A stretch of DNA of 35,359 nt, from positions 1-35,359 of the IMG/VR virus record IMGVR_UViG_3300042691_027378; one strand, written 5' to 3'. The notes under the pieces are model-generated. The model had not been told where the DNA came from and ran no database searches. It saw only the letters and a list, made by a program, of their open reading frames with translations. Source of the DNA: a virus. Of this stretch, positions 1 through 35,359 are shown piece after piece. Within the stretch, counting starts at the first letter, position 1, and every line of letters begins with the position of its first letter. Made by a program: the position numbers and the translations under genes.

Positions 1-540
1 TTTTACAAATAAAAACATAGTGATGCGCCAGCCATCTGTATGGTTCCATCCCGAGTGCGGAACTTGACCATTAAATATGATTGCCTCACCTACTTTGTTA
101 CCTGTGACCTGACCGTCAATTTCTAGTGCTAATAGACTAGGATCTTCACTGGGTATAAACACACCTACAACAATATTGTAAATTGAAGTTTCGGCATAGG
201 GTGGAAGATCATCGCTGTCAACATGATCGGGGATAGTAGAGTTAGGTCCTATAAAATTAAATAATGCTCGTTCAACACCCTGCATGTTTTGTAGATATTC
301 TACAACTGGTGCAAATTTGTCTTTAACAATTTCATTGATATGATCATTAGTTCCTACTTGATCATATATGTGTAAGACAAACCAATTAACATCATCTCGC
401 TGTTCTTGATCTTTTAAATCAATAACTTGATCTCTTAACTCAAACCAAGAATTAGCATCATTGTTAAAACATTCTCTAGCAATATCAGCTAGAGTTTTAA
501 TTTTATGATGATCTTTGTATTTTGTATTTTCAATTATCAT
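1..540 (-). CDS. Aspartyl/asparaginyl beta-hydroxylase-like 2OG-Fe(II) oxygenase, C-terminus cut by the window edge
   Basis: The frame opens at an ATG at 540 and runs 180 codons to base 1 without a stop, so the 3' end lies outside the window. The protein shows the double-stranded beta-helix signature of 2-oxoglutarate/Fe(II) dioxygenases: H106-V-D108 (in IPDHVDSDD), the distal iron ligand H162 in VPHSGWNH, and R172 ten residues later, the usual 2OG-carboxylate ligand. The spacing H-x3-N-x5-R is shared with many other oxygenases in this window. The start codon overlaps the stop of the upstream glycosyltransferase-like gene (ATGA, 537-540), so it is the last visible gene of the minus-strand unit that begins at 5322. 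Family members hydroxylate protein or small-molecule substrates. The substrate here is unknown. Confidence 0.8.
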   Translation of the reverse strand, partial: MIIENTKYKDHHKIKTLADIARECFNNDANSWFELRDQVIDLKDQEQRDDVNWFVLHIYDQVGTNDHINEIVKDKFAPVVEYLQNMQGVERALFNFIGPNSTIPDHVDSDDLPPYAETSIYNIVVGVFIPSEDPSLLALEIDGQVTGNKVGEAIIFNGQVPHSGWNHTDGWRITMFLFVK

Positions 541-1712
541 GGTACTCTAAATAAATGTGTGAATCCCTTTTGCCTAAACCATTTTTTAATATCAGCCTCT
601 GGTATGAGGAAGTCATGTTTAAGACGATCTAACATTATTTCATTTTCGTCAACAATCTGCATAAATCTTAAAAAATTATGATCTATATCTTTTTGTATGC
701 TTCTTTGATTTTCTCTTGCATGGTCTAGGAAATATACCGTGCCTGAAACTACAGCATCCATTCTAGCATCATAGTTATCAATGTAAGCATACCCAGGATT
801 ACTCAAATATTTATCTACTGTTTTTAAGCCACGGTCTTGAAGATAATTATATCTATCTACACTATCAGCTAGAATAATAGGATGTCTATTAACCACAGCT
901 CTCCAAGTTTTTTCAGTAAGGAATTTACTGTCAGTGGCGGGATAGTAAACGTGACCTTCTGATATAATACTTAAACTAGTATTCCAAAATATATTTGGAT
1001 CCATCCAATTTGGGTCTTTAATAAACTCTTGTTCGTTGATCGAACCTTCTGCCCAGTCTTTGCCCGTAAGCCTACTGTACTCTTTAGCATCCTTGTATAA
1101 GTTATCAACAGATTGATCACAAAAATTAATAAAATGATCGTACTCTGCATCGGAGTATCTTTTTAAATAATCTCTACACCAAGTTTTGTCTTCATCTGTC
1201 CATGGCGGAAAGAAACTCCATGCTCCTCTTGATAAAACTTTTTTATCGTATAGTTTACTTAACAGTCCTATTCTATTTGGCCTTGATGGAACTCCTGTAA
1301 GGAACAAGAATCTTCCGGCTGCAGAGTTCCATGGCAGCGTTTGATCTAATCGATCTTTATAGCTTTCCCAAACACAGCCTACACTATAATCCCAAAATAA
1401 AATTTGATAACCTAAATTTCTTTTGTTTAATTCTCTTTGATATTGTTCGCAGATTCCTGCTATAAGGTATAGTTTTTTTACACCCTTTGATCTAGCATAT
1501 TGTTCTACTCTGCCCAACAGCGAATAAAAGTCTTCGTTGTTTTTATATAAGAAGCCCTCACAGAGCAATAGACCAAATATACTATCAACAGGCGCTGCAC
1601 GGTCTATGTCTTTGTAAATTAATTCTTCTAGTGTAGCATAAATTTTATTTTGATCTTGCGTTTCGTCGTTAGTATACCACAGTTCAAAATTAATTAGTTC
1701 TGCTTTTTTCAT
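537..1712 (-). CDS. Phage glycosyltransferase-like protein (GT10-like C-terminal motif)
   Basis: 391 residues. Residues about 136-160 contain FLTGVPSRPNRIGLLSKLYD, a segment typical of uncharacterised marine-phage glycosyltransferase-like proteins. Residues 264-281 read FLTEKTWRAVVNRHPIIL, followed by a YLQDRGLKT segment, which resembles the donor-binding tail of GT10-type fucosyltransferases (TEKxxxA...P-hydrophobic, then a 'Y-L-x-x-x-G' loop). The same pattern occurs in the 445-residue protein at 5364-6701, so the two are probably distant paralogs. It overlaps both neighbours by 4 nt, giving translational coupling with two 2OG-oxygenase genes. A role in transferring a sugar is inferred from this C-terminal motif only. 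Donor and acceptor are unknown, and no membrane segment or signal peptide is evident. Confidence 0.55.
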   Translation of the reverse strand: MKKAELINFELWYTNDETQDQNKIYATLEELIYKDIDRAAPVDSIFGLLLCEGFLYKNNEDFYSLLGRVEQYARSKGVKKLYLIAGICEQYQRELNKRNLGYQILFWDYSVGCVWESYKDRLDQTLPWNSAAGRFLFLTGVPSRPNRIGLLSKLYDKKVLSRGAWSFFPPWTDEDKTWCRDYLKRYSDAEYDHFINFCDQSVDNLYKDAKEYSRLTGKDWAEGSINEQEFIKDPNWMDPNIFWNTSLSIISEGHVYYPATDSKFLTEKTWRAVVNRHPIILADSVDRYNYLQDRGLKTVDKYLSNPGYAYIDNYDARMDAVVSGTVYFLDHARENQRSIQKDIDHNFLRFMQIVDENEIMLDRLKHDFLIPEADIKKWFRQKGFTHLFRVP

Positions 1713-2212
1713 TCTATATACCCTGTTATTTGTAAAGTATAACGATCTACATGTCCTAGGTTAGCAGCCATGTGCGGAGTCTTACCAGTCCAAAAGAACC
1801 AATCCCCTGCCCGCCATTTTATGTGACTGTCATTGGCAACTTCTGAAATATGTCCAGGAGACCAATCTTCTAAAAATACTATTATCCTACAAACATCTGA
1901 GATTGTAAGAGAAGGATTAGTTTTAAGAAAGTAAGCATATTGATCCGAATGATAAGGCAGTATCATTCCAGGCAACATTTTTTGTATTGCAAACAGAGGC
2001 GATCTTATCCTAAAGAAACATTTTTTAAAATATTCTTCTTTATCTAGATCGATGCCTTTGTGTATGTGTGCTATTATTGATTCGTGCTTGTATCTATCGT
2101 AATCTTGATTATCTACAAACTGAAATCCTGTAAGAGGAGCGTAATGAGCTTCGTAGGCTAAATCTCTATGCCAATTGTTAAATTGACTTAACTCTACGTT
2201 GCCCTGTATCAT
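1709..2212 (-). CDS. Small 2OG-Fe(II) oxygenase (H-x3-N-x5-R type)
   Basis: 167 residues. The iron site is visible as H88-S-D90 in LPYHSDQY and distal H147 in TPHMAANLGHVDR, with N151 and R157 at the conserved +4 and +10 positions after the distal histidine. The C-terminus ends in the strand LQITGYIE, closely matching the ends of the proteins at 13325-13822 and 6694-7293, which marks them as one paralogous family. It overlaps its neighbours by 4 nt on each side. The oxygenase call is firm from the motifs. The substrate is not known, but the setting between a glycosyltransferase-like protein and a sporadic-carbohydrate-cluster fusion suggests sugar- or surface-related chemistry. Confidence 0.78.
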   Translation of the reverse strand: MIQGNVELSQFNNWHRDLAYEAHYAPLTGFQFVDNQDYDRYKHESIIAHIHKGIDLDKEEYFKKCFFRIRSPLFAIQKMLPGMILPYHSDQYAYFLKTNPSLTISDVCRIIVFLEDWSPGHISEVANDSHIKWRAGDWFFWTGKTPHMAANLGHVDRYTLQITGYIE

Positions 2213-3342
2213 TCACTCCAACCTTCTTCCCAGACTTGAGGACCTTTCTTTGGTACAGCAAAATTAAGATACATTTCAACTTTTTCTAAATCATCTTTTG
2301 ATTTAAGACTTACTAGCTCGTTGGCAAAATGTAATTCAACACCGTTGTCTAATGCTATTTGTAATAATTCACTGCGTCTTACTGGATCATCTGTAAGGCT
2401 GTACATACTACAGAGAACAATACCATCAGGTCTTTCTTTAATGTAGTGTTCTAATGCTGGTTGCCAATCCATGTGTTCATTTTCAAATTCGTAACTGGTA
2501 TAGGCAATCTTATTCTTTTGACAGTAGGGTTCTATAATAGCACGTTGCATAGGCAAAGGAATGTCTTTGCTAAACTTACTATTCCATCCTGCGTAGGTAA
2601 TAAAGCTTTTGCCTGTGTAGTCCATAGTCTGTGCAACTTCATGGTCGCCAGGCAGACGCATGAATCCGCCAGGGAGTCTACGACCCCACTCTTCACCTTC
2701 TAACAAAATACGCATGTCAAGACTTACTCTAGTATAGCCTTCTTCGTTGTTTACATTACCGTGTAGATGTTCTTGAAAGAACAAATGACTTTGTCCTGGC
2801 TTTAATGTTACTGGCCAAGCGTGTTTTAAACATTCATCTTCGAACTTCTCTAGACTCCATTTCTCTGCTAGTACACGTTTAGTAATTTCTCTGCTTATGT
2901 CGAGATCCATTATCCACATAGTATTAGTACCGCGAGCTTCTGTAAACGGAGTCCATATAGTTCTACAGCCTCGGCCATTGCCTACAAAGATACCTTGATG
3001 GAATTGCAATCTACGACCAACTTTAGCCTGCTGGGGAATAACTACTCGCAAAGTGCCTTGACGTTGAATTAAAAATCTTCTATTATCAACTCTAGATGGA
3101 ACATATTCCTGTACAAACTTATCAAACAGTTCCATAAAATCTTTTCTACTGCAAGCATTCTGTACATGTTGACTCATTTTTACTATTTCTGAAGGTGTTA
3201 ATACTTCGTGAATAGTTTCTAATTCTTTTACTTTAGGAGCAACTTCCTGGACAACACTCAGCGCCCAAGCAGGCCAATTATATTTTTCAAGATCGTACTC
3301 TAAAGTATTGTTGTTCCAATGCTCGTGTATCTTGCTTAACAT
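2209..3342 (-). CDS. Fusion of sporadic carbohydrate cluster 2OG-oxygenase domain and LIC12192-like domain
   Basis: 377 residues with two parts. Residues about 85-232 resemble the 'sporadic carbohydrate cluster 2OG-Fe(II) oxygenase' family: FHQG at 114-117, IWTPFTEARGTNTMWIMD at 129-146, and HLHGNVNNEEGYTRVSLDMR at 192-211 with distal H194 and R205. Residues about 241-362 resemble the LIC12192 family (YITxxGW, VxxAIIEPYC-like helix, RPDGIVLCSMYSL at 304-316, ELHFANE at 336-342). As I know these families they are usually separate neighbouring genes, so the fusion is unusual. The proximal metal motif reads H115-Q-G117, where the relatives I recall have H-x-D, so the carboxylate ligand appears to be missing. 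The start has a good ribosome site (AGGAAAGG) just upstream. It lies 14 nt downstream of the amidinotransferase gene. Confidence 0.72.
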   Translation of the reverse strand: MLSKIHEHWNNNTLEYDLEKYNWPAWALSVVQEVAPKVKELETIHEVLTPSEIVKMSQHVQNACSRKDFMELFDKFVQEYVPSRVDNRRFLIQRQGTLRVVIPQQAKVGRRLQFHQGIFVGNGRGCRTIWTPFTEARGTNTMWIMDLDISREITKRVLAEKWSLEKFEDECLKHAWPVTLKPGQSHLFFQEHLHGNVNNEEGYTRVSLDMRILLEGEEWGRRLPGGFMRLPGDHEVAQTMDYTGKSFITYAGWNSKFSKDIPLPMQRAIIEPYCQKNKIAYTSYEFENEHMDWQPALEHYIKERPDGIVLCSMYSLTDDPVRRSELLQIALDNGVELHFANELVSLKSKDDLEKVEMYLNFAVPKKGPQVWEEGWSE

Positions 3343-3356
3343 ATCCTTTCCTCTTA

Positions 3357-4412
3357 TTAAAAATAACTTTCTAATGTTCCTTTACGTTTAACATCTAATG
3401 TCTGGCAATGGAATCCACCACTCATTGTTCTAGCCTGGCGGCAAGGTAATCCAATAGTATCAATTCCGTACTTCTTTAGTTCTTTCATCATAGGACCTTG
3501 ATTCTCATCTATGATTACTAAATTTTGATTTACACTTAACATGTTCATGCCAATCCACGGACTGCAAGGAGGAATACCTCCAGGCAAGTTAGCCGGAGGA
3601 GTGACCATCATCTCAGGAGTAACCCAAATCTTATCCCAGTCTTTAAAAATTTGTGGGTAATGGTCAGGGCGAAGTCTGGCAGCGTTAAAGGCTACTAATC
3701 CTGGACGCAAAGGTATAACAGTTGAATCAAAGTGTGCAAAGAAATAGAACCCTTCTGCTAGATGTAATTTGTAACCTCTAGGCTCTAATATACTCTTAAG
3801 CCACTTGTATCCCCAAAGTGTTCCGCTGTTAGAAACTTGATACAATAGATCTCTACCTAGTCGTACAATATTAGGAGCTTCAAATACTATTTCCTTATCT
3901 AATGTAGTAGGAGATTTTAAATCTGCTGTTTGATATAGATCATCAAGCAGAATTGGTTTAGGACCGTTGATCCATTCTACGCCTTCTTCTACTTGCTGAT
4001 AGAGATAATCGTAATAGGCTCGGGTTTCGTACTGTCTAGCTCGCATTGGGCTAGGAGTTTCAACAATGATATTGTCTAATGGCAATAGCAAGTCTCTAGG
4101 GCAGAATGTATACCAGCCTGTAGTAGTCCAGTCAGGACTTGAAAACTCTTTACGATGATCAACGCTGATAGGTCTATGAACTTTTACACCTAGACTTTTA
4201 AGTGTGTCTGCTAGGATTTGCAAGTCTTCATTACACTCATCAATAATACGTTGTTCGTGTGGGCCTTGAAGATGTTTTAGTTCTTCAAGACTGTATTCAG
4301 CATAGCTAAATGCCTGCACACTTTTATTCATAGTAGGCAATACAGAGTTGTCTGCTGTACCTACAATAATCTCTTCTAATTGATCCCAATCATTATGTGA
4401 ACTAACTGCCAT
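3357..4412 (-). CDS. Glycine amidinotransferase-like protein (AGAT/StrB1 family)
   Basis: 351 residues, full length for the family, which moves an amidino group from arginine to an amine acceptor (glycine in creatine-type synthesis, aminocyclitols in streptomycin-type synthesis). The catalytic histidine region AHFDSTVIPLRPG places H227 and D229, and the nucleophile is C336 in GGFHCQTLDVKRKGT near the C-terminus. These positions match the spacing of the Asp-His-Cys triad known from StrB1. The triad Asp position appears to be N181 (EAPNIVRLGRD), which I recall in several marine relatives. An AAGGAT ribosome site lies upstream of the ATG, and the gene overlaps the PLP-enzyme gene by 11 nt. The acceptor is unknown. 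With a PLP enzyme and carbohydrate-cluster domains adjacent, an amino-sugar or small amino compound is plausible. Confidence 0.85.
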   Translation of the reverse strand: MAVSSHNDWDQLEEIIVGTADNSVLPTMNKSVQAFSYAEYSLEELKHLQGPHEQRIIDECNEDLQILADTLKSLGVKVHRPISVDHRKEFSSPDWTTTGWYTFCPRDLLLPLDNIIVETPSPMRARQYETRAYYDYLYQQVEEGVEWINGPKPILLDDLYQTADLKSPTTLDKEIVFEAPNIVRLGRDLLYQVSNSGTLWGYKWLKSILEPRGYKLHLAEGFYFFAHFDSTVIPLRPGLVAFNAARLRPDHYPQIFKDWDKIWVTPEMMVTPPANLPGGIPPCSPWIGMNMLSVNQNLVIIDENQGPMMKELKKYGIDTIGLPCRQARTMSGGFHCQTLDVKRKGTLESYF

Positions 4413-5322
4413 TTTTTATCCTTTGTAATTCTTCTTTAAATTCATCTGTTGTTAAATGTAAGTAACGATGTAGACCTAGTCTGTTCTTATCGCCACCTCT
4501 ACTATAAGCTTTCCACTCTTCTCCACCAAGACCAAACAAAATAGTTTGACTAGGCTCAACTTCTAAAATATTACAAAACTCAATCTGTTGATTCCTGTAT
4601 TTGTTTACAATGTAATCAGAGTCGTATAATTTTAAAAATTCTAATCCTAATCTTGCACCAATCCTATTAGTATAGTTACTTTTGTTATAGACAAACAATA
4701 CATCGTCATCGTCTACTCTTGTAAAACGCATACCAACTCTTGCATGAGCTAGCGGAAAAATCTTACTTAACCCAAAAGTAATGTCAGTTATACATTTATA
4801 GGAAAAATCAAAATCAATTCCGTGACTTACAGAGTAGTACGCACAGTCTACTAATACAGGAACATTAAGTTCTTCACAGACTTTAAGTAAGGTATCGTGA
4901 CTAACATGTTTGTTTCCAGTATCACTAAACGGTAGACTTATCACTACTGCGTCATTGGCTTCTATATCTAGATCTTCAATGAACTTCCAATTAGGCCAGC
5001 TGTTGCGCCAGGCCAATTGATGATACATATATTCTGATCTAAAACATCTAAATCTTCTAGTGTTATTTTTAATATAGAATTTGTCAAATGCTTCACTGGT
5101 GCCCTGCGAAAATACCACATGCGGGAATTCGTCTAGTGCTTTAATAGTGTGCAATTTGGATTCGGTGATCCATTTTTTATAGTAGTTACAGAAATCGTAT
5201 ACTACTTTTTCGTCAGCAAGTACGTCAGTTAACGATAGATTGATACTGTCCAATGTTTCCATTGTACAGGAATCTCGTAAGTAGGACGAATTGCCGAAAG
5301 GAAGTTGATATCTTGTGCTCAT
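4402..5322 (-). CDS. PLP-dependent aminotransferase, fold type I, short form
   Basis: 306 residues. Visible cofactor-site features are GTSEA at 74-78 (phosphate-binding loop), D159 in LVDCAYYS (pyridine-nitrogen ligand), and K187 in FGLSKIFPLAHARVGMR, the expected Schiff-base lysine followed by R195. This is the class I/II aminotransferase order. It is about 80-100 residues shorter than typical members, mainly in the C-terminal small domain. It is the first gene of a minus-strand unit: a GCTAAATA late-promoter-like octamer sits 13 nt upstream of its ATG, in the 41-nt gap after 5364. It overlaps the amidinotransferase gene by 11 nt, suggesting the two act in sequence on one amino compound (inference). 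Substrates are unknown, and a lyase or decarboxylase role cannot be excluded. Confidence 0.75.
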   Translation of the reverse strand: MSTRYQLPFGNSSYLRDSCTMETLDSINLSLTDVLADEKVVYDFCNYYKKWITESKLHTIKALDEFPHVVFSQGTSEAFDKFYIKNNTRRFRCFRSEYMYHQLAWRNSWPNWKFIEDLDIEANDAVVISLPFSDTGNKHVSHDTLLKVCEELNVPVLVDCAYYSVSHGIDFDFSYKCITDITFGLSKIFPLAHARVGMRFTRVDDDDVLFVYNKSNYTNRIGARLGLEFLKLYDSDYIVNKYRNQQIEFCNILEVEPSQTILFGLGGEEWKAYSRGGDKNRLGLHRYLHLTTDEFKEELQRIKNGS

Positions 5323-5335
5323 AGTTTACCCCGAG

Positions 5336-5343
5336 TATTTAGC
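5336..5343 (-). promoter_or_regulatory. T4-late-like promoter element GCTAAATA
   Basis: Read on the minus strand, the octamer is GCTAAATA, 13 nt before the ATG at 5322. It lies in the only sizeable gap (5323-5363) within the minus-strand block and matches the element found at the other operon starts in this window. The match to the T4 late element (TATAAATA) is 6 of 8. Confidence 0.45.
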
Positions 5344-5363
5344 GGGTACTTTCTATGGCAACC

Positions 5364-6701
5364 TCAATTTACGATTTGCATAGTACCAAGATTAGCCACT
5401 TGGTAAAAATTGTGTTCAATTATTGGCTTCATTTGATTATATAAGTTCTGCATCTGTTCGAGTGATAGTTTATCTAAATCTTCTATAAGTTTAAGAACAG
5501 CCAAAAGACGTTGTTCATGATCCTCAATTTGATCGTAGCTTTCGTCCCAAAAATCGCTAAATGTTTTAAAACCTAATTTTTGTAAGTATTCTAAACTGTG
5601 CGGGCCTGCTACTAGAATAAAAGGTCTACCAGATTTGATTGCGTTAACTGTTTTCTCTCCTACTACAGCTGATGGTCTAAAAAATTCTGATTCAGAAATT
5701 ACTGAACAAAATGCTTCTGCATATTTTTCTATAGGAATATCTAGACCCATTGGACAAAAATGCAAATTATCAAACTCGTAGTTAGGTATACTGTTTCTTC
5801 CTCTGTAAACTTCTGTAATATCAAATGTAAGATCTACAACTAACGGGGAATTATTTTCAATATATTTGTTGCCTTCTTTTAATGCTTGCCAAATATCAGG
5901 ATTGGTATTTTGCCATTGGGTAATATCAAAGTATGTTTCGCATTTTTCTATAGGTAAAGAATATGCCCATGAACATGAAGCATTTCTAAAACAAAGAAAT
6001 GTTTGTACAATCTGTCTATAATTTGTATAACGCCATGCTAAAGAAATAAATTTTTTCTTTATTACTGTTGAACTAAAATAATTTGTCCAAGTTTCATTAT
6101 ACCCAAAACTATCTGTTGTCTCCCCAACTAGGGTCGGTAAGAAAAAGTTTTTTGTATAAATTTTAAATTTAGGATAATGGCGTTGAGCATATTTGCTATT
6201 GTTGTAATCAGTAACATAACAGGTTACATTGGTAAGATTATTATTATCTATAAGTGCATTAATACTGTCAAATTCAAAACATCTTAAATTATCTAAATTT
6301 TTAGGTGTACTAGGAAATTCGTAATCTATATTGTTATCTTCTATATCAAGATTAATATAAAGTTTCTTTGCTTCAGGACCTTGGTAGAATAACGAAACTT
6401 CGTAGATATAGATATCTAGTCCTTGTTGATTCAACATATTTCTAGTTTCGTCATCAAATATTAATTTTTCAAATTGAATTATATTTCCATCTACGTGAAC
6501 TAGCAAAATATTTCGTTTTTCTTGATATAATGAAGTTTTAGCAAACTGTGATTCAAAATAGTCAAAGAATGTATATTCGTAAGTAAGCTCTGTTCGTTCA
6601 AAGACAGAAAGGTCTTCTAAAATTATTTTTGAAACACCGTTAAATCTTTGATATACAATACCAAAAAATTTATTGTTATGTGTAGTTAAACTGCTAGACA
6701 T
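5364..6701 (-). CDS. Phage glycosyltransferase-like protein (GT10-like C-terminal motif)
   Basis: 445 residues. The C-terminal third (about 335-392) carries FFRPSAVVGEKTVNAIKSGR, then PFILVAGPHSLEYLQKLGFK and a TFSDFWDESYD segment. This is the arrangement seen at the donor-binding end of GT10-like glycosyltransferases in marine phages: E-K, a selectable Ala/Ser helix, 'PFIL', then 'LGFKTF'. A preceding segment KFISLAWRYTNYRQ (218-231) resembles the 'Fl.lnr..R.hR' motif of the same group. The N-terminal half is not recognised. It overlaps the oxygenase gene at 6694 by 8 nt and is the last gene of the unit starting at 9665. Together with 537-1712 it forms a paralogous pair. Sugar transfer is inferred, and no substrate can be given. 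Confidence 0.58.
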   Translation of the reverse strand: MSSSLTTHNNKFFGIVYQRFNGVSKIILEDLSVFERTELTYEYTFFDYFESQFAKTSLYQEKRNILLVHVDGNIIQFEKLIFDDETRNMLNQQGLDIYIYEVSLFYQGPEAKKLYINLDIEDNNIDYEFPSTPKNLDNLRCFEFDSINALIDNNNLTNVTCYVTDYNNSKYAQRHYPKFKIYTKNFFLPTLVGETTDSFGYNETWTNYFSSTVIKKKFISLAWRYTNYRQIVQTFLCFRNASCSWAYSLPIEKCETYFDITQWQNTNPDIWQALKEGNKYIENNSPLVVDLTFDITEVYRGRNSIPNYEFDNLHFCPMGLDIPIEKYAEAFCSVISESEFFRPSAVVGEKTVNAIKSGRPFILVAGPHSLEYLQKLGFKTFSDFWDESYDQIEDHEQRLLAVLKLIEDLDKLSLEQMQNLYNQMKPIIEHNFYQVANLGTMQIVN

Positions 6702-7293
6702 CTAGATATGTTACTTGAAAGCAAACTAAATTTGAAAGACCAAAGTTTCCAGCACCGTGCCACATATCGCCCTGCCATGTGTAGACGTCTCCCTTTTTCC
6801 AATGGCCAAATACATGATCGCCTAGCTGTATAGTTTGACCAAAATTCCAATCATTGATCATAATAGCCGCACGTTTAACTTTACCGTAATCAGCCATATC
6901 TATATTTTGAAACTTAACAAATGCGGAAAAACTATCGTAGTGCCACATAAGGCAGCAGCCAGGTGTTAACTTTAAGAAAGTACAATGGTGTTTTGTATGT
7001 GCAAACTTATCTGCAAAACGTTTGATATCTCCTTGTAAATTCGGAGTTATGTCCATGTAGTGTCTAGTGCATTCTTTGGTTACACCGTGTTCAATATACA
7101 GATCTTCTAACGCTATCTTTTTTTCTGTAGAAAAAACTTCCCAAGCATCGTCTTTAGGAACTTCATCAATCATGAAAGTTTCTTTCCAATTAGCTCCTAA
7201 TTCGTTTTCAGTTACTGTAATATCAAAATGATATTTTTCATATTTTCCGTCACGCCAGTTAATAAAACTTTGTAATTGTTTTATATCACTCAT
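6694..7293 (-). CDS. 2OG-Fe(II) oxygenase-like protein lacking the usual 2OG-binding arginine
   Basis: 199 residues. The iron-site motif is H118-Y-D120 in MWHYDSF, and the distal histidine is H179 in DMWHGAGNFG, followed by N183 at +4. At +10, where its paralogs at 1709 and 13325 carry Arg, this protein has L189 (GLSNLVCFQVT). The C-terminal strand CFQVTYLDV still matches the family. It is coupled by an 8-nt overlap to the upstream radical SAM gene at 7286-8233, an arrangement repeated by 13325/13819. The loss of the Arg may mean that another residue anchors the cosubstrate or that the cosubstrate has changed. Confidence 0.72.
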   Translation of the reverse strand: MSDIKQLQSFINWRDGKYEKYHFDITVTENELGANWKETFMIDEVPKDDAWEVFSTEKKIALEDLYIEHGVTKECTRHYMDITPNLQGDIKRFADKFAHTKHHCTFLKLTPGCCLMWHYDSFSAFVKFQNIDMADYGKVKRAAIMINDWNFGQTIQLGDHVFGHWKKGDVYTWQGDMWHGAGNFGLSNLVCFQVTYLDV

Positions 7294-8233
7294 GTTCTGT
7301 TTCCTTAAGGTGATTTATTATATACTGTTTATTATCAATATCAACAAAATTTAAATGTTCTATCATCGCATTTTTATCATCAATTGATAAATTTTTTATA
7401 TCTAATCTTGGGGGATAGGTTAAAATGTTTGTAGTCCATGGATAAGAGTGTTCTTTGATCCAAGAACTTACATTAGACAAATCAAACCAATTATTAGTAT
7501 GTATTGTAGTGTGTATTGAAAATTTAAAGGAATTGACAGTAAGTTGATTTAAAAAATCTTCTATACTTTTCCAATTACTACCGGATCTCACGCGGTCATT
7601 GACTTCTTTATATCCATCAACACTTACAATAAATTCTACTAATTTAAATTGTTTTAACAAGTTTATTGTATCTGCACTTAAAAGAAAAGTTCCATTAGTA
7701 TTATAAGTTACTGAAACATTTTGTTTATTAACTATTTTTTGAAGGAACCTAATGTGCCTATTTGTCATTAGCGGCTCTCCTCCTAAAAATAAAACTTTGT
7801 TAACTGTTGGTGGAATTGTTTCTATCTCAGTGGTTGCTGTAATGTAAATTTTTTTTGGCTGTCCTGGATTATTCTTTTCAGCCCAAGAACTGCTAAACTC
7901 GTCAAAGCATCCGTCGCAGGTTAAATTACATATGTTGTCAAAACCTACTTCAAAGTATTCCAGTGCAACAGTATCACTTGTATACTCTGAATTAAAACGT
8001 TGACGTAGACTTTGCTTACCTAGGCTTTCTTCATAGTAGCATTTTTCGCAGCCTTTAATAGGAATCCCTTTAAAACTCATTTCTCTTAAATTTTGATACT
8101 CTGGTAAATTTAATACGTTGTTTAAATCTCCGTTAAATTTACCCACTGGTTCTTTGAAACGGCAACAGGGAAATATTCTATTATCTCCTCTTAAGTTTGT
8201 ATGTTTCCAAAAAGCAGCGCAGTATGAGTTCAT
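7286..8233 (-). CDS. Radical SAM protein with N-terminal Twitch-like Cys cluster
   Basis: 315 residues. An N-terminal cysteine-rich segment (C5 in MNSYCAAFW, C23-C24 in FPCC, C62 and C65 in GCEKCYYEE, then a QSLRQR tail) precedes the radical SAM core. The core 4Fe-4S motif is C102-x3-C106-x2-C109 (CNLTCDGC), with the SAM-binding GGEP at 151-154. Such proteins cleave S-adenosylmethionine to a 5'-deoxyadenosyl radical, and the extra Cys cluster probably holds an auxiliary cluster. Its start (MNSYC) and layout closely match the protein at 13819-14970. Each is followed by a small oxygenase, so the two gene pairs look like copies of one cassette. The substrate is unknown. Confidence 0.85.
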   Translation of the reverse strand: MNSYCAAFWKHTNLRGDNRIFPCCRFKEPVGKFNGDLNNVLNLPEYQNLREMSFKGIPIKGCEKCYYEESLGKQSLRQRFNSEYTSDTVALEYFEVGFDNICNLTCDGCFDEFSSSWAEKNNPGQPKKIYITATTEIETIPPTVNKVLFLGGEPLMTNRHIRFLQKIVNKQNVSVTYNTNGTFLLSADTINLLKQFKLVEFIVSVDGYKEVNDRVRSGSNWKSIEDFLNQLTVNSFKFSIHTTIHTNNWFDLSNVSSWIKEHSYPWTTNILTYPPRLDIKNLSIDDKNAMIEHLNFVDIDNKQYIINHLKETEHE

Positions 8234-9129
8234 AGCAGATCAGATTTAGTTTTTTCGGCAGGTGCTATATGAACAAGCATTTCTTGATGATTAGCAGGAC
8301 ACAGTTTACATTGTTCAATACTGTTAGGTAAATTTTTTAAAAATTCATCAATTACATTTTGATCAGCCCAGGGATCTAATCCTACTGTACGATCTAGTAT
8401 TTCTTTAGACGCTGGATCTATTGCAAACTGTTCTTTTAACTGTTGACCAACACCTGCTACTAAACATTTATAAAGTATACCTTCAACTAGATAGTGACAT
8501 TCTTTCCATGCACATGTTTCATGTGCTTGTTCTTGATCGCTATCGTGGAAATATATTATTTTATTTTCAATCCTGTTTATAGCACTTTCTGCAAAGATCC
8601 ATGAGAAATTCATAATAACTATATTTTGTCCTTGATAAGAAAAAAACAACTGATCCTGTGGCCAATTATTATTAATCATTTGACATTCGTTTTTGATATT
8701 GATTTCTTCAAAGTATTCTTTAAGGATGACATTCTCTACAACATCAATTATTTCGTTTTTCTCTCTAGAATCATGGACACTTATTTCTAATATTATTCCT
8801 GCCTTTAATAACTTTTTAATTGTGGAAGCTTTGGCTAACAGAGTATCTTTGCTTACTCCTGTAACAAGTCTAAAATCCTTGTGATCTTTCCAAATTTCTT
8901 TTAAGCCTAATGCCCAGTCTTCTACCTGGGGGTGCAATAAAGGTTCCCCGCCCATGATGCTAAATTCTTCAACATCTAATAACTCATGCCACTTGGTTGC
9001 GGCGTCTTTGTTATTTTCCCACTTAAGATGATTTTTAAACTTGTAGTTGTTAAACGTAGAACATTCTTTACAAGTTTTAGGACATACGTTTGTAATATAA
9101 TATGATAAAAATTTTATTGGGTGGCGCAT
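8230..9129 (-). CDS. Radical SAM protein with C-terminal Cys residues
   Basis: 299 residues. The core motif appears immediately, C16-x3-C20-x2-C23 (CPKTCKEC), followed by MGGEPLLHPQVE with GGEP at 60-63. The C-terminal third has further cysteines in AWKECHY, LYKCLV and EQCKLCPANHQ, consistent with an auxiliary SPASM/Twitch-type cluster. It lacks the N-terminal Cys-rich segment of the gene 3' of it at 7286. It overlaps that gene by 4 nt and the zinc-protein gene by 16 nt. I could not link it to a characterised radical SAM enzyme. It is not an obvious QueE, since the cysteine spacing and the C-terminal extension differ. Confidence 0.82.
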   Translation of the reverse strand: MRHPIKFLSYYITNVCPKTCKECSTFNNYKFKNHLKWENNKDAATKWHELLDVEEFSIMGGEPLLHPQVEDWALGLKEIWKDHKDFRLVTGVSKDTLLAKASTIKKLLKAGIILEISVHDSREKNEIIDVVENVILKEYFEEINIKNECQMINNNWPQDQLFFSYQGQNIVIMNFSWIFAESAINRIENKIIYFHDSDQEQAHETCAWKECHYLVEGILYKCLVAGVGQQLKEQFAIDPASKEILDRTVGLDPWADQNVIDEFLKNLPNSIEQCKLCPANHQEMLVHIAPAEKTKSDLL

Positions 9130-9665
9130 CGTTTTTCTTCTTGATCCTCAAAAAATTTGAGATTAGGTTCATTCGCATGTTCTTCACAGGATGTATATTT
9201 CCATCCCTGTCCTCTTGTAGTGCCCGGATGACCACACTTCTCACAGGTTATCTTACTCATAGCCTTGGCCAACAAGACCATACCGTGTACTGTTTGATCT
9301 CCACCACTGTAATCAATAGTAAGATGTCCAGCATGTTCGTCAATTTTATTAATTGTAATTTTTGAGCAGATAGGATTAATTACTCTGGCGCCATTAACTA
9401 TAATTTTGTTTTTAAATTTTTCTTTAGACACAGCGTCCCAATTATAATAATACTGATCGAATGCTGTCCAATCCCCGTGCTGGCATTTTTCTACCATTTG
9501 ATTGTAGTTTATATTACTTTTGTAATTTCTTTCTGTAGCATGGATGTGAGCAGTTATTTGATCAAACAATTGATCTAAAATTTTAATCCAACCTTGTCCG
9601 CAAAAAATCACAGTAGATTCTGTAAAAAAATAAGGATACTTTGATTTTATATCTTCAATATTCAT
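9114..9665 (-). CDS. Phage hypothetical protein with C-terminal zinc ribbon-like motif
   Basis: 183 residues, no known enzyme fold recognised. The C-terminus has C141-x2-C144-x15-C160-x2-H163 (CEKCG...TSCEEH), a probable zinc site embedded in a GTTRGQGWKYTSC context that I recall from small conserved phage proteins of unknown role. Near the N-terminus a GQGWIKILDQLFDQI helix is also typical of them. It is the first gene of the minus-strand unit 9665 to 5364. The ATG at 9665 shares a 46-nt divergent intergenic region with the epimerase at 9712. A nucleic-acid or protein-interaction role would fit a zinc ribbon but is only a guess. Confidence 0.65.
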   Translation of the reverse strand: MNIEDIKSKYPYFFTESTVIFCGQGWIKILDQLFDQITAHIHATERNYKSNINYNQMVEKCQHGDWTAFDQYYYNWDAVSKEKFKNKIIVNGARVINPICSKITINKIDEHAGHLTIDYSGGDQTVHGMVLLAKAMSKITCEKCGHPGTTRGQGWKYTSCEEHANEPNLKFFEDQEEKRCATQ

Positions 9666-9688
9666 AATTCAAAATTATAGGTGCGCTG

Positions 9689-9696
9689 TATTTAGC
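9689..9696 (-). promoter_or_regulatory. T4-late-like promoter element GCTAAATA (minus side of the divergent region)
   Basis: On the minus strand the octamer GCTAAATA lies 23 nt before the ATG at 9665. It is separated by one base from the plus-strand octamer at 9698-9705, so the 46-nt region 9666-9711 carries back-to-back elements for two divergent units. Confidence 0.45.
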
Positions 9697-9697
9697 T

Positions 9698-9705
9698 GGT
9701 AAATA
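9698..9705 (+). promoter_or_regulatory. T4-late-like promoter element GGTAAATA (plus side of the divergent region)
   Basis: GGTAAATA followed by TCCTGT and then the ATG at 9712. If transcription starts as at a T4 late promoter (about six bases after the octamer), the transcript would begin within about one base of the start codon. No ribosome-binding site is present. Confidence 0.5.
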
Positions 9706-9711
9706 TCCTGT

Positions 9712-10599
9712 ATGTTTAAAATACTAGTTACAGGATCATCGGGATTTATCGGTCAACATCTATATCACTATCTTCAAAGTTGTGGATATACAGTTATTGC
9801 TGCCGATATTAAAGACGGTATAGATCTCACCCAAGAACAGGTTGTAAAGAATCTTCCAGACGTTGACGTAGTTATTCATTTGGCTGCTTATAACGGGACG
9901 AAACATTTTTACGATAAACCATTTGATGTTATAAGAAATAGCATATTACCTACACAGTATCTGTTAGAAAGGTACAGTGGCAAAGTTAAAAGATTTATTT
10001 TTGCAGGCACTTGCGAAAGTTACGCAGGGGCAGTTGATCTATTTGATTGGCCTGTGCCCACAGACGAAACTGTTCCTTTAGTGGTCAGCGATGTTAAGAA
10101 TCCTCGATGGAGCTACGGAGGCAGTAAGATTGTTAATGAGCTACAGGTAATTGCTGCACACGAACAGTTAGGTCAAGAATACACTATAATTAGATATCAT
10201 AATGTGTTTGGTCCAAATCAAGTTGACCACTTTATTCCAGAATTCATTGACCGTGCTAAAAACGGAGACTATGTGTTAAGAGGGTATTTGAATACTAGAA
10301 GCTTTATGTATATAGAAGATGCTCTCGAAGCTACTAGATTAATAATCGAAAGTGATAAGATAAAAAATCAAATTATTAATGTTGGCAACGATAAAGAAAT
10401 TAAAATTTTAGATGTTGCTAATATAATATTAGATCTCATGAATATTAAATCTCCCCTAGTGTTATATCCAGAACCATTAGGATCAGTAAAAAGAAGATGT
10501 CCTGATATTAAGAAACTACGATCTTTAGGTTTTAGAAGTAAAATTACACTACTACAAGGGTTAATGAAAGTAATGGAGTCGCAATGCAAATTGGAATAA
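9712..10599 (+). CDS. NAD-dependent epimerase/dehydratase (extended SDR)
   Basis: 295 residues, typical for the family. The NAD-binding glycine motif is TGSSGFIG at 7-14, the active-site Tyr-x3-Lys is Y135/K139 in WSYGGSK, and FAGTCESYAG (98-106) provides the upstream Ser/Thr-type position. Downstream YHNVFGPNQ and RSFMYIEDALEA are characteristic of nucleotide-sugar epimerases and dehydratases. It leads the plus-strand unit 9712-13328 directly behind a late-promoter-like element with no Shine-Dalgarno. It overlaps the dehydrogenase-like gene by 16 nt. The pairing of an epimerase and a UDP-sugar-dehydrogenase-like protein points to nucleotide-sugar interconversion. The exact sugar cannot be read from the sequence. 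A second epimerase is at 32860. Confidence 0.85.
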   Translation: MFKILVTGSSGFIGQHLYHYLQSCGYTVIAADIKDGIDLTQEQVVKNLPDVDVVIHLAAYNGTKHFYDKPFDVIRNSILPTQYLLERYSGKVKRFIFAGTCESYAGAVDLFDWPVPTDETVPLVVSDVKNPRWSYGGSKIVNELQVIAAHEQLGQEYTIIRYHNVFGPNQVDHFIPEFIDRAKNGDYVLRGYLNTRSFMYIEDALEATRLIIESDKIKNQIINVGNDKEIKILDVANIILDLMNIKSPLVLYPEPLGSVKRRCPDIKKLRSLGFRSKITLLQGLMKVMESQCKLE

Positions 10600-11375
10600 T
10601 TGGGTTAGGAGTAGTAGGCTCAGCTTGTAAAACAGGCTTTGAAATTTTAGGACACTCTGTAAAGTTTCATGATCCTAAATATAAAACAAACATATCAGAT
10701 TTAAAAGACACGGAAATATCCTATGTCTGTGTACCAACTCCTAACAGAGAAGATGGAAGCTGCGATATTTCAATAGTAGAAAAATCAATTAAAGAATTAG
10801 AAAATATTGACTATCAGGGCATAGTTGCTATGCGAAGCACTAATGAACCTGGAACTATTGATTACCTACAAAGTAAAACACATTTAAGATTGTGTGTAGT
10901 TCCGGAGTTTTTAAGAGAAAGGTATGCTACTGAAGACTTTATCAAAAATCATAACTTGTTAGTTGTAGGTTGTTATGATACAGAAGTTTTTAATCTAGTA
11001 GTTAAGAGTCATGGCGTGTTTCCTAAACATATTAAAATGATGACTCCAACCGAAGCAGAAATATTAAAGTATTATTCAAATGTATATAACGCCCTACGAA
11101 TTGTGTTTGCTAATCTTATGTACGAAGTTTGTGAATCTACTAGTGCCGACTACGGTAAAATAAAAGATGCCTTTATGTTGCGGGGAACAAGTTCAGGAGC
11201 ATATTTAGACTGTAATTCTAGTCTACGAGGATTTGGAGGTATGTGTTTACCCAAAGACACTAAAGCTCTTAATGCGTTTCTTAAGAAAAATAATATTGAT
11301 TTTAATCTATTAGATGCTGTGCTAAACGATAATGCCAAAGTTAAATCAACAGTATTTCCAGGAATGAGAGAATGA
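10584..11375 (+). CDS. UDP-glucose/GDP-mannose dehydrogenase-like protein, short form
   Basis: 263 residues against about 390-450 for complete family members. The Rossmann start is IGIIGLGVVGSA, followed by VCVPTPNREDGSCD (49-61), VPEFLRERYATEDF (106-119), the central-helix K162 and N166 in EILKYYSNVYNA, and the catalytic-cysteine loop GFGGMCLPKDTKA with C221 and D225. The protein ends soon after, so the C-terminal nucleotide-sugar-binding domain is absent, with no frameshift visible. A GGAG ribosome site precedes the ATG. The key catalytic residues remain, so oxidation of a sugar alcohol is possible, but substrate recognition must differ or depend on a partner. It overlaps the oxygenase gene by 4 nt. 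Confidence 0.8.
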   Translation: MQIGIIGLGVVGSACKTGFEILGHSVKFHDPKYKTNISDLKDTEISYVCVPTPNREDGSCDISIVEKSIKELENIDYQGIVAMRSTNEPGTIDYLQSKTHLRLCVVPEFLRERYATEDFIKNHNLLVVGCYDTEVFNLVVKSHGVFPKHIKMMTPTEAEILKYYSNVYNALRIVFANLMYEVCESTSADYGKIKDAFMLRGTSSGAYLDCNSSLRGFGGMCLPKDTKALNAFLKKNNIDFNLLDAVLNDNAKVKSTVFPGMRE

Positions 11376-12139
11376 TATCACAAGAGTGCCTTGACTTTTA
11401 TAATAAAAATAAAGATGCCACTTGGCAGATGCCTGCTCCGATCGAAGGAGATAACATTACAGTAGCTAGATGGATACTTAACAAAGTAGATTTTGGTTGG
11501 ATAGAATTAGATCTACAGTTTGATTTAAGTAGATGGAAAGAAGAAGCAAACAAATGTAGACCTTGGTTAGTGGCACATAGAGAATATAATAACTCAGGTT
11601 GGAACAGTTGTTGTATACACGGGATAGATATTAATAAGACTGGTGCATGGAGTAACTACGGTTATACTAACGAATCAGATGTTCCTTATAAATGGACAGC
11701 GTTATCAGGCTATACACCTTCAATTGAAAATTTTTGGAGGAATACTTTCCCTAGTGAACAGTATAGACGTATAAGATTTATGGAACTAACGGCAAACTCT
11801 GCTATTACTCCGCACAGCGATATGCCAGGACGTTTACCTGGAGAAGATAACTTTAATGCGTTAGAGTTTGGTATACCTATTAACATAGCAGTTGTACATC
11901 CGCAGGACTGTTACATGGTGTTAGATGGCAAGGGCATAGTTCCATTTAAAGAAGGACGAGCATTTATTGTTAACATAAGGCATACCCATTCTGTAATTAA
12001 TTTTTCTAATACGCCCAGAACTCACGTGATTGGACATAGTTACGGGTATGGCAATAAATTAGAAGAATTTGCAGAATTAGTTGTTAGAAGTTATAATAAA
12101 CAATATGATAAAATTTCCAGCAATAGAGACAGCCTCTAA
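11372..12139 (+). CDS. Aspartyl/asparaginyl beta-hydroxylase-like 2OG-Fe(II) oxygenase
   Basis: 255 residues. The AspH-type beta-helix occupies about 130-225: H148-S-D150 in ITPHSDMPG, distal H206 in RHTHSVINFSN, and R216 ten residues later (TPRTHVIGH). The N-terminal 120 residues are a separate region rich in Trp and Tyr, found with this oxygenase type in marine phages but of unknown role. It overlaps the dehydrogenase-like gene by 4 nt (ATGA) and the following gene by 35 nt. The oxygenase assignment is well supported by motif order and spacing. The target could be a protein Asp/Asn or the sugar product of the two upstream enzymes. Confidence 0.8.
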   Translation: MISQECLDFYNKNKDATWQMPAPIEGDNITVARWILNKVDFGWIELDLQFDLSRWKEEANKCRPWLVAHREYNNSGWNSCCIHGIDINKTGAWSNYGYTNESDVPYKWTALSGYTPSIENFWRNTFPSEQYRRIRFMELTANSAITPHSDMPGRLPGEDNFNALEFGIPINIAVVHPQDCYMVLDGKGIVPFKEGRAFIVNIRHTHSVINFSNTPRTHVIGHSYGYGNKLEEFAELVVRSYNKQYDKISSNRDSL

Positions 12140-13328
12140 TATAGCGTTTTGTTTTGTAGATAATCTGCACAACGTAAAAGAAGATTGGGTCAAAGAAATA
12201 ATTAAAAATGTTTCTGACTTTACCATCTCTAATGTAAACAACAAAGGATTTGATTTATATCAAGGCTTTGATGAAGACTCACTGCTCAACGAAGTTGCCA
12301 AGTTAAACTATGATCACGCTGTGGTATTTACTACTGGCACAGAGTTTATTAACGGCAGCAGTTTTTTTGATCAAGTACGTAGTTTAGTAGAACAAGATTA
12401 TTTTGTAGCAGGACACATACTAGACAGGGGTGATGCATATTACGAACTACATCATCAGTGTTATGTTATTAATTTGAAATATTATAAAAAATTAGAAATG
12501 CCAATAATAGGAAAACAACAATTGGGATCTAAACACTCTCAAGAAATTCCTTGGCGTAGTCGTGAAAACTGGCACGATGATTATACTCCAAAAACAATTA
12601 GTGGTGGAGATCAAATTAGAGAATATAATCACAAGTGTCACGGATGGAATATACTAAAACAGGCATTTGATCAAGACTTTCCTGTATTAGTTTTTGATGA
12701 AAACATACGCAACAATAAAAAACATTATTACCCTGAATCAAGTGAAGATTTTTATAAAAATTTATCTTGGTTATATTATAGACAAAACTTTTGCCTTACA
12801 GAATTTGTACATACAGCGAACACTGAAAAGGTAAACTTTCCGCCTAGACAACGATATGATCAAATTATAACTCCTGCCAGTGGACTTTGGTTTATGCCTT
12901 TTTTAAAAAATAAAACAGGCAAGGTAATAATGTATGATTACAATCAAAAATCTTTAGACTACTGGAAAGAAAATATGCCCAAGGATATTTCCTGCGAGTT
13001 TGTGTTGTGCGATCTTTACAGCGGTATAAACTTCTTTGAAAAAATAGACAAACAGGCACTTACTCTGTTTAACTTGTCTAACATTTTTAATTACGAAGGA
13101 ACTGTAGCGTTTTATAATTTAAAATATAGAAACTATAAAGAAAATCAAATACTAGATCAAATAGAAAACAACTTACCTAACGCAGAAATTAATTTTACTT
13201 CTAGGGCTAGTACAGGATTTCACTTCAATAATCATTATCAGTATTTTAGTAAAGTAAATTTAATCAAAAGAGTCGACCTCACAGAATTAAAAAAGCCAAC
13301 TTGGCATATCAATTCAGATTGGATTTAA
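12105..13328 (+). CDS. Two-part protein: glycosyltransferase-like N-terminus and methyltransferase-like C-terminus
   Basis: I chose the ATG at 12105 (407 residues). A TTG at 12081 is possible but lies deeper in the upstream gene and has no better ribosome site. Residues about 65-135 (DHAVVFTTGTEFINGSSFF, then DYFVAGHILDRGD and CYVINLKYYKKL) resemble the core of GT2-like proteins that lack the usual DxD, a layout seen in marine phage hypotheticals. Residues about 258-345 (GLWFMPFLKNKTGKVIMYDY with YWKEN and FVLCDLYSG) resemble a Rossmann methyltransferase-like fold with a degenerate glycine motif. Neither catalytic function can be established. It ends the plus-strand unit and converges with the gene at 13325 with a 4-nt overlap. 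Confidence 0.55.
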   Translation: MIKFPAIETASNIAFCFVDNLHNVKEDWVKEIIKNVSDFTISNVNNKGFDLYQGFDEDSLLNEVAKLNYDHAVVFTTGTEFINGSSFFDQVRSLVEQDYFVAGHILDRGDAYYELHHQCYVINLKYYKKLEMPIIGKQQLGSKHSQEIPWRSRENWHDDYTPKTISGGDQIREYNHKCHGWNILKQAFDQDFPVLVFDENIRNNKKHYYPESSEDFYKNLSWLYYRQNFCLTEFVHTANTEKVNFPPRQRYDQIITPASGLWFMPFLKNKTGKVIMYDYNQKSLDYWKENMPKDISCEFVLCDLYSGINFFEKIDKQALTLFNLSNIFNYEGTVAFYNLKYRNYKENQILDQIENNLPNAEINFTSRASTGFHFNNHYQYFSKVNLIKRVDLTELKKPTWHINSDWI

Positions 13329-13822
13329 TTTACGTATTCTGTTACTTGTAACACTATTCTAGGAATATGTCCTATGTTGGCTGCACCGTGTAAGTCAGTC
13401 GAGTCGATGTAAGTATAAACATCGCCTGCCTTGTAGTTTGTGATAACCTGATCCCTATACATAAAGATATGCCCGGGATGATAGTCCTGTAATGGTATCC
13501 AATATCTGTTACAGGATCTTTCGTGTGTATAAGGATCAGTATGCATAGGCATGTACTGTCCGGGCAGTAATTTTGTTATCCACCAATGTACATCTCCTGT
13601 ACACCACGGCGGTGATATAGATATGTTTAGATCTTTTTCTTCGTATACCCACCAATTTATTGCTGATAGGTCATACCCTGCCTCTTTATATTTTTTATAT
13701 TCAGCTGATTCAACAGCAGTAGCAGCTGGCCAATCTCTAGGTCTAGCTTGACCAACTCTAGTTAACACTAGATGTTCCCATAACGGGTCAACCCAACTAT
13801 AAAAATTACCTTTATAAATCAT
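13325..13822 (-). CDS. Small 2OG-Fe(II) oxygenase (H-x3-N-x5-R type)
   Basis: 165 residues. H94-T-D96 lies in MPMHTDPYTH, the distal H145 in DLHGAANIGHIPR, with N149 and R155 in the conserved positions, and the C-terminal strand LQVTEYVN matches the proteins at 1709 and 6694. The middle motif YKAGDVYTYID parallels KKGDVYTWQGD in the 6694 protein. It is coupled by 4 nt to the radical SAM gene at 13819, giving the same gene order as 7286 then 6694. All cofactor residues are intact, so it is expected to be an active dioxygenase. The substrate is unknown, but the radical SAM product is the obvious candidate. Confidence 0.8.
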   Translation of the reverse strand: MIYKGNFYSWVDPLWEHLVLTRVGQARPRDWPAATAVESAEYKKYKEAGYDLSAINWWVYEEKDLNISISPPWCTGDVHWWITKLLPGQYMPMHTDPYTHERSCNRYWIPLQDYHPGHIFMYRDQVITNYKAGDVYTYIDSTDLHGAANIGHIPRIVLQVTEYVN

Positions 13823-14970
13823 TTGTTTAAAGAATTAATATGTTTAATAAAAAAAGTTTTACTATCAACTTTTGGATTTATTTTTTTATAGTTGTCAATG
13901 TAGTCGTTTAACAGTTGGTTAGGACAAATTTCATTACGCATATTATCTAAAGATTCGTGAAAGTTTATAAAGTGTGAAAATTCTTCAGAACCTGTTTGTT
14001 TAAGAGCATCTCTCAGATGCTCGTAACGATCTCCCCAATCCTCCATTAAATCTAATAAAGTTTTTTTATAATCACTGGGTAAGTTTATTATAGATGCATG
14101 GGTTGGATATTCTAATAATTTGATCATCCAGTGTGCTTTTGGGAACTGTTCTAAAATTAATTTCTCAATATTTTTTAATTCATTTATATTATAAACAGAC
14201 GCAGTAGTAATAATTTGAAATGTCACATTATCTCTTAAATCACTAAACGAATAAAAATATTTTGCTGTTTCCAGAACTGTTGAAAAATTTGATCCGCTTC
14301 TAAAATAATCATTTAAATCGCCTACACCATCTATGCTTACAGCCACAGAAAGACTTTTAGAATTAAGCATAAATTTTAAAACATTGTCGTTTGGCTTAAC
14401 TGTACCATTTGTTATTAGTACAAAATTTATATTTTTTTCTAGCTGACGACTTGTTAGTAATGTTAAAAAATCTTCAACTTTTTTGCTATAAAGAGGTTCG
14501 CCTCCGGATATTTCAAGAAACTCTAAATTAGTAAATTGGTCTACATTTGACAACTCAAGTGAGCTATACTTTTTAGGACTGTATGTTGTTCCGTATAATT
14601 CTAATTCATCGTTGTACCACAGATGGCTAGCACCTGAATTACACCCTCGACATTTTAAATTACACAAATTATCGATGCATAAAAACAAATACTTTAACTT
14701 AACATCTGTAACATGGCCATATTCTCTCAATAAGATTTTTCTTTTAGATTCAATTCCATATTTTTCTAGCTGGTAGCACTGACTACAATTTTTTATCTCT
14801 TCCCCTGCTAACATTTTTTTTCTAATATCTTTAAACTCATCAGAATTAAGAACATCAGGAACATTTGAAAACTGCTGTGTAGATGCAATAGGATAATACC
14901 AGCAACAGGGCGAAATTCCGTCAGCAGTAATTTCAGCACTCATCCACGGAGCAGGGCAATAAGAATTCAT
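13819..14970 (-). CDS. Radical SAM protein with N-terminal Twitch-like Cys cluster
   Basis: 383 residues. The N-terminal Cys cluster has C5 in MNSYCPAPW, C22-C23 in SPCCWYY, and C62 and C65 in NCSQCYQLE. The radical SAM core has C103-x3-C107-x2-C110 (CNLKCRGC) and ISGGEPLYS with GGEP at 156-159. The opening residues and order match the protein at 7286-8233, and both are followed by a small oxygenase of the same subfamily. The start codon directly abuts the stop of the upstream oxygenase-like gene (14971). The family is typically called a twitch-domain radical SAM protein in marine phages. Its product is undefined. Confidence 0.86.
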   Translation of the reverse strand: MNSYCPAPWMSAEITADGISPCCWYYPIASTQQFSNVPDVLNSDEFKDIRKKMLAGEEIKNCSQCYQLEKYGIESKRKILLREYGHVTDVKLKYLFLCIDNLCNLKCRGCNSGASHLWYNDELELYGTTYSPKKYSSLELSNVDQFTNLEFLEISGGEPLYSKKVEDFLTLLTSRQLEKNINFVLITNGTVKPNDNVLKFMLNSKSLSVAVSIDGVGDLNDYFRSGSNFSTVLETAKYFYSFSDLRDNVTFQIITTASVYNINELKNIEKLILEQFPKAHWMIKLLEYPTHASIINLPSDYKKTLLDLMEDWGDRYEHLRDALKQTGSEEFSHFINFHESLDNMRNEICPNQLLNDYIDNYKKINPKVDSKTFFIKHINSLNK

Positions 14971-15786
14971 TTAATATTCCTTGAGATGTTCAATACCAAT
15001 AAGACTTCTAAACTCGGGAGTAAATTTGCAGTCTACACGTAGTCCGTATTCTTGTTCTAGGCTAGATTCTCCACCATGCCAGTCTTGATCATTCCACATG
15101 GCAGCATGACTATTGATGTAGTGTTTGTCCTGTGTGTCAGGATCCCATATATAGAAACCACGTTTAGTACGATATCTAATATGTATGAATTCATTGTTAT
15201 GTGGCGTGTAGTAGTCATTTTCAAACACACCATTTTTAGCATCTAGGTCTCTATGTTCAAATGCTTTGCCGTTATGATCACATAGGAAAAATATCACACG
15301 ACCAATGCGATCAATGATACCCTGTTCCTGTAGATTTTCTACCCAACGAACAACACCAGGAAAGAACTTGCTTTCTTCTGTCTTCTGACGAGCAGCATTG
15401 CGTTCATTCCAGTCGCCTTCATTCCATAGGAAATAATAGATATAAGGATCGTTGGCACCTAGCACACTTTTTAAATAGCGTGTGAATAAATTACGTTGTT
15501 TGTAGTCTTTAAAATCTGTAGGATAAATTTCTCGACCTTGAACTTTGATAGGATGCTCATCAGGCAACTTTTGATACTCGTCAAATGCTTTGTATATAGG
15601 TTTCCAGTTCCACTGATAGCTGCCCCTGCTTTGATCAAATCCTGGAGCCATCCAAGTTCCTTCTTTGGCATAGTCTCTAGCCAAAGCAAATCCTTTACAG
15701 ATTTCTGCGTGTAGATTTACAAACCCTTCTATGTCCAAAAATGGATCTAAATTAATATACGGCTTACCGCCAATTCCTTTAATCAT
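14971..15786 (-). CDS. Probable 2OG-Fe(II) oxygenase-like protein, divergent
   Basis: I start the gene at the ATG at 15786 (271 residues), not at an in-frame codon at 15888. The longer form would run into the divergent neighbour, and the ATG at 15786 sits exactly 5 nt behind a GATAAATA element. A possible iron site is H178-R-D180 in KAFEHRDLDAKN and H237 in DQDWHGGESS, with R250 downstream (YGLRVDCKF). The gap from histidine to arginine (13) differs from the +10 spacing of the other oxygenases here, so this is a more distant relative. It leads the minus-strand unit that also contains the 13819/13325 radical SAM-oxygenase pair. I would not exclude a non-enzymatic cupin-like protein. Confidence 0.6.
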   Translation of the reverse strand: MIKGIGGKPYINLDPFLDIEGFVNLHAEICKGFALARDYAKEGTWMAPGFDQSRGSYQWNWKPIYKAFDEYQKLPDEHPIKVQGREIYPTDFKDYKQRNLFTRYLKSVLGANDPYIYYFLWNEGDWNERNAARQKTEESKFFPGVVRWVENLQEQGIIDRIGRVIFFLCDHNGKAFEHRDLDAKNGVFENDYYTPHNNEFIHIRYRTKRGFYIWDPDTQDKHYINSHAAMWNDQDWHGGESSLEQEYGLRVDCKFTPEFRSLIGIEHLKEY

Positions 15787-15791
15787 GGCAA

Positions 15792-15799
15792 TATTTATC
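15792..15799 (-). promoter_or_regulatory. T4-late-like promoter element GATAAATA
   Basis: On the minus strand GATAAATA is followed by TTGCC and then the ATG at 15786. The 5-nt spacer is identical in length to those at 19429 and 19451, implying transcription start at or next to the A of ATG. No Shine-Dalgarno is present. Confidence 0.55.
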
Positions 15800-15800
15800 G

Positions 15801-15808
15801 CATAAGTA
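15801..15808 (+). promoter_or_regulatory. Weak late-promoter-like element CATAAGTA
   Basis: CATAAGTA differs at one position from the NNTAAATA pattern and lies 1 nt before the ATG at 15810, or 4 nt before a second in-frame ATG at 15813. If it is functional, the second ATG would be the better start. Kept as a weak candidate because the 23-nt divergent gap (15787-15809) offers no other plus-strand promoter. Confidence 0.25.
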
Positions 15809-15809
15809 C

Positions 15810-16508
15810 ATGATGAAAACTGAGTTTGAATACTACTACAATGATGTTCCTGGAAAAGGTCTGTGTAGAAATAATTTAATCTACACAAGTCTTATCAGCA
15901 ACAATAAGAAAGTCTTTTGTCAATGGTATCATAATGACACTGATTATCATCGAGGACAAAACCAAGTAGTTGATCCTGCGCTGATGGAGGAGAAATGGTT
16001 ACGGGAAGTTAATTATATTACACAAATGCGTAACGTGTACCCTAATCTAGTTCCAAAAATTCTTAATATAGATTTAGAAAGACGTAAACTATATTTAGAA
16101 ATTGACGGTGTAGATTTTTGGCAACTGGCAGGTCCGGACGTACAAGATTATGATAGTGTATTACCTGACTGGCGTGAACAGATGTTAGATATCTTTAAAG
16201 CACACAAGGCCTTGGGCATTTACAAATATAGTCTGCATCCCAGCAGTTACTTTGTAGTTAACGGGCAACTTAAAAGTATAAACTATTTTTTCTGCTATCG
16301 TGATCATGATCCTGCTATTAGTTTGCGTAGCGTACTGAGTCATATCAGTGAAGATAGGCAAGCAGATTTATTTCCTAAAATGGCTGCTATGGGCATAAAT
16401 GTAGACAAACCAACACCATTTAAAGATATACAGTTATTAGCATTTGAAAGTTTTAAAACAAACTTTCCGGCTGACTTTATGGACGAATGTAAAAAATTAT
16501 ATGTATAA
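15810..16508 (+). CDS. Kinase-fold (APH/RIO-like) protein with degenerate active site
   Basis: 232 residues. The order of a small kinase fold can be followed: a beta segment with KVFCQWY, an acidic helix EEKWLREVNYI (61-70), VPKILNIDLERRKLYLEI, then YKYSLHPSSYFVVNGQLKSI in place of the catalytic loop and metal-binding Asp region. The 234-residue protein at 32154 aligns with it along the whole length (KTFCKNYD at the same positions, and SIDWYG where this one has SINYFF). Here the lysine-like position is Q38 and the metal-Asp position is N158, and no HxD catalytic loop is present, so it looks like a pseudokinase or a binding protein. It leads the plus-strand unit and overlaps the GNAT-like gene by 8 nt. 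Confidence 0.5.
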   Translation: MMKTEFEYYYNDVPGKGLCRNNLIYTSLISNNKKVFCQWYHNDTDYHRGQNQVVDPALMEEKWLREVNYITQMRNVYPNLVPKILNIDLERRKLYLEIDGVDFWQLAGPDVQDYDSVLPDWREQMLDIFKAHKALGIYKYSLHPSSYFVVNGQLKSINYFFCYRDHDPAISLRSVLSHISEDRQADLFPKMAAMGINVDKPTPFKDIQLLAFESFKTNFPADFMDECKKLYV

Positions 16509-17058
16509 AATTGTACCTTGGACTGAAGATTTAGATTTAACTGATTTCTACGCAGAAGCAGAACAGCGCGGCTTCATTAACAATGTTAGCCAGAAAGTAA
16601 TGATTGACTGCTTCCGTAACGAACGGTCTTGGGCCGCTTGGATATTGTATCAAGACGACAAGGCTGTAGGTAGTGTTGTTGCTCATAGTTTTCCTGAAAT
16701 GGGAGAAGATGCATATCGTGTGTTAACACGTACATGTACATTTGGAACTGCTAGACAAAACGGTGGTCTAATAACTCCAAAGAGATTAATTGCCGAACAT
16801 CAAAATTTAACTGATCAATTCTTGTTACCTGCATGTATCAATTGGACTCCGCCCTGGGCAAATTTATATGCTACCAGTAATGAAGGCGCAGCGGCCAGTC
16901 AACGCCTTGTACATAAACATTATTTTCCTACTCTTGAAAAATTAGGTATTGTAGAACGTGTGAGAGAAATGAATTATCGTAACACAGACCAAACAGTATG
17001 GAAAATACGTGCTGATAAATTTCTTGAGAATTTAGAACGTTATCCTAGATGGGTCTAA
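16501..17058 (+). CDS. GNAT-like acetyltransferase, tentative
   Basis: 185 residues from the ATG at 16501, which overlaps the upstream gene by 8 nt. Earlier in-frame codons would lie deeper in that gene. The pattern AAWILYQDDKAVGSVVAHSF (beta-hairpin with 'vG' turn), LIAEHQNLTDQFLLPA, and ATSNEGAAASQRLVHKHYFP (helix after 'T-x-N') is consistent with a GNAT N-acetyltransferase fold, though the acetyl-CoA-binding R/Q-x-x-G-x-G/A motif is not clear. Its last 27 bases overlap, in antisense, the end of the convergent SDR gene at 17032. Function is tentative. Confidence 0.45.
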   Translation: MYKIVPWTEDLDLTDFYAEAEQRGFINNVSQKVMIDCFRNERSWAAWILYQDDKAVGSVVAHSFPEMGEDAYRVLTRTCTFGTARQNGGLITPKRLIAEHQNLTDQFLLPACINWTPPWANLYATSNEGAAASQRLVHKHYFPTLEKLGIVERVREMNYRNTDQTVWKIRADKFLENLERYPRWV

Positions 17059-17619
17059 ATTAGGAAATGCTTTTTTAAGTTGATCATAAACAAAGGGAGT
17101 AAGTTTCCATCTAAACTCCATTTGCCTTACTTTTGGGTTGGTCATCCAAAAGTCAATAGCACTGATTATTTCTTCAAACTTTAAATTATAGTCGCTGACA
17201 AAGTGTGTGGGGTTATTATTGTCGGGCATACCCTCGATAAAACTTAAATCCAAATGTAGTAGATCTATACCGTTAGGATCTATGCTAATAAGTCTACACG
17301 CTTCTGCTAACTCTTGTTTATCGTGTACATAGTCTGTATGTATCAATTCAGGATAAAGCCTACTTACACTACCCATTACAATCATCTTTTTAACTTTGTT
17401 TTTTAATGCGTGGACTAGGCGAGTTTGTTGTTTGTCACGGTAAGCATTGTTAATAAACAAGTCAGCACCTGTTGCGGCTTCCACCACCTTATCAAAGTCT
17501 GCGTCTATGTCGTAGCCGTTACTACGGCTGAGTCCAACTACTTCCCATTCAGCAGATTTGAAGCTATTGTATAGTGCCTGACCTATACCTTGTGTATGTC
17601 CTGTGATTACAACTTTCAT
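17032..17619 (-). CDS. Short-chain dehydrogenase/reductase (SDR)
   Basis: 195 residues. The NAD(P)-binding motif is GHTQGIG at 7-13, followed by LSRSNGYD (30-37), the NN-Ala motif in LFINNAYRD (54-62), S84 in MGSVSR and the active Tyr-x3-Lys Y97/K101 in DYVHDK. Key catalytic residues are all present, but the protein is about 50 residues shorter than classical SDRs. It is strikingly similar to the 161-residue SDR at 18277, with an FkbM methyltransferase between them. It lies at the end of the minus-strand unit 19423 to 17032 and overlaps the FkbM gene by 4 nt. The substrate is unknown, probably a sugar or small carbonyl compound. Confidence 0.78.
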   Translation of the reverse strand: MKVVITGHTQGIGQALYNSFKSAEWEVVGLSRSNGYDIDADFDKVVEAATGADLFINNAYRDKQQTRLVHALKNKVKKMIVMGSVSRLYPELIHTDYVHDKQELAEACRLISIDPNGIDLLHLDLSFIEGMPDNNNPTHFVSDYNLKFEEIISAIDFWMTNPKVRQMEFRWKLTPFVYDQLKKAFPNLDPSRITF

Positions 17620-18287
17620 GATCTACAAAAAATTAAATTTTCTAAACTTGAATACAGTAATTTAAAACCTTGTTTAGTTGCATAGTCTATAAACTTTACT
17701 TTATCTTCTTCTTGGTCATAGGTGCTGTAAGCTACAATAAACATTTTACATTCAATGTCTTTTAAATTTATCTGTGTAAGGATTTCATAGTCGTAAGTAC
17801 CGTTGGTATCAATACACAATAAATCACATTTACTACGGCCGATAACAGTATGGAAGTCTTTCCAGGATAACATTTGAATTTCATATGTTTGATATTCTAT
17901 TCCTAGATCTATAAATTTTTCAGCATGTTGTTTATCAAAGTAGCTGGTTAATCCTGTGTTAGATTTAAGATCCCCAGTGTAATTTGGAGCATCGTCTTTT
18001 TCTAAAAAAGGCAATTCTCCACACTCAAAAAACATAGTATTTTTTGATTCCTTGCCTATACCTAGATTAAAACAATATATGTTTTTCTTACCTTCGTGTA
18101 ATTCGCACAATAAATTGTAAGCACGTCTTCCTGGCTCAACTAAAAATCCTGCCCAGCCTCTTTCCAATAGAGCAAGACTGTTGCTAAAAGTTTTTCCATC
18201 GTTAGCACCAATATCACAAACTGTGCCAATCATATCTCCAAAGTAATTAAGAATAATTTCTTGTTCTGCGTTCTGACTATAGTTCAT
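17616..18287 (-). CDS. FkbM family methyltransferase
   Basis: 223 residues. The SAM-binding motif is VCDIGANDGKTFSNSLAL (D25-G31), followed by the acidic E51 in FLVEPGRR. The FkbM-typical CDLLCIDTNGTYDYEIL (154-170) holds D160 near the end of the Rossmann core. FkbM proteins O-methylate hydroxyls, often on sugars, in surface-polysaccharide and lipid clusters. It overlaps the SDR gene on each side (4 and 11 nt), so the three are translated as a set. It shares a transcription unit with the oxygenase at 18755. A sugar or surface-polymer substrate is inferred from family habit and neighbourhood. Confidence 0.82.
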   Translation of the reverse strand: MNYSQNAEQEIILNYFGDMIGTVCDIGANDGKTFSNSLALLERGWAGFLVEPGRRAYNLLCELHEGKKNIYCFNLGIGKESKNTMFFECGELPFLEKDDAPNYTGDLKSNTGLTSYFDKQHAEKFIDLGIEYQTYEIQMLSWKDFHTVIGRSKCDLLCIDTNGTYDYEILTQINLKDIECKMFIVAYSTYDQEEDKVKFIDYATKQGFKLLYSSLENLIFCRS

Positions 18288-18762
18288 CTATGCTAAATCC
18301 AAATTCTGTAATTGTAGGGTTATCTAACCAAAAGTCAATGCTGTTACAGATTAACGTAAAGTTTTTGTAACTAGAACTAGTCAATCGTAGCAGTAACATG
18401 TTTGTTTCGGTATCTCTGTGCTGTGATAGTGCAAGAAATCTTTTGTATAAAAATTTCTTATGCAATGTATAAACTGCATTATCTGTATCAGGAAATATAG
18501 CTGCGGCTGATCCGCAGATTATCATGTTCTTAACTTTTTTAAATGTTCTGTTAAGATATTCTAACTGTGCTCCGTCTGCATAGGCATTGTTTATAAAAAG
18601 ATCAGCTCCGTAAATTTTATCTAATAAGCTTTCAACATCTGTCAGATCATATCCATTAGATCGAGAATAGCCTTCTACATCCCATCCTTTATTTTTAAAA
18701 TGCTCAAAAAGTGCTAGGCCTAGCCCGCTAGTGTGTCCTGTGATTACACAACGCTTATTCAT
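18277..18762 (-). CDS. Short SDR, paralog of the gene at 17032
   Basis: 161 residues. The motif set mirrors the 17032 protein position for position: GHTSGLG (9-15), YSRSNGYD (32-39), GADLFINNAYAD (52-63), S85 in ICGSAAAIF, and Y98/K102 in YTLHK. It stops about 34 residues earlier, after a SIDFWLDNPTITEFGF segment that parallels AIDFWMTNPKVRQMEF in the paralog, so the end is a true shorter version and not a frameshift. It overlaps the oxygenase gene by 8 nt and the FkbM gene by 11 nt. It is likely a redox enzyme in the same pathway, probably on a related intermediate. Confidence 0.75.
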   Translation of the reverse strand: MNKRCVITGHTSGLGLALFEHFKNKGWDVEGYSRSNGYDLTDVESLLDKIYGADLFINNAYADGAQLEYLNRTFKKVKNMIICGSAAAIFPDTDNAVYTLHKKFLYKRFLALSQHRDTETNMLLLRLTSSSYKNFTLICNSIDFWLDNPTITEFGFSIDEL

Positions 18763-19423
18763 AAGTTACCTTAAATTCTGGTGTTATAAGTTTTTTAAAT
18801 TCTTCAAGTAGTTCACGTTCTAATTTAAATCTTAAACTAAATGTAGTATGAGCAAAGTCTGCTAGTTTAAACTTTTGATTAGCACGATTTAAAAACGGGC
18901 TAAACACTTTATCAAACTTATATCTAAAGTCGTGTTGCTCGTAAGCCGCTTCCATGCTGATACTAACTAGGTCCACTGGCTGTCTACTACAACGCAACGG
19001 TTCACGAACTACTAACTGTAATCGTGGAACAGATCCATAGTTAGTGGCTGCATGTATACGACCTGCATCCATGTATGCCCAATGATTATCTCTTACACAC
19101 TCATGCATAACTTTGTTATCTAAATCAATTAGATATGCCTGCTCACCTGTTAGATTTAAATGCCAACGATTGTCTATATCAGCATGAGCCATATAACTAT
19201 CTCCCGGCTCCATTTTAATAATACGTGCTTGCCCTATAGACATTGGCAATGTATCTAATACTTGTTGCCAAAGTGTATCTTTATACAAATCTTTAATTTG
19301 CCAAATGTCGTAAAAGAAATCACCTGTTGGTTCATTGAGTACAGTACTACCTGTAATTGGACACTCTTTGAGTGCTTGTTCAATTAAACCTTCTGGACAT
19401 TGCCAATGTTGTTTCTTAATCAT
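18755..19423 (-). CDS. Aspartyl-hydroxylase-like 2OG-Fe(II) oxygenase
   Basis: 222 residues. H80-A-D82 is in YMAHADIDNRWHLN, distal H124 in GRIHAATNYGSVPR with N128 and R134, matching the H-x3-N-x5-R spacing. The C-terminal 80 residues (from about 145) form an extra basic, helix-rich tail absent from the smaller oxygenases here. The start is the ATG at 19423, behind an exact TATAAATA and a 5-nt spacer, so it opens the unit 19423 to 17032. It overlaps the SDR at 18277 by 8 nt. Hydroxylation of a substrate handled by the FkbM and SDR enzymes is a reasonable inference. Confidence 0.78.
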   Translation of the reverse strand: MIKKQHWQCPEGLIEQALKECPITGSTVLNEPTGDFFYDIWQIKDLYKDTLWQQVLDTLPMSIGQARIIKMEPGDSYMAHADIDNRWHLNLTGEQAYLIDLDNKVMHECVRDNHWAYMDAGRIHAATNYGSVPRLQLVVREPLRCSRQPVDLVSISMEAAYEQHDFRYKFDKVFSPFLNRANQKFKLADFAHTTFSLRFKLERELLEEFKKLITPEFKVTYE

Positions 19424-19428
19424 GAAAA

Positions 19429-19436
19429 TATTTATA
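19429..19436 (-). promoter_or_regulatory. Exact T4 late promoter TATAAATA, minus strand
   Basis: On the minus strand TATAAATA is followed by TTTTC and the ATG at 19423. This is a perfect match to the T4 late element. With the T4 geometry (octamer at -13 to -6), the transcript would start on the A of the initiation codon. Confidence 0.65.
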
Positions 19437-19450
19437 TGCTGTTATTATTG

Positions 19451-19458
19451 CGTAAATA
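19451..19458 (+). promoter_or_regulatory. T4-late-like promoter element CGTAAATA
   Basis: CGTAAATA followed by TCTTT and the ATG at 19464: the same 5-nt spacer as the divergent partner at 19429-19436. Both elements lie in the 40-nt gap 19424-19463, which has no room for a standard leader on either side. Confidence 0.5.
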
Positions 19459-19463
19459 TCTTT

Positions 19464-20204
19464 ATGACTAGCGTAAACATTCCCTTTGATCCAAAATGGA
19501 CTAGCATCGGTATCGGATTAAGTGGTGGTGCAGATTCTGCTTTGCTCACATATCTTATATGTGATTCAGTAGTTAAACATCAAGTACAAAATTTTAAGAT
19601 ACACGTTATTAATCATATACGATGTTGGAAAACTAAACCTTGGCAACGCTACGATGCCCTGGAAGTATATGGCTGGCTACAAAATAGATTTCCTGATATT
19701 ACTTTTGAACTACACACTAACTTTATTGCACCAGAATTAGAATGGGGTAATAAAGGCCCAACCCTAGTTGACGAGTATGGTAAAACAGTCAGTGGCGATA
19801 ATATAGAAGCAAGAGCATTTGCTGAATACGTTTGTGTGACAAATAAAGTTAATGCATTCTTTAACGGTGTAACTAGAAATCCTAGAGATGTAGAATTTAA
19901 AGGTATGCAACCTCGAGACATAGAACCTTCTGAAAATAATAAACATTTAGAAGTTATGGAACACATGGGTTTCCTAGCCTGCCACCCTTTTAGATTCATA
20001 GAAAAAAATTGGGTTATTAAGCAATATAGAGAATTAGACATTTTAGATCTTTTTGATATTACAAGAAGCTGTGAAGGTGATAATTCTACTAGACCAGAAG
20101 TGTTTATGGGATTAGATTACACTACCTACAAACCAAATCAATCTGTTCCTATCTGCGGTCGATGCTTTTGGTGCAGAGAGAGGAGATGGGCGCTTGAGCA
20201 ATAG
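19464..20204 (+). CDS. PP-loop ATPase of the QueC-like (adenine nucleotide alpha hydrolase) type
   Basis: 246 residues from the ATG at 19464, chosen because it sits 5 nt after a late-promoter-like octamer. An upstream extension to 19335 would run through the divergent gene. The pyrophosphate-binding loop is SGGADS at 20-25. Four cysteines at the C-terminus, C203 in RSCEG and C231, C234 and C237 in CGRCFWC, match the zinc site of QueC, the 7-cyano-7-deazaguanine synthase that uses ATP and ammonia. The C-to-C gap is longer than in QueC, and no FolE, QueD or QueE gene is in the window, so a preQ0 role is not established. ATP-dependent amidation or nitrile formation on another acid is an alternative. 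It overlaps the SGNH gene by 11 nt. Confidence 0.75.
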   Translation: MTSVNIPFDPKWTSIGIGLSGGADSALLTYLICDSVVKHQVQNFKIHVINHIRCWKTKPWQRYDALEVYGWLQNRFPDITFELHTNFIAPELEWGNKGPTLVDEYGKTVSGDNIEARAFAEYVCVTNKVNAFFNGVTRNPRDVEFKGMQPRDIEPSENNKHLEVMEHMGFLACHPFRFIEKNWVIKQYRELDILDLFDITRSCEGDNSTRPEVFMGLDYTTYKPNQSVPICGRCFWCRERRWALEQ

Positions 20205-20832
20205 GCTTGTTACATTTGGTTGTTCATTTACCTACGGAGAGGGACTGCCTAATTGTAACGTAGGAAACAATCATCACGGATATAGTTTAACTCCTAGCGA
20301 TCATGCATGGCCAAGTATTTTAAGTAGATTAACAAATATGGATTTAGCAAACAATGCTAAACCGGGATCAAGTAATTTAGAAATATTATATCACATACTT
20401 AATTTTAATTTTAGACCCGGTGATGTTGTTGTAGTAATGTGGACCTTTCCTAATAGAGATTTACATTTCATTTCTACATCTAAAAAAATTAAACCTTTTA
20501 GACAGTTAGGATTATGGCTTAAGCCTAGATCTAAATATATTGCAGAATGGCTGTGTAATTTTCAACCTGTTGATCAAGCAGTTAAAAGTTGGCTGTATAT
20601 GCATCACGCAGAACTATATCTTAAAAGTCTAGGAGTCGAATATATACACTATCCGATTAATCCAACCGAGCTTAATCTATATAAGCCAAATTTTATACCT
20701 GAGCTTGATAACTATTATGCAGACGGTTTTGTAACCGTAGATCAATGTGAAGCTGATCCGCACCCGGGCACTGAGTCTCATAAACACACAGCTGATAAGA
20801 TTTTTCAAATTTTAAAAAATGAATTCAAGTAA
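20194..20832 (+). CDS. SGNH/GDSL-like hydrolase
   Basis: 212 residues. The start is a TTG at 20194: no ATG occurs early in frame, and an AGGAG ribosome site (20181-20185) stands 8 nt upstream. Block I is GCSFTYGEG with nucleophile S11, block II includes NAKPGSSN (54-61), and the C-terminal HPG segment gives D188/H190 in EADPHPGTESH. This is a DxH arrangement, while its paralog at 34363 has the usual DxxH. It overlaps the PP-loop gene by 11 nt and the radical SAM gene by 14 nt. SGNH proteins are esterases or acyltransferases on sugars, lipids and peptidoglycan, and the substrate here is unknown. All three SGNH proteins in this window abut a radical SAM gene. Confidence 0.75.
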   Translation: MSNRLVTFGCSFTYGEGLPNCNVGNNHHGYSLTPSDHAWPSILSRLTNMDLANNAKPGSSNLEILYHILNFNFRPGDVVVVMWTFPNRDLHFISTSKKIKPFRQLGLWLKPRSKYIAEWLCNFQPVDQAVKSWLYMHHAELYLKSLGVEYIHYPINPTELNLYKPNFIPELDNYYADGFVTVDQCEADPHPGTESHKHTADKIFQILKNEFK

Positions 20833-22084
20833 AACATTTTGTATGCATCCTTTTACAGGACTGGCAACTAGAGAAGACGGAGCAATAAAAGTCTGCTGCC
20901 GTAGTGCTCCTGTAGGTTACATACAAAATCAAACTTTAGAAGAAATATGGAATAACAATACCATGCAGGAAGTTCGCAGACAAGTTCTTTGCGGTGAACG
21001 ACCTGAAGTATGTAAACCTTGTTTTGATTTAGAAGACCAGGGTGTTGAAAGTCTACGTCAACGACACATTAATGGTGTTATTCCAGAAGCACGTATTAAT
21101 CTGTATCCAGATGCAGTATCTAAAATGCGTGATGATTACACAATGCCTTTTGAATTTCCCACAATGGAAATTAAGTTAAACAATCTGTGTAACTTAAAGT
21201 GTCGTATGTGTAATCCTTTAGACAGCACCAGTTGGAGTGACTGGAGTAAGATTGAAGAATTTTACATTAAAGAAAACAACTATCTAGTGCCTGTGGTAAA
21301 CGACCTGGGACTTAAAACCAGCAGATATATCTGTCCATTTGATGATACAGATAATTGGTGGGCAAGTTTTGAAAAACTATTACCGCACTTTAGACGAGTA
21401 GAATTTGCTGGCGGGGAACCTTTAATGGATCCACAGCATTATAAGATATTAGACATGCTTAAACCCTATGCTAAAAATATAGAAATTAAGTATGCTACAA
21501 ACGCAACAACATTGGGGATTAAAGGTGGAAGAACTATACATGACTATTGGCCATATTTTAAATCAGTTGCCGTTAACGTCAGCATTGATGGCATTCATGA
21601 TGTTTACAATTACATTCGTAGTAACGGCAATTTTAGTGAAATTGAGCAGAACATCAAAGAAATACAAACACTACCAAACATATCAAGAATAGTAGGTGCG
21701 TTTACTGCCCAGGCAGGTAATATACTACAGGCTGCGGAGTGTATTGACTATTTTATTAACACAATGGGCATTGTGTTTTATAGTCATCGTGTAAGTTACC
21801 CTAACTGTCTGTCAGCGCAGGTGCTACCACAAGAATTAAAAGCACTAGCAATTACTAAATTATTGGCAGTTAAATCTCAAGTAGATACCTGGGATGCTGT
21901 AAAGAATAATCCTTTGATTGGTAAAGTTACACATCAGCAGATACAGGATAACGTCAATTACTTACAGGCAAAGGATCAGTACCACCTGTGGGCGGACTTT
22001 GTTGAATTTAATCGAAGACTTGATGCTACTCGTCATCAAGGTCCTTTAGAAAAGATAGTTCCTGAATTTAAACCTTATGTATAA
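20819..22084 (+). CDS. Radical SAM protein with N-terminal Twitch-like Cys cluster
   Basis: 421 residues. The Cys-rich N-terminal segment has C8 in FCMHPF, C26-C27 in VCCRSA, C58 in LCGE, and C65 and C68 in VCKPCFDLED. The core cluster motif is C124-x3-C128-x2-C131 (CNLKCRMC), and AGGEPLMD places GGEP near 198-201. A long middle segment (about 140-190) before GGEP is larger than in the 7286 and 13819 proteins and matches the 26478 protein. The gene overlaps the SGNH gene by 14 nt and the next gene by 8 nt. Radical chemistry on a peptide or sugar is expected. No precursor peptide is visible beside it. Confidence 0.86.
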   Translation: MNSSKTFCMHPFTGLATREDGAIKVCCRSAPVGYIQNQTLEEIWNNNTMQEVRRQVLCGERPEVCKPCFDLEDQGVESLRQRHINGVIPEARINLYPDAVSKMRDDYTMPFEFPTMEIKLNNLCNLKCRMCNPLDSTSWSDWSKIEEFYIKENNYLVPVVNDLGLKTSRYICPFDDTDNWWASFEKLLPHFRRVEFAGGEPLMDPQHYKILDMLKPYAKNIEIKYATNATTLGIKGGRTIHDYWPYFKSVAVNVSIDGIHDVYNYIRSNGNFSEIEQNIKEIQTLPNISRIVGAFTAQAGNILQAAECIDYFINTMGIVFYSHRVSYPNCLSAQVLPQELKALAITKLLAVKSQVDTWDAVKNNPLIGKVTHQQIQDNVNYLQAKDQYHLWADFVEFNRRLDATRHQGPLEKIVPEFKPYV

Positions 22085-22940
22085 AAAGTTTATACTAGAA
22101 TTAAGTTCGAGCAGTGAATCTTATAATGTTACGTTTGATATTTTAGAAACACCTATTGCTCAAAAATGGGCTACGGAAGTATCTAAAAATTATCCGCTAT
22201 ACGAAACAGATAGATTTCAAGGCTGGAATCCTAATCTTACATTAGAACATTTTGAAACAGCATTGTTAGCACAGATTGATATTGTAAACAAATATAAACC
22301 TAATACGGTAAACATAGAACAAAATCTTTTTGATCAACAGCACCTTAACTACCTGCATAGATTTTTTGAAGAGCTACGAGGGGAAGCATCAGTTGGCACA
22401 GAGTTTTTTAATTCTGCTCCTGGCAATGTTCAACAGGCAATAGAAAAATTCAATGTACTGATACACGAGTGTGAGCATCACATGCGGGATCAAGCTATAC
22501 CTACAATAATAGGTACATTTAAAGATAGGCCAAGAATAGATCTAGCAGACGCAGACTATGATGAGTTTACATTCCAGTGGCAGTTTGGCTGTGTGTATAT
22601 TAACTACTGCGAAGTCGGTAAACCTTTGCTAGATGTCTACAAGGATCAAGACACTAACATTCCAATTGATGCAGTAAGGCCGCTAAAATACTACAGCGCA
22701 GACTTTATGCTCAAATTTGGACCTAATGTGCCCGAACAGCAGTACCAAGCACGACTTAAAGATTTTTGGAATTGGTACAGCAACACTGACTATAACTTTG
22801 ACAAAAATCGTTTGGCTTTGGGCTACATCCCAGTTGCCCAATTATCCTACAAGGACAACCAATTTTTGGAAATGTCCAATCTAGAGATTATCAATCAAAT
22901 TACTCAATACAATAAACTAAAATCAGTTTTGGTAAAATAG
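22077..22940 (+). CDS. Phage protein of unknown function with an HECEH motif
   Basis: 287 residues, recognised only as a conserved marine-phage-type protein, with no named domain. Residues 125-138 read FNVLIHECEHHMRD, containing H130-E-C-E-H134, the HExxH pattern of zinc metallopeptidases. I do not see the third ligand clearly, and the motif could be chance in a conserved helix. The C-terminal half is rich in aromatic residues (FTFQWQFGCVYINYCEVGKP). The gene overlaps the radical SAM gene by 8 nt and ends in TAG at 22938-22940, inside an 11-bp direct repeat. Function unknown. Confidence 0.5.
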   Translation: MYKKFILELSSSSESYNVTFDILETPIAQKWATEVSKNYPLYETDRFQGWNPNLTLEHFETALLAQIDIVNKYKPNTVNIEQNLFDQQHLNYLHRFFEELRGEASVGTEFFNSAPGNVQQAIEKFNVLIHECEHHMRDQAIPTIIGTFKDRPRIDLADADYDEFTFQWQFGCVYINYCEVGKPLLDVYKDQDTNIPIDAVRPLKYYSADFMLKFGPNVPEQQYQARLKDFWNWYSNTDYNFDKNRLALGYIPVAQLSYKDNQFLEMSNLEIINQITQYNKLKSVLVK

Positions 22941-22957
22941 TTTGCCAAAATAGTTTG
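22934..22957 (+). repeat. Two 11-bp direct repeats AAAATAGTTTG
   Basis: AAAATAGTTTG occurs at 22934-22944 and 22947-22957, separated by 2 bp. The first copy includes the stop codon TAG of the upstream gene, and the second runs into the TTGACT -35 element. It could be an operator or a local duplication. Confidence 0.7.
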
Positions 22958-22983
22958 ACTTGCAACAAAAACGATACTATAAT
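22955..22983 (+). promoter_or_regulatory. Near-consensus sigma70 promoter TTGACT-17-TATAAT
   Basis: TTGACT at 22955-22960 and TATAAT at 22978-22983, separated by 17 bp, in the 74-nt gap 22941-23014 upstream of the small-membrane-protein gene. It is the only canonical host-type promoter I found in the window and differs from the late-type elements of the other units, suggesting separate, earlier or host-dependent expression. Confidence 0.7.
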
Positions 22984-23014
22984 ACATACTGTATTAACAC
23001 ACAGAGAGGCTCAC

Positions 23015-23143
23015 ATGAAAGGCTTGGTAATTGCATTTATTTTAGGAATGGTTGTGGCAACTGTTGGCTTGTCCGGCATTGCTCGCATCTTTGACAAAGG
23101 CATTGAAACCGTTAAAACACACAGTCAGGAGTTGGCAAAATGA
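23015..23143 (+). CDS. Small single-span membrane protein
   Basis: 42 residues from the ATG at 23015, preceded by an AGAGG ribosome site five bases upstream. One hydrophobic segment spans about residues 3-20 (LVIAFILGMVVATVG), followed by a short polar tail. It begins the unit expressed from the sigma70 promoter at 22955 and overlaps the lipoprotein gene (ATGA, 23140-23143). I recall similar tiny membrane proteins in marine T4-like phages. No function is known, and an envelope role with the two lipoprotein-like proteins that follow is likely. Confidence 0.6.
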   Translation: MKGLVIAFILGMVVATVGLSGIARIFDKGIETVKTHSQELAK

Positions 23144-23760
23144 AAAAGTTTATTCTTATTCCCATCGTTGCATCTTTGGCTGCATGTTCTACAGTCAAGA
23201 CAGTGAACCCCGATGCGGCAATTCGCAATCAAAAGTTATCTACTAACTTTACAGACGACAAAGTTAAAATTGAAACTGACTGCGTTTGGTACAAGCCTTG
23301 GAAAAGCGAATGCGATATTGTAGCTATCGAAGCTACTGCATCTACTTGGACCAATGGCGGAACTAGAGTTCAAGCGCAATCTGCCCGAGAAGTAGCTGAG
23401 ATGCAAGCTTTGGCTAAACTGGCTAGATTTATTAAAGAAGATGTCACTACTACTAGGGTAGTCGAAACTGTGGCCAAGCATATTGAAAAAGCCCAGGATC
23501 GAATCGCCAAAGGTGATTCTGGTGATTCTAGTATGACTGATAAAGAAGCCAAGGCTACTAATATCTCTACTAGAGAAAATGCCAACGATACTGCTCGAAC
23601 AGTTACTTCTACAGTCAAGACTAACTCGCAAGCAATTTTGCGAGGTTACTATGTCAAGGATAGTGGCCAGTCTGGTGATCAAGAAGTATATGTAACTGTT
23701 CGATGGGATCGCAATAGTGCCAGAGCTGCCGAAACACTTGGCAAACGCTTTAGTCGCTAA
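23140..23760 (+). CDS. Lipoprotein of the LPP20-like type
   Basis: 206 residues. A signal peptide with a lipobox, LAAC at 13-16, predicts lipid attachment at C16 and export through the Sec pathway and lipoprotein sorting. The mature part has an Ala-rich helix (SAREVAEMQALAKLARFI), reminiscent of LPP20 domains, and a Ser/Asp/Thr-rich linker (KGDSGDSSMTDKEAKATN). Composition differs from the neighbours: in the three 60-base rows I counted (23161, 23341, 23461), 29-32 bases are G or C, against 21 of 60 in a row at 22141. This hints at acquisition from a bacterial source. It overlaps the small membrane-protein gene by 4 nt. An outer-membrane role in the infected cell is inferred. Confidence 0.7.
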   Translation: MKKFILIPIVASLAACSTVKTVNPDAAIRNQKLSTNFTDDKVKIETDCVWYKPWKSECDIVAIEATASTWTNGGTRVQAQSAREVAEMQALAKLARFIKEDVTTTRVVETVAKHIEKAQDRIAKGDSGDSSMTDKEAKATNISTRENANDTARTVTSTVKTNSQAILRGYYVKDSGQSGDQEVYVTVRWDRNSARAAETLGKRFSR

Positions 23761-23762
23761 TC

Positions 23763-24728
23763 ATGACATTCTTGTCATTGGTACTCTGTCTTTTAATGGA
23801 CAGTTGTTTGCCGCGGATCCCGGATGCCCCTATCCGAGTTACAGCGGTAGGGGAAACTTATGAACAGGCTAGAGATAATGCTTACAGAGAAGCTGCCGAA
23901 ACTTTTGTAGGGGCGGTAGTTGTTTCTGACAAAGAAGCCCGTAATCAAAAACTAGTTAAAGATGATATACTAGTTTACAGCTCGGCCTATGTAGATAAGT
24001 TTAAATTAATCAGCCAAGAAGAACGGAATGGCAAAGTACATATTGTTATTGATGTTTGGCTGAGTCCTAGTAAAATTGCTAATCGAATTCTATATGTTAT
24101 TACAAATGACACTGAATTCGATGGCGCAAGGATGACTGAACAATATCGAACATACATTAAGACCAAAACTCAAGGCGACAAGCTCATTCAAAAACTGCTG
24201 GAGCCTTATCCGCAAAATGCCTTTAATATCGAAAAGGTATCACAGGAGTTTAAAGTCAATGAAGTTCGTGTGCCTTACCTGCACATTGTTTACAGTTTAA
24301 AATGGAACAAAGGATATCTCACAGCATTAGAGGAAGGTATCAATGCAGTCAGTGACGGCAAGGTTGCTGAACGCAACTCAGTATCTAGAATCATAGTAGA
24401 ACAAAAGCGAGGTTGGACAGTTATTGGTAGTATGCGGCCATATTACTTTAATGACATAAACACCACAAATTTGATCTATCAAAAATTTGAATCTAAAAAA
24501 TTAGTTGTTCGTCTTACATTGATGAATAATAATACTCCAATTTATACAACCTGTAGTAAAGTGTTTCCCAACAGGCTTTATACAGTTGGATCTACTAATT
24601 TAGATATTAATGGTCTACAAGTATTTTACTCTGAATTTAAAATCAGCGCACCACAGAGAAATACATTTGATAATGTTACCAATGTAGTTTTATCCATTGA
24701 TACTGAAGATAGGTGTGCGTTTAGATAA
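23763..24728 (+). CDS. Envelope protein with FlgT N-terminal-like domain
   Basis: 321 residues. A short hydrophobic N-terminus (MTFLSLVLCLLMDSC) could be a signal, and C15 could be a lipid-attachment site, though the lipobox LMDSC is atypical. Residues about 24-115 (VTAVGETYEQARDNAYREAA with DILVYSSAYVDKFKLISQEE and VHIVIDVWLS) match the pattern of the FlgT N-terminal domain or LPP20-related proteins, known from flagellar outer-membrane rings. The C-terminal half is not recognised. It lies 2 nt after the lipoprotein gene and ends 8 nt before the radical SAM gene. A periplasmic or outer-membrane role is likely. A flagellar role is not supported by any neighbour. Confidence 0.55.
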   Translation: MTFLSLVLCLLMDSCLPRIPDAPIRVTAVGETYEQARDNAYREAAETFVGAVVVSDKEARNQKLVKDDILVYSSAYVDKFKLISQEERNGKVHIVIDVWLSPSKIANRILYVITNDTEFDGARMTEQYRTYIKTKTQGDKLIQKLLEPYPQNAFNIEKVSQEFKVNEVRVPYLHIVYSLKWNKGYLTALEEGINAVSDGKVAERNSVSRIIVEQKRGWTVIGSMRPYYFNDINTTNLIYQKFESKKLVVRLTLMNNNTPIYTTCSKVFPNRLYTVGSTNLDINGLQVFYSEFKISAPQRNTFDNVTNVVLSIDTEDRCAFR

Positions 24729-24736
24729 GTATTTTG

Positions 24737-25633
24737 ATGTATAAAGTAACCAGCAGATGGGGACACCAAAATTCTGTCAAGGTTGAATGGAATCTAGGAA
24801 AGCGGTGCAATTACGATTGTTCATATTGTCCTAGTTCCATTCACGATAACACCAGCCCCCATACACCGATAGAAACTTTAAAAAGTGTAGTTGATAAACT
24901 GCTCACACTTAACAAACCGGTGCGTTTAAGCTTCACCGGCGGAGAGCCCTGCGTCCATCCGCAGTTTGAAGAATTAATAAGATATGCTAGGCACAAGGGC
25001 GTTCCCTGGATAAGCGTAACTACCAACGGAACTCGACCTTACGAATTTTATTCTATGCTACCTGTTAGCCAATACGTATTCAGCATACATTTTGAATACG
25101 ATTGGAACCGTGTTGTTAACACGCTACGCAAATTAAGAGATTCAACTAATTTAAACCTTATAGGACAAATCATGGCACATCATGATCATATGCCTATGGT
25201 CAAGCTAGTACGCCAAGTATTGCTCAACGACGACATTGCCAGTACTGTAAGAAGAATAAGATGGACTGAAGGCGACCATGATTTATTTGATGACTTGCGA
25301 TATCACCCCAATGACCTTAATTGGATCAAAGAACAAGAATCAACAGTACAGGGTAACTGTGTCATAGACGACCAACAAATTCTGCACTCGAATGATGTTA
25401 TTAAATTACACCTTAATCAGTACAAAGACTGGACCTGTAATGCAGGTATTGAGAGTTTGATGATTAACTGGGACGGAGAAGTACACCGTGCCACTTGTCG
25501 AGTTGGTGGCAGTCTAGGAAATATATACGATGGTTCGTTTGACATACCTACAGAGCCAATTACCTGTACTAGAAATTGGTGCACCTGTGCTGCCGATATA
25601 CCTTTGACAAAAACTAATAATGAACCTAGCTAA
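24737..25633 (+). CDS. Radical SAM protein with SPASM-like C-terminal Cys cluster
   Basis: 298 residues from the ATG at 24737; a TTG three bases earlier is less likely. The core motif is C24-x3-C28-x2-C31 (CNYDCSYC), with TGGEP at 67-71. The C-terminal part (WTCNAG, INWDGEVHRATCRVGGSLGN, and later CTRNWCTC) has the layout of a SPASM domain, which holds auxiliary 4Fe-4S clusters and is common in peptide-modifying enzymes. The C-terminal part at 34998-35359 is clearly related (WMCNSG, SYSCHD, LGTL). It overlaps the SGNH gene by 14 nt. Whether it acts on a peptide or another substrate is unknown. Confidence 0.84.
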   Translation: MYKVTSRWGHQNSVKVEWNLGKRCNYDCSYCPSSIHDNTSPHTPIETLKSVVDKLLTLNKPVRLSFTGGEPCVHPQFEELIRYARHKGVPWISVTTNGTRPYEFYSMLPVSQYVFSIHFEYDWNRVVNTLRKLRDSTNLNLIGQIMAHHDHMPMVKLVRQVLLNDDIASTVRRIRWTEGDHDLFDDLRYHPNDLNWIKEQESTVQGNCVIDDQQILHSNDVIKLHLNQYKDWTCNAGIESLMINWDGEVHRATCRVGGSLGNIYDGSFDIPTEPITCTRNWCTCAADIPLTKTNNEPS

Positions 25634-26483
25634 TTTAGACGTTTCTAAATACAAAAGGTTTTTTGCCTTTGGTTGTAGTTTTACAAACTACATTTGGCCA
25701 ACATGGGCTGACATTATTGCACAGGATATTGAAGTTTATCAGAATTGGGGACAAATAGGTTCAGGCAATCATTATATCTTTAATTCTGTATTAGAGTGCG
25801 ATGCTAGAAATAACTTTACCAAAGACGATCTAGTTATAATCATGTGGTCGTCTATTGAAAGAGAAGATCGCTATTCTAACGGCAAGTGGTTAACTGCAAT
25901 TACAGAAAAAGATAAAAAAAGTTTATATGGCCGACAATGGTTTAAAAGTTACGGGGAAGACTATCGTAGTTGTTTAATACGAGACATGGCATTTATAAAG
26001 TCAACACAGACATTCCTCTCTGCTAAAAACTGCGATTGGGCAAATTTTAGTATGTACTCTATATGTAACATGGATGAGGAGAAACTGTTACAAGATGGGT
26101 ATGCTGACGACAAAGATGTAGATTTGCTTATACAGAGATATTTAAAGCTAAACAGAGATCTCTGTGACGGCAAAGAAATTACTGAACCCTATGTCTGTGA
26201 TCCTGATGTGCTTGCTCTTTATAAAGATGCATATTCACAGATAAAATATTCGGTGCTAGATATAGTACGACAAGGACATTTTTTAAAAGACAATCTAGCT
26301 AATTTTGGTGATGGGCATCCTACGCCAATTGAACATTTAAACTATTTAGATACTGTGTTGCCTAATAACTTGAGTCTAAAGGCAAAGCAGTTTGCAGTAG
26401 AATGGGAATCAGTAGTTCAGTCTATTAAAGAACGTGATGTTATGCCGCAGAAGTTTGAAAGACCTATAATTAAAAGATTATAA
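25620..26483 (+). CDS. SGNH-like hydrolase, larger form
   Basis: 287 residues, longer than the 212-residue forms. Block I is AFGCSFTNY with S20 as the expected nucleophile; NWGQIGSGN (42-50) stands at the block II/III position; and GDGHPTPIEHLNYL near 235-248 supplies the His and Asp positions (DGHP). A middle insert of about 80 residues separates these blocks. It overlaps the radical SAM gene by 14 nt and converges with the radical SAM gene at 26478 with a 6-nt overlap. An esterase or acyltransferase activity on a surface polymer fits the family. The substrate cannot be read. Confidence 0.68.
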   Translation: MNLANLDVSKYKRFFAFGCSFTNYIWPTWADIIAQDIEVYQNWGQIGSGNHYIFNSVLECDARNNFTKDDLVIIMWSSIEREDRYSNGKWLTAITEKDKKSLYGRQWFKSYGEDYRSCLIRDMAFIKSTQTFLSAKNCDWANFSMYSICNMDEEKLLQDGYADDKDVDLLIQRYLKLNRDLCDGKEITEPYVCDPDVLALYKDAYSQIKYSVLDIVRQGHFLKDNLANFGDGHPTPIEHLNYLDTVLPNNLSLKAKQFAVEWESVVQSIKERDVMPQKFERPIIKRL

Positions 26484-27860
26484 CAAATGCGATAGTTCTG
26501 GAAATACTTTTTTAAATTCACTGCCTCTTACAGCATCTATATTAAAGATGTATTCCTTAAAAGCAGTTAACTGATCTGAATGATCTTCACTGTCCATAAA
26601 ATCTAAAACTGCCTGCCAGCGTTTCCAACCGTAGGGATTAAGTTTCCAGTAGTCTTCATCTTGCCTATAGTTTTTATACAGCCAAGTTGCTAGTTCTGCA
26701 AATTTCTGTCTTACCTCTGCTTTATCTTCTTCTGGTAAACATTTTATACTTAAAAATGTAGGAATATACAATAGGTGCATGTTTACAATTCCGCCACCTG
26801 CTTGTATTCCACCGACAGTATTTTCTAAATTAACTTTCTTAAAGTTTTGTGTAATCTTCCATTTGGCAAAATCTGCCAAGTGTTTAATGTTTAGTATTTG
26901 TATTGCAGTAGCAATACTAACTTGTATGTTATCCGGAGTGTTATCTAACTTGCGTAAATTCTTTTCTATAGTGGCCCAGTCGCTAGGATAGCGAATGTAA
27001 TAGTTACGGTCGCCTATAGCATCAACGCTAAAGCCAACTTTAACTTTTTTAAATTGTTTCCATAAATCAATGATTTCGTCATCTATTAATAATCCGTTTG
27101 TATTGTAGCGTACAAGTATCTTGTCTGCGTATCCTTGACGTATAATTTCTTCAAGGAATAATCTATGCTCTCGGATCATTAAAGGCTCACCGCCTGCAAA
27201 GTATACCTGCTTTAGGTTAGGGATCTGTGCATACATCTCTTTCCAGAAGTCTGGATTCTCATGCCAAAAGTTATTAAATTCTTTTCGGTCCCATTGCATC
27301 TGTTCTTTAAGTACAGTTGATTTAAACAACGGATATATTTTTTTATGATCAGCTACCCACTGACTGCTATCGTGTGGGCTACACATAACACACTTAAGAT
27401 TACAAGTGTGTCCTAATCTTAAATCTAGATAAACAAGTTTATCTGGAACTGTGCCATCTTCTTCTGTTTGTGCAATAAGTTCTGCAACATCGATACCTTC
27501 TTCAATCCAAGAACCAGTCTCCCAAATACGTTTACTAGCCACACCTTGGGATTCTTCTCCTATGCACTTACTACAACTAGAAGGGATTTTTCCCTCTAGC
27601 ATAGTTAAACGTACATCCTTCATATATTCATTATTCCACGCACTCATTGGAGTTTCACGACCAAAGTTTGCTGGCTGACCTTTTTCATTCTTAACAAGGC
27701 CTATTGTGTGATTTTCACCTGCACCACTGGCGTTAGCACCACAGCACAATCTCATATCACCATTGGGGCGTGTGGCAAAATGTATCCACGGCAATATGCA
27801 GAAAGTTTTACTTCCTGATACTGTTTCAATTTTATCTTGCCAAAGTTTAATTTTATTCAT
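26478..27860 (-). CDS. Radical SAM protein with N-terminal Twitch-like Cys cluster, long form
   Basis: 460 residues from the ATG at 27860, chosen because it overlaps the upstream gene by 8 nt in the usual style. A GTG at 27875 is also possible. N-terminal cysteines are C21 (TFCILPWIHFAT), C39-C40 (RLCC), and C96 and C99 (CSKC). The core motif is C153-x3-C157-x2-C160 (CNLKCVMC), and AGGEPLMIREH places GGEP at 223-226. The middle insert and the N-terminal order resemble the 20819 protein. It is the last gene of the minus-strand unit that comes in from the right edge. It shares no precursor peptide within sight. Confidence 0.86.
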   Translation of the reverse strand: MNKIKLWQDKIETVSGSKTFCILPWIHFATRPNGDMRLCCGANASGAGENHTIGLVKNEKGQPANFGRETPMSAWNNEYMKDVRLTMLEGKIPSSCSKCIGEESQGVASKRIWETGSWIEEGIDVAELIAQTEEDGTVPDKLVYLDLRLGHTCNLKCVMCSPHDSSQWVADHKKIYPLFKSTVLKEQMQWDRKEFNNFWHENPDFWKEMYAQIPNLKQVYFAGGEPLMIREHRLFLEEIIRQGYADKILVRYNTNGLLIDDEIIDLWKQFKKVKVGFSVDAIGDRNYYIRYPSDWATIEKNLRKLDNTPDNIQVSIATAIQILNIKHLADFAKWKITQNFKKVNLENTVGGIQAGGGIVNMHLLYIPTFLSIKCLPEEDKAEVRQKFAELATWLYKNYRQDEDYWKLNPYGWKRWQAVLDFMDSEDHSDQLTAFKEYIFNIDAVRGSEFKKVFPELSHLL

Positions 27861-28893
27861 TGCAGTTTTTAGCACAAGCCCAGGGTTTGTTTGGGCCTGT
27901 AGTTATTTCATTAAGATCAGACCAAACACTGTCTGTAATTGCATTGTTATTTAAATTAAAAATATCTAAACTTTTAAATTTATTTTTAGTATCTTCAACC
28001 ATTTTATTTCTTAAACTATGTATGGTAATTTTTTCTTCGAGAGGTTGTTCCAACCAATCACTGCCTACCCAACAACAGGGCAATACATTACCTCTACTGT
28101 CAATGTATAATTCTTTATTGTTTATACATCTAGGTTTTACTTTGGCATTAGAAACGTGTGATTCCCATGATTTGAGATTGGCTGCTACTTCTTCTAATTT
28201 AATTACAGCTACTTTTTTAAAACGTTCTGTGATAGCAGGCTTAAGACTGTATTCATAGTTGCCATTTTTATCCTCAACATTAAACTTCTCCATGTCGTAG
28301 AACCTAGCTGTAGACTTGAAGTTAACTTTACCAAAACCTAAAGCTAACATTTCTTTTTCAAATTGATCTGCTTCAAGTTCGTTGTGTTCAAAAATTAAAC
28401 AGTCAATGGTAGCATATCCTCCGGCATTTATAAATGCCTTTGCATTGTCTATAATTTTGTGCCAGTCTGTTCCACGTCGATATAACACATGGCTGTCTGC
28501 AAATCCATCTATGCCAAATGTTACTTCGTGATTATCTTTCAGCGCCTTTGCTAGGTTAGCCCACCATGTGGTAGATCTAGCACTGCCATTTGTATGTATG
28601 CCCAGTCTTACTTGGGGATTTGCATTACGCACGTATTCAAAAATTTCTAAACAATCTTGTGCTATAATAGGATCGCCGTAATTGCCACAGGCATAGAAGT
28701 TAGTAAGTTTAGACAGAAAGTCTAAAGAGAACCAACTTTTAAATTGATCTAGAGTAATTTCATTTTTTCCAACAAAGGGACGTTCTTTCCCTCCGTTATA
28801 GTTCCTAGCACACATAGGACAACTAGCTTGACATTTGTCTGTAAGCTCAACGTGTACTTGTTCGATATTATCTAAATGATTTAAGCTGGGCAT
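27853..28893 (-). CDS. Radical SAM/SPASM-like protein with a GNYGDP variant
   Basis: 346 residues. The core motif is C21-x3-C25-x2-C28 (CQASCPMC), but the GGEP-type loop reads CGNYGDPIIAQD (G70-P75). That variant keeps the G..GDP shape seen in a minority of radical SAM proteins. C256 (PRCINNKELYIDSRGN) and C273-C274 (LPCCW), plus two Cys in the terminal ACAKNCNE, form a SPASM-like C-terminal cluster region. It overlaps the small helical protein gene by 13 nt and the 26478 gene by 8 nt. The SPASM layout is typical of peptide-modifying enzymes, so the small protein beside it is worth testing as a substrate. Confidence 0.82.
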   Translation of the reverse strand: MPSLNHLDNIEQVHVELTDKCQASCPMCARNYNGGKERPFVGKNEITLDQFKSWFSLDFLSKLTNFYACGNYGDPIIAQDCLEIFEYVRNANPQVRLGIHTNGSARSTTWWANLAKALKDNHEVTFGIDGFADSHVLYRRGTDWHKIIDNAKAFINAGGYATIDCLIFEHNELEADQFEKEMLALGFGKVNFKSTARFYDMEKFNVEDKNGNYEYSLKPAITERFKKVAVIKLEEVAANLKSWESHVSNAKVKPRCINNKELYIDSRGNVLPCCWVGSDWLEQPLEEKITIHSLRNKMVEDTKNKFKSLDIFNLNNNAITDSVWSDLNEITTGPNKPWACAKNCNE

Positions 28894-29066
28894 TTCTCAA
28901 GAATAGCAAACACATCTTCGCCAAGCTCTTCGACTATGAGTTGATAGGCTTTGGGATTTTCTTTAATTTTTAACAGAGACTTGTACAGCACAATATTTTG
29001 CTGTTGAATTTCCATAAACTTCTTGATATAAAACTGGTCTTGGAAAACTGGATTTTCTTCTGACAT
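28881..29066 (-). CDS. Small helical protein of unknown function
   Basis: 61 residues from the ATG at 29066 (TAATG overlap of 1 nt with the gene before it), preceded by an AGGAG ribosome site (CACCAAGGAGATTTTA). The sequence is helix-rich (YIKKFMEIQQQNIVLYK, AYQLIVEELGEDVFAIL) and ends ILEKCPA. There is no signal or membrane segment. It is embedded between a SPASM-type radical SAM gene and a prolyl-hydroxylase-like gene. No family recognised. It could be a precursor or carrier peptide, an adaptor, or an ordinary small phage protein. Confidence 0.55.
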   Translation of the reverse strand: MSEENPVFQDQFYIKKFMEIQQQNIVLYKSLLKIKENPKAYQLIVEELGEDVFAILEKCPA

Positions 29067-29680
29067 TAAAATCTCCTTGGTGAATAACCAACACGTGGTC
29101 TGTCTGCAAAGAAACAACTTGCGATCCATTTACAGCCTTTGGTTATTAATGTGCTTTCGTGTATTGTTGACCAGTTTGTTTCTTCGTCATAATTTTGTTG
29201 AAAATATAAAAATGAACCTGCTTTAGGTTTTATAGAAACATTATATTTTGGAAACAAAGTTTCGCCACCAGTCATGTCGTCATTAAAATAAAAAATGCCT
29301 GTACCCACTCTGTCACCACCATATTTGTAATAGTTAATCTGTCTTGGATCATAGGGATAATCGTGATGTAGATCTAAATAACGTCCTTCAGGATAGTTAT
29401 AGATATCAATTGCTTCAATATGATTGAAGGGAATCTTGGCACATTTGACAATAGCACTGGCTAGCTTATCATAGTGGTGCGGATCCATACCCCAACTTAT
29501 ACCCCTATTCTCAACTAGTTCGGTAACCTGTGCATATGACTCTTGTCTACTCTGCTTTCCACTATTTGGGTTCATAGTATCTTTAGTGTGCTTATCAATG
29601 ATTTCTTGACAGAGCTCTAAAGGAATAGCATCTTCAAATACAGATATTCTAGGTGCTTCTAAATAAACAATTTCTTTCAT
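29066..29680 (-). CDS. Prolyl 4-hydroxylase-like 2OG-Fe(II) oxygenase
   Basis: 204 residues, complete for the P4H alpha-like catalytic domain. H105-H-D107 in YLDLHHDYPY, GTGIFYFNDDMTGGETLFP (127-145), and the distal H174 with K184 in STIHESTLITKGCKWIA match the P4H pattern, in which a Lys anchors 2-oxoglutarate. It belongs to a different subgroup from the AspH-like oxygenases of the window. It overlaps the CSD-GPx fusion by 4 nt and the 61-residue gene by 1 nt. The family hydroxylates peptidyl proline or other small substrates. Nothing here fixes the target. Confidence 0.84.
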   Translation of the reverse strand: MKEIVYLEAPRISVFEDAIPLELCQEIIDKHTKDTMNPNSGKQSRQESYAQVTELVENRGISWGMDPHHYDKLASAIVKCAKIPFNHIEAIDIYNYPEGRYLDLHHDYPYDPRQINYYKYGGDRVGTGIFYFNDDMTGGETLFPKYNVSIKPKAGSFLYFQQNYDEETNWSTIHESTLITKGCKWIASCFFADRPRVGYSPRRF

Positions 29681-30405
29681 AGTGTGTCTTCTAGTAATTT
29701 TTCTATTTCTACAGTTAAGTCCAATGGATCGGTCATATGATCAAAACTTAATACTGTTGATCCTACACAATTAATGAGATACTTATGAAAGTTCCACTGT
29801 GGTGTTTGTCCTGTTTTTTCAGCTAACAGTTTATAAAGAGAATGTACTTGGTTATTTGTGTCTTCTATTTGCTGACCTGGCTGTGTACTGTCTTTGTTAA
29901 CGCAGTTAATCTTTTCCATGACTTTGAAAGTCACACCGTAATTGACTTTACAAAAAGACTCAATCTCATTATTGGCCAATGGCTCTTGACCTGCAAAGTT
30001 ATTTGTTGGAAATGCTATTACTGCTAGGCCTTTGTCTTTGTAGAGTTGATGTAGTTTTTCTAAACTTTCGTACTGCGGAGTTAGCCCGCATTTACTTGCT
30101 GTGTTAACCACTAACACTACCTGTCCAAGGTACTGAGAGAAATGAATTCTTTCTCCTTTGAGACTGATCATTTCATGATCATAAAAACTTAAATCTTGTG
30201 TTTCAGTCACTTCAATATCCTCTGCTTCTAATCCCAACGACCCATCGACTCTGTTAAATTTAACTTTTTGAAATTCAAATAACGTTTGAGGCTCAGTCTT
30301 TACTTTCCATTTTTCTGCAAAGACCTGTTTCCCATCAATGTCAGATATAATAAATCCAATGCCTTTAGCATCGTTAAACCATTTTACTGTTCCGCTGTCT
30401 ATCAT
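29677..30405 (-). CDS. Cold-shock domain fused to a cysteine glutathione peroxidase
   Basis: 242 residues in two parts. Residues about 4-64 form a cold-shock domain: SGTVKWFNDAKGIGFI covers the RNP1-type motif, but the RNP2 region reads VFAEKWKV where VFVHFSAI is usual, so nucleic-acid binding may be weakened. Residues about 72-236 are a glutathione peroxidase: NTASKCGLTPQYESL with peroxidatic C106, Q140 in FAGQEP, and W204/N205 in WNFHKYLI. These complete the Cys-Gln-Trp-Asn tetrad. C152 (ESFCKVNYGVTF) is at the resolving position of thioredoxin-type GPx. One open frame, with no frameshift. I know both families only as separate proteins. The gene lies 3 nt downstream of the tandem oxygenases. 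A role in oxidative stress during infection is inferred. Confidence 0.85.
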   Translation of the reverse strand: MIDSGTVKWFNDAKGIGFIISDIDGKQVFAEKWKVKTEPQTLFEFQKVKFNRVDGSLGLEAEDIEVTETQDLSFYDHEMISLKGERIHFSQYLGQVVLVVNTASKCGLTPQYESLEKLHQLYKDKGLAVIAFPTNNFAGQEPLANNEIESFCKVNYGVTFKVMEKINCVNKDSTQPGQQIEDTNNQVHSLYKLLAEKTGQTPQWNFHKYLINCVGSTVLSFDHMTDPLDLTVEIEKLLEDTL

Positions 30406-30408
30406 AAA

Positions 30409-30969
30409 TCACCAAAAGTTAAAAAGATATTTAGGTCCAAGTCCAGAATTAACACCAGCATGCCAGTAGCGTCTACTGTCCCATCTATAAGTAGCACCCT
30501 GCGGCTGATTATAAAAACACTGATTATCTACTATTACTGCATGTCCAAATGCTGGTTGTGTAATGTGGCAATGAAATCTTATCTTGTCTGGTTCTAACAT
30601 AAACTGTGCTTCATTGTCGTGAACGTCCCAATGCAATGGAGCCATCTTGCCTGGGTGTATTCTACTGATCCATGCAGTATTCCATGTCTTAACACCTACG
30701 AAGTCGGCAAACTTTTCAACGACTTCCATAGAAAAATTCTTTTCAGGTAAAAACATATCCCACTCAACAGTTCCGCCATCCTTGAATAACTTGTATCCTG
30801 CACCTTCCCATGCATCTAGGACAGCATCTAGTCCAGGAACATTGTCCCCTCTCTTATGACTAGGCCCTACATACGCAGGTTCTTGATCTTTTATCTGATC
30901 AATAACTGCATCCCAGTCAATAATATCACCAAGAATTTTACCACAATTTCCAATATACTCTACAGTCAT
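30409..30969 (-). CDS. 2OG-oxygenase-like protein, tandem copy 1
   Basis: 186 residues. H113-W-D115 in APLHWDVHD and distal H170 in RYWHAGVNSGLGPK. N174 is conserved, and K180 occupies the usual Arg position at +10. It opens with a segment (IIDWDAVIDQIKDQ) shared with the next two proteins, showing common origin. The 3' gene is the CSD-GPx fusion, with a 3-nt gap, and it overlaps the next copy by 4 nt. It is the most divergent of the three, for example in FHCHITQPAFG where the others carry FMQEQ-PGH. The metal site is intact, so activity is possible with a lysine-bound cosubstrate. Confidence 0.74.
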   Translation of the reverse strand: MTVEYIGNCGKILGDIIDWDAVIDQIKDQEPAYVGPSHKRGDNVPGLDAVLDAWEGAGYKLFKDGGTVEWDMFLPEKNFSMEVVEKFADFVGVKTWNTAWISRIHPGKMAPLHWDVHDNEAQFMLEPDKIRFHCHITQPAFGHAVIVDNQCFYNQPQGATYRWDSRRYWHAGVNSGLGPKYLFNFW

Positions 30970-31589
30970 TTTTTGTATCCTAAAAAATGAAACAAATAAT
31001 AAGTTTCAAATCCGCTGTTGGCGGCAGCATGCCAGTTCTTTCTATGTTTCCACTGATAGATACTGTGTTTCTTTTCATTATAAAAACAATGTTCATCTAG
31101 CATAAGAAAGTGTCCGGGCTGTTGCTCTTGCATAAAGCAAACATAACGGACGAGATTTAAATCCTTCCACTCTTTTTCTTTGTCTTCTAAATCCCAATGG
31201 TATGGAACTGTTACCCCTGGCTGTACTACACTTACAAATACACGCAAAGGTTCGGCATCAACAATTTTAGCAAACTGATTTTGTACCTCGACATCAAAAT
31301 GTTCGCCTGGATAGTAGTCCATCCATACAATATCTTGTATTCTATAATTTGCCTTACGCCATATACCTATTAGATCATAAAAGCAATCGCCTAAATCATC
31401 ATCATCTTCTGGAGCAGAGTCGTTGGTAAAGAATGTAAACGGACGACCTTCTCTTACAGGTACGTCTCCTTCGGCTATCATAACACTATTATTGTCTCCA
31501 TTAGTAGCACCAGTAATTTGAAGAATCACTTTATCCCAGTCAATTACTCCATCAGTAGATCCAGCGTAAGAGTGTACATTTTTATTCAT
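30966..31589 (-). CDS. 2OG-oxygenase-like protein, tandem copy 2
   Basis: 207 residues. VIDWDKVILQITG at the N-terminus, H131-W-D133 in VPYHWDLED, and distal H187 in KNWHAAANSGFETYY, with N191. Y197 stands at the position of the 2OG-binding Arg. YVCFMQEQQPGHFLMLDE and YYLFHFLGYKK are nearly shared with copy 3. An acidic loop (SAPEDDDDLGD, 58-68) lies upstream of the fold. The gene overlaps copies 1 and 3 by 4 nt each, so the array is probably translated as one coupled block. It is closely related to copy 3, a likely recent duplication. Confidence 0.75.
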   Translation of the reverse strand: MNKNVHSYAGSTDGVIDWDKVILQITGATNGDNNSVMIAEGDVPVREGRPFTFFTNDSAPEDDDDLGDCFYDLIGIWRKANYRIQDIVWMDYYPGEHFDVEVQNQFAKIVDAEPLRVFVSVVQPGVTVPYHWDLEDKEKEWKDLNLVRYVCFMQEQQPGHFLMLDEHCFYNEKKHSIYQWKHRKNWHAAANSGFETYYLFHFLGYKK

Positions 31590-32167
31590 GATTTATACCC
31601 TAAATAATGGAATAGATAATAAGGTTTAAATCCGCAGTTTGCACCGGCATGCCAATTCTTTCTGCTGTGCCATTGGTAGATAGAATGTTTAGGCATACCG
31701 TACATAATTTCCTCGTCCAGCATAAACAAATGTCCTGGCTCTTGTTCCTGCATAAAGCAAACATATCTCACCATCTCTCCTAGCTTGACCCATTCTGCTT
31801 CAAAATCTTCAATGTCCCAGTGATAAGGAACCATCTTACCTGGCCATACTTCGCTGACAAATACACGCAGTGGTTTTGCCCCTACAAGCTCTTCAAACTT
31901 TTCTTGTATTGAATAATCAAAATGTTTACCGGGGTAATAATCATACCATTCAATTTGTTTTAAATCGTAGCCTGCTTTTTCCCAATTGCCAATAACGTCT
32001 CTGTAAGACTGCAATAGTTCTTGATCACCGGCTGCTTCTGCTTCGGACCTATCAACTACAGAGGTCACAGTATTATGATCAGGATCAGCAGACTGCTGAC
32101 AGGCTAGTATAACTTCGTCCCAATTTATAATACCCTGTGTTGAGGTTATAAACTTATGTCTGCTCAT
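31586..32167 (-). CDS. 2OG-oxygenase-like protein, tandem copy 3
   Basis: 193 residues from the ATG at 32167; an earlier in-frame codon at 32221 would reach further into the upstream gene. H116-W-D118 in VPYHWDIED and distal H173 in KNWHAGANCGFKPYY, with N177. Y183 replaces the +10 Arg, exactly as in copy 2. IINWDEVILACQQ at 13-25 matches the opening of copies 1 and 2. It overlaps the kinase-fold gene by 14 nt and copy 2 by 4 nt. The shared Tyr suggests a changed cosubstrate pocket inherited by copies 2 and 3 before they diverged. Confidence 0.76.
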   Translation of the reverse strand: MSRHKFITSTQGIINWDEVILACQQSADPDHNTVTSVVDRSEAEAAGDQELLQSYRDVIGNWEKAGYDLKQIEWYDYYPGKHFDYSIQEKFEELVGAKPLRVFVSEVWPGKMVPYHWDIEDFEAEWVKLGEMVRYVCFMQEQEPGHLFMLDEEIMYGMPKHSIYQWHSRKNWHAGANCGFKPYYLFHYLGYKS

Positions 32168-32858
32168 GTTTAAAAACCTCTTTATATACAAATTCCATGT
32201 TATGCTTTCCCCACATAACATGCTGTTGCATCGAATTACGGAACATTATTTCTAAATTATAATTACCATCACTATTTGTACCACCTGTTTCGTCTAGTCG
32301 AAACCTAGCAGTTTGATGTATAATCGAATCCATTACGATTCCTGGAATATAAGGATCTGCTACAGGCACACAACCGTACCAATCAATTGATCGCATATTT
32401 GCGTTGTCATCTATATAATGACAATGAGGATACATTGTTAATTTGTAGACCCCTTTACTGTATAGGTCTACCATGATGTTTTTAATTTGATCTTGCCAGT
32501 CGGGGCAATACTCGTGTAAATCTCTACCGCTATAGATAATTTCGTTACAGGTTTCTTTATACCATTTTAGAAATATTTTTTTTGAACTATAATCGATGTC
32601 TATAATTTCAGGAGCATAGGATGTGCCTTGAAATTTTAAAATATTATTAACTTCGTTTTCCCAAAACCAATTAACTGTATGTTCTGTATATAGGGGCCTA
32701 TTAGATGTTTCAGCTCTTTGGTACTTGTTATTGACATCGTAGTTTTTACAAAATGTTTTGCCGTCAGGACTTATTAGAGGCTCGTAAGTTTGTTGAGCCA
32801 TACATCGTCGACCGTCCTGATCTAATTTGTAAAAACGAAACCAATTATCTACATTCAT
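32154..32858 (-). CDS. Kinase-fold (APH/RIO-like) protein
   Basis: 234 residues, paralog of the protein at 15810. It retains K38 in KTFCKNYD, acidic residues in FWENEVNNI (65-73), and D159 in RSIDWYG at the position of the metal-binding Asp of kinases. The HxD catalytic loop is not recognisable: MYPHCHYIDD stands in its place. Lys and Asp are thus present here but missing in the paralog (Q38, N158). The gene overlaps the oxygenase copy 3 by 14 nt and lies 1 nt downstream of the epimerase gene. A sugar or lipid kinase is possible if the unusual loop works, otherwise a nucleotide-binding regulator. Family assignment is tentative. Confidence 0.5.
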   Translation of the reverse strand: MNVDNWFRFYKLDQDGRRCMAQQTYEPLISPDGKTFCKNYDVNNKYQRAETSNRPLYTEHTVNWFWENEVNNILKFQGTSYAPEIIDIDYSSKKIFLKWYKETCNEIIYSGRDLHEYCPDWQDQIKNIMVDLYSKGVYKLTMYPHCHYIDDNANMRSIDWYGCVPVADPYIPGIVMDSIIHQTARFRLDETGGTNSDGNYNLEIMFRNSMQQHVMWGKHNMEFVYKEVFKHEQT

Positions 32859-32859
32859 T

Positions 32860-33777
32860 TTAGCACTTGAGTTTTTCTCTCCAAATATCTATAGTAAGAT
32901 CTAATCCTTGATCTAGAGATACTTTAGGATACCAACCTGTAACTTCTGTTATCAAGTTATGATTACTATTTAACCAGTATATTTCTCCAGGTCTAAATAG
33001 TTTAGTGTGCCAATTAATTTTGCCGTTCCAGTTTAATTTCTTTGCAATCATATCAGCATAGTCTTTGATCTTAATTGGATCATCTGGGCCAAGCGTGAAT
33101 ATTTTACCGTTAACCTTATCTGGATTATTGATCACAGTCATCCAAGCATCTAATAGGTCTTCAATATAGATAAAATTTCTGTAAGGTTCAGCATAGCCAA
33201 ATCCGACTTCTTGTTGATTAGTCAGCATTTGACTAATAATCTGTTCAGTGACAAAGAACTCGTTGTCTTTGCGACCATAACTGTTAGTTTGTCGAATAGC
33301 AGTAAATGGAAGTCCCAGGCAACGATGTGCATATTCTAAATATTTTTCAACACCATACTTGGCCACAGCATAAGGCGCATTAGGATTAGGTATAGTATTT
33401 TCATCAAAGGCCACGTGCGATGAAGGTTTGCCATGTTTTTCTATTTCATCACTAATAGGTTGCCAACCATAGACTTCCATTGTACTGGCAAATACAAAAT
33501 TTTTAAGATTTCTCACAGCACTTGCGGCTTCAATTAAGTTAACGCTGCCTACATAGTTAATTTCACTGAATGTTATTTGCTCATAGAAGCTCTGTTCTAC
33601 TTCTGTTCTAGCAGCCAAATGCACAATTACATCTGGTTTGAAGCTTAATACTTCTAGTTTAACAGCTTCGTAGTCACGAAGATCGCTTTGTAAATGATGT
33701 AGTTCGTGGTCAGCTTTGAGACGTTCAGTGAGATGAGACCCAATAAATCCACTAGATCCTGTCATTAAAATTTTCAT
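32860..33777 (-). CDS. NAD-dependent epimerase/dehydratase (extended SDR)
   Basis: 305 residues. TGSSGFIGSHL (6-16) is the NAD-binding loop; VHLAARTEVEQS (52-63) and FASTMEVYG (96-104) are typical; and the active Tyr-x3-Lys is Y136/K140 in PYAVAKYG. The C-terminal RNFIYIEDLLDAW is characteristic of UDP-sugar epimerases and dehydratases. It is close to the family length, with no missing motif. It lies 1 nt from the kinase-fold gene and overlaps the methyltransferase-like gene by 4 nt. With the 9712 epimerase it gives the window two nucleotide-sugar enzymes. The actual sugar is unknown. Confidence 0.86.
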   Translation of the reverse strand: MKILMTGSSGFIGSHLTERLKADHELHHLQSDLRDYEAVKLEVLSFKPDVIVHLAARTEVEQSFYEQITFSEINYVGSVNLIEAASAVRNLKNFVFASTMEVYGWQPISDEIEKHGKPSSHVAFDENTIPNPNAPYAVAKYGVEKYLEYAHRCLGLPFTAIRQTNSYGRKDNEFFVTEQIISQMLTNQQEVGFGYAEPYRNFIYIEDLLDAWMTVINNPDKVNGKIFTLGPDDPIKIKDYADMIAKKLNWNGKINWHTKLFRPGEIYWLNSNHNLITEVTGWYPKVSLDQGLDLTIDIWREKLKC

Positions 33778-34373
33778 ATTTTGTATCCTATGAGCATAAA
33801 CCTTTTGTATAGAGGCAGATCTAGTTCGTCTGCCCAGACAACTTTTATTTTACTTTGATCTTTAAAATCTTCTAGACTGTCTGCTGTTCTTACATGTTCA
33901 GGTATACTATAATTATTGCTTTGTAAAACTAAAAGACTGTGTCTTGGTGCTTGATCTATCCAAGCGACATATTGTTCTTGAGTTATGTGTTCACAACTGG
34001 TGTTGATAATAACGTCGGCATCGCTTACACAACTGCACATATCCGAAGTTACTGCATCAAATCTTCCCTCAATTTCCTCTTTTCTATTCATAAGTTTGGC
34101 TATTGATTCGCAAGAAGGATCTATATCAATACTGCGAATATGTTTTATCATAGGACCTAACTGTGACTGGAACATAAGACTGGCCAACACTCCCACCCAA
34201 CCCCCGTGAATGTCTATACTCACGGGCTTATCTATGTGTTGAATTAGATTATTAATCAGCCACTCTTTGCTTTTTAGCTGCCCCTGCCAGAAAGCATCCA
34301 TGGTCCGCATAGGATCTGGACTTTGTCGAATAGCCTGCATCCAAAAATGCAAGTGGTCTAAATCAATCTTCAT
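33774..34373 (-). CDS. SAM methyltransferase-like protein with atypical motif I
   Basis: 199 residues. A Rossmann pattern is visible: VSIDIHGGWVGVLASLMF (51-68) at the place of motif I, where GxGxG is replaced by HGGWVG; IRSIDIDPSCESIAK (79-93) with the acidic motif II residue; and FDAVTSD followed by DVIINTSCEHITQ (120-132). This layout recurs in marine-phage proteins annotated as methyltransferases. SAM binding is not certain because the glycine loop is unusual. It overlaps the epimerase gene by 4 nt and the SGNH gene by 11 nt. Methylation of a sugar or peptide product is a modest inference. Confidence 0.55.
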   Translation of the reverse strand: MKIDLDHLHFWMQAIRQSPDPMRTMDAFWQGQLKSKEWLINNLIQHIDKPVSIDIHGGWVGVLASLMFQSQLGPMIKHIRSIDIDPSCESIAKLMNRKEEIEGRFDAVTSDMCSCVSDADVIINTSCEHITQEQYVAWIDQAPRHSLLVLQSNNYSIPEHVRTADSLEDFKDQSKIKVVWADELDLPLYKRFMLIGYKI

Positions 34374-34998
34374 TGATAATTTTCCTTATTTTGTCTGCTA
34401 TCATCCTGTGTGTCTTTGGACCCGGATGCACATTATCTAATGCAAGGTCATAGGGTCTAGAAGAAATAATTTTTATATCGTGATAAACATCTTTATTAAT
34501 AAAGTCCGGTTTGAATTTTATCAATTCATCTATTCCCGAAAATACATTATAAAATTTAATACCTTTACTGGCTAAAAATAAAGTTGCATGGTGAATGTAG
34601 TACCACGACCTTGTTGCGACATCCTCTCTAGAATGTGTTTCTCTCCAGCTCTTACTTAAATCAGTAGTTTGCCATAGACCTATTCTTATAATGTCTTGCC
34701 AACCTAGTATGTTCTTTTTCCCAAACAACATATCTCTACCAACATAGGACCACATAACAACTACTATGTCATCTTTTTTAAAATCATAATGTAGTATGTT
34801 ATGTAATATTTCAAGATTGCTAGCACCTGGTACTCCTTGATTATGTAAATCTAAATTTAAATCATTGGCTAACAAGGATGGCCATGCTTGTTTACTGTAT
34901 GTTGGTCCGTGTTCATTTGGTGGCATATGACAATCGGGCAGTCCGTGTCCATACGTATTTGAACATCCAAATGCTACAAGGCGTTGAGAATTTAACAT
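34363..34998 (-). CDS. SGNH/GDSL-like hydrolase
   Basis: 211 residues. AFGCSNTYGHG with nucleophile S13, QGVPGASNLEIL (53-64) at block II, and DNVHPGPKTH near the C-terminus, giving the standard DxxH catalytic pair. The overall layout, including IVVVMWSYVGRD, matches the 20194 protein (VVVVMWTFPNRD), so the two are paralogs. It overlaps the gene before it by 1 nt (TAATG at 34996-35000) and the methyltransferase-like gene by 11 nt. The gene before it is a SPASM-type radical SAM protein, repeating the pair seen at 24737/25620. Probable esterase or acyltransferase. Confidence 0.76.
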   Translation of the reverse strand: MLNSQRLVAFGCSNTYGHGLPDCHMPPNEHGPTYSKQAWPSLLANDLNLDLHNQGVPGASNLEILHNILHYDFKKDDIVVVMWSYVGRDMLFGKKNILGWQDIIRIGLWQTTDLSKSWRETHSREDVATRSWYYIHHATLFLASKGIKFYNVFSGIDELIKFKPDFINKDVYHDIKIISSRPYDLALDNVHPGPKTHRMIADKIRKIINED

Positions 34999-35359
34999 TA
35001 TTTTTGTTTAGGTATCTTACTGTCTGCTGAACTCACACAGCTAGGTGTTATGCAACCTACAGGACCTTTGAACAAAGTAAAGCTATCTAAAGTTCCCAAT
35101 GGCTGGTCGTGACAACTGTAACTTCTTTTTACTTCATTGCTACGAATAATGATACTCTGATAACCACTATTACACATCCAACCTTGAAATTTATTAAATC
35201 CAAACGCATTAAATCTTTCAGCTTGATCAAATAGATATTCTCTACCATCTCTGTCGTACATAGCTATTTGATAAACTTCCTCACCTTCGGCTTCTTGTGG
35301 GAATCCTGTACGCATAACTTTAATCATTTCTTCTGTGTATCCGTCAACTACAAAACTAG
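34998..35359 (-). CDS. Radical SAM protein, C-terminal SPASM-like part only; N-terminus outside the window
   Basis: The minus-strand frame is open from the right edge (35359) to the stop at 34998, about 120 codons. An internal ATG at 35327 is not the start, because the frame continues upstream of it. The visible part has GWMCNSG, RSNEVKRSYSCHDQPLGTL and GPVGCITPSCVSSAD, matching the SPASM-like C-terminus of the 24737 protein (WTCNAG, HRATCRVGGSLGN, CTRNWCTC). The radical SAM core must lie beyond the edge. The gene pairs with the SGNH hydrolase at 34363 in the same order as 24737 with 25620. Confidence 0.72.
   Translation of the reverse strand, partial: SFVVDGYTEEMIKVMRTGFPQEAEGEEVYQIAMYDRDGREYLFDQAERFNAFGFNKFQGWMCNSGYQSIIIRSNEVKRSYSCHDQPLGTLDSFTLFKGPVGCITPSCVSSADSKIPKQK

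Follow-up and report, generated by a model that had tools for sequence, protein, structure and literature searches.

Viral genomes are rich in radical SAM and oxygenase genes whose use is unknown, and the DNA analysed here raises the question of what two pairs of such genes, each comprised of a radical SAM (rSAM) gene followed by a small oxygenase gene, may do for a virus, and whether the two pairs share a history. The stretch, 35,359 bp of an IMG/VR virus record (hereafter the window, its genes being named after their lower coordinate), is dense in enzyme genes: it encodes four N-Twitch rSAM proteins (7286, 13819, 20819 and 26478), three more radical SAM genes that Pfam recognises (8230, 24734 and 27853) and some ten oxygenase-like genes. 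Among the window neighbours, one gene encodes an NAD epimerase and another resembles a UDP-Glc/GDP-Man dehydrogenase. Gp23 and terminase are absent from the 35,359-bp window; related records carry Gp23 (G008, G010 and G016) and terminase, and the virus is therefore probably a bacterial virus, most likely T4-like.

Both pairs are located on the minus strand, as are the other window genes given below with coordinates, with the rSAM gene first, as the sequence-only reading had it; the coupling by 8 and 4 nt that it described corresponds to gene overlaps. At locus A, rSAM-A (7286..8233, 315 aa) overlaps the oxygenase gene 6694..7293 by 8 nt (7286-7293), while at locus B rSAM-B (13819..14970, 383 aa) overlaps the oxygenase gene 13325..13822 by 4 nt (13819-13822). 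Both rSAMs belong to the N-terminal Twitch family, membership being defined by a score above the curated cut-off of 170 bits of the NCBIfam model NF033640 (N_Twi_rSAM), against which they score 223 and 235 bits, respectively. They are 30-31% identical, display the CX3CX2C motif (CNLTCDGC and CNLKCRGC), and in the rSAM alignment C5, C23, C24, C62, C65, C102, C106 and C109, comprising the radical SAM motif and the N-terminal Twitch cysteines, are invariant. The MNSYC-[AP]-A start noted for the two proteins is present in both (MNSYCAAF and MNSYCPAP), but it is not specific to the pairs, being merely the beginning of the N-terminal Twitch motif common to the family, with variants in the window paralogues 20819 and 26478. 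Directly upstream of rSAM-A, a second radical SAM protein (8230..9129, 299 aa, 38 bits with Pfam Radical_SAM) has an N-Twitch match that is not above the cut-off; the compact cassette keeps this gene, as does phage S-SCSM2R.

The two oxygenases (199 aa for 6694, 165 aa for 13325) share the HxD...H iron triad, which is invariant in the alignment. The AlphaFold model of 6694 (pLDDT 84) displays, by Foldseek and VIA-align, the double-stranded beta-helix (DSBH) fold of Fe/2OG oxygenases, with Z scores of up to 11 against 2OG oxygenases and with AspH and proline hydroxylases among its best Foldseek matches. A search of 6694 against Pfam gave no match, and 13325 and the 1709-type oxygenase (1709..2212, 167 aa) score 18.9 and 18.4 bits against PF05118 (Asp_Arg_Hydrox), below the gathering cut-off of 22.6 bits; these three are thus assigned by sequence to a putative, more distant AspH-like group outside PF05118. 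The oxygenase truncated by the window end (1..540, profile match of 256 bits) is AspH-like and related to PF05118, its relative L020:6955 matching that family at E 3e-11. The placement of 6694 and 13325 in one subfamily was correct as to the superfamily of 2OG type (E 1.4e-6) but not as to the subfamily, since 1709 is nearer to 6694 (2.6e-10) and to 13325 (5e-15) than those two are to each other. Next to 1709 lies a 2OG-oxygenase-like protein of 377 aa (2209..3342), assigned by sequence inspection only and with no match in Pfam; its position beside a 1709-type oxygenase is conserved in G002, G005 and G007.

The difference of Leu versus Arg at the 2OG-binding position was confirmed at the residue ten positions after the distal His, where an ungapped motif alignment places Leu189 of 6694 and Arg155 of 13325 at the position of R735 in human AspH. 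This difference is subfamily-wide: a basic residue is found there in 51/51 of the 13325-type, 22/22 of the compact-cassette type and 11/11 aligned sequences of the 1709-type, the last with Arg in 1709 itself, compared with 0/19 of the 6694-type (Phe, Cys, Ile, Leu or Met) and 0/8 of the G008 type. The 30966- and 31586-types also have neither Arg nor Lys at this position (Y, Q or H). K59 is invariant in the 6694-type and unique to it, and could serve as a substitute basic residue for the 2OG C5 carboxylate. In human AspH, the R735Q substitution raises the Km for 2OG more than 60-fold. Without this Arg, human AspH can take hydrophobic 2-oxoacids in place of 2OG: the R735Q and R735W variants, but not the wild type, accept, for example, the 2-oxoacids that transamination of Val, Ile and Leu yields (PMC12816917). 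A PLP enzyme gene follows directly after most 6694-type genes, and its position together with the loss of the Arg suggests that this type may use a cosubstrate other than 2OG. The stricter proposal, that the 6694-type makes no use of 2-oxoglutarate and takes instead a hydrophobic 2-oxoacid supplied by the transaminase encoded next to it, which would couple the two reactions, transamination and oxidation, in one viral cassette, is tentative and rather unlikely to hold.

To follow the pairs beyond the window, IMG/VR was scanned with 7286, giving 39 viral loci. A tblastn search with the same protein at E 1e-5 matched no phage record. In GTDB genomes, a single rSAM-A match was found, on a phage-like contig of a Puniceispirillum MAG, which was taken as viral because it carries the rSAM-A cassette together with a gene that by inspection is phage tail-like. 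As a single-sequence query, 13819 returned identical copies only, and alignment searches were therefore used. The partners proved to be sorted strictly by type. Of 13 rSAM-A pairs, 12 have a 6694-type partner and the other has a partner of the related G008 type; the pairs of rSAM-B (n=10) and of rSAM-C (n=17, with the oxygenase upstream of rSAM-C) are all with the 13325-type. Relatives of 7286 were never found with a 13325-type oxygenase, nor relatives of 13819 with a 6694-type. In the rSAM tree, the A clade (SH-aLRT 100) is distinct from a clade of B plus C (97), within which B and C are each supported, and in the oxygenase tree the 6694-type (99) and the 13325-type form separate groups on opposite sides of a supported branch. 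The unrelated histories of the two gene families that would refute the sequence-only reading were not seen, because their type partitions match. At a finer scale, the pairs did not co-diverge more closely than other cassette genes do: partial Mantel tests initially returned r of 0.67 (A) and 0.65 (B) on sets mixing types, and this signal vanished on purer sets (A -0.11, p 0.68, n 10; B 0.15, p 0.24; C 0.33, p 0.05), so that co-divergence is not counted as evidence. The oxygenases paired with B and with C are intermixed in their tree, because one oxygenase serves both rSAMs, and rSAM-B and rSAM-C look like tandem duplicates that flank a single shared 13325-type oxygenase.

Whether the A and B pairs are themselves duplicated copies of one ancestral unit, as had been suggested from their common order, is neither supported nor rejected by the trees, and we consider it improbable. 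The gene order is indeed alike in both pairs, and AU tests do not reject a common group, either for the A rSAMs united with B/C (p 0.41) or for the 6694-type united with the 13325-type (p 0.55). Against this, the supported groups described above keep A apart from B/C and the 6694-type apart from the 13325-type, the operon partners differ between the two loci, the oxygenase is upstream of the rSAM in the C arrangement, and DNA similarity between the pairs is absent. A blastn comparison of the two units gave matches of 11-14 nt only, which rules out a recent duplication of the unit; internal repeats were sought within each unit and none were found.

The surroundings of the two pairs are distinct. 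Around 7286 and 6694, the minus-strand genes from 9665 to 1 mostly overlap or almost touch, in the order 9114 (unknown), 8230, 7286, 6694, 5364, 4402, 3357, 2209, 1709, 537 and 1-540, and comparison with other loci shows locus A (1-9129) to be an operon with a recurrent core of rSAM-A, AspH-like oxygenase, PLP enzyme and L-arginine amidinotransferase, usually together with a GT-B glycosyltransferase. No precursor peptide gene was seen beside the rSAM in the operon, where the overlapping genes leave no room for one; a precursor could be encoded at a distance. Across the 39 rSAM-A loci, five neighbours persist, namely rSAM 8230, the PLP enzyme, the amidinotransferase, the GT-like protein and an oxygenase of AspH-like type, the 6694 type itself being found in only part of them. 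Scanning IMG/VR with the amidinotransferase alone gave at least 530 viral stretches. Among 17 non-redundant amidinotransferase-anchored loci with 5 kb on each side, picked regardless of rSAM or oxygenase, 17 carry the PLP gene, 16 the oxygenase and 11 an N-Twitch rSAM, and the PLP gene adjoins the oxygenase or the amidinotransferase in most loci. G008 has an rSAM and an oxygenase, and no amidinotransferase or PLP gene was seen in 160 of its 169 kb. Many cassettes, including compact ones, adjoin tail-fibre genes, and a halogenase is located near some.

By the same kind of comparison, locus B (13325-15888) consists of a 2OG-like enzyme and an AspH-like oxygenase, with an optional rSAM-B upstream or rSAM-C downstream of the oxygenase. 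Gene 14971 (14971..15888; its true start is likely internal, giving 271 aa as in relatives) adjoins 13819 directly upstream with a gap of 0 nt and resembles a 2OG enzyme by motif (HxD...H...R), so that locus B reads oxygenase-rSAM-oxygenase. Across 76 loci found with the 13325-type oxygenase alone, the usual order is 14971, slot 1, oxygenase and slot 2. Slot 1 holds rSAM-B, a protein of 200-250 aa, a P4H-like oxygenase or nothing, and slot 2 rSAM-C, another protein or nothing; rSAM-B and rSAM-C can co-occur. In G002, the slot 1 protein is SGNH-like by inspection, and the oxygenase, 81% identical to 13325, is yet partnered by a downstream rSAM-C instead of rSAM-B. In 49 non-redundant loci, an N-Twitch rSAM is directly adjacent to the 13325-type oxygenase in 21, and 14971, a frequent neighbour, lies no more than three genes upstream of it in 32.

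In other viruses, both pairings are found again at frequencies above those given by within-locus shuffles. In the amidinotransferase-anchored adjacency set (28 loci dereplicated at 90%), an N-Twitch rSAM has the oxygenase as its direct same-strand neighbour in 8/16, compared with 2.7 expected when labels are shuffled within loci (p 0.001), and in the oxygenase-anchored set the corresponding figures are 24/64 and 10.7 (p 0.0005); the loci are not phylogenetically independent, and these p values are guides only. In those 8/16, the oxygenase is always downstream of the rSAM and overlaps it. The rSAM and the oxygenase thus belong together, and given the recurrence, the overlap and the strict matching of types, it is reasonable that a radical and an oxidative step would act on one substrate or pathway.

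What this substrate may be is indicated by the other operon genes. The amidinotransferase (3357..4412, 351 aa) has an invariant Asp-His-Cys catalytic triad (D188, H227 and C336), and its best solved relative is the inosamine-phosphate amidinotransferase StrB1 (1bwd, E 1.5e-85; 291 bits versus 196 for glycine amidinotransferase). Gene 4402 (4402..5322, 306 aa) encodes a putative PLP fold-type-I aminotransferase-like protein, an assignment made by motif alone (the SK lysine K187, D159 and R281 are conserved in its family); it scores 14.2 bits (E 0.026) against Aminotran_1_2 (PF00155), below the cut-off of 19.7 bits, and the family profile, one row of which (L081:19099-19100) was empty, found no match among solved structures in the PDB. 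Genes 5364 (5364..6701, 445 aa) and 537 (537..1712, 391 aa) encode glycosyltransferase-like proteins of one family, by profile and alignment, for which structure modelling predicts a GT-B fold. The top matches of the 537 model (AlphaFold, pLDDT 82) are GT-B enzymes with Z scores of 9.4-11.4, at Foldseek E values of just 0.01-0.07, including PimA, T4 BGT, PglA and TarM (Z 10.6-11.4), and among the matches listed nearly all are GT-B glycosyltransferases or UDP-GlcNAc 2-epimerases.

The triad and StrB1 match of the amidinotransferase, the GT-B fold and the gene string of phage S-SCSM2R favour a reading, to which we give an even chance, in which the cassette makes a guanidinylated, oxidised sugar-like decoration and attaches it to a surface or virion glycan; we infer its chemistry, step order and acceptor. 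The recurrence and adjacency of the core genes, the epimerase and dehydrogenase-like genes among the window neighbours, the tail-fibre genes beside many cassettes and the BtrN precedent also speak for it. The PLP enzyme would aminate a sugar-like or cyclitol-like acceptor, and the amidinotransferase would convert the new amine to a guanidine with arginine as donor. The Twitch rSAM, in the manner of BtrN acting on an aminocyclitol, would abstract a hydrogen to bring about a two-electron oxidation or a rearrangement. The AspH-like oxygenase would hydroxylate, and the GT-B enzyme would attach the product to a glycan of the host surface or the virion; locus B may perform radical and oxidative tailoring of a like kind on a different acceptor. 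Several observations weigh against this proposal: the 4402 PLP family matched no solved structure and is not the DegT family of S-SCSM2R, amidinotransferases and AspH-like enzymes act on amino acids and proteins too, rSAM-A did not match BtrN and has its Twitch at the other end, just 11 of the 17 amidinotransferase loci have an N-Twitch rSAM within 6 kb, and G008 pairs rSAM and oxygenase with neither amidinotransferase nor PLP gene in the 160 kb covered.

Hypermodification of viral DNA by these enzymes is very improbable. Base modification is known in phages and T4 beta-glucosyltransferase is found among the GT-B fold matches, but it is just one of many, and AspH-like oxygenases are not known to be of the TET/JBP type. 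Alternatively, the target might be a protein, with a tail fibre or adhesin the likeliest candidate, on which rSAM and oxygenase would install post-translational changes and the amidinotransferase would act on a side-chain amine. This would agree with peptides being frequent substrates of Twitch/SPASM rSAMs, with the hydroxylation of Asp/Asn in proteins by AspH and with the tail-fibre genes beside compact cassettes; we nevertheless hold it to be unlikely, as the overlapping operon genes leave no place for a precursor peptide gene, and the GT-B enzymes and the glycosyltransferase-rich S-SCSM2R operon suit glycans better. There is, similarly, little probability that the operon yields a small guanidino compound that diffuses and serves in infection like an antibiotic or as a signal: the amidinotransferase, PLP, rSAM and halogenase genes recall natural-product clusters, a halogenase is near some cassettes, and a halogenated amino-acid/sugar metabolite has been proposed for cyanophage clusters (PMC7824862), but the window contains no recognisable exporter, carrier protein or peptide synthetase, and S-SCSM2R is dominated by glycosyltransferases.

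The glycan decoration that we favour can be set against the closest known systems. The cultured Synechococcus phage S-SCSM2R (PQ898602) carries, mostly with 4-nt overlaps, genes for GT, GT25, GT, a DegT-type PLP enzyme, rSAM, GT, AspH-like oxygenase (E 1.6e-30), amidinotransferase (E 1e-105) and GT2, thus joining PLP enzyme, rSAM, oxygenase and amidinotransferase in one overlapping string with five glycosyltransferases. It differs in having an rSAM of the 8230 type and a DegT-like PLP enzyme unlike the 4402 family, and no N-Twitch rSAM-A was seen in the stretch examined. The Campylobacter phages CP220 and CPt10 (PMC2853527) have exchangeable clusters of five rSAMs beside a glycine/inosamine-type amidinotransferase, and CP220 has nucleotide-sugar transferase genes too. 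The presence of several rSAMs with an amidinotransferase resembles 7286, 8230 and 3357 in one operon, but the rSAMs are distant relatives, the amidinotransferase is 24-26% identical, and profiles found no AspH-like oxygenase there. Cyanophage halogenase/2OG clusters and pelagimyophage host recognition clusters (PMC7824862, PMC7029224) contain 2OG oxygenases, halogenase, sugar genes or rSAM cassettes, the pelagimyophage cassettes near tail-fibre genes (PMC7029224); the available passages of these papers do not describe an rSAM-oxygenase-PLP-amidinotransferase core or paired subfamilies. BtrN is likewise a Twitch rSAM, oxidising an aminocyclitol (PMC9012708), and StrB1 is the closest solved homologue of 3357; in contrast to their pathways, the Twitch domain of rSAM-A is N-terminal and not C-terminal, BtrN was not matched when rSAM-A was compared with the PDB, and the window yielded no recognisable set of cyclitol kinase or dehydrogenase genes. 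Human AspH shares the fold and the distal His with the oxygenases, but has two His in place of the HxD/H triad, and keeps the Arg that the 6694-type lacks.

Precedents are thus known in the CP220/CPt10, cyanophage and pelagimyophage clusters, and what appears to be new here is the rSAM-oxygenase-PLP-amidinotransferase core, for which a non-exhaustive literature search found no describing paper. Because this core is compact and recurrent, comprises defined genes whose subfamilies are partner-specific, and has a relative in culture, its product is testable, and the fixed loss of the 2OG-binding Arg in one subfamily poses a sharp question on natural enzymes with another cosubstrate.

The sole match to rSAM-A (the N-Twitch radical SAM family of window gene 7286) among the GTDB genomes was L360, on contig JADHOR010000039.1 of a Puniceispirillum MAG. 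A phage tail-like gene adjoins the cassette on this contig, which looks like a viral contig that was binned with a bacterium. In L012, L014 and L080, a gene for a cysteine-dioxygenase-like cupin (phrog_4786; 6929-7423 in L012 and 7773-8267 in L080) separates the rSAM-A gene from the 6694-type, AspH-like oxygenase gene. Tryptophan halogenase genes (phrog_2928), at 3426-5021 in L021 and at 9271-10794 in L038, are located near the compact cassette. The related T4-like record G008 (169 kb; L086-L088) carries an unusually large radical SAM array, with 14 matches to the N-Twitch model NF033640 when matches of any strength are counted.

Within the window, the 2OG-like oxygenase gene directly upstream of rSAM-B 13819 was called at 14971-15888, with a TTG start that runs into the divergent gene 15810; because its relatives begin at an internal Met (271 aa), the true gene is probably shorter. 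Three AspH-like oxygenase paralogues (30409, 30966 and 31586) are arranged in tandem at 30409-32221, a trio that is kept in the related viral record G002 and partly kept in G008 and G009, and the position expected to hold the 2OG-binding Arg is occupied by Tyr, Gln or His in the 30966- and 31586-types. A lipoprotein-like gene followed by a weakly LPP20/FlgT-like one (23140-24728) appears out of place amid the enzyme genes of this phage.

Follow-up and report, generated by a model that had tools for sequence, protein, structure and literature searches.

Organization of the locus

The window analyzed here is the whole 35,359-nt stretch of DNA, which constitutes the entire IMG/VR record and carries 45 genes, 8 of them encoding radical SAM (rSAM) proteins (Table 1). 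Three genes for SGNH-fold proteins lie among them, and each overlaps an rSAM gene. SGNH1 overlaps R1 by 14 nt, rSAM2 overlaps SGNH2 by 14 nt, and R3 overlaps SGNH3 by 1 nt in the sequence TAATG. These overlaps had been reported by a sequence-only reading of the window, whose coordinates were exact. Its statement that every SGNH gene overlaps an rSAM gene also holds at the sensitivity of the search, because a profile search gave no fourth SGNH in the window.

Table 1. Features of the 35,359-nt window
Feature	Position	Strand	Properties
Amidinotransferase, StrB1-like	3357..4412	-	351 aa; inosamine-phosphate amidinotransferase 1bwd, E 1.5e-85
rSAM, N-terminal twitch	7286..8233	-	315 aa; NF033640 223 bits
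rSAM	8230..9129	-	299 aa; PF04055
NAD-dependent sugar epimerase/dehydratase	9712..10599	+	PF01370
Nucleotide-sugar dehydrogenase (UDP-sugar type), short	10584..11375	+	263 aa; PF00984/PF03721; TIGR03026 below cut-off
rSAM, N-terminal twitch	13819..14970	-	383 aa; NF033640 235 bits
FkbM-type methyltransferase	17616..18287	-	PF05050
PP-loop ATPase, QueC-like CxxC..C end	19461..20204	+	weak ATP_bind_3/QueC; PHROG QueC-like 1e-4
SGNH1	20194..20832	+	SGNH-fold hydrolase-like, 212 aa; slot "before R1"; motifs GCSFT, Gly block II, DPHPG
R1	20819..22084	+	rSAM, N-terminal twitch/SPASM, 421 aa; CNLKCRMC; NF033640 313 bits, PF04055, PF13186
Gene between R1 and rSAM2 in some islands	22077..22940	+	287 aa, no known family
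rSAM2	24737..25633	+	298 aa; C-terminal Cys-rich part; CNYDCSYC; PF04055 50 bits
SGNH2	25620..26483	+	SGNH fold, 287 aa; slot "after rSAM2"; Ser20, Gly47, Asp231-x-His233
Convergent rSAM, N-terminal twitch	26478..27875	-	465 aa; NF033640 408 bits
rSAM	27853..28893	-	346 aa; PF04055
NAD-dependent sugar epimerase/dehydratase	32860..33777	-	PF01370 134 bits
Recurrent island protein (HLHFWMQAIRQS...)	33774..34373	-	199 aa; homologues L003, L004, L008, L029, L109
SGNH3	34363..34998	-	211 aa; weak match to Pfam Lipase_GDSL, 1.7e-6
R3	34998..35359	-	rSAM C-terminal end; gene truncated by window end

The rSAM genes form a dense set and are accompanied by genes for sugar enzymes, for amidino and methyl transfer and for 2OG-oxygenase-type enzymes; searches of the window with Pfam and PHROGs gave no clear glycosyltransferase. 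Homologues of the gene that follows R1 (260-311 aa) occupy the same place in other islands. Its identification as a conserved metalloprotease was ruled out, as the HExxH motif is not kept in the homologues.

Several other genes of the window merit description in their own right. An aminotransferase-like gene (4402-5322) directly adjoins the StrB1-like amidinotransferase gene; it gave a weak Pfam match only, and a sequence search returned no structural relative. Within the island, at 23140-24728 on the plus strand, lie two genes whose products may be secreted or resemble lipoproteins; one has an LPP20 match below threshold, and a local G+C peak of 0.43 was also observed there. A single open reading frame at 29677-30405 on the minus strand combines a cold-shock domain (PF00313) with a glutathione peroxidase domain (PF00255), both scoring above their cut-offs.

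The radical SAM proteins

The CX3CX2C motif and a PF04055 match were present in the seven complete rSAM proteins of the window, and for R3 they were established through its complete copy in a contig that is 99.99% identical (L024:5027-6001, 324 aa, PF04055 3.9e-12). The cut-off of the model NF033640, "twitch domain-containing radical SAM" (170), was exceeded by four proteins, those beginning at 7286, 13819, 20819 (R1) and 26478, which bears out the earlier description of the gene following SGNH1 as Twitch-type. The auxiliary twitch/SPASM domain of R1 is N-terminal, and R1 gave no match to solved structures. We know of no reaction assigned to the NF033640 family.

For rSAM2, NF033640 was not among the best 25 model matches. 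An AF2 model of this protein, of pLDDT only 75, was compared with Foldseek and lay nearest to BlsE; SpeY, BtrN and DesII were also listed, as were peptide maturases, among them SuiB, SkfB, EpeE and a sactipeptide thioether enzyme.

The SGNH-fold proteins

SGNH1 and SGNH3 were 40% identical, and SGNH3 carried a weak Pfam GDSL match. Pfam returned no match for SGNH1 or SGNH2, and SGNH2 has only motifs in common with the other two. The AlphaFold (AF2) model of SGNH2 (pLDDT 90.4) nevertheless displayed the three-layer SGNH fold, and its best VIA-align rows were GDSL/SGNH enzymes with Z up to 10.2 (ChoE). The block I catalytic Ser (GxS) was present in 90 of 93 family rows, including all three window proteins, the block II Gly (G47) was invariant in the SGNH alignment (A2), and block V, Asp-x(1,2)-His, was found in nearly all of the 93 rows, for SGNH2 mostly as DxH and not DxxH. 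Block III (GxND) was seen in 3 of the 93 rows and in none of the 14 rows from genes located after rSAM2, with MW[ST] in its place. Because the fold is present and the block III Asn is missing, these proteins are termed SGNH-fold, and the name of canonical SGNH hydrolase is not claimed for them.

The known enzymes ChoE, TesA, Axe2 acetylxylan esterase and PatB resemble the proteins described here in fold, block I Ser, block II Gly and block V Asp/His. The latter differ from them in the replacement of GxND, in the prevailing DxH spacing and in an identity of 7-16%. As judged from these residues, the intact Ser and Asp/His would be compatible with the acylation or deacylation of a radical-modified product that the sequence-only reading had suggested, and the SGNH-fold proteins are perhaps O-acyl esterases or transferases.

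The island in related viruses

IMG/VR was scanned with alignments of rSAM2 (A3; more than 566 relatives) and of the SGNH proteins (A2; more than 512 relatives), and the best 80 of each were used. Among these best relatives, dozens of viral contigs, which reach 364 kb in length, shared the same island gene order. It begins with a PP-loop gene or a gene of about 281 aa, an optional SGNH gene (about 208 aa) and R1 (about 420 aa), continues with an optional SGNH gene or a gene of about 268 aa, rSAM2 (about 300 aa) and an optional SGNH gene (about 285 aa) or another rSAM gene, and ends with convergent rSAM genes of about 340, 470 and 360 aa, after which come a gene of 200 aa and additional rSAM genes. 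The PP-loop gene often lies upstream of R1 or SGNH1; in 36 of the R1-bearing loci it immediately precedes R1.

In another virus group, the SGNH gene immediately precedes QueE, and a B12-binding rSAM gene often comes before the SGNH gene. Contigs L124-L178 (e.g. L134:3992-7550) carry a B12-binding rSAM, an SGNH and QueE next to one another in this order, a QueD homologue lies close by in the cluster, and the same QueE clusters include a further SGNH-like family (DUF6071; L134:9146-9871 and relatives).

A search of 50,697 records of isolated phages gave no match to SGNH1 or SGNH2, and a search of 84,980 cellular genomes returned one relative only, a 5.5-kb contig of a Flavobacteriales MAG (L209) that perhaps derives from a phage. 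Its genes are arranged as rSAM-SGNH-SGNH-rSAM-rSAM, with the SGNH genes in tandem among three rSAM genes.

Adjacency of SGNH and radical SAM genes

The presence of an rSAM neighbor at three of three SGNH genes had been considered unlikely to arise by chance. Random insertion of three genes into a window with 8 rSAM among 45 genes gave p=0.028 for this outcome. The overlaps themselves are uninformative, since most same-strand neighbors overlap anyway (29/38 in the window and 79% of 1,857 pairs in the relatives), and on this account overlap was rejected as evidence of coupling.

The gene-neighborhood survey that the sequence-only reading had proposed was drawn from the closest relatives only, many of them fragmentary contigs, with greedy ORF calling; clusters were formed at 60% identity and counted as independent though related by descent. 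In the final adjacency test the rSAM labels were HMM-based and included B12-type rSAM proteins and QueE. Across whole rSAM2-seeded contigs, 8 of 14 SGNH genes adjoined an rSAM gene compared to 1.7 expected (p=6.5e-5). Within rSAM2-seeded islands, 26 of 29 clusters were rSAM-adjacent against an expectation of 18.6 (p=0.001), and in SGNH-seeded neighborhoods the excess was small (19/45 against 15.4, p=0.13). These whole-contig and within-island results together place SGNH genes in rSAM islands far above chance, with direct adjacency inside the islands only mildly enriched. The outcome of the survey was therefore mixed.

It is possible, although we consider it rather doubtful, that there is no partnership, that a single hypervariable region carries both gene types in abundance, and that its rSAM density (20-45% of island genes) by itself generates adjacency. 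This model would predict the SGNH-seeded result, and it is also consistent with overlap being the rule for all genes and with the many SGNH paralogues of the same viruses that have no rSAM neighbor. The rSAM2-seeded and whole-contig excesses argue against it, as does the loyalty of SGNH genes to their slots.

Optional presence and slot loyalty

Of the 75 rSAM2 homologues placed on a tree, 42 had no SGNH gene in any slot; in an obligate pair an SGNH gene would occur wherever its rSAM partner does, and this is not the case here. The presence of an SGNH gene directly after rSAM2 (14 rows) required 13 changes on this tree compared to 13.2 when shuffled; this scatter corresponds to content swaps between related genomes of the kind seen in CP220-type cassettes. 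The tree of 93 SGNH proteins gave the opposite picture for the slots, with 4 changes for "after rSAM2" (13.3 shuffled), 4 for "before R1" (13.2 shuffled) and 2 for "before QueE" (20.7 shuffled). Evolutionary distances of SGNH1 tracked those of R1 (rho 0.46, p=0.0055) and not those of rSAM2 (rho -0.11); those of SGNH2 tracked rSAM2 (rho 0.31, p=0.005) and R1 (0.30) and not the convergent rSAM (0.04). Both the tree changes and the distance correlations fit SGNH genes that are optional, slot-loyal cargo, a pattern that would equally be expected from the co-transfer of linked genes.

The "conserved partnership" of the sequence-only reading was therefore upheld in part. The association recurs in many uncultured viruses, exceeds the whole-contig expectation and is accompanied by slot loyalty and by the SGNH1-R1 correlation. 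In a strict sense it was not supported, in that over half of the islands lack the SGNH gene, its presence is scattered on the rSAM2 tree, and the excess within islands is slight.

A dedicated pair or complex, in which each SGNH protein would work directly with the overlapping rSAM protein through translational coupling and a shared intermediate, is accordingly unlikely. Pairing of all three SGNH genes in the window, slot loyalty with distances that follow the direct neighbor, and the gene order of the Flavobacteriales contig would all agree with such a unit, yet the rSAM2 homologues that have no SGNH gene, the generic nature of the overlaps and the rSAM cassettes of isolated phages, in which no SGNH gene was detected, speak against it.

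The predicted product

A sugar-type product is favored because of the StrB1-like amidinotransferase, the sugar epimerases and the UDP-sugar dehydrogenase, and a decorated sugar would be a likelier product than a peptide. Two further groups with SGNH genes also carry amidinotransferase homologues. The sugar context, the sugar cluster of the isolated cyanophage S-SCSM2R, the retained Ser and Asp/His residues and the proximity of rSAM2 to BlsE are in favor of such a product with the SGNH protein as a putative acyl esterase or transferase. Counting against this reading are the absence of a clear glycosyltransferase from the Pfam and PHROG results for the window, the peptide maturases among the structural matches of the rSAM2 model with its pLDDT of 75, and the slight adjacency excess within islands.

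A role of the island in making an altered nucleobase or in modifying DNA, along 7-deazaguanine lines, appears improbable. The QueC-like PP-loop gene adjoining SGNH1 would suit this chemistry, as would the other virus group, with its SGNH gene directly upstream of QueE and a QueD homologue in the same cluster; among the window proteins scanned, however, there was no QueE or QueD match, and a glycan would better suit the sugar and amidinotransferase genes. A RiPP-like cluster whose SPASM/twitch maturases modify a peptide is very unlikely, since the SPASM/twitch architecture and the fold matches of rSAM2 to peptide maturases are countered by the scores of R1, which reaches peptide-maturase models only far below their cut-offs, and by gene maps (ORFs of at least 60 aa) in which no conserved short precursor ORF stood out.

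The reading that we prefer, and to which we give about an even chance, is a mosaic phage island for a decorated sugar or glycan, with the SGNH-fold proteins as optional, slot-bound tailoring members; it includes, at the same even level of confidence, the assignment of the window to a large uncultured tailed phage, in whose mosaic biosynthetic island the window would lie. SGNH genes are gained and lost between islands and yet stay in their own slots, namely before R1, between R1 and rSAM2, after rSAM2 and, in the other virus group, before QueE. The rSAM protein would oxidize, epimerize or rearrange an intermediate, and the SGNH protein would add an acyl group to the same intermediate or remove one. 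The decorated sugar or glycan may be destined for a surface polymer or a similar target, and gene swapping would vary the product. A more specific form, which we advance tentatively, is a combinatorial biosynthesis island for an unusual sugar- or aminocyclitol-like decoration; phages would exchange matched rSAM-SGNH units as cassettes of tailoring enzymes, and the products of related phages would in this way differ chemically.

The occurrence of optional SGNH genes in fixed places beside particular rSAM genes suggests that these phages produce an unusual decorated molecule in varying forms. The slot-bound genes provide concrete testable units, SGNH2 with rSAM2 and SGNH1 with R1, and these units bear on what phage islands make and on whether enzyme swaps vary the decoration of a surface or virion.

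Comparison with known phage radical SAM systems

Cassettes of rSAM genes in phages have been on record since 2010, to our knowledge without a known function, and a literature search found no paper describing a link between rSAM and SGNH genes. Rich sets of 8-12 rSAM genes per phage are described for phages that include 332-Vera (PMC12390700), in which eight lie in a structural cluster, and TARA_ERS488813 (PMC5332604), and pelagimyophages carry additional rSAM cassettes in a glycosyltransferase-rich, hypervariable host-recognition region (PMC7029224). The consulted passages of these reports make no mention of SGNH partners, and the likeness to the window concerns the number of rSAM genes and their sugar-type neighbors.

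Among isolated phages, no SGNH gene was detected in the rSAM cassettes of CP220, CPt10, K566, D484 or S-SCSM2R. The Vibrio phages K566 (L211) and D484 (L214) are related, and the rSAM cassettes that occupy one shared region of their genomes appear to differ, that of D484 having QueC-like and NAMPT-like genes and that of K566 three rSAM genes and other genes. The cyanophage S-SCSM2R of Synechococcus combines in one cluster an rSAM, an inosamine amidinotransferase, 2OG oxygenases, several glycosyltransferases and a gene annotated as 3-amino-5-hydroxybenzoic acid synthase; it differs from the window in its single rSAM gene as well as in the SGNH genes.

The Campylobacter phages CP220 and CPt10 have interchangeable clusters with five rSAM genes and a putative glycine amidinotransferase (PMC2853527). 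Apart from the SGNH genes, the difference from the window lies in their rSAM proteins, which are just 23-29% identical to rSAM2. Several adjacent rSAM genes and an amidinotransferase gene, the latter not directly beside rSAM2, are likewise found in the window, and its relatives, like the Campylobacter phages, have exchangeable slots.

Follow-up and report, generated by a model that had tools for sequence, protein, structure and literature searches.

The window, that is, the whole stretch of DNA analysed here (the 35,359-base IMG/VR record G000), carries on its minus strand a gene at 29677..30405 for a 242-aa protein in which a cold-shock domain (CSD; residues 1-67, 30205..30405, minus strand) is joined to a glutathione peroxidase domain (GPx; residues 74-242, 29680..30186, minus strand). 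An earlier note made from the DNA sequence had described this fusion as a single frame at exactly these coordinates, with no strand given, and its description holds. Pfam matches residues 4-65 to CSD (6.8e-11) and residues 74-173 to GSHPx (1.4e-33), with scores above the gathering cut-off of 27 bits in each case (42.3 bits for PF00313 and 115 bits for PF00255). In PHROGs, the GPx part corresponds to phrog_5295 (unknown function) and the CSD to phrog_729 (cold shock protein). The fusion is further defined by residues that are invariant among its relatives and by structure prediction, a step the earlier note had proposed: AlphaFold2, applied to six fusion proteins, gives a mean pLDDT of 85.7 and a pTM of 0.81.

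The stop codon of the CSD-GPx gene shares an ATGA with the start codon of a gene for a 204-aa prolyl-4-hydroxylase-type 2OG-Fe(II) oxygenase (P4H; 29066..29680, minus strand, PF13640 at 4.4e-9). The same four-base overlap is found in the relatives L002 and L016; in L015 the overlap is 14 bases long, and L005-L014 have an epimerase gene between the two. Next to the P4H gene is one for a small helical-looking protein of 82 aa (28881..29129, minus strand) that matches no Pfam family above the cut-off, followed by two radical SAM genes (26478..28893, minus strand, PF04055) that belong to the syntenic block of several relatives. Upstream are four neighbors conserved by synteny (30409-30969, 30966-31589, 31586-32221 and 32154-32858, together 30409..32858, minus strand), none of them matching a Pfam family at E 0.01; in relatives, three of these four again stand next to CSD-P4H and CSD-GPx genes. 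The window as a whole (1-35359) is a dense island of radical SAM/SPASM genes, Asp_Arg_Hydrox-like (2OG-oxygenase-like) genes and epimerases and also holds a UDP-glucose dehydrogenase and an FkbM methyltransferase. Two lipoprotein-like genes on the plus strand (23140-24728) are unusual for a phage island; the second has a weak match to LPP20 (0.0071, below the cut-off).

The earlier note had raised a frameshift or chimera at the junction as a danger to the fusion. Uninterrupted, full-length CSD-GPx frames are present in other viral contigs: in L001 (100% identity to the window), L002-L004 (90%), L005-L014 (54-57%, a group that also has L178 and L179 as partial members) and L015 and L016 (46%). 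Because relatives are conserved in independent assemblies at 100, 90, 55 and 46% identity, a chimera, a frameshift or a chance open reading frame is already refuted, and the probability left to these explanations is negligible. The G+C content is uniform across the junction, at 35.8% for the CSD and 35.9% for the GPx against 35.6% for the window, and comparison of the window with L002 gives a dN/dS of 0.04 in the CSD and of 0.06 in the GPx. On this comparison, both domains are under purifying selection.

The GPx domain has the complete Cys/Gln/Trp/Asn catalytic tetrad of glutathione peroxidases. C106, Q140, W204, N205 and a second cysteine, C152, stand at the positions given in the earlier note and are invariant in all six distinct fusion proteins. 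The catalytic residue is encoded by a cysteine codon, TGC. In the alignment with yeast HYR1, C152 falls at the latter's second cysteine ('QFCQLNYGVTF'), the resolving cysteine Cys82. By sequence, the domain fits a thioredoxin-type 2-Cys GPx, and its chemistry is very likely that of a thioredoxin-type peroxidase. The GPx part of the model matches solved GPx structures, among them 2v1m (VIA Z 24.3, 157 residues, rmsd 1.5 A) and yeast HYR1 3cmi (Z 20.7).

The CSD retains one side of the surface of cold-shock proteins (Csps) and has lost the other. Thirty-nine CSDs were scored at the positions that contact nucleic acid in Bacillus subtilis CspB. On the RNP1 side, W8, F/Y9, K13 and F17 are retained in nearly all CSDs and K7 in 28 of the 39; the window CSD has an RNP1 of KGIGFI, in which F15 is replaced by I. 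On the RNP2 side, H29 is replaced in all 39 (by E in 28), F30 is K or R in 32 and another residue in the rest, a W takes the place of S31 in 21, and every one has F38 deleted. With H29, F30 and F38 lost, these domains lack the intact RNP1 and RNP2 aromatic surface that marks a nucleic-acid-binding Csp. The RNP2 site is more variable in GPx-fused than in P4H-fused CSDs, and the CSD of L016 has strongly diverged. The earlier note called the RNP2 region degraded. The motif (VFAEKW) has indeed been replaced, but random decay is not supported: because the change is common to the CSDs of CSD-P4H proteins and the domain is under purifying selection, the CSD looks like a specialised domain whose altered RNP2 is a family feature. 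The suggestion that the CSD is an oxidation-responsive element fared less well. Five of the six distinct GPx-linked CSDs contain no cysteine, which makes a disulphide relay onto the CSD unlikely, and this candidate was rejected since no CSD cysteine is conserved.

At other loci, the same CSD is fused directly to a homologue of the P4H gene at 29066-29680. The set of 44 distinct P4H sequences comprises 32 CSD-P4H proteins, five linked to CSD-GPx and seven stand-alone proteins, all 44 with the HxD..H..K motif for metal and 2OG, and the family profile finds the bacterial BaP4H 3itq at 8.4e-23. The CSD is therefore fused to P4H in 32 of 37 distinct family members, and the other five adjoin CSD-GPx. 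When all loci were searched with our own profiles, every P4H of at least about 62% identity was either a CSD-P4H or lay in a locus with CSD-GPx upstream; with the same kind of profile, the CSD was absent from the distant P4Hs of about 51% identity (L323-L328 and L330-L332). A CSD scan, viewed at its best 80 matches, returned mostly contigs in which CSD-P4H or CSD-GPx had been found before; of the others, 13 were inspected and proved to be ordinary stand-alone Csps. Judged by this distribution, the CSD belongs primarily to the neighboring P4H, a connection that the earlier note did not make, and represents a module that can be reused within a phage enzyme system. The model of one CSD-P4H protein (L017; pLDDT 80.7, pTM 0.69) matches CspA 1mjc with its CSD (Z 14.0, 67 residues, rmsd 1.2) and, at Z 19-20, P4Hs of algal and Bacillus origin. 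In L271-L276 and L284, the two domains of CSD-P4H are separated by about 20 additional residues, and one CSD-P4H phage contig also has a stand-alone canonical-looking cold-shock protein (G010:C1:147160-147351, 1.5e-30).

The 82-aa protein adds a third component. Its C-terminal ~60 aa reappear as the last domain of CSD-P4H in L297 and in L302-L321 other than L319 and L320, where the small domain has a gene of its own. Homologues of the 82-aa gene adjoin nearly all CSD-P4H and CSD-GPx loci with flanks long enough, and none was found in the loci of stand-alone P4Hs. Because some clades have the triple fusion, CSD, P4H and the small domain can be seen as spread across one, two or three genes, which suggests, by the usual fusion argument, that the three work together.

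The fusion of a CSD to GPx was sought elsewhere. No bacterial CSD-GPx fusion was present among the best 80 matches when the genomes of 84,980 species were scanned, or among matches at E <= 1e-40 in 398 genomes of one phylum. In cultured phages, tblastn found no place spanning both CSD and GPx. The literature search yielded no paper that mentions both domains together with fusion and phage, and papers pairing cold shock domain with prolyl 4-hydroxylase were, judged by title, unrelated. In a Terriglobus MAG (G029:C75:4545-6075), separate GPx and CSD genes lie ~0.8 kb apart on the same strand, unfused. The earlier note knew both folds only as separate proteins, and no CSD-GPx architecture was found in the phage, bacterial (sampled) and viral-structure collections searched. 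In all of these collections, the CSD-GPx/CSD-P4H enzyme system was found nowhere outside uncultured phages.

The assignment of the gene to phages follows from its relatives. T4 gp23 (capsid) and gp20 (portal) are present in the 281,658-base contig G005, which holds a CSD-GPx relative with similar gene order (L008), as well as in G016, G018, G020, G021 and G023, all of which carry CSD-P4H. Some large T4-like phages, as identified by these two genes, carry CSD-GPx, and the phage origin assumed in the earlier note is borne out. Within the window no structural gene was recognised, and T4 gp23 and gp20 are both missing from the 50.6-kb contig that contains its sequence; the window itself is therefore assigned to phages by its IMG/VR label and by its relatives. 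The CSD-GPx phages are presumably aquatic, judged by IMG sample numbers and by the freshwater-phage literature.

In the P4H tree rooted on the distant CSD-less P4Hs, CSD-P4H proteins are basal, with moderate support for the basal split (84/90). The P4Hs linked to CSD-GPx are nested in three places, and a single clade for them is rejected (p-AU 4e-6). All six GPx sequences from phages group together as a single clade (100/100) against a bacterial GPx sample that was pattern-selected only. The CSDs of both fusion types form one clade against canonical Csps (100/97), and a single clade for the GPx-linked CSDs is not rejected (p 0.37). All six CSD-GPx records contain PF00255, whereas the search of 15 further phage records, 14 of them with CSD-P4H, gave no match. 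The simplest reading of these trees is that CSD-P4H is ancestral and that a single GPx insertion between CSD and P4H was followed by exchange among phages. The reverse order, in which CSD-GPx followed by P4H is ancestral and CSD-P4H arose by repeated loss of GPx, could account for CSD-GPx-linked P4Hs in three tree places when GPx is one clade; we consider it improbable, since GPx would have to be removed several times by near-exact deletions, each fusing CSD and P4H in frame, while CSD-P4H lies at the base of the tree and greatly outnumbers the other arrangement, and a single origin followed by exchange between phages is the simpler account.

The explanation that we favor, and hold to be somewhat probable, is that the protein is a functional 2-Cys GPx-type thiol peroxidase mounted on the specialised CSD of a phage P4H module, with GPx inserted and the CSD used for docking. 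What the sequences show in its favor are the domains with their active-site residues, a CSD common to both fusion types, overlapping genes, a small domain that accompanies them, and three placements of CSD-GPx-linked P4Hs in the P4H tree. The epimerase gene between CSD-GPx and P4H in L005-L014, the strong divergence of the L016 CSD and the moderate support at the base of the P4H tree count against it. The module would consist of CSD, P4H and the small helical domain, the CSD probably having begun as the N-terminal domain of P4H. Entry of GPx between CSD and P4H would have left separate, overlapping CSD-GPx and P4H genes, so that their translation may be coupled. Our best guess is that the CSD is a docking domain common to GPx and P4H, which would bring either enzyme onto a common partner or site (a protein complex or RNA). 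There, a peroxidase activity, as we infer it, would remove peroxide next to oxygen-using Fe(II) enzymes and so protect the oxygenase. CSD-GPx exposes a wider conserved phage module of CSD, P4H and small domain.

Alternatively, the CSD may be a true RNA or ribosome tether, in which case P4H would hydroxylate a translation factor such as EF-Tu and GPx would protect or tune it. Among the solved structures nearest to the CSD-P4H model are BaP4H 5v7y, whose title names EF-Tu modification, and 4iw3, a Pseudomonas P4H in complex with EF-Tu, and a Pseudomonas PHD hydroxylates EF-Tu (PMC4682802); since related P4Hs modify EF-Tu, a link of the phage P4H module to translation is possible. The retained RNP1-side residues would also suit a tether. 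However, the RNP2 face is lost in all CSDs, and an algal P4H with another substrate matches the model about equally well, so this alternative appears unlikely. A joint function might also be absent, GPx being a general stress-defence gene that, on insertion, chanced to capture the CSD upstream of it, and the CSD a passive leftover or solubility tag. Freshwater phages are reported to carry GPx and other genes for defence against reactive oxygen species (ROS) as an aid against oxidative stress (PMC6802176), and the greater variability of RNP2 in GPx-fused CSDs is what such a leftover might show; on the other hand, the CSD is present in every GPx lineage found and has the low dN/dS given above, and the idea is about as doubtful as the tether. 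Slightly less likely than either is a translation-targeting oxygenase complex of T4-like phages, in which a P4H steered by the re-engineered CSD would act on EF-Tu or the ribosome and, in some lineages, a GPx inserted into the module would keep it active or make it redox-responsive. The earlier note had proposed that a peroxidase coupled to an RNA-binding domain could link redox state to translation. Should P4H act on the translation machinery, phages could modify that machinery by hydroxylation.

CSD-GPx and its partners can be compared with several known systems. The phage protein resembles the 2-Cys GPxs HYR1/Gpx3 (3cmi), poplar GPX5 (2p5q) and Schistosoma GPx (2v1m) in fold, in tetrad and in the second cysteine, placed as in HYR1, but those enzymes have no CSD whereas the phage protein has an N-terminal OB-fold domain. 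Freshwater phages also carry genes for GPx and ROS defence (PMC6802176), and BFVD contains 'BtuE' proteins of uncultured Caudovirales; these are phage-borne like CSD-GPx, but none of the BFVD matches listed spans both CSD and GPx. The bacterial Csps CspA and CspB have the same OB fold and RNP1 strand as the phage CSD, in which RNP2 is replaced and F38 deleted and which is fused to an enzyme in every clade member found. The P4Hs that act on EF-Tu (BaP4H 5v7y and Pseudomonas PPHD 4iw3) share the fold and the HxD..H..K motif of the predicted phage P4H, which differs from them in being fused to, or paired with, a CSD.
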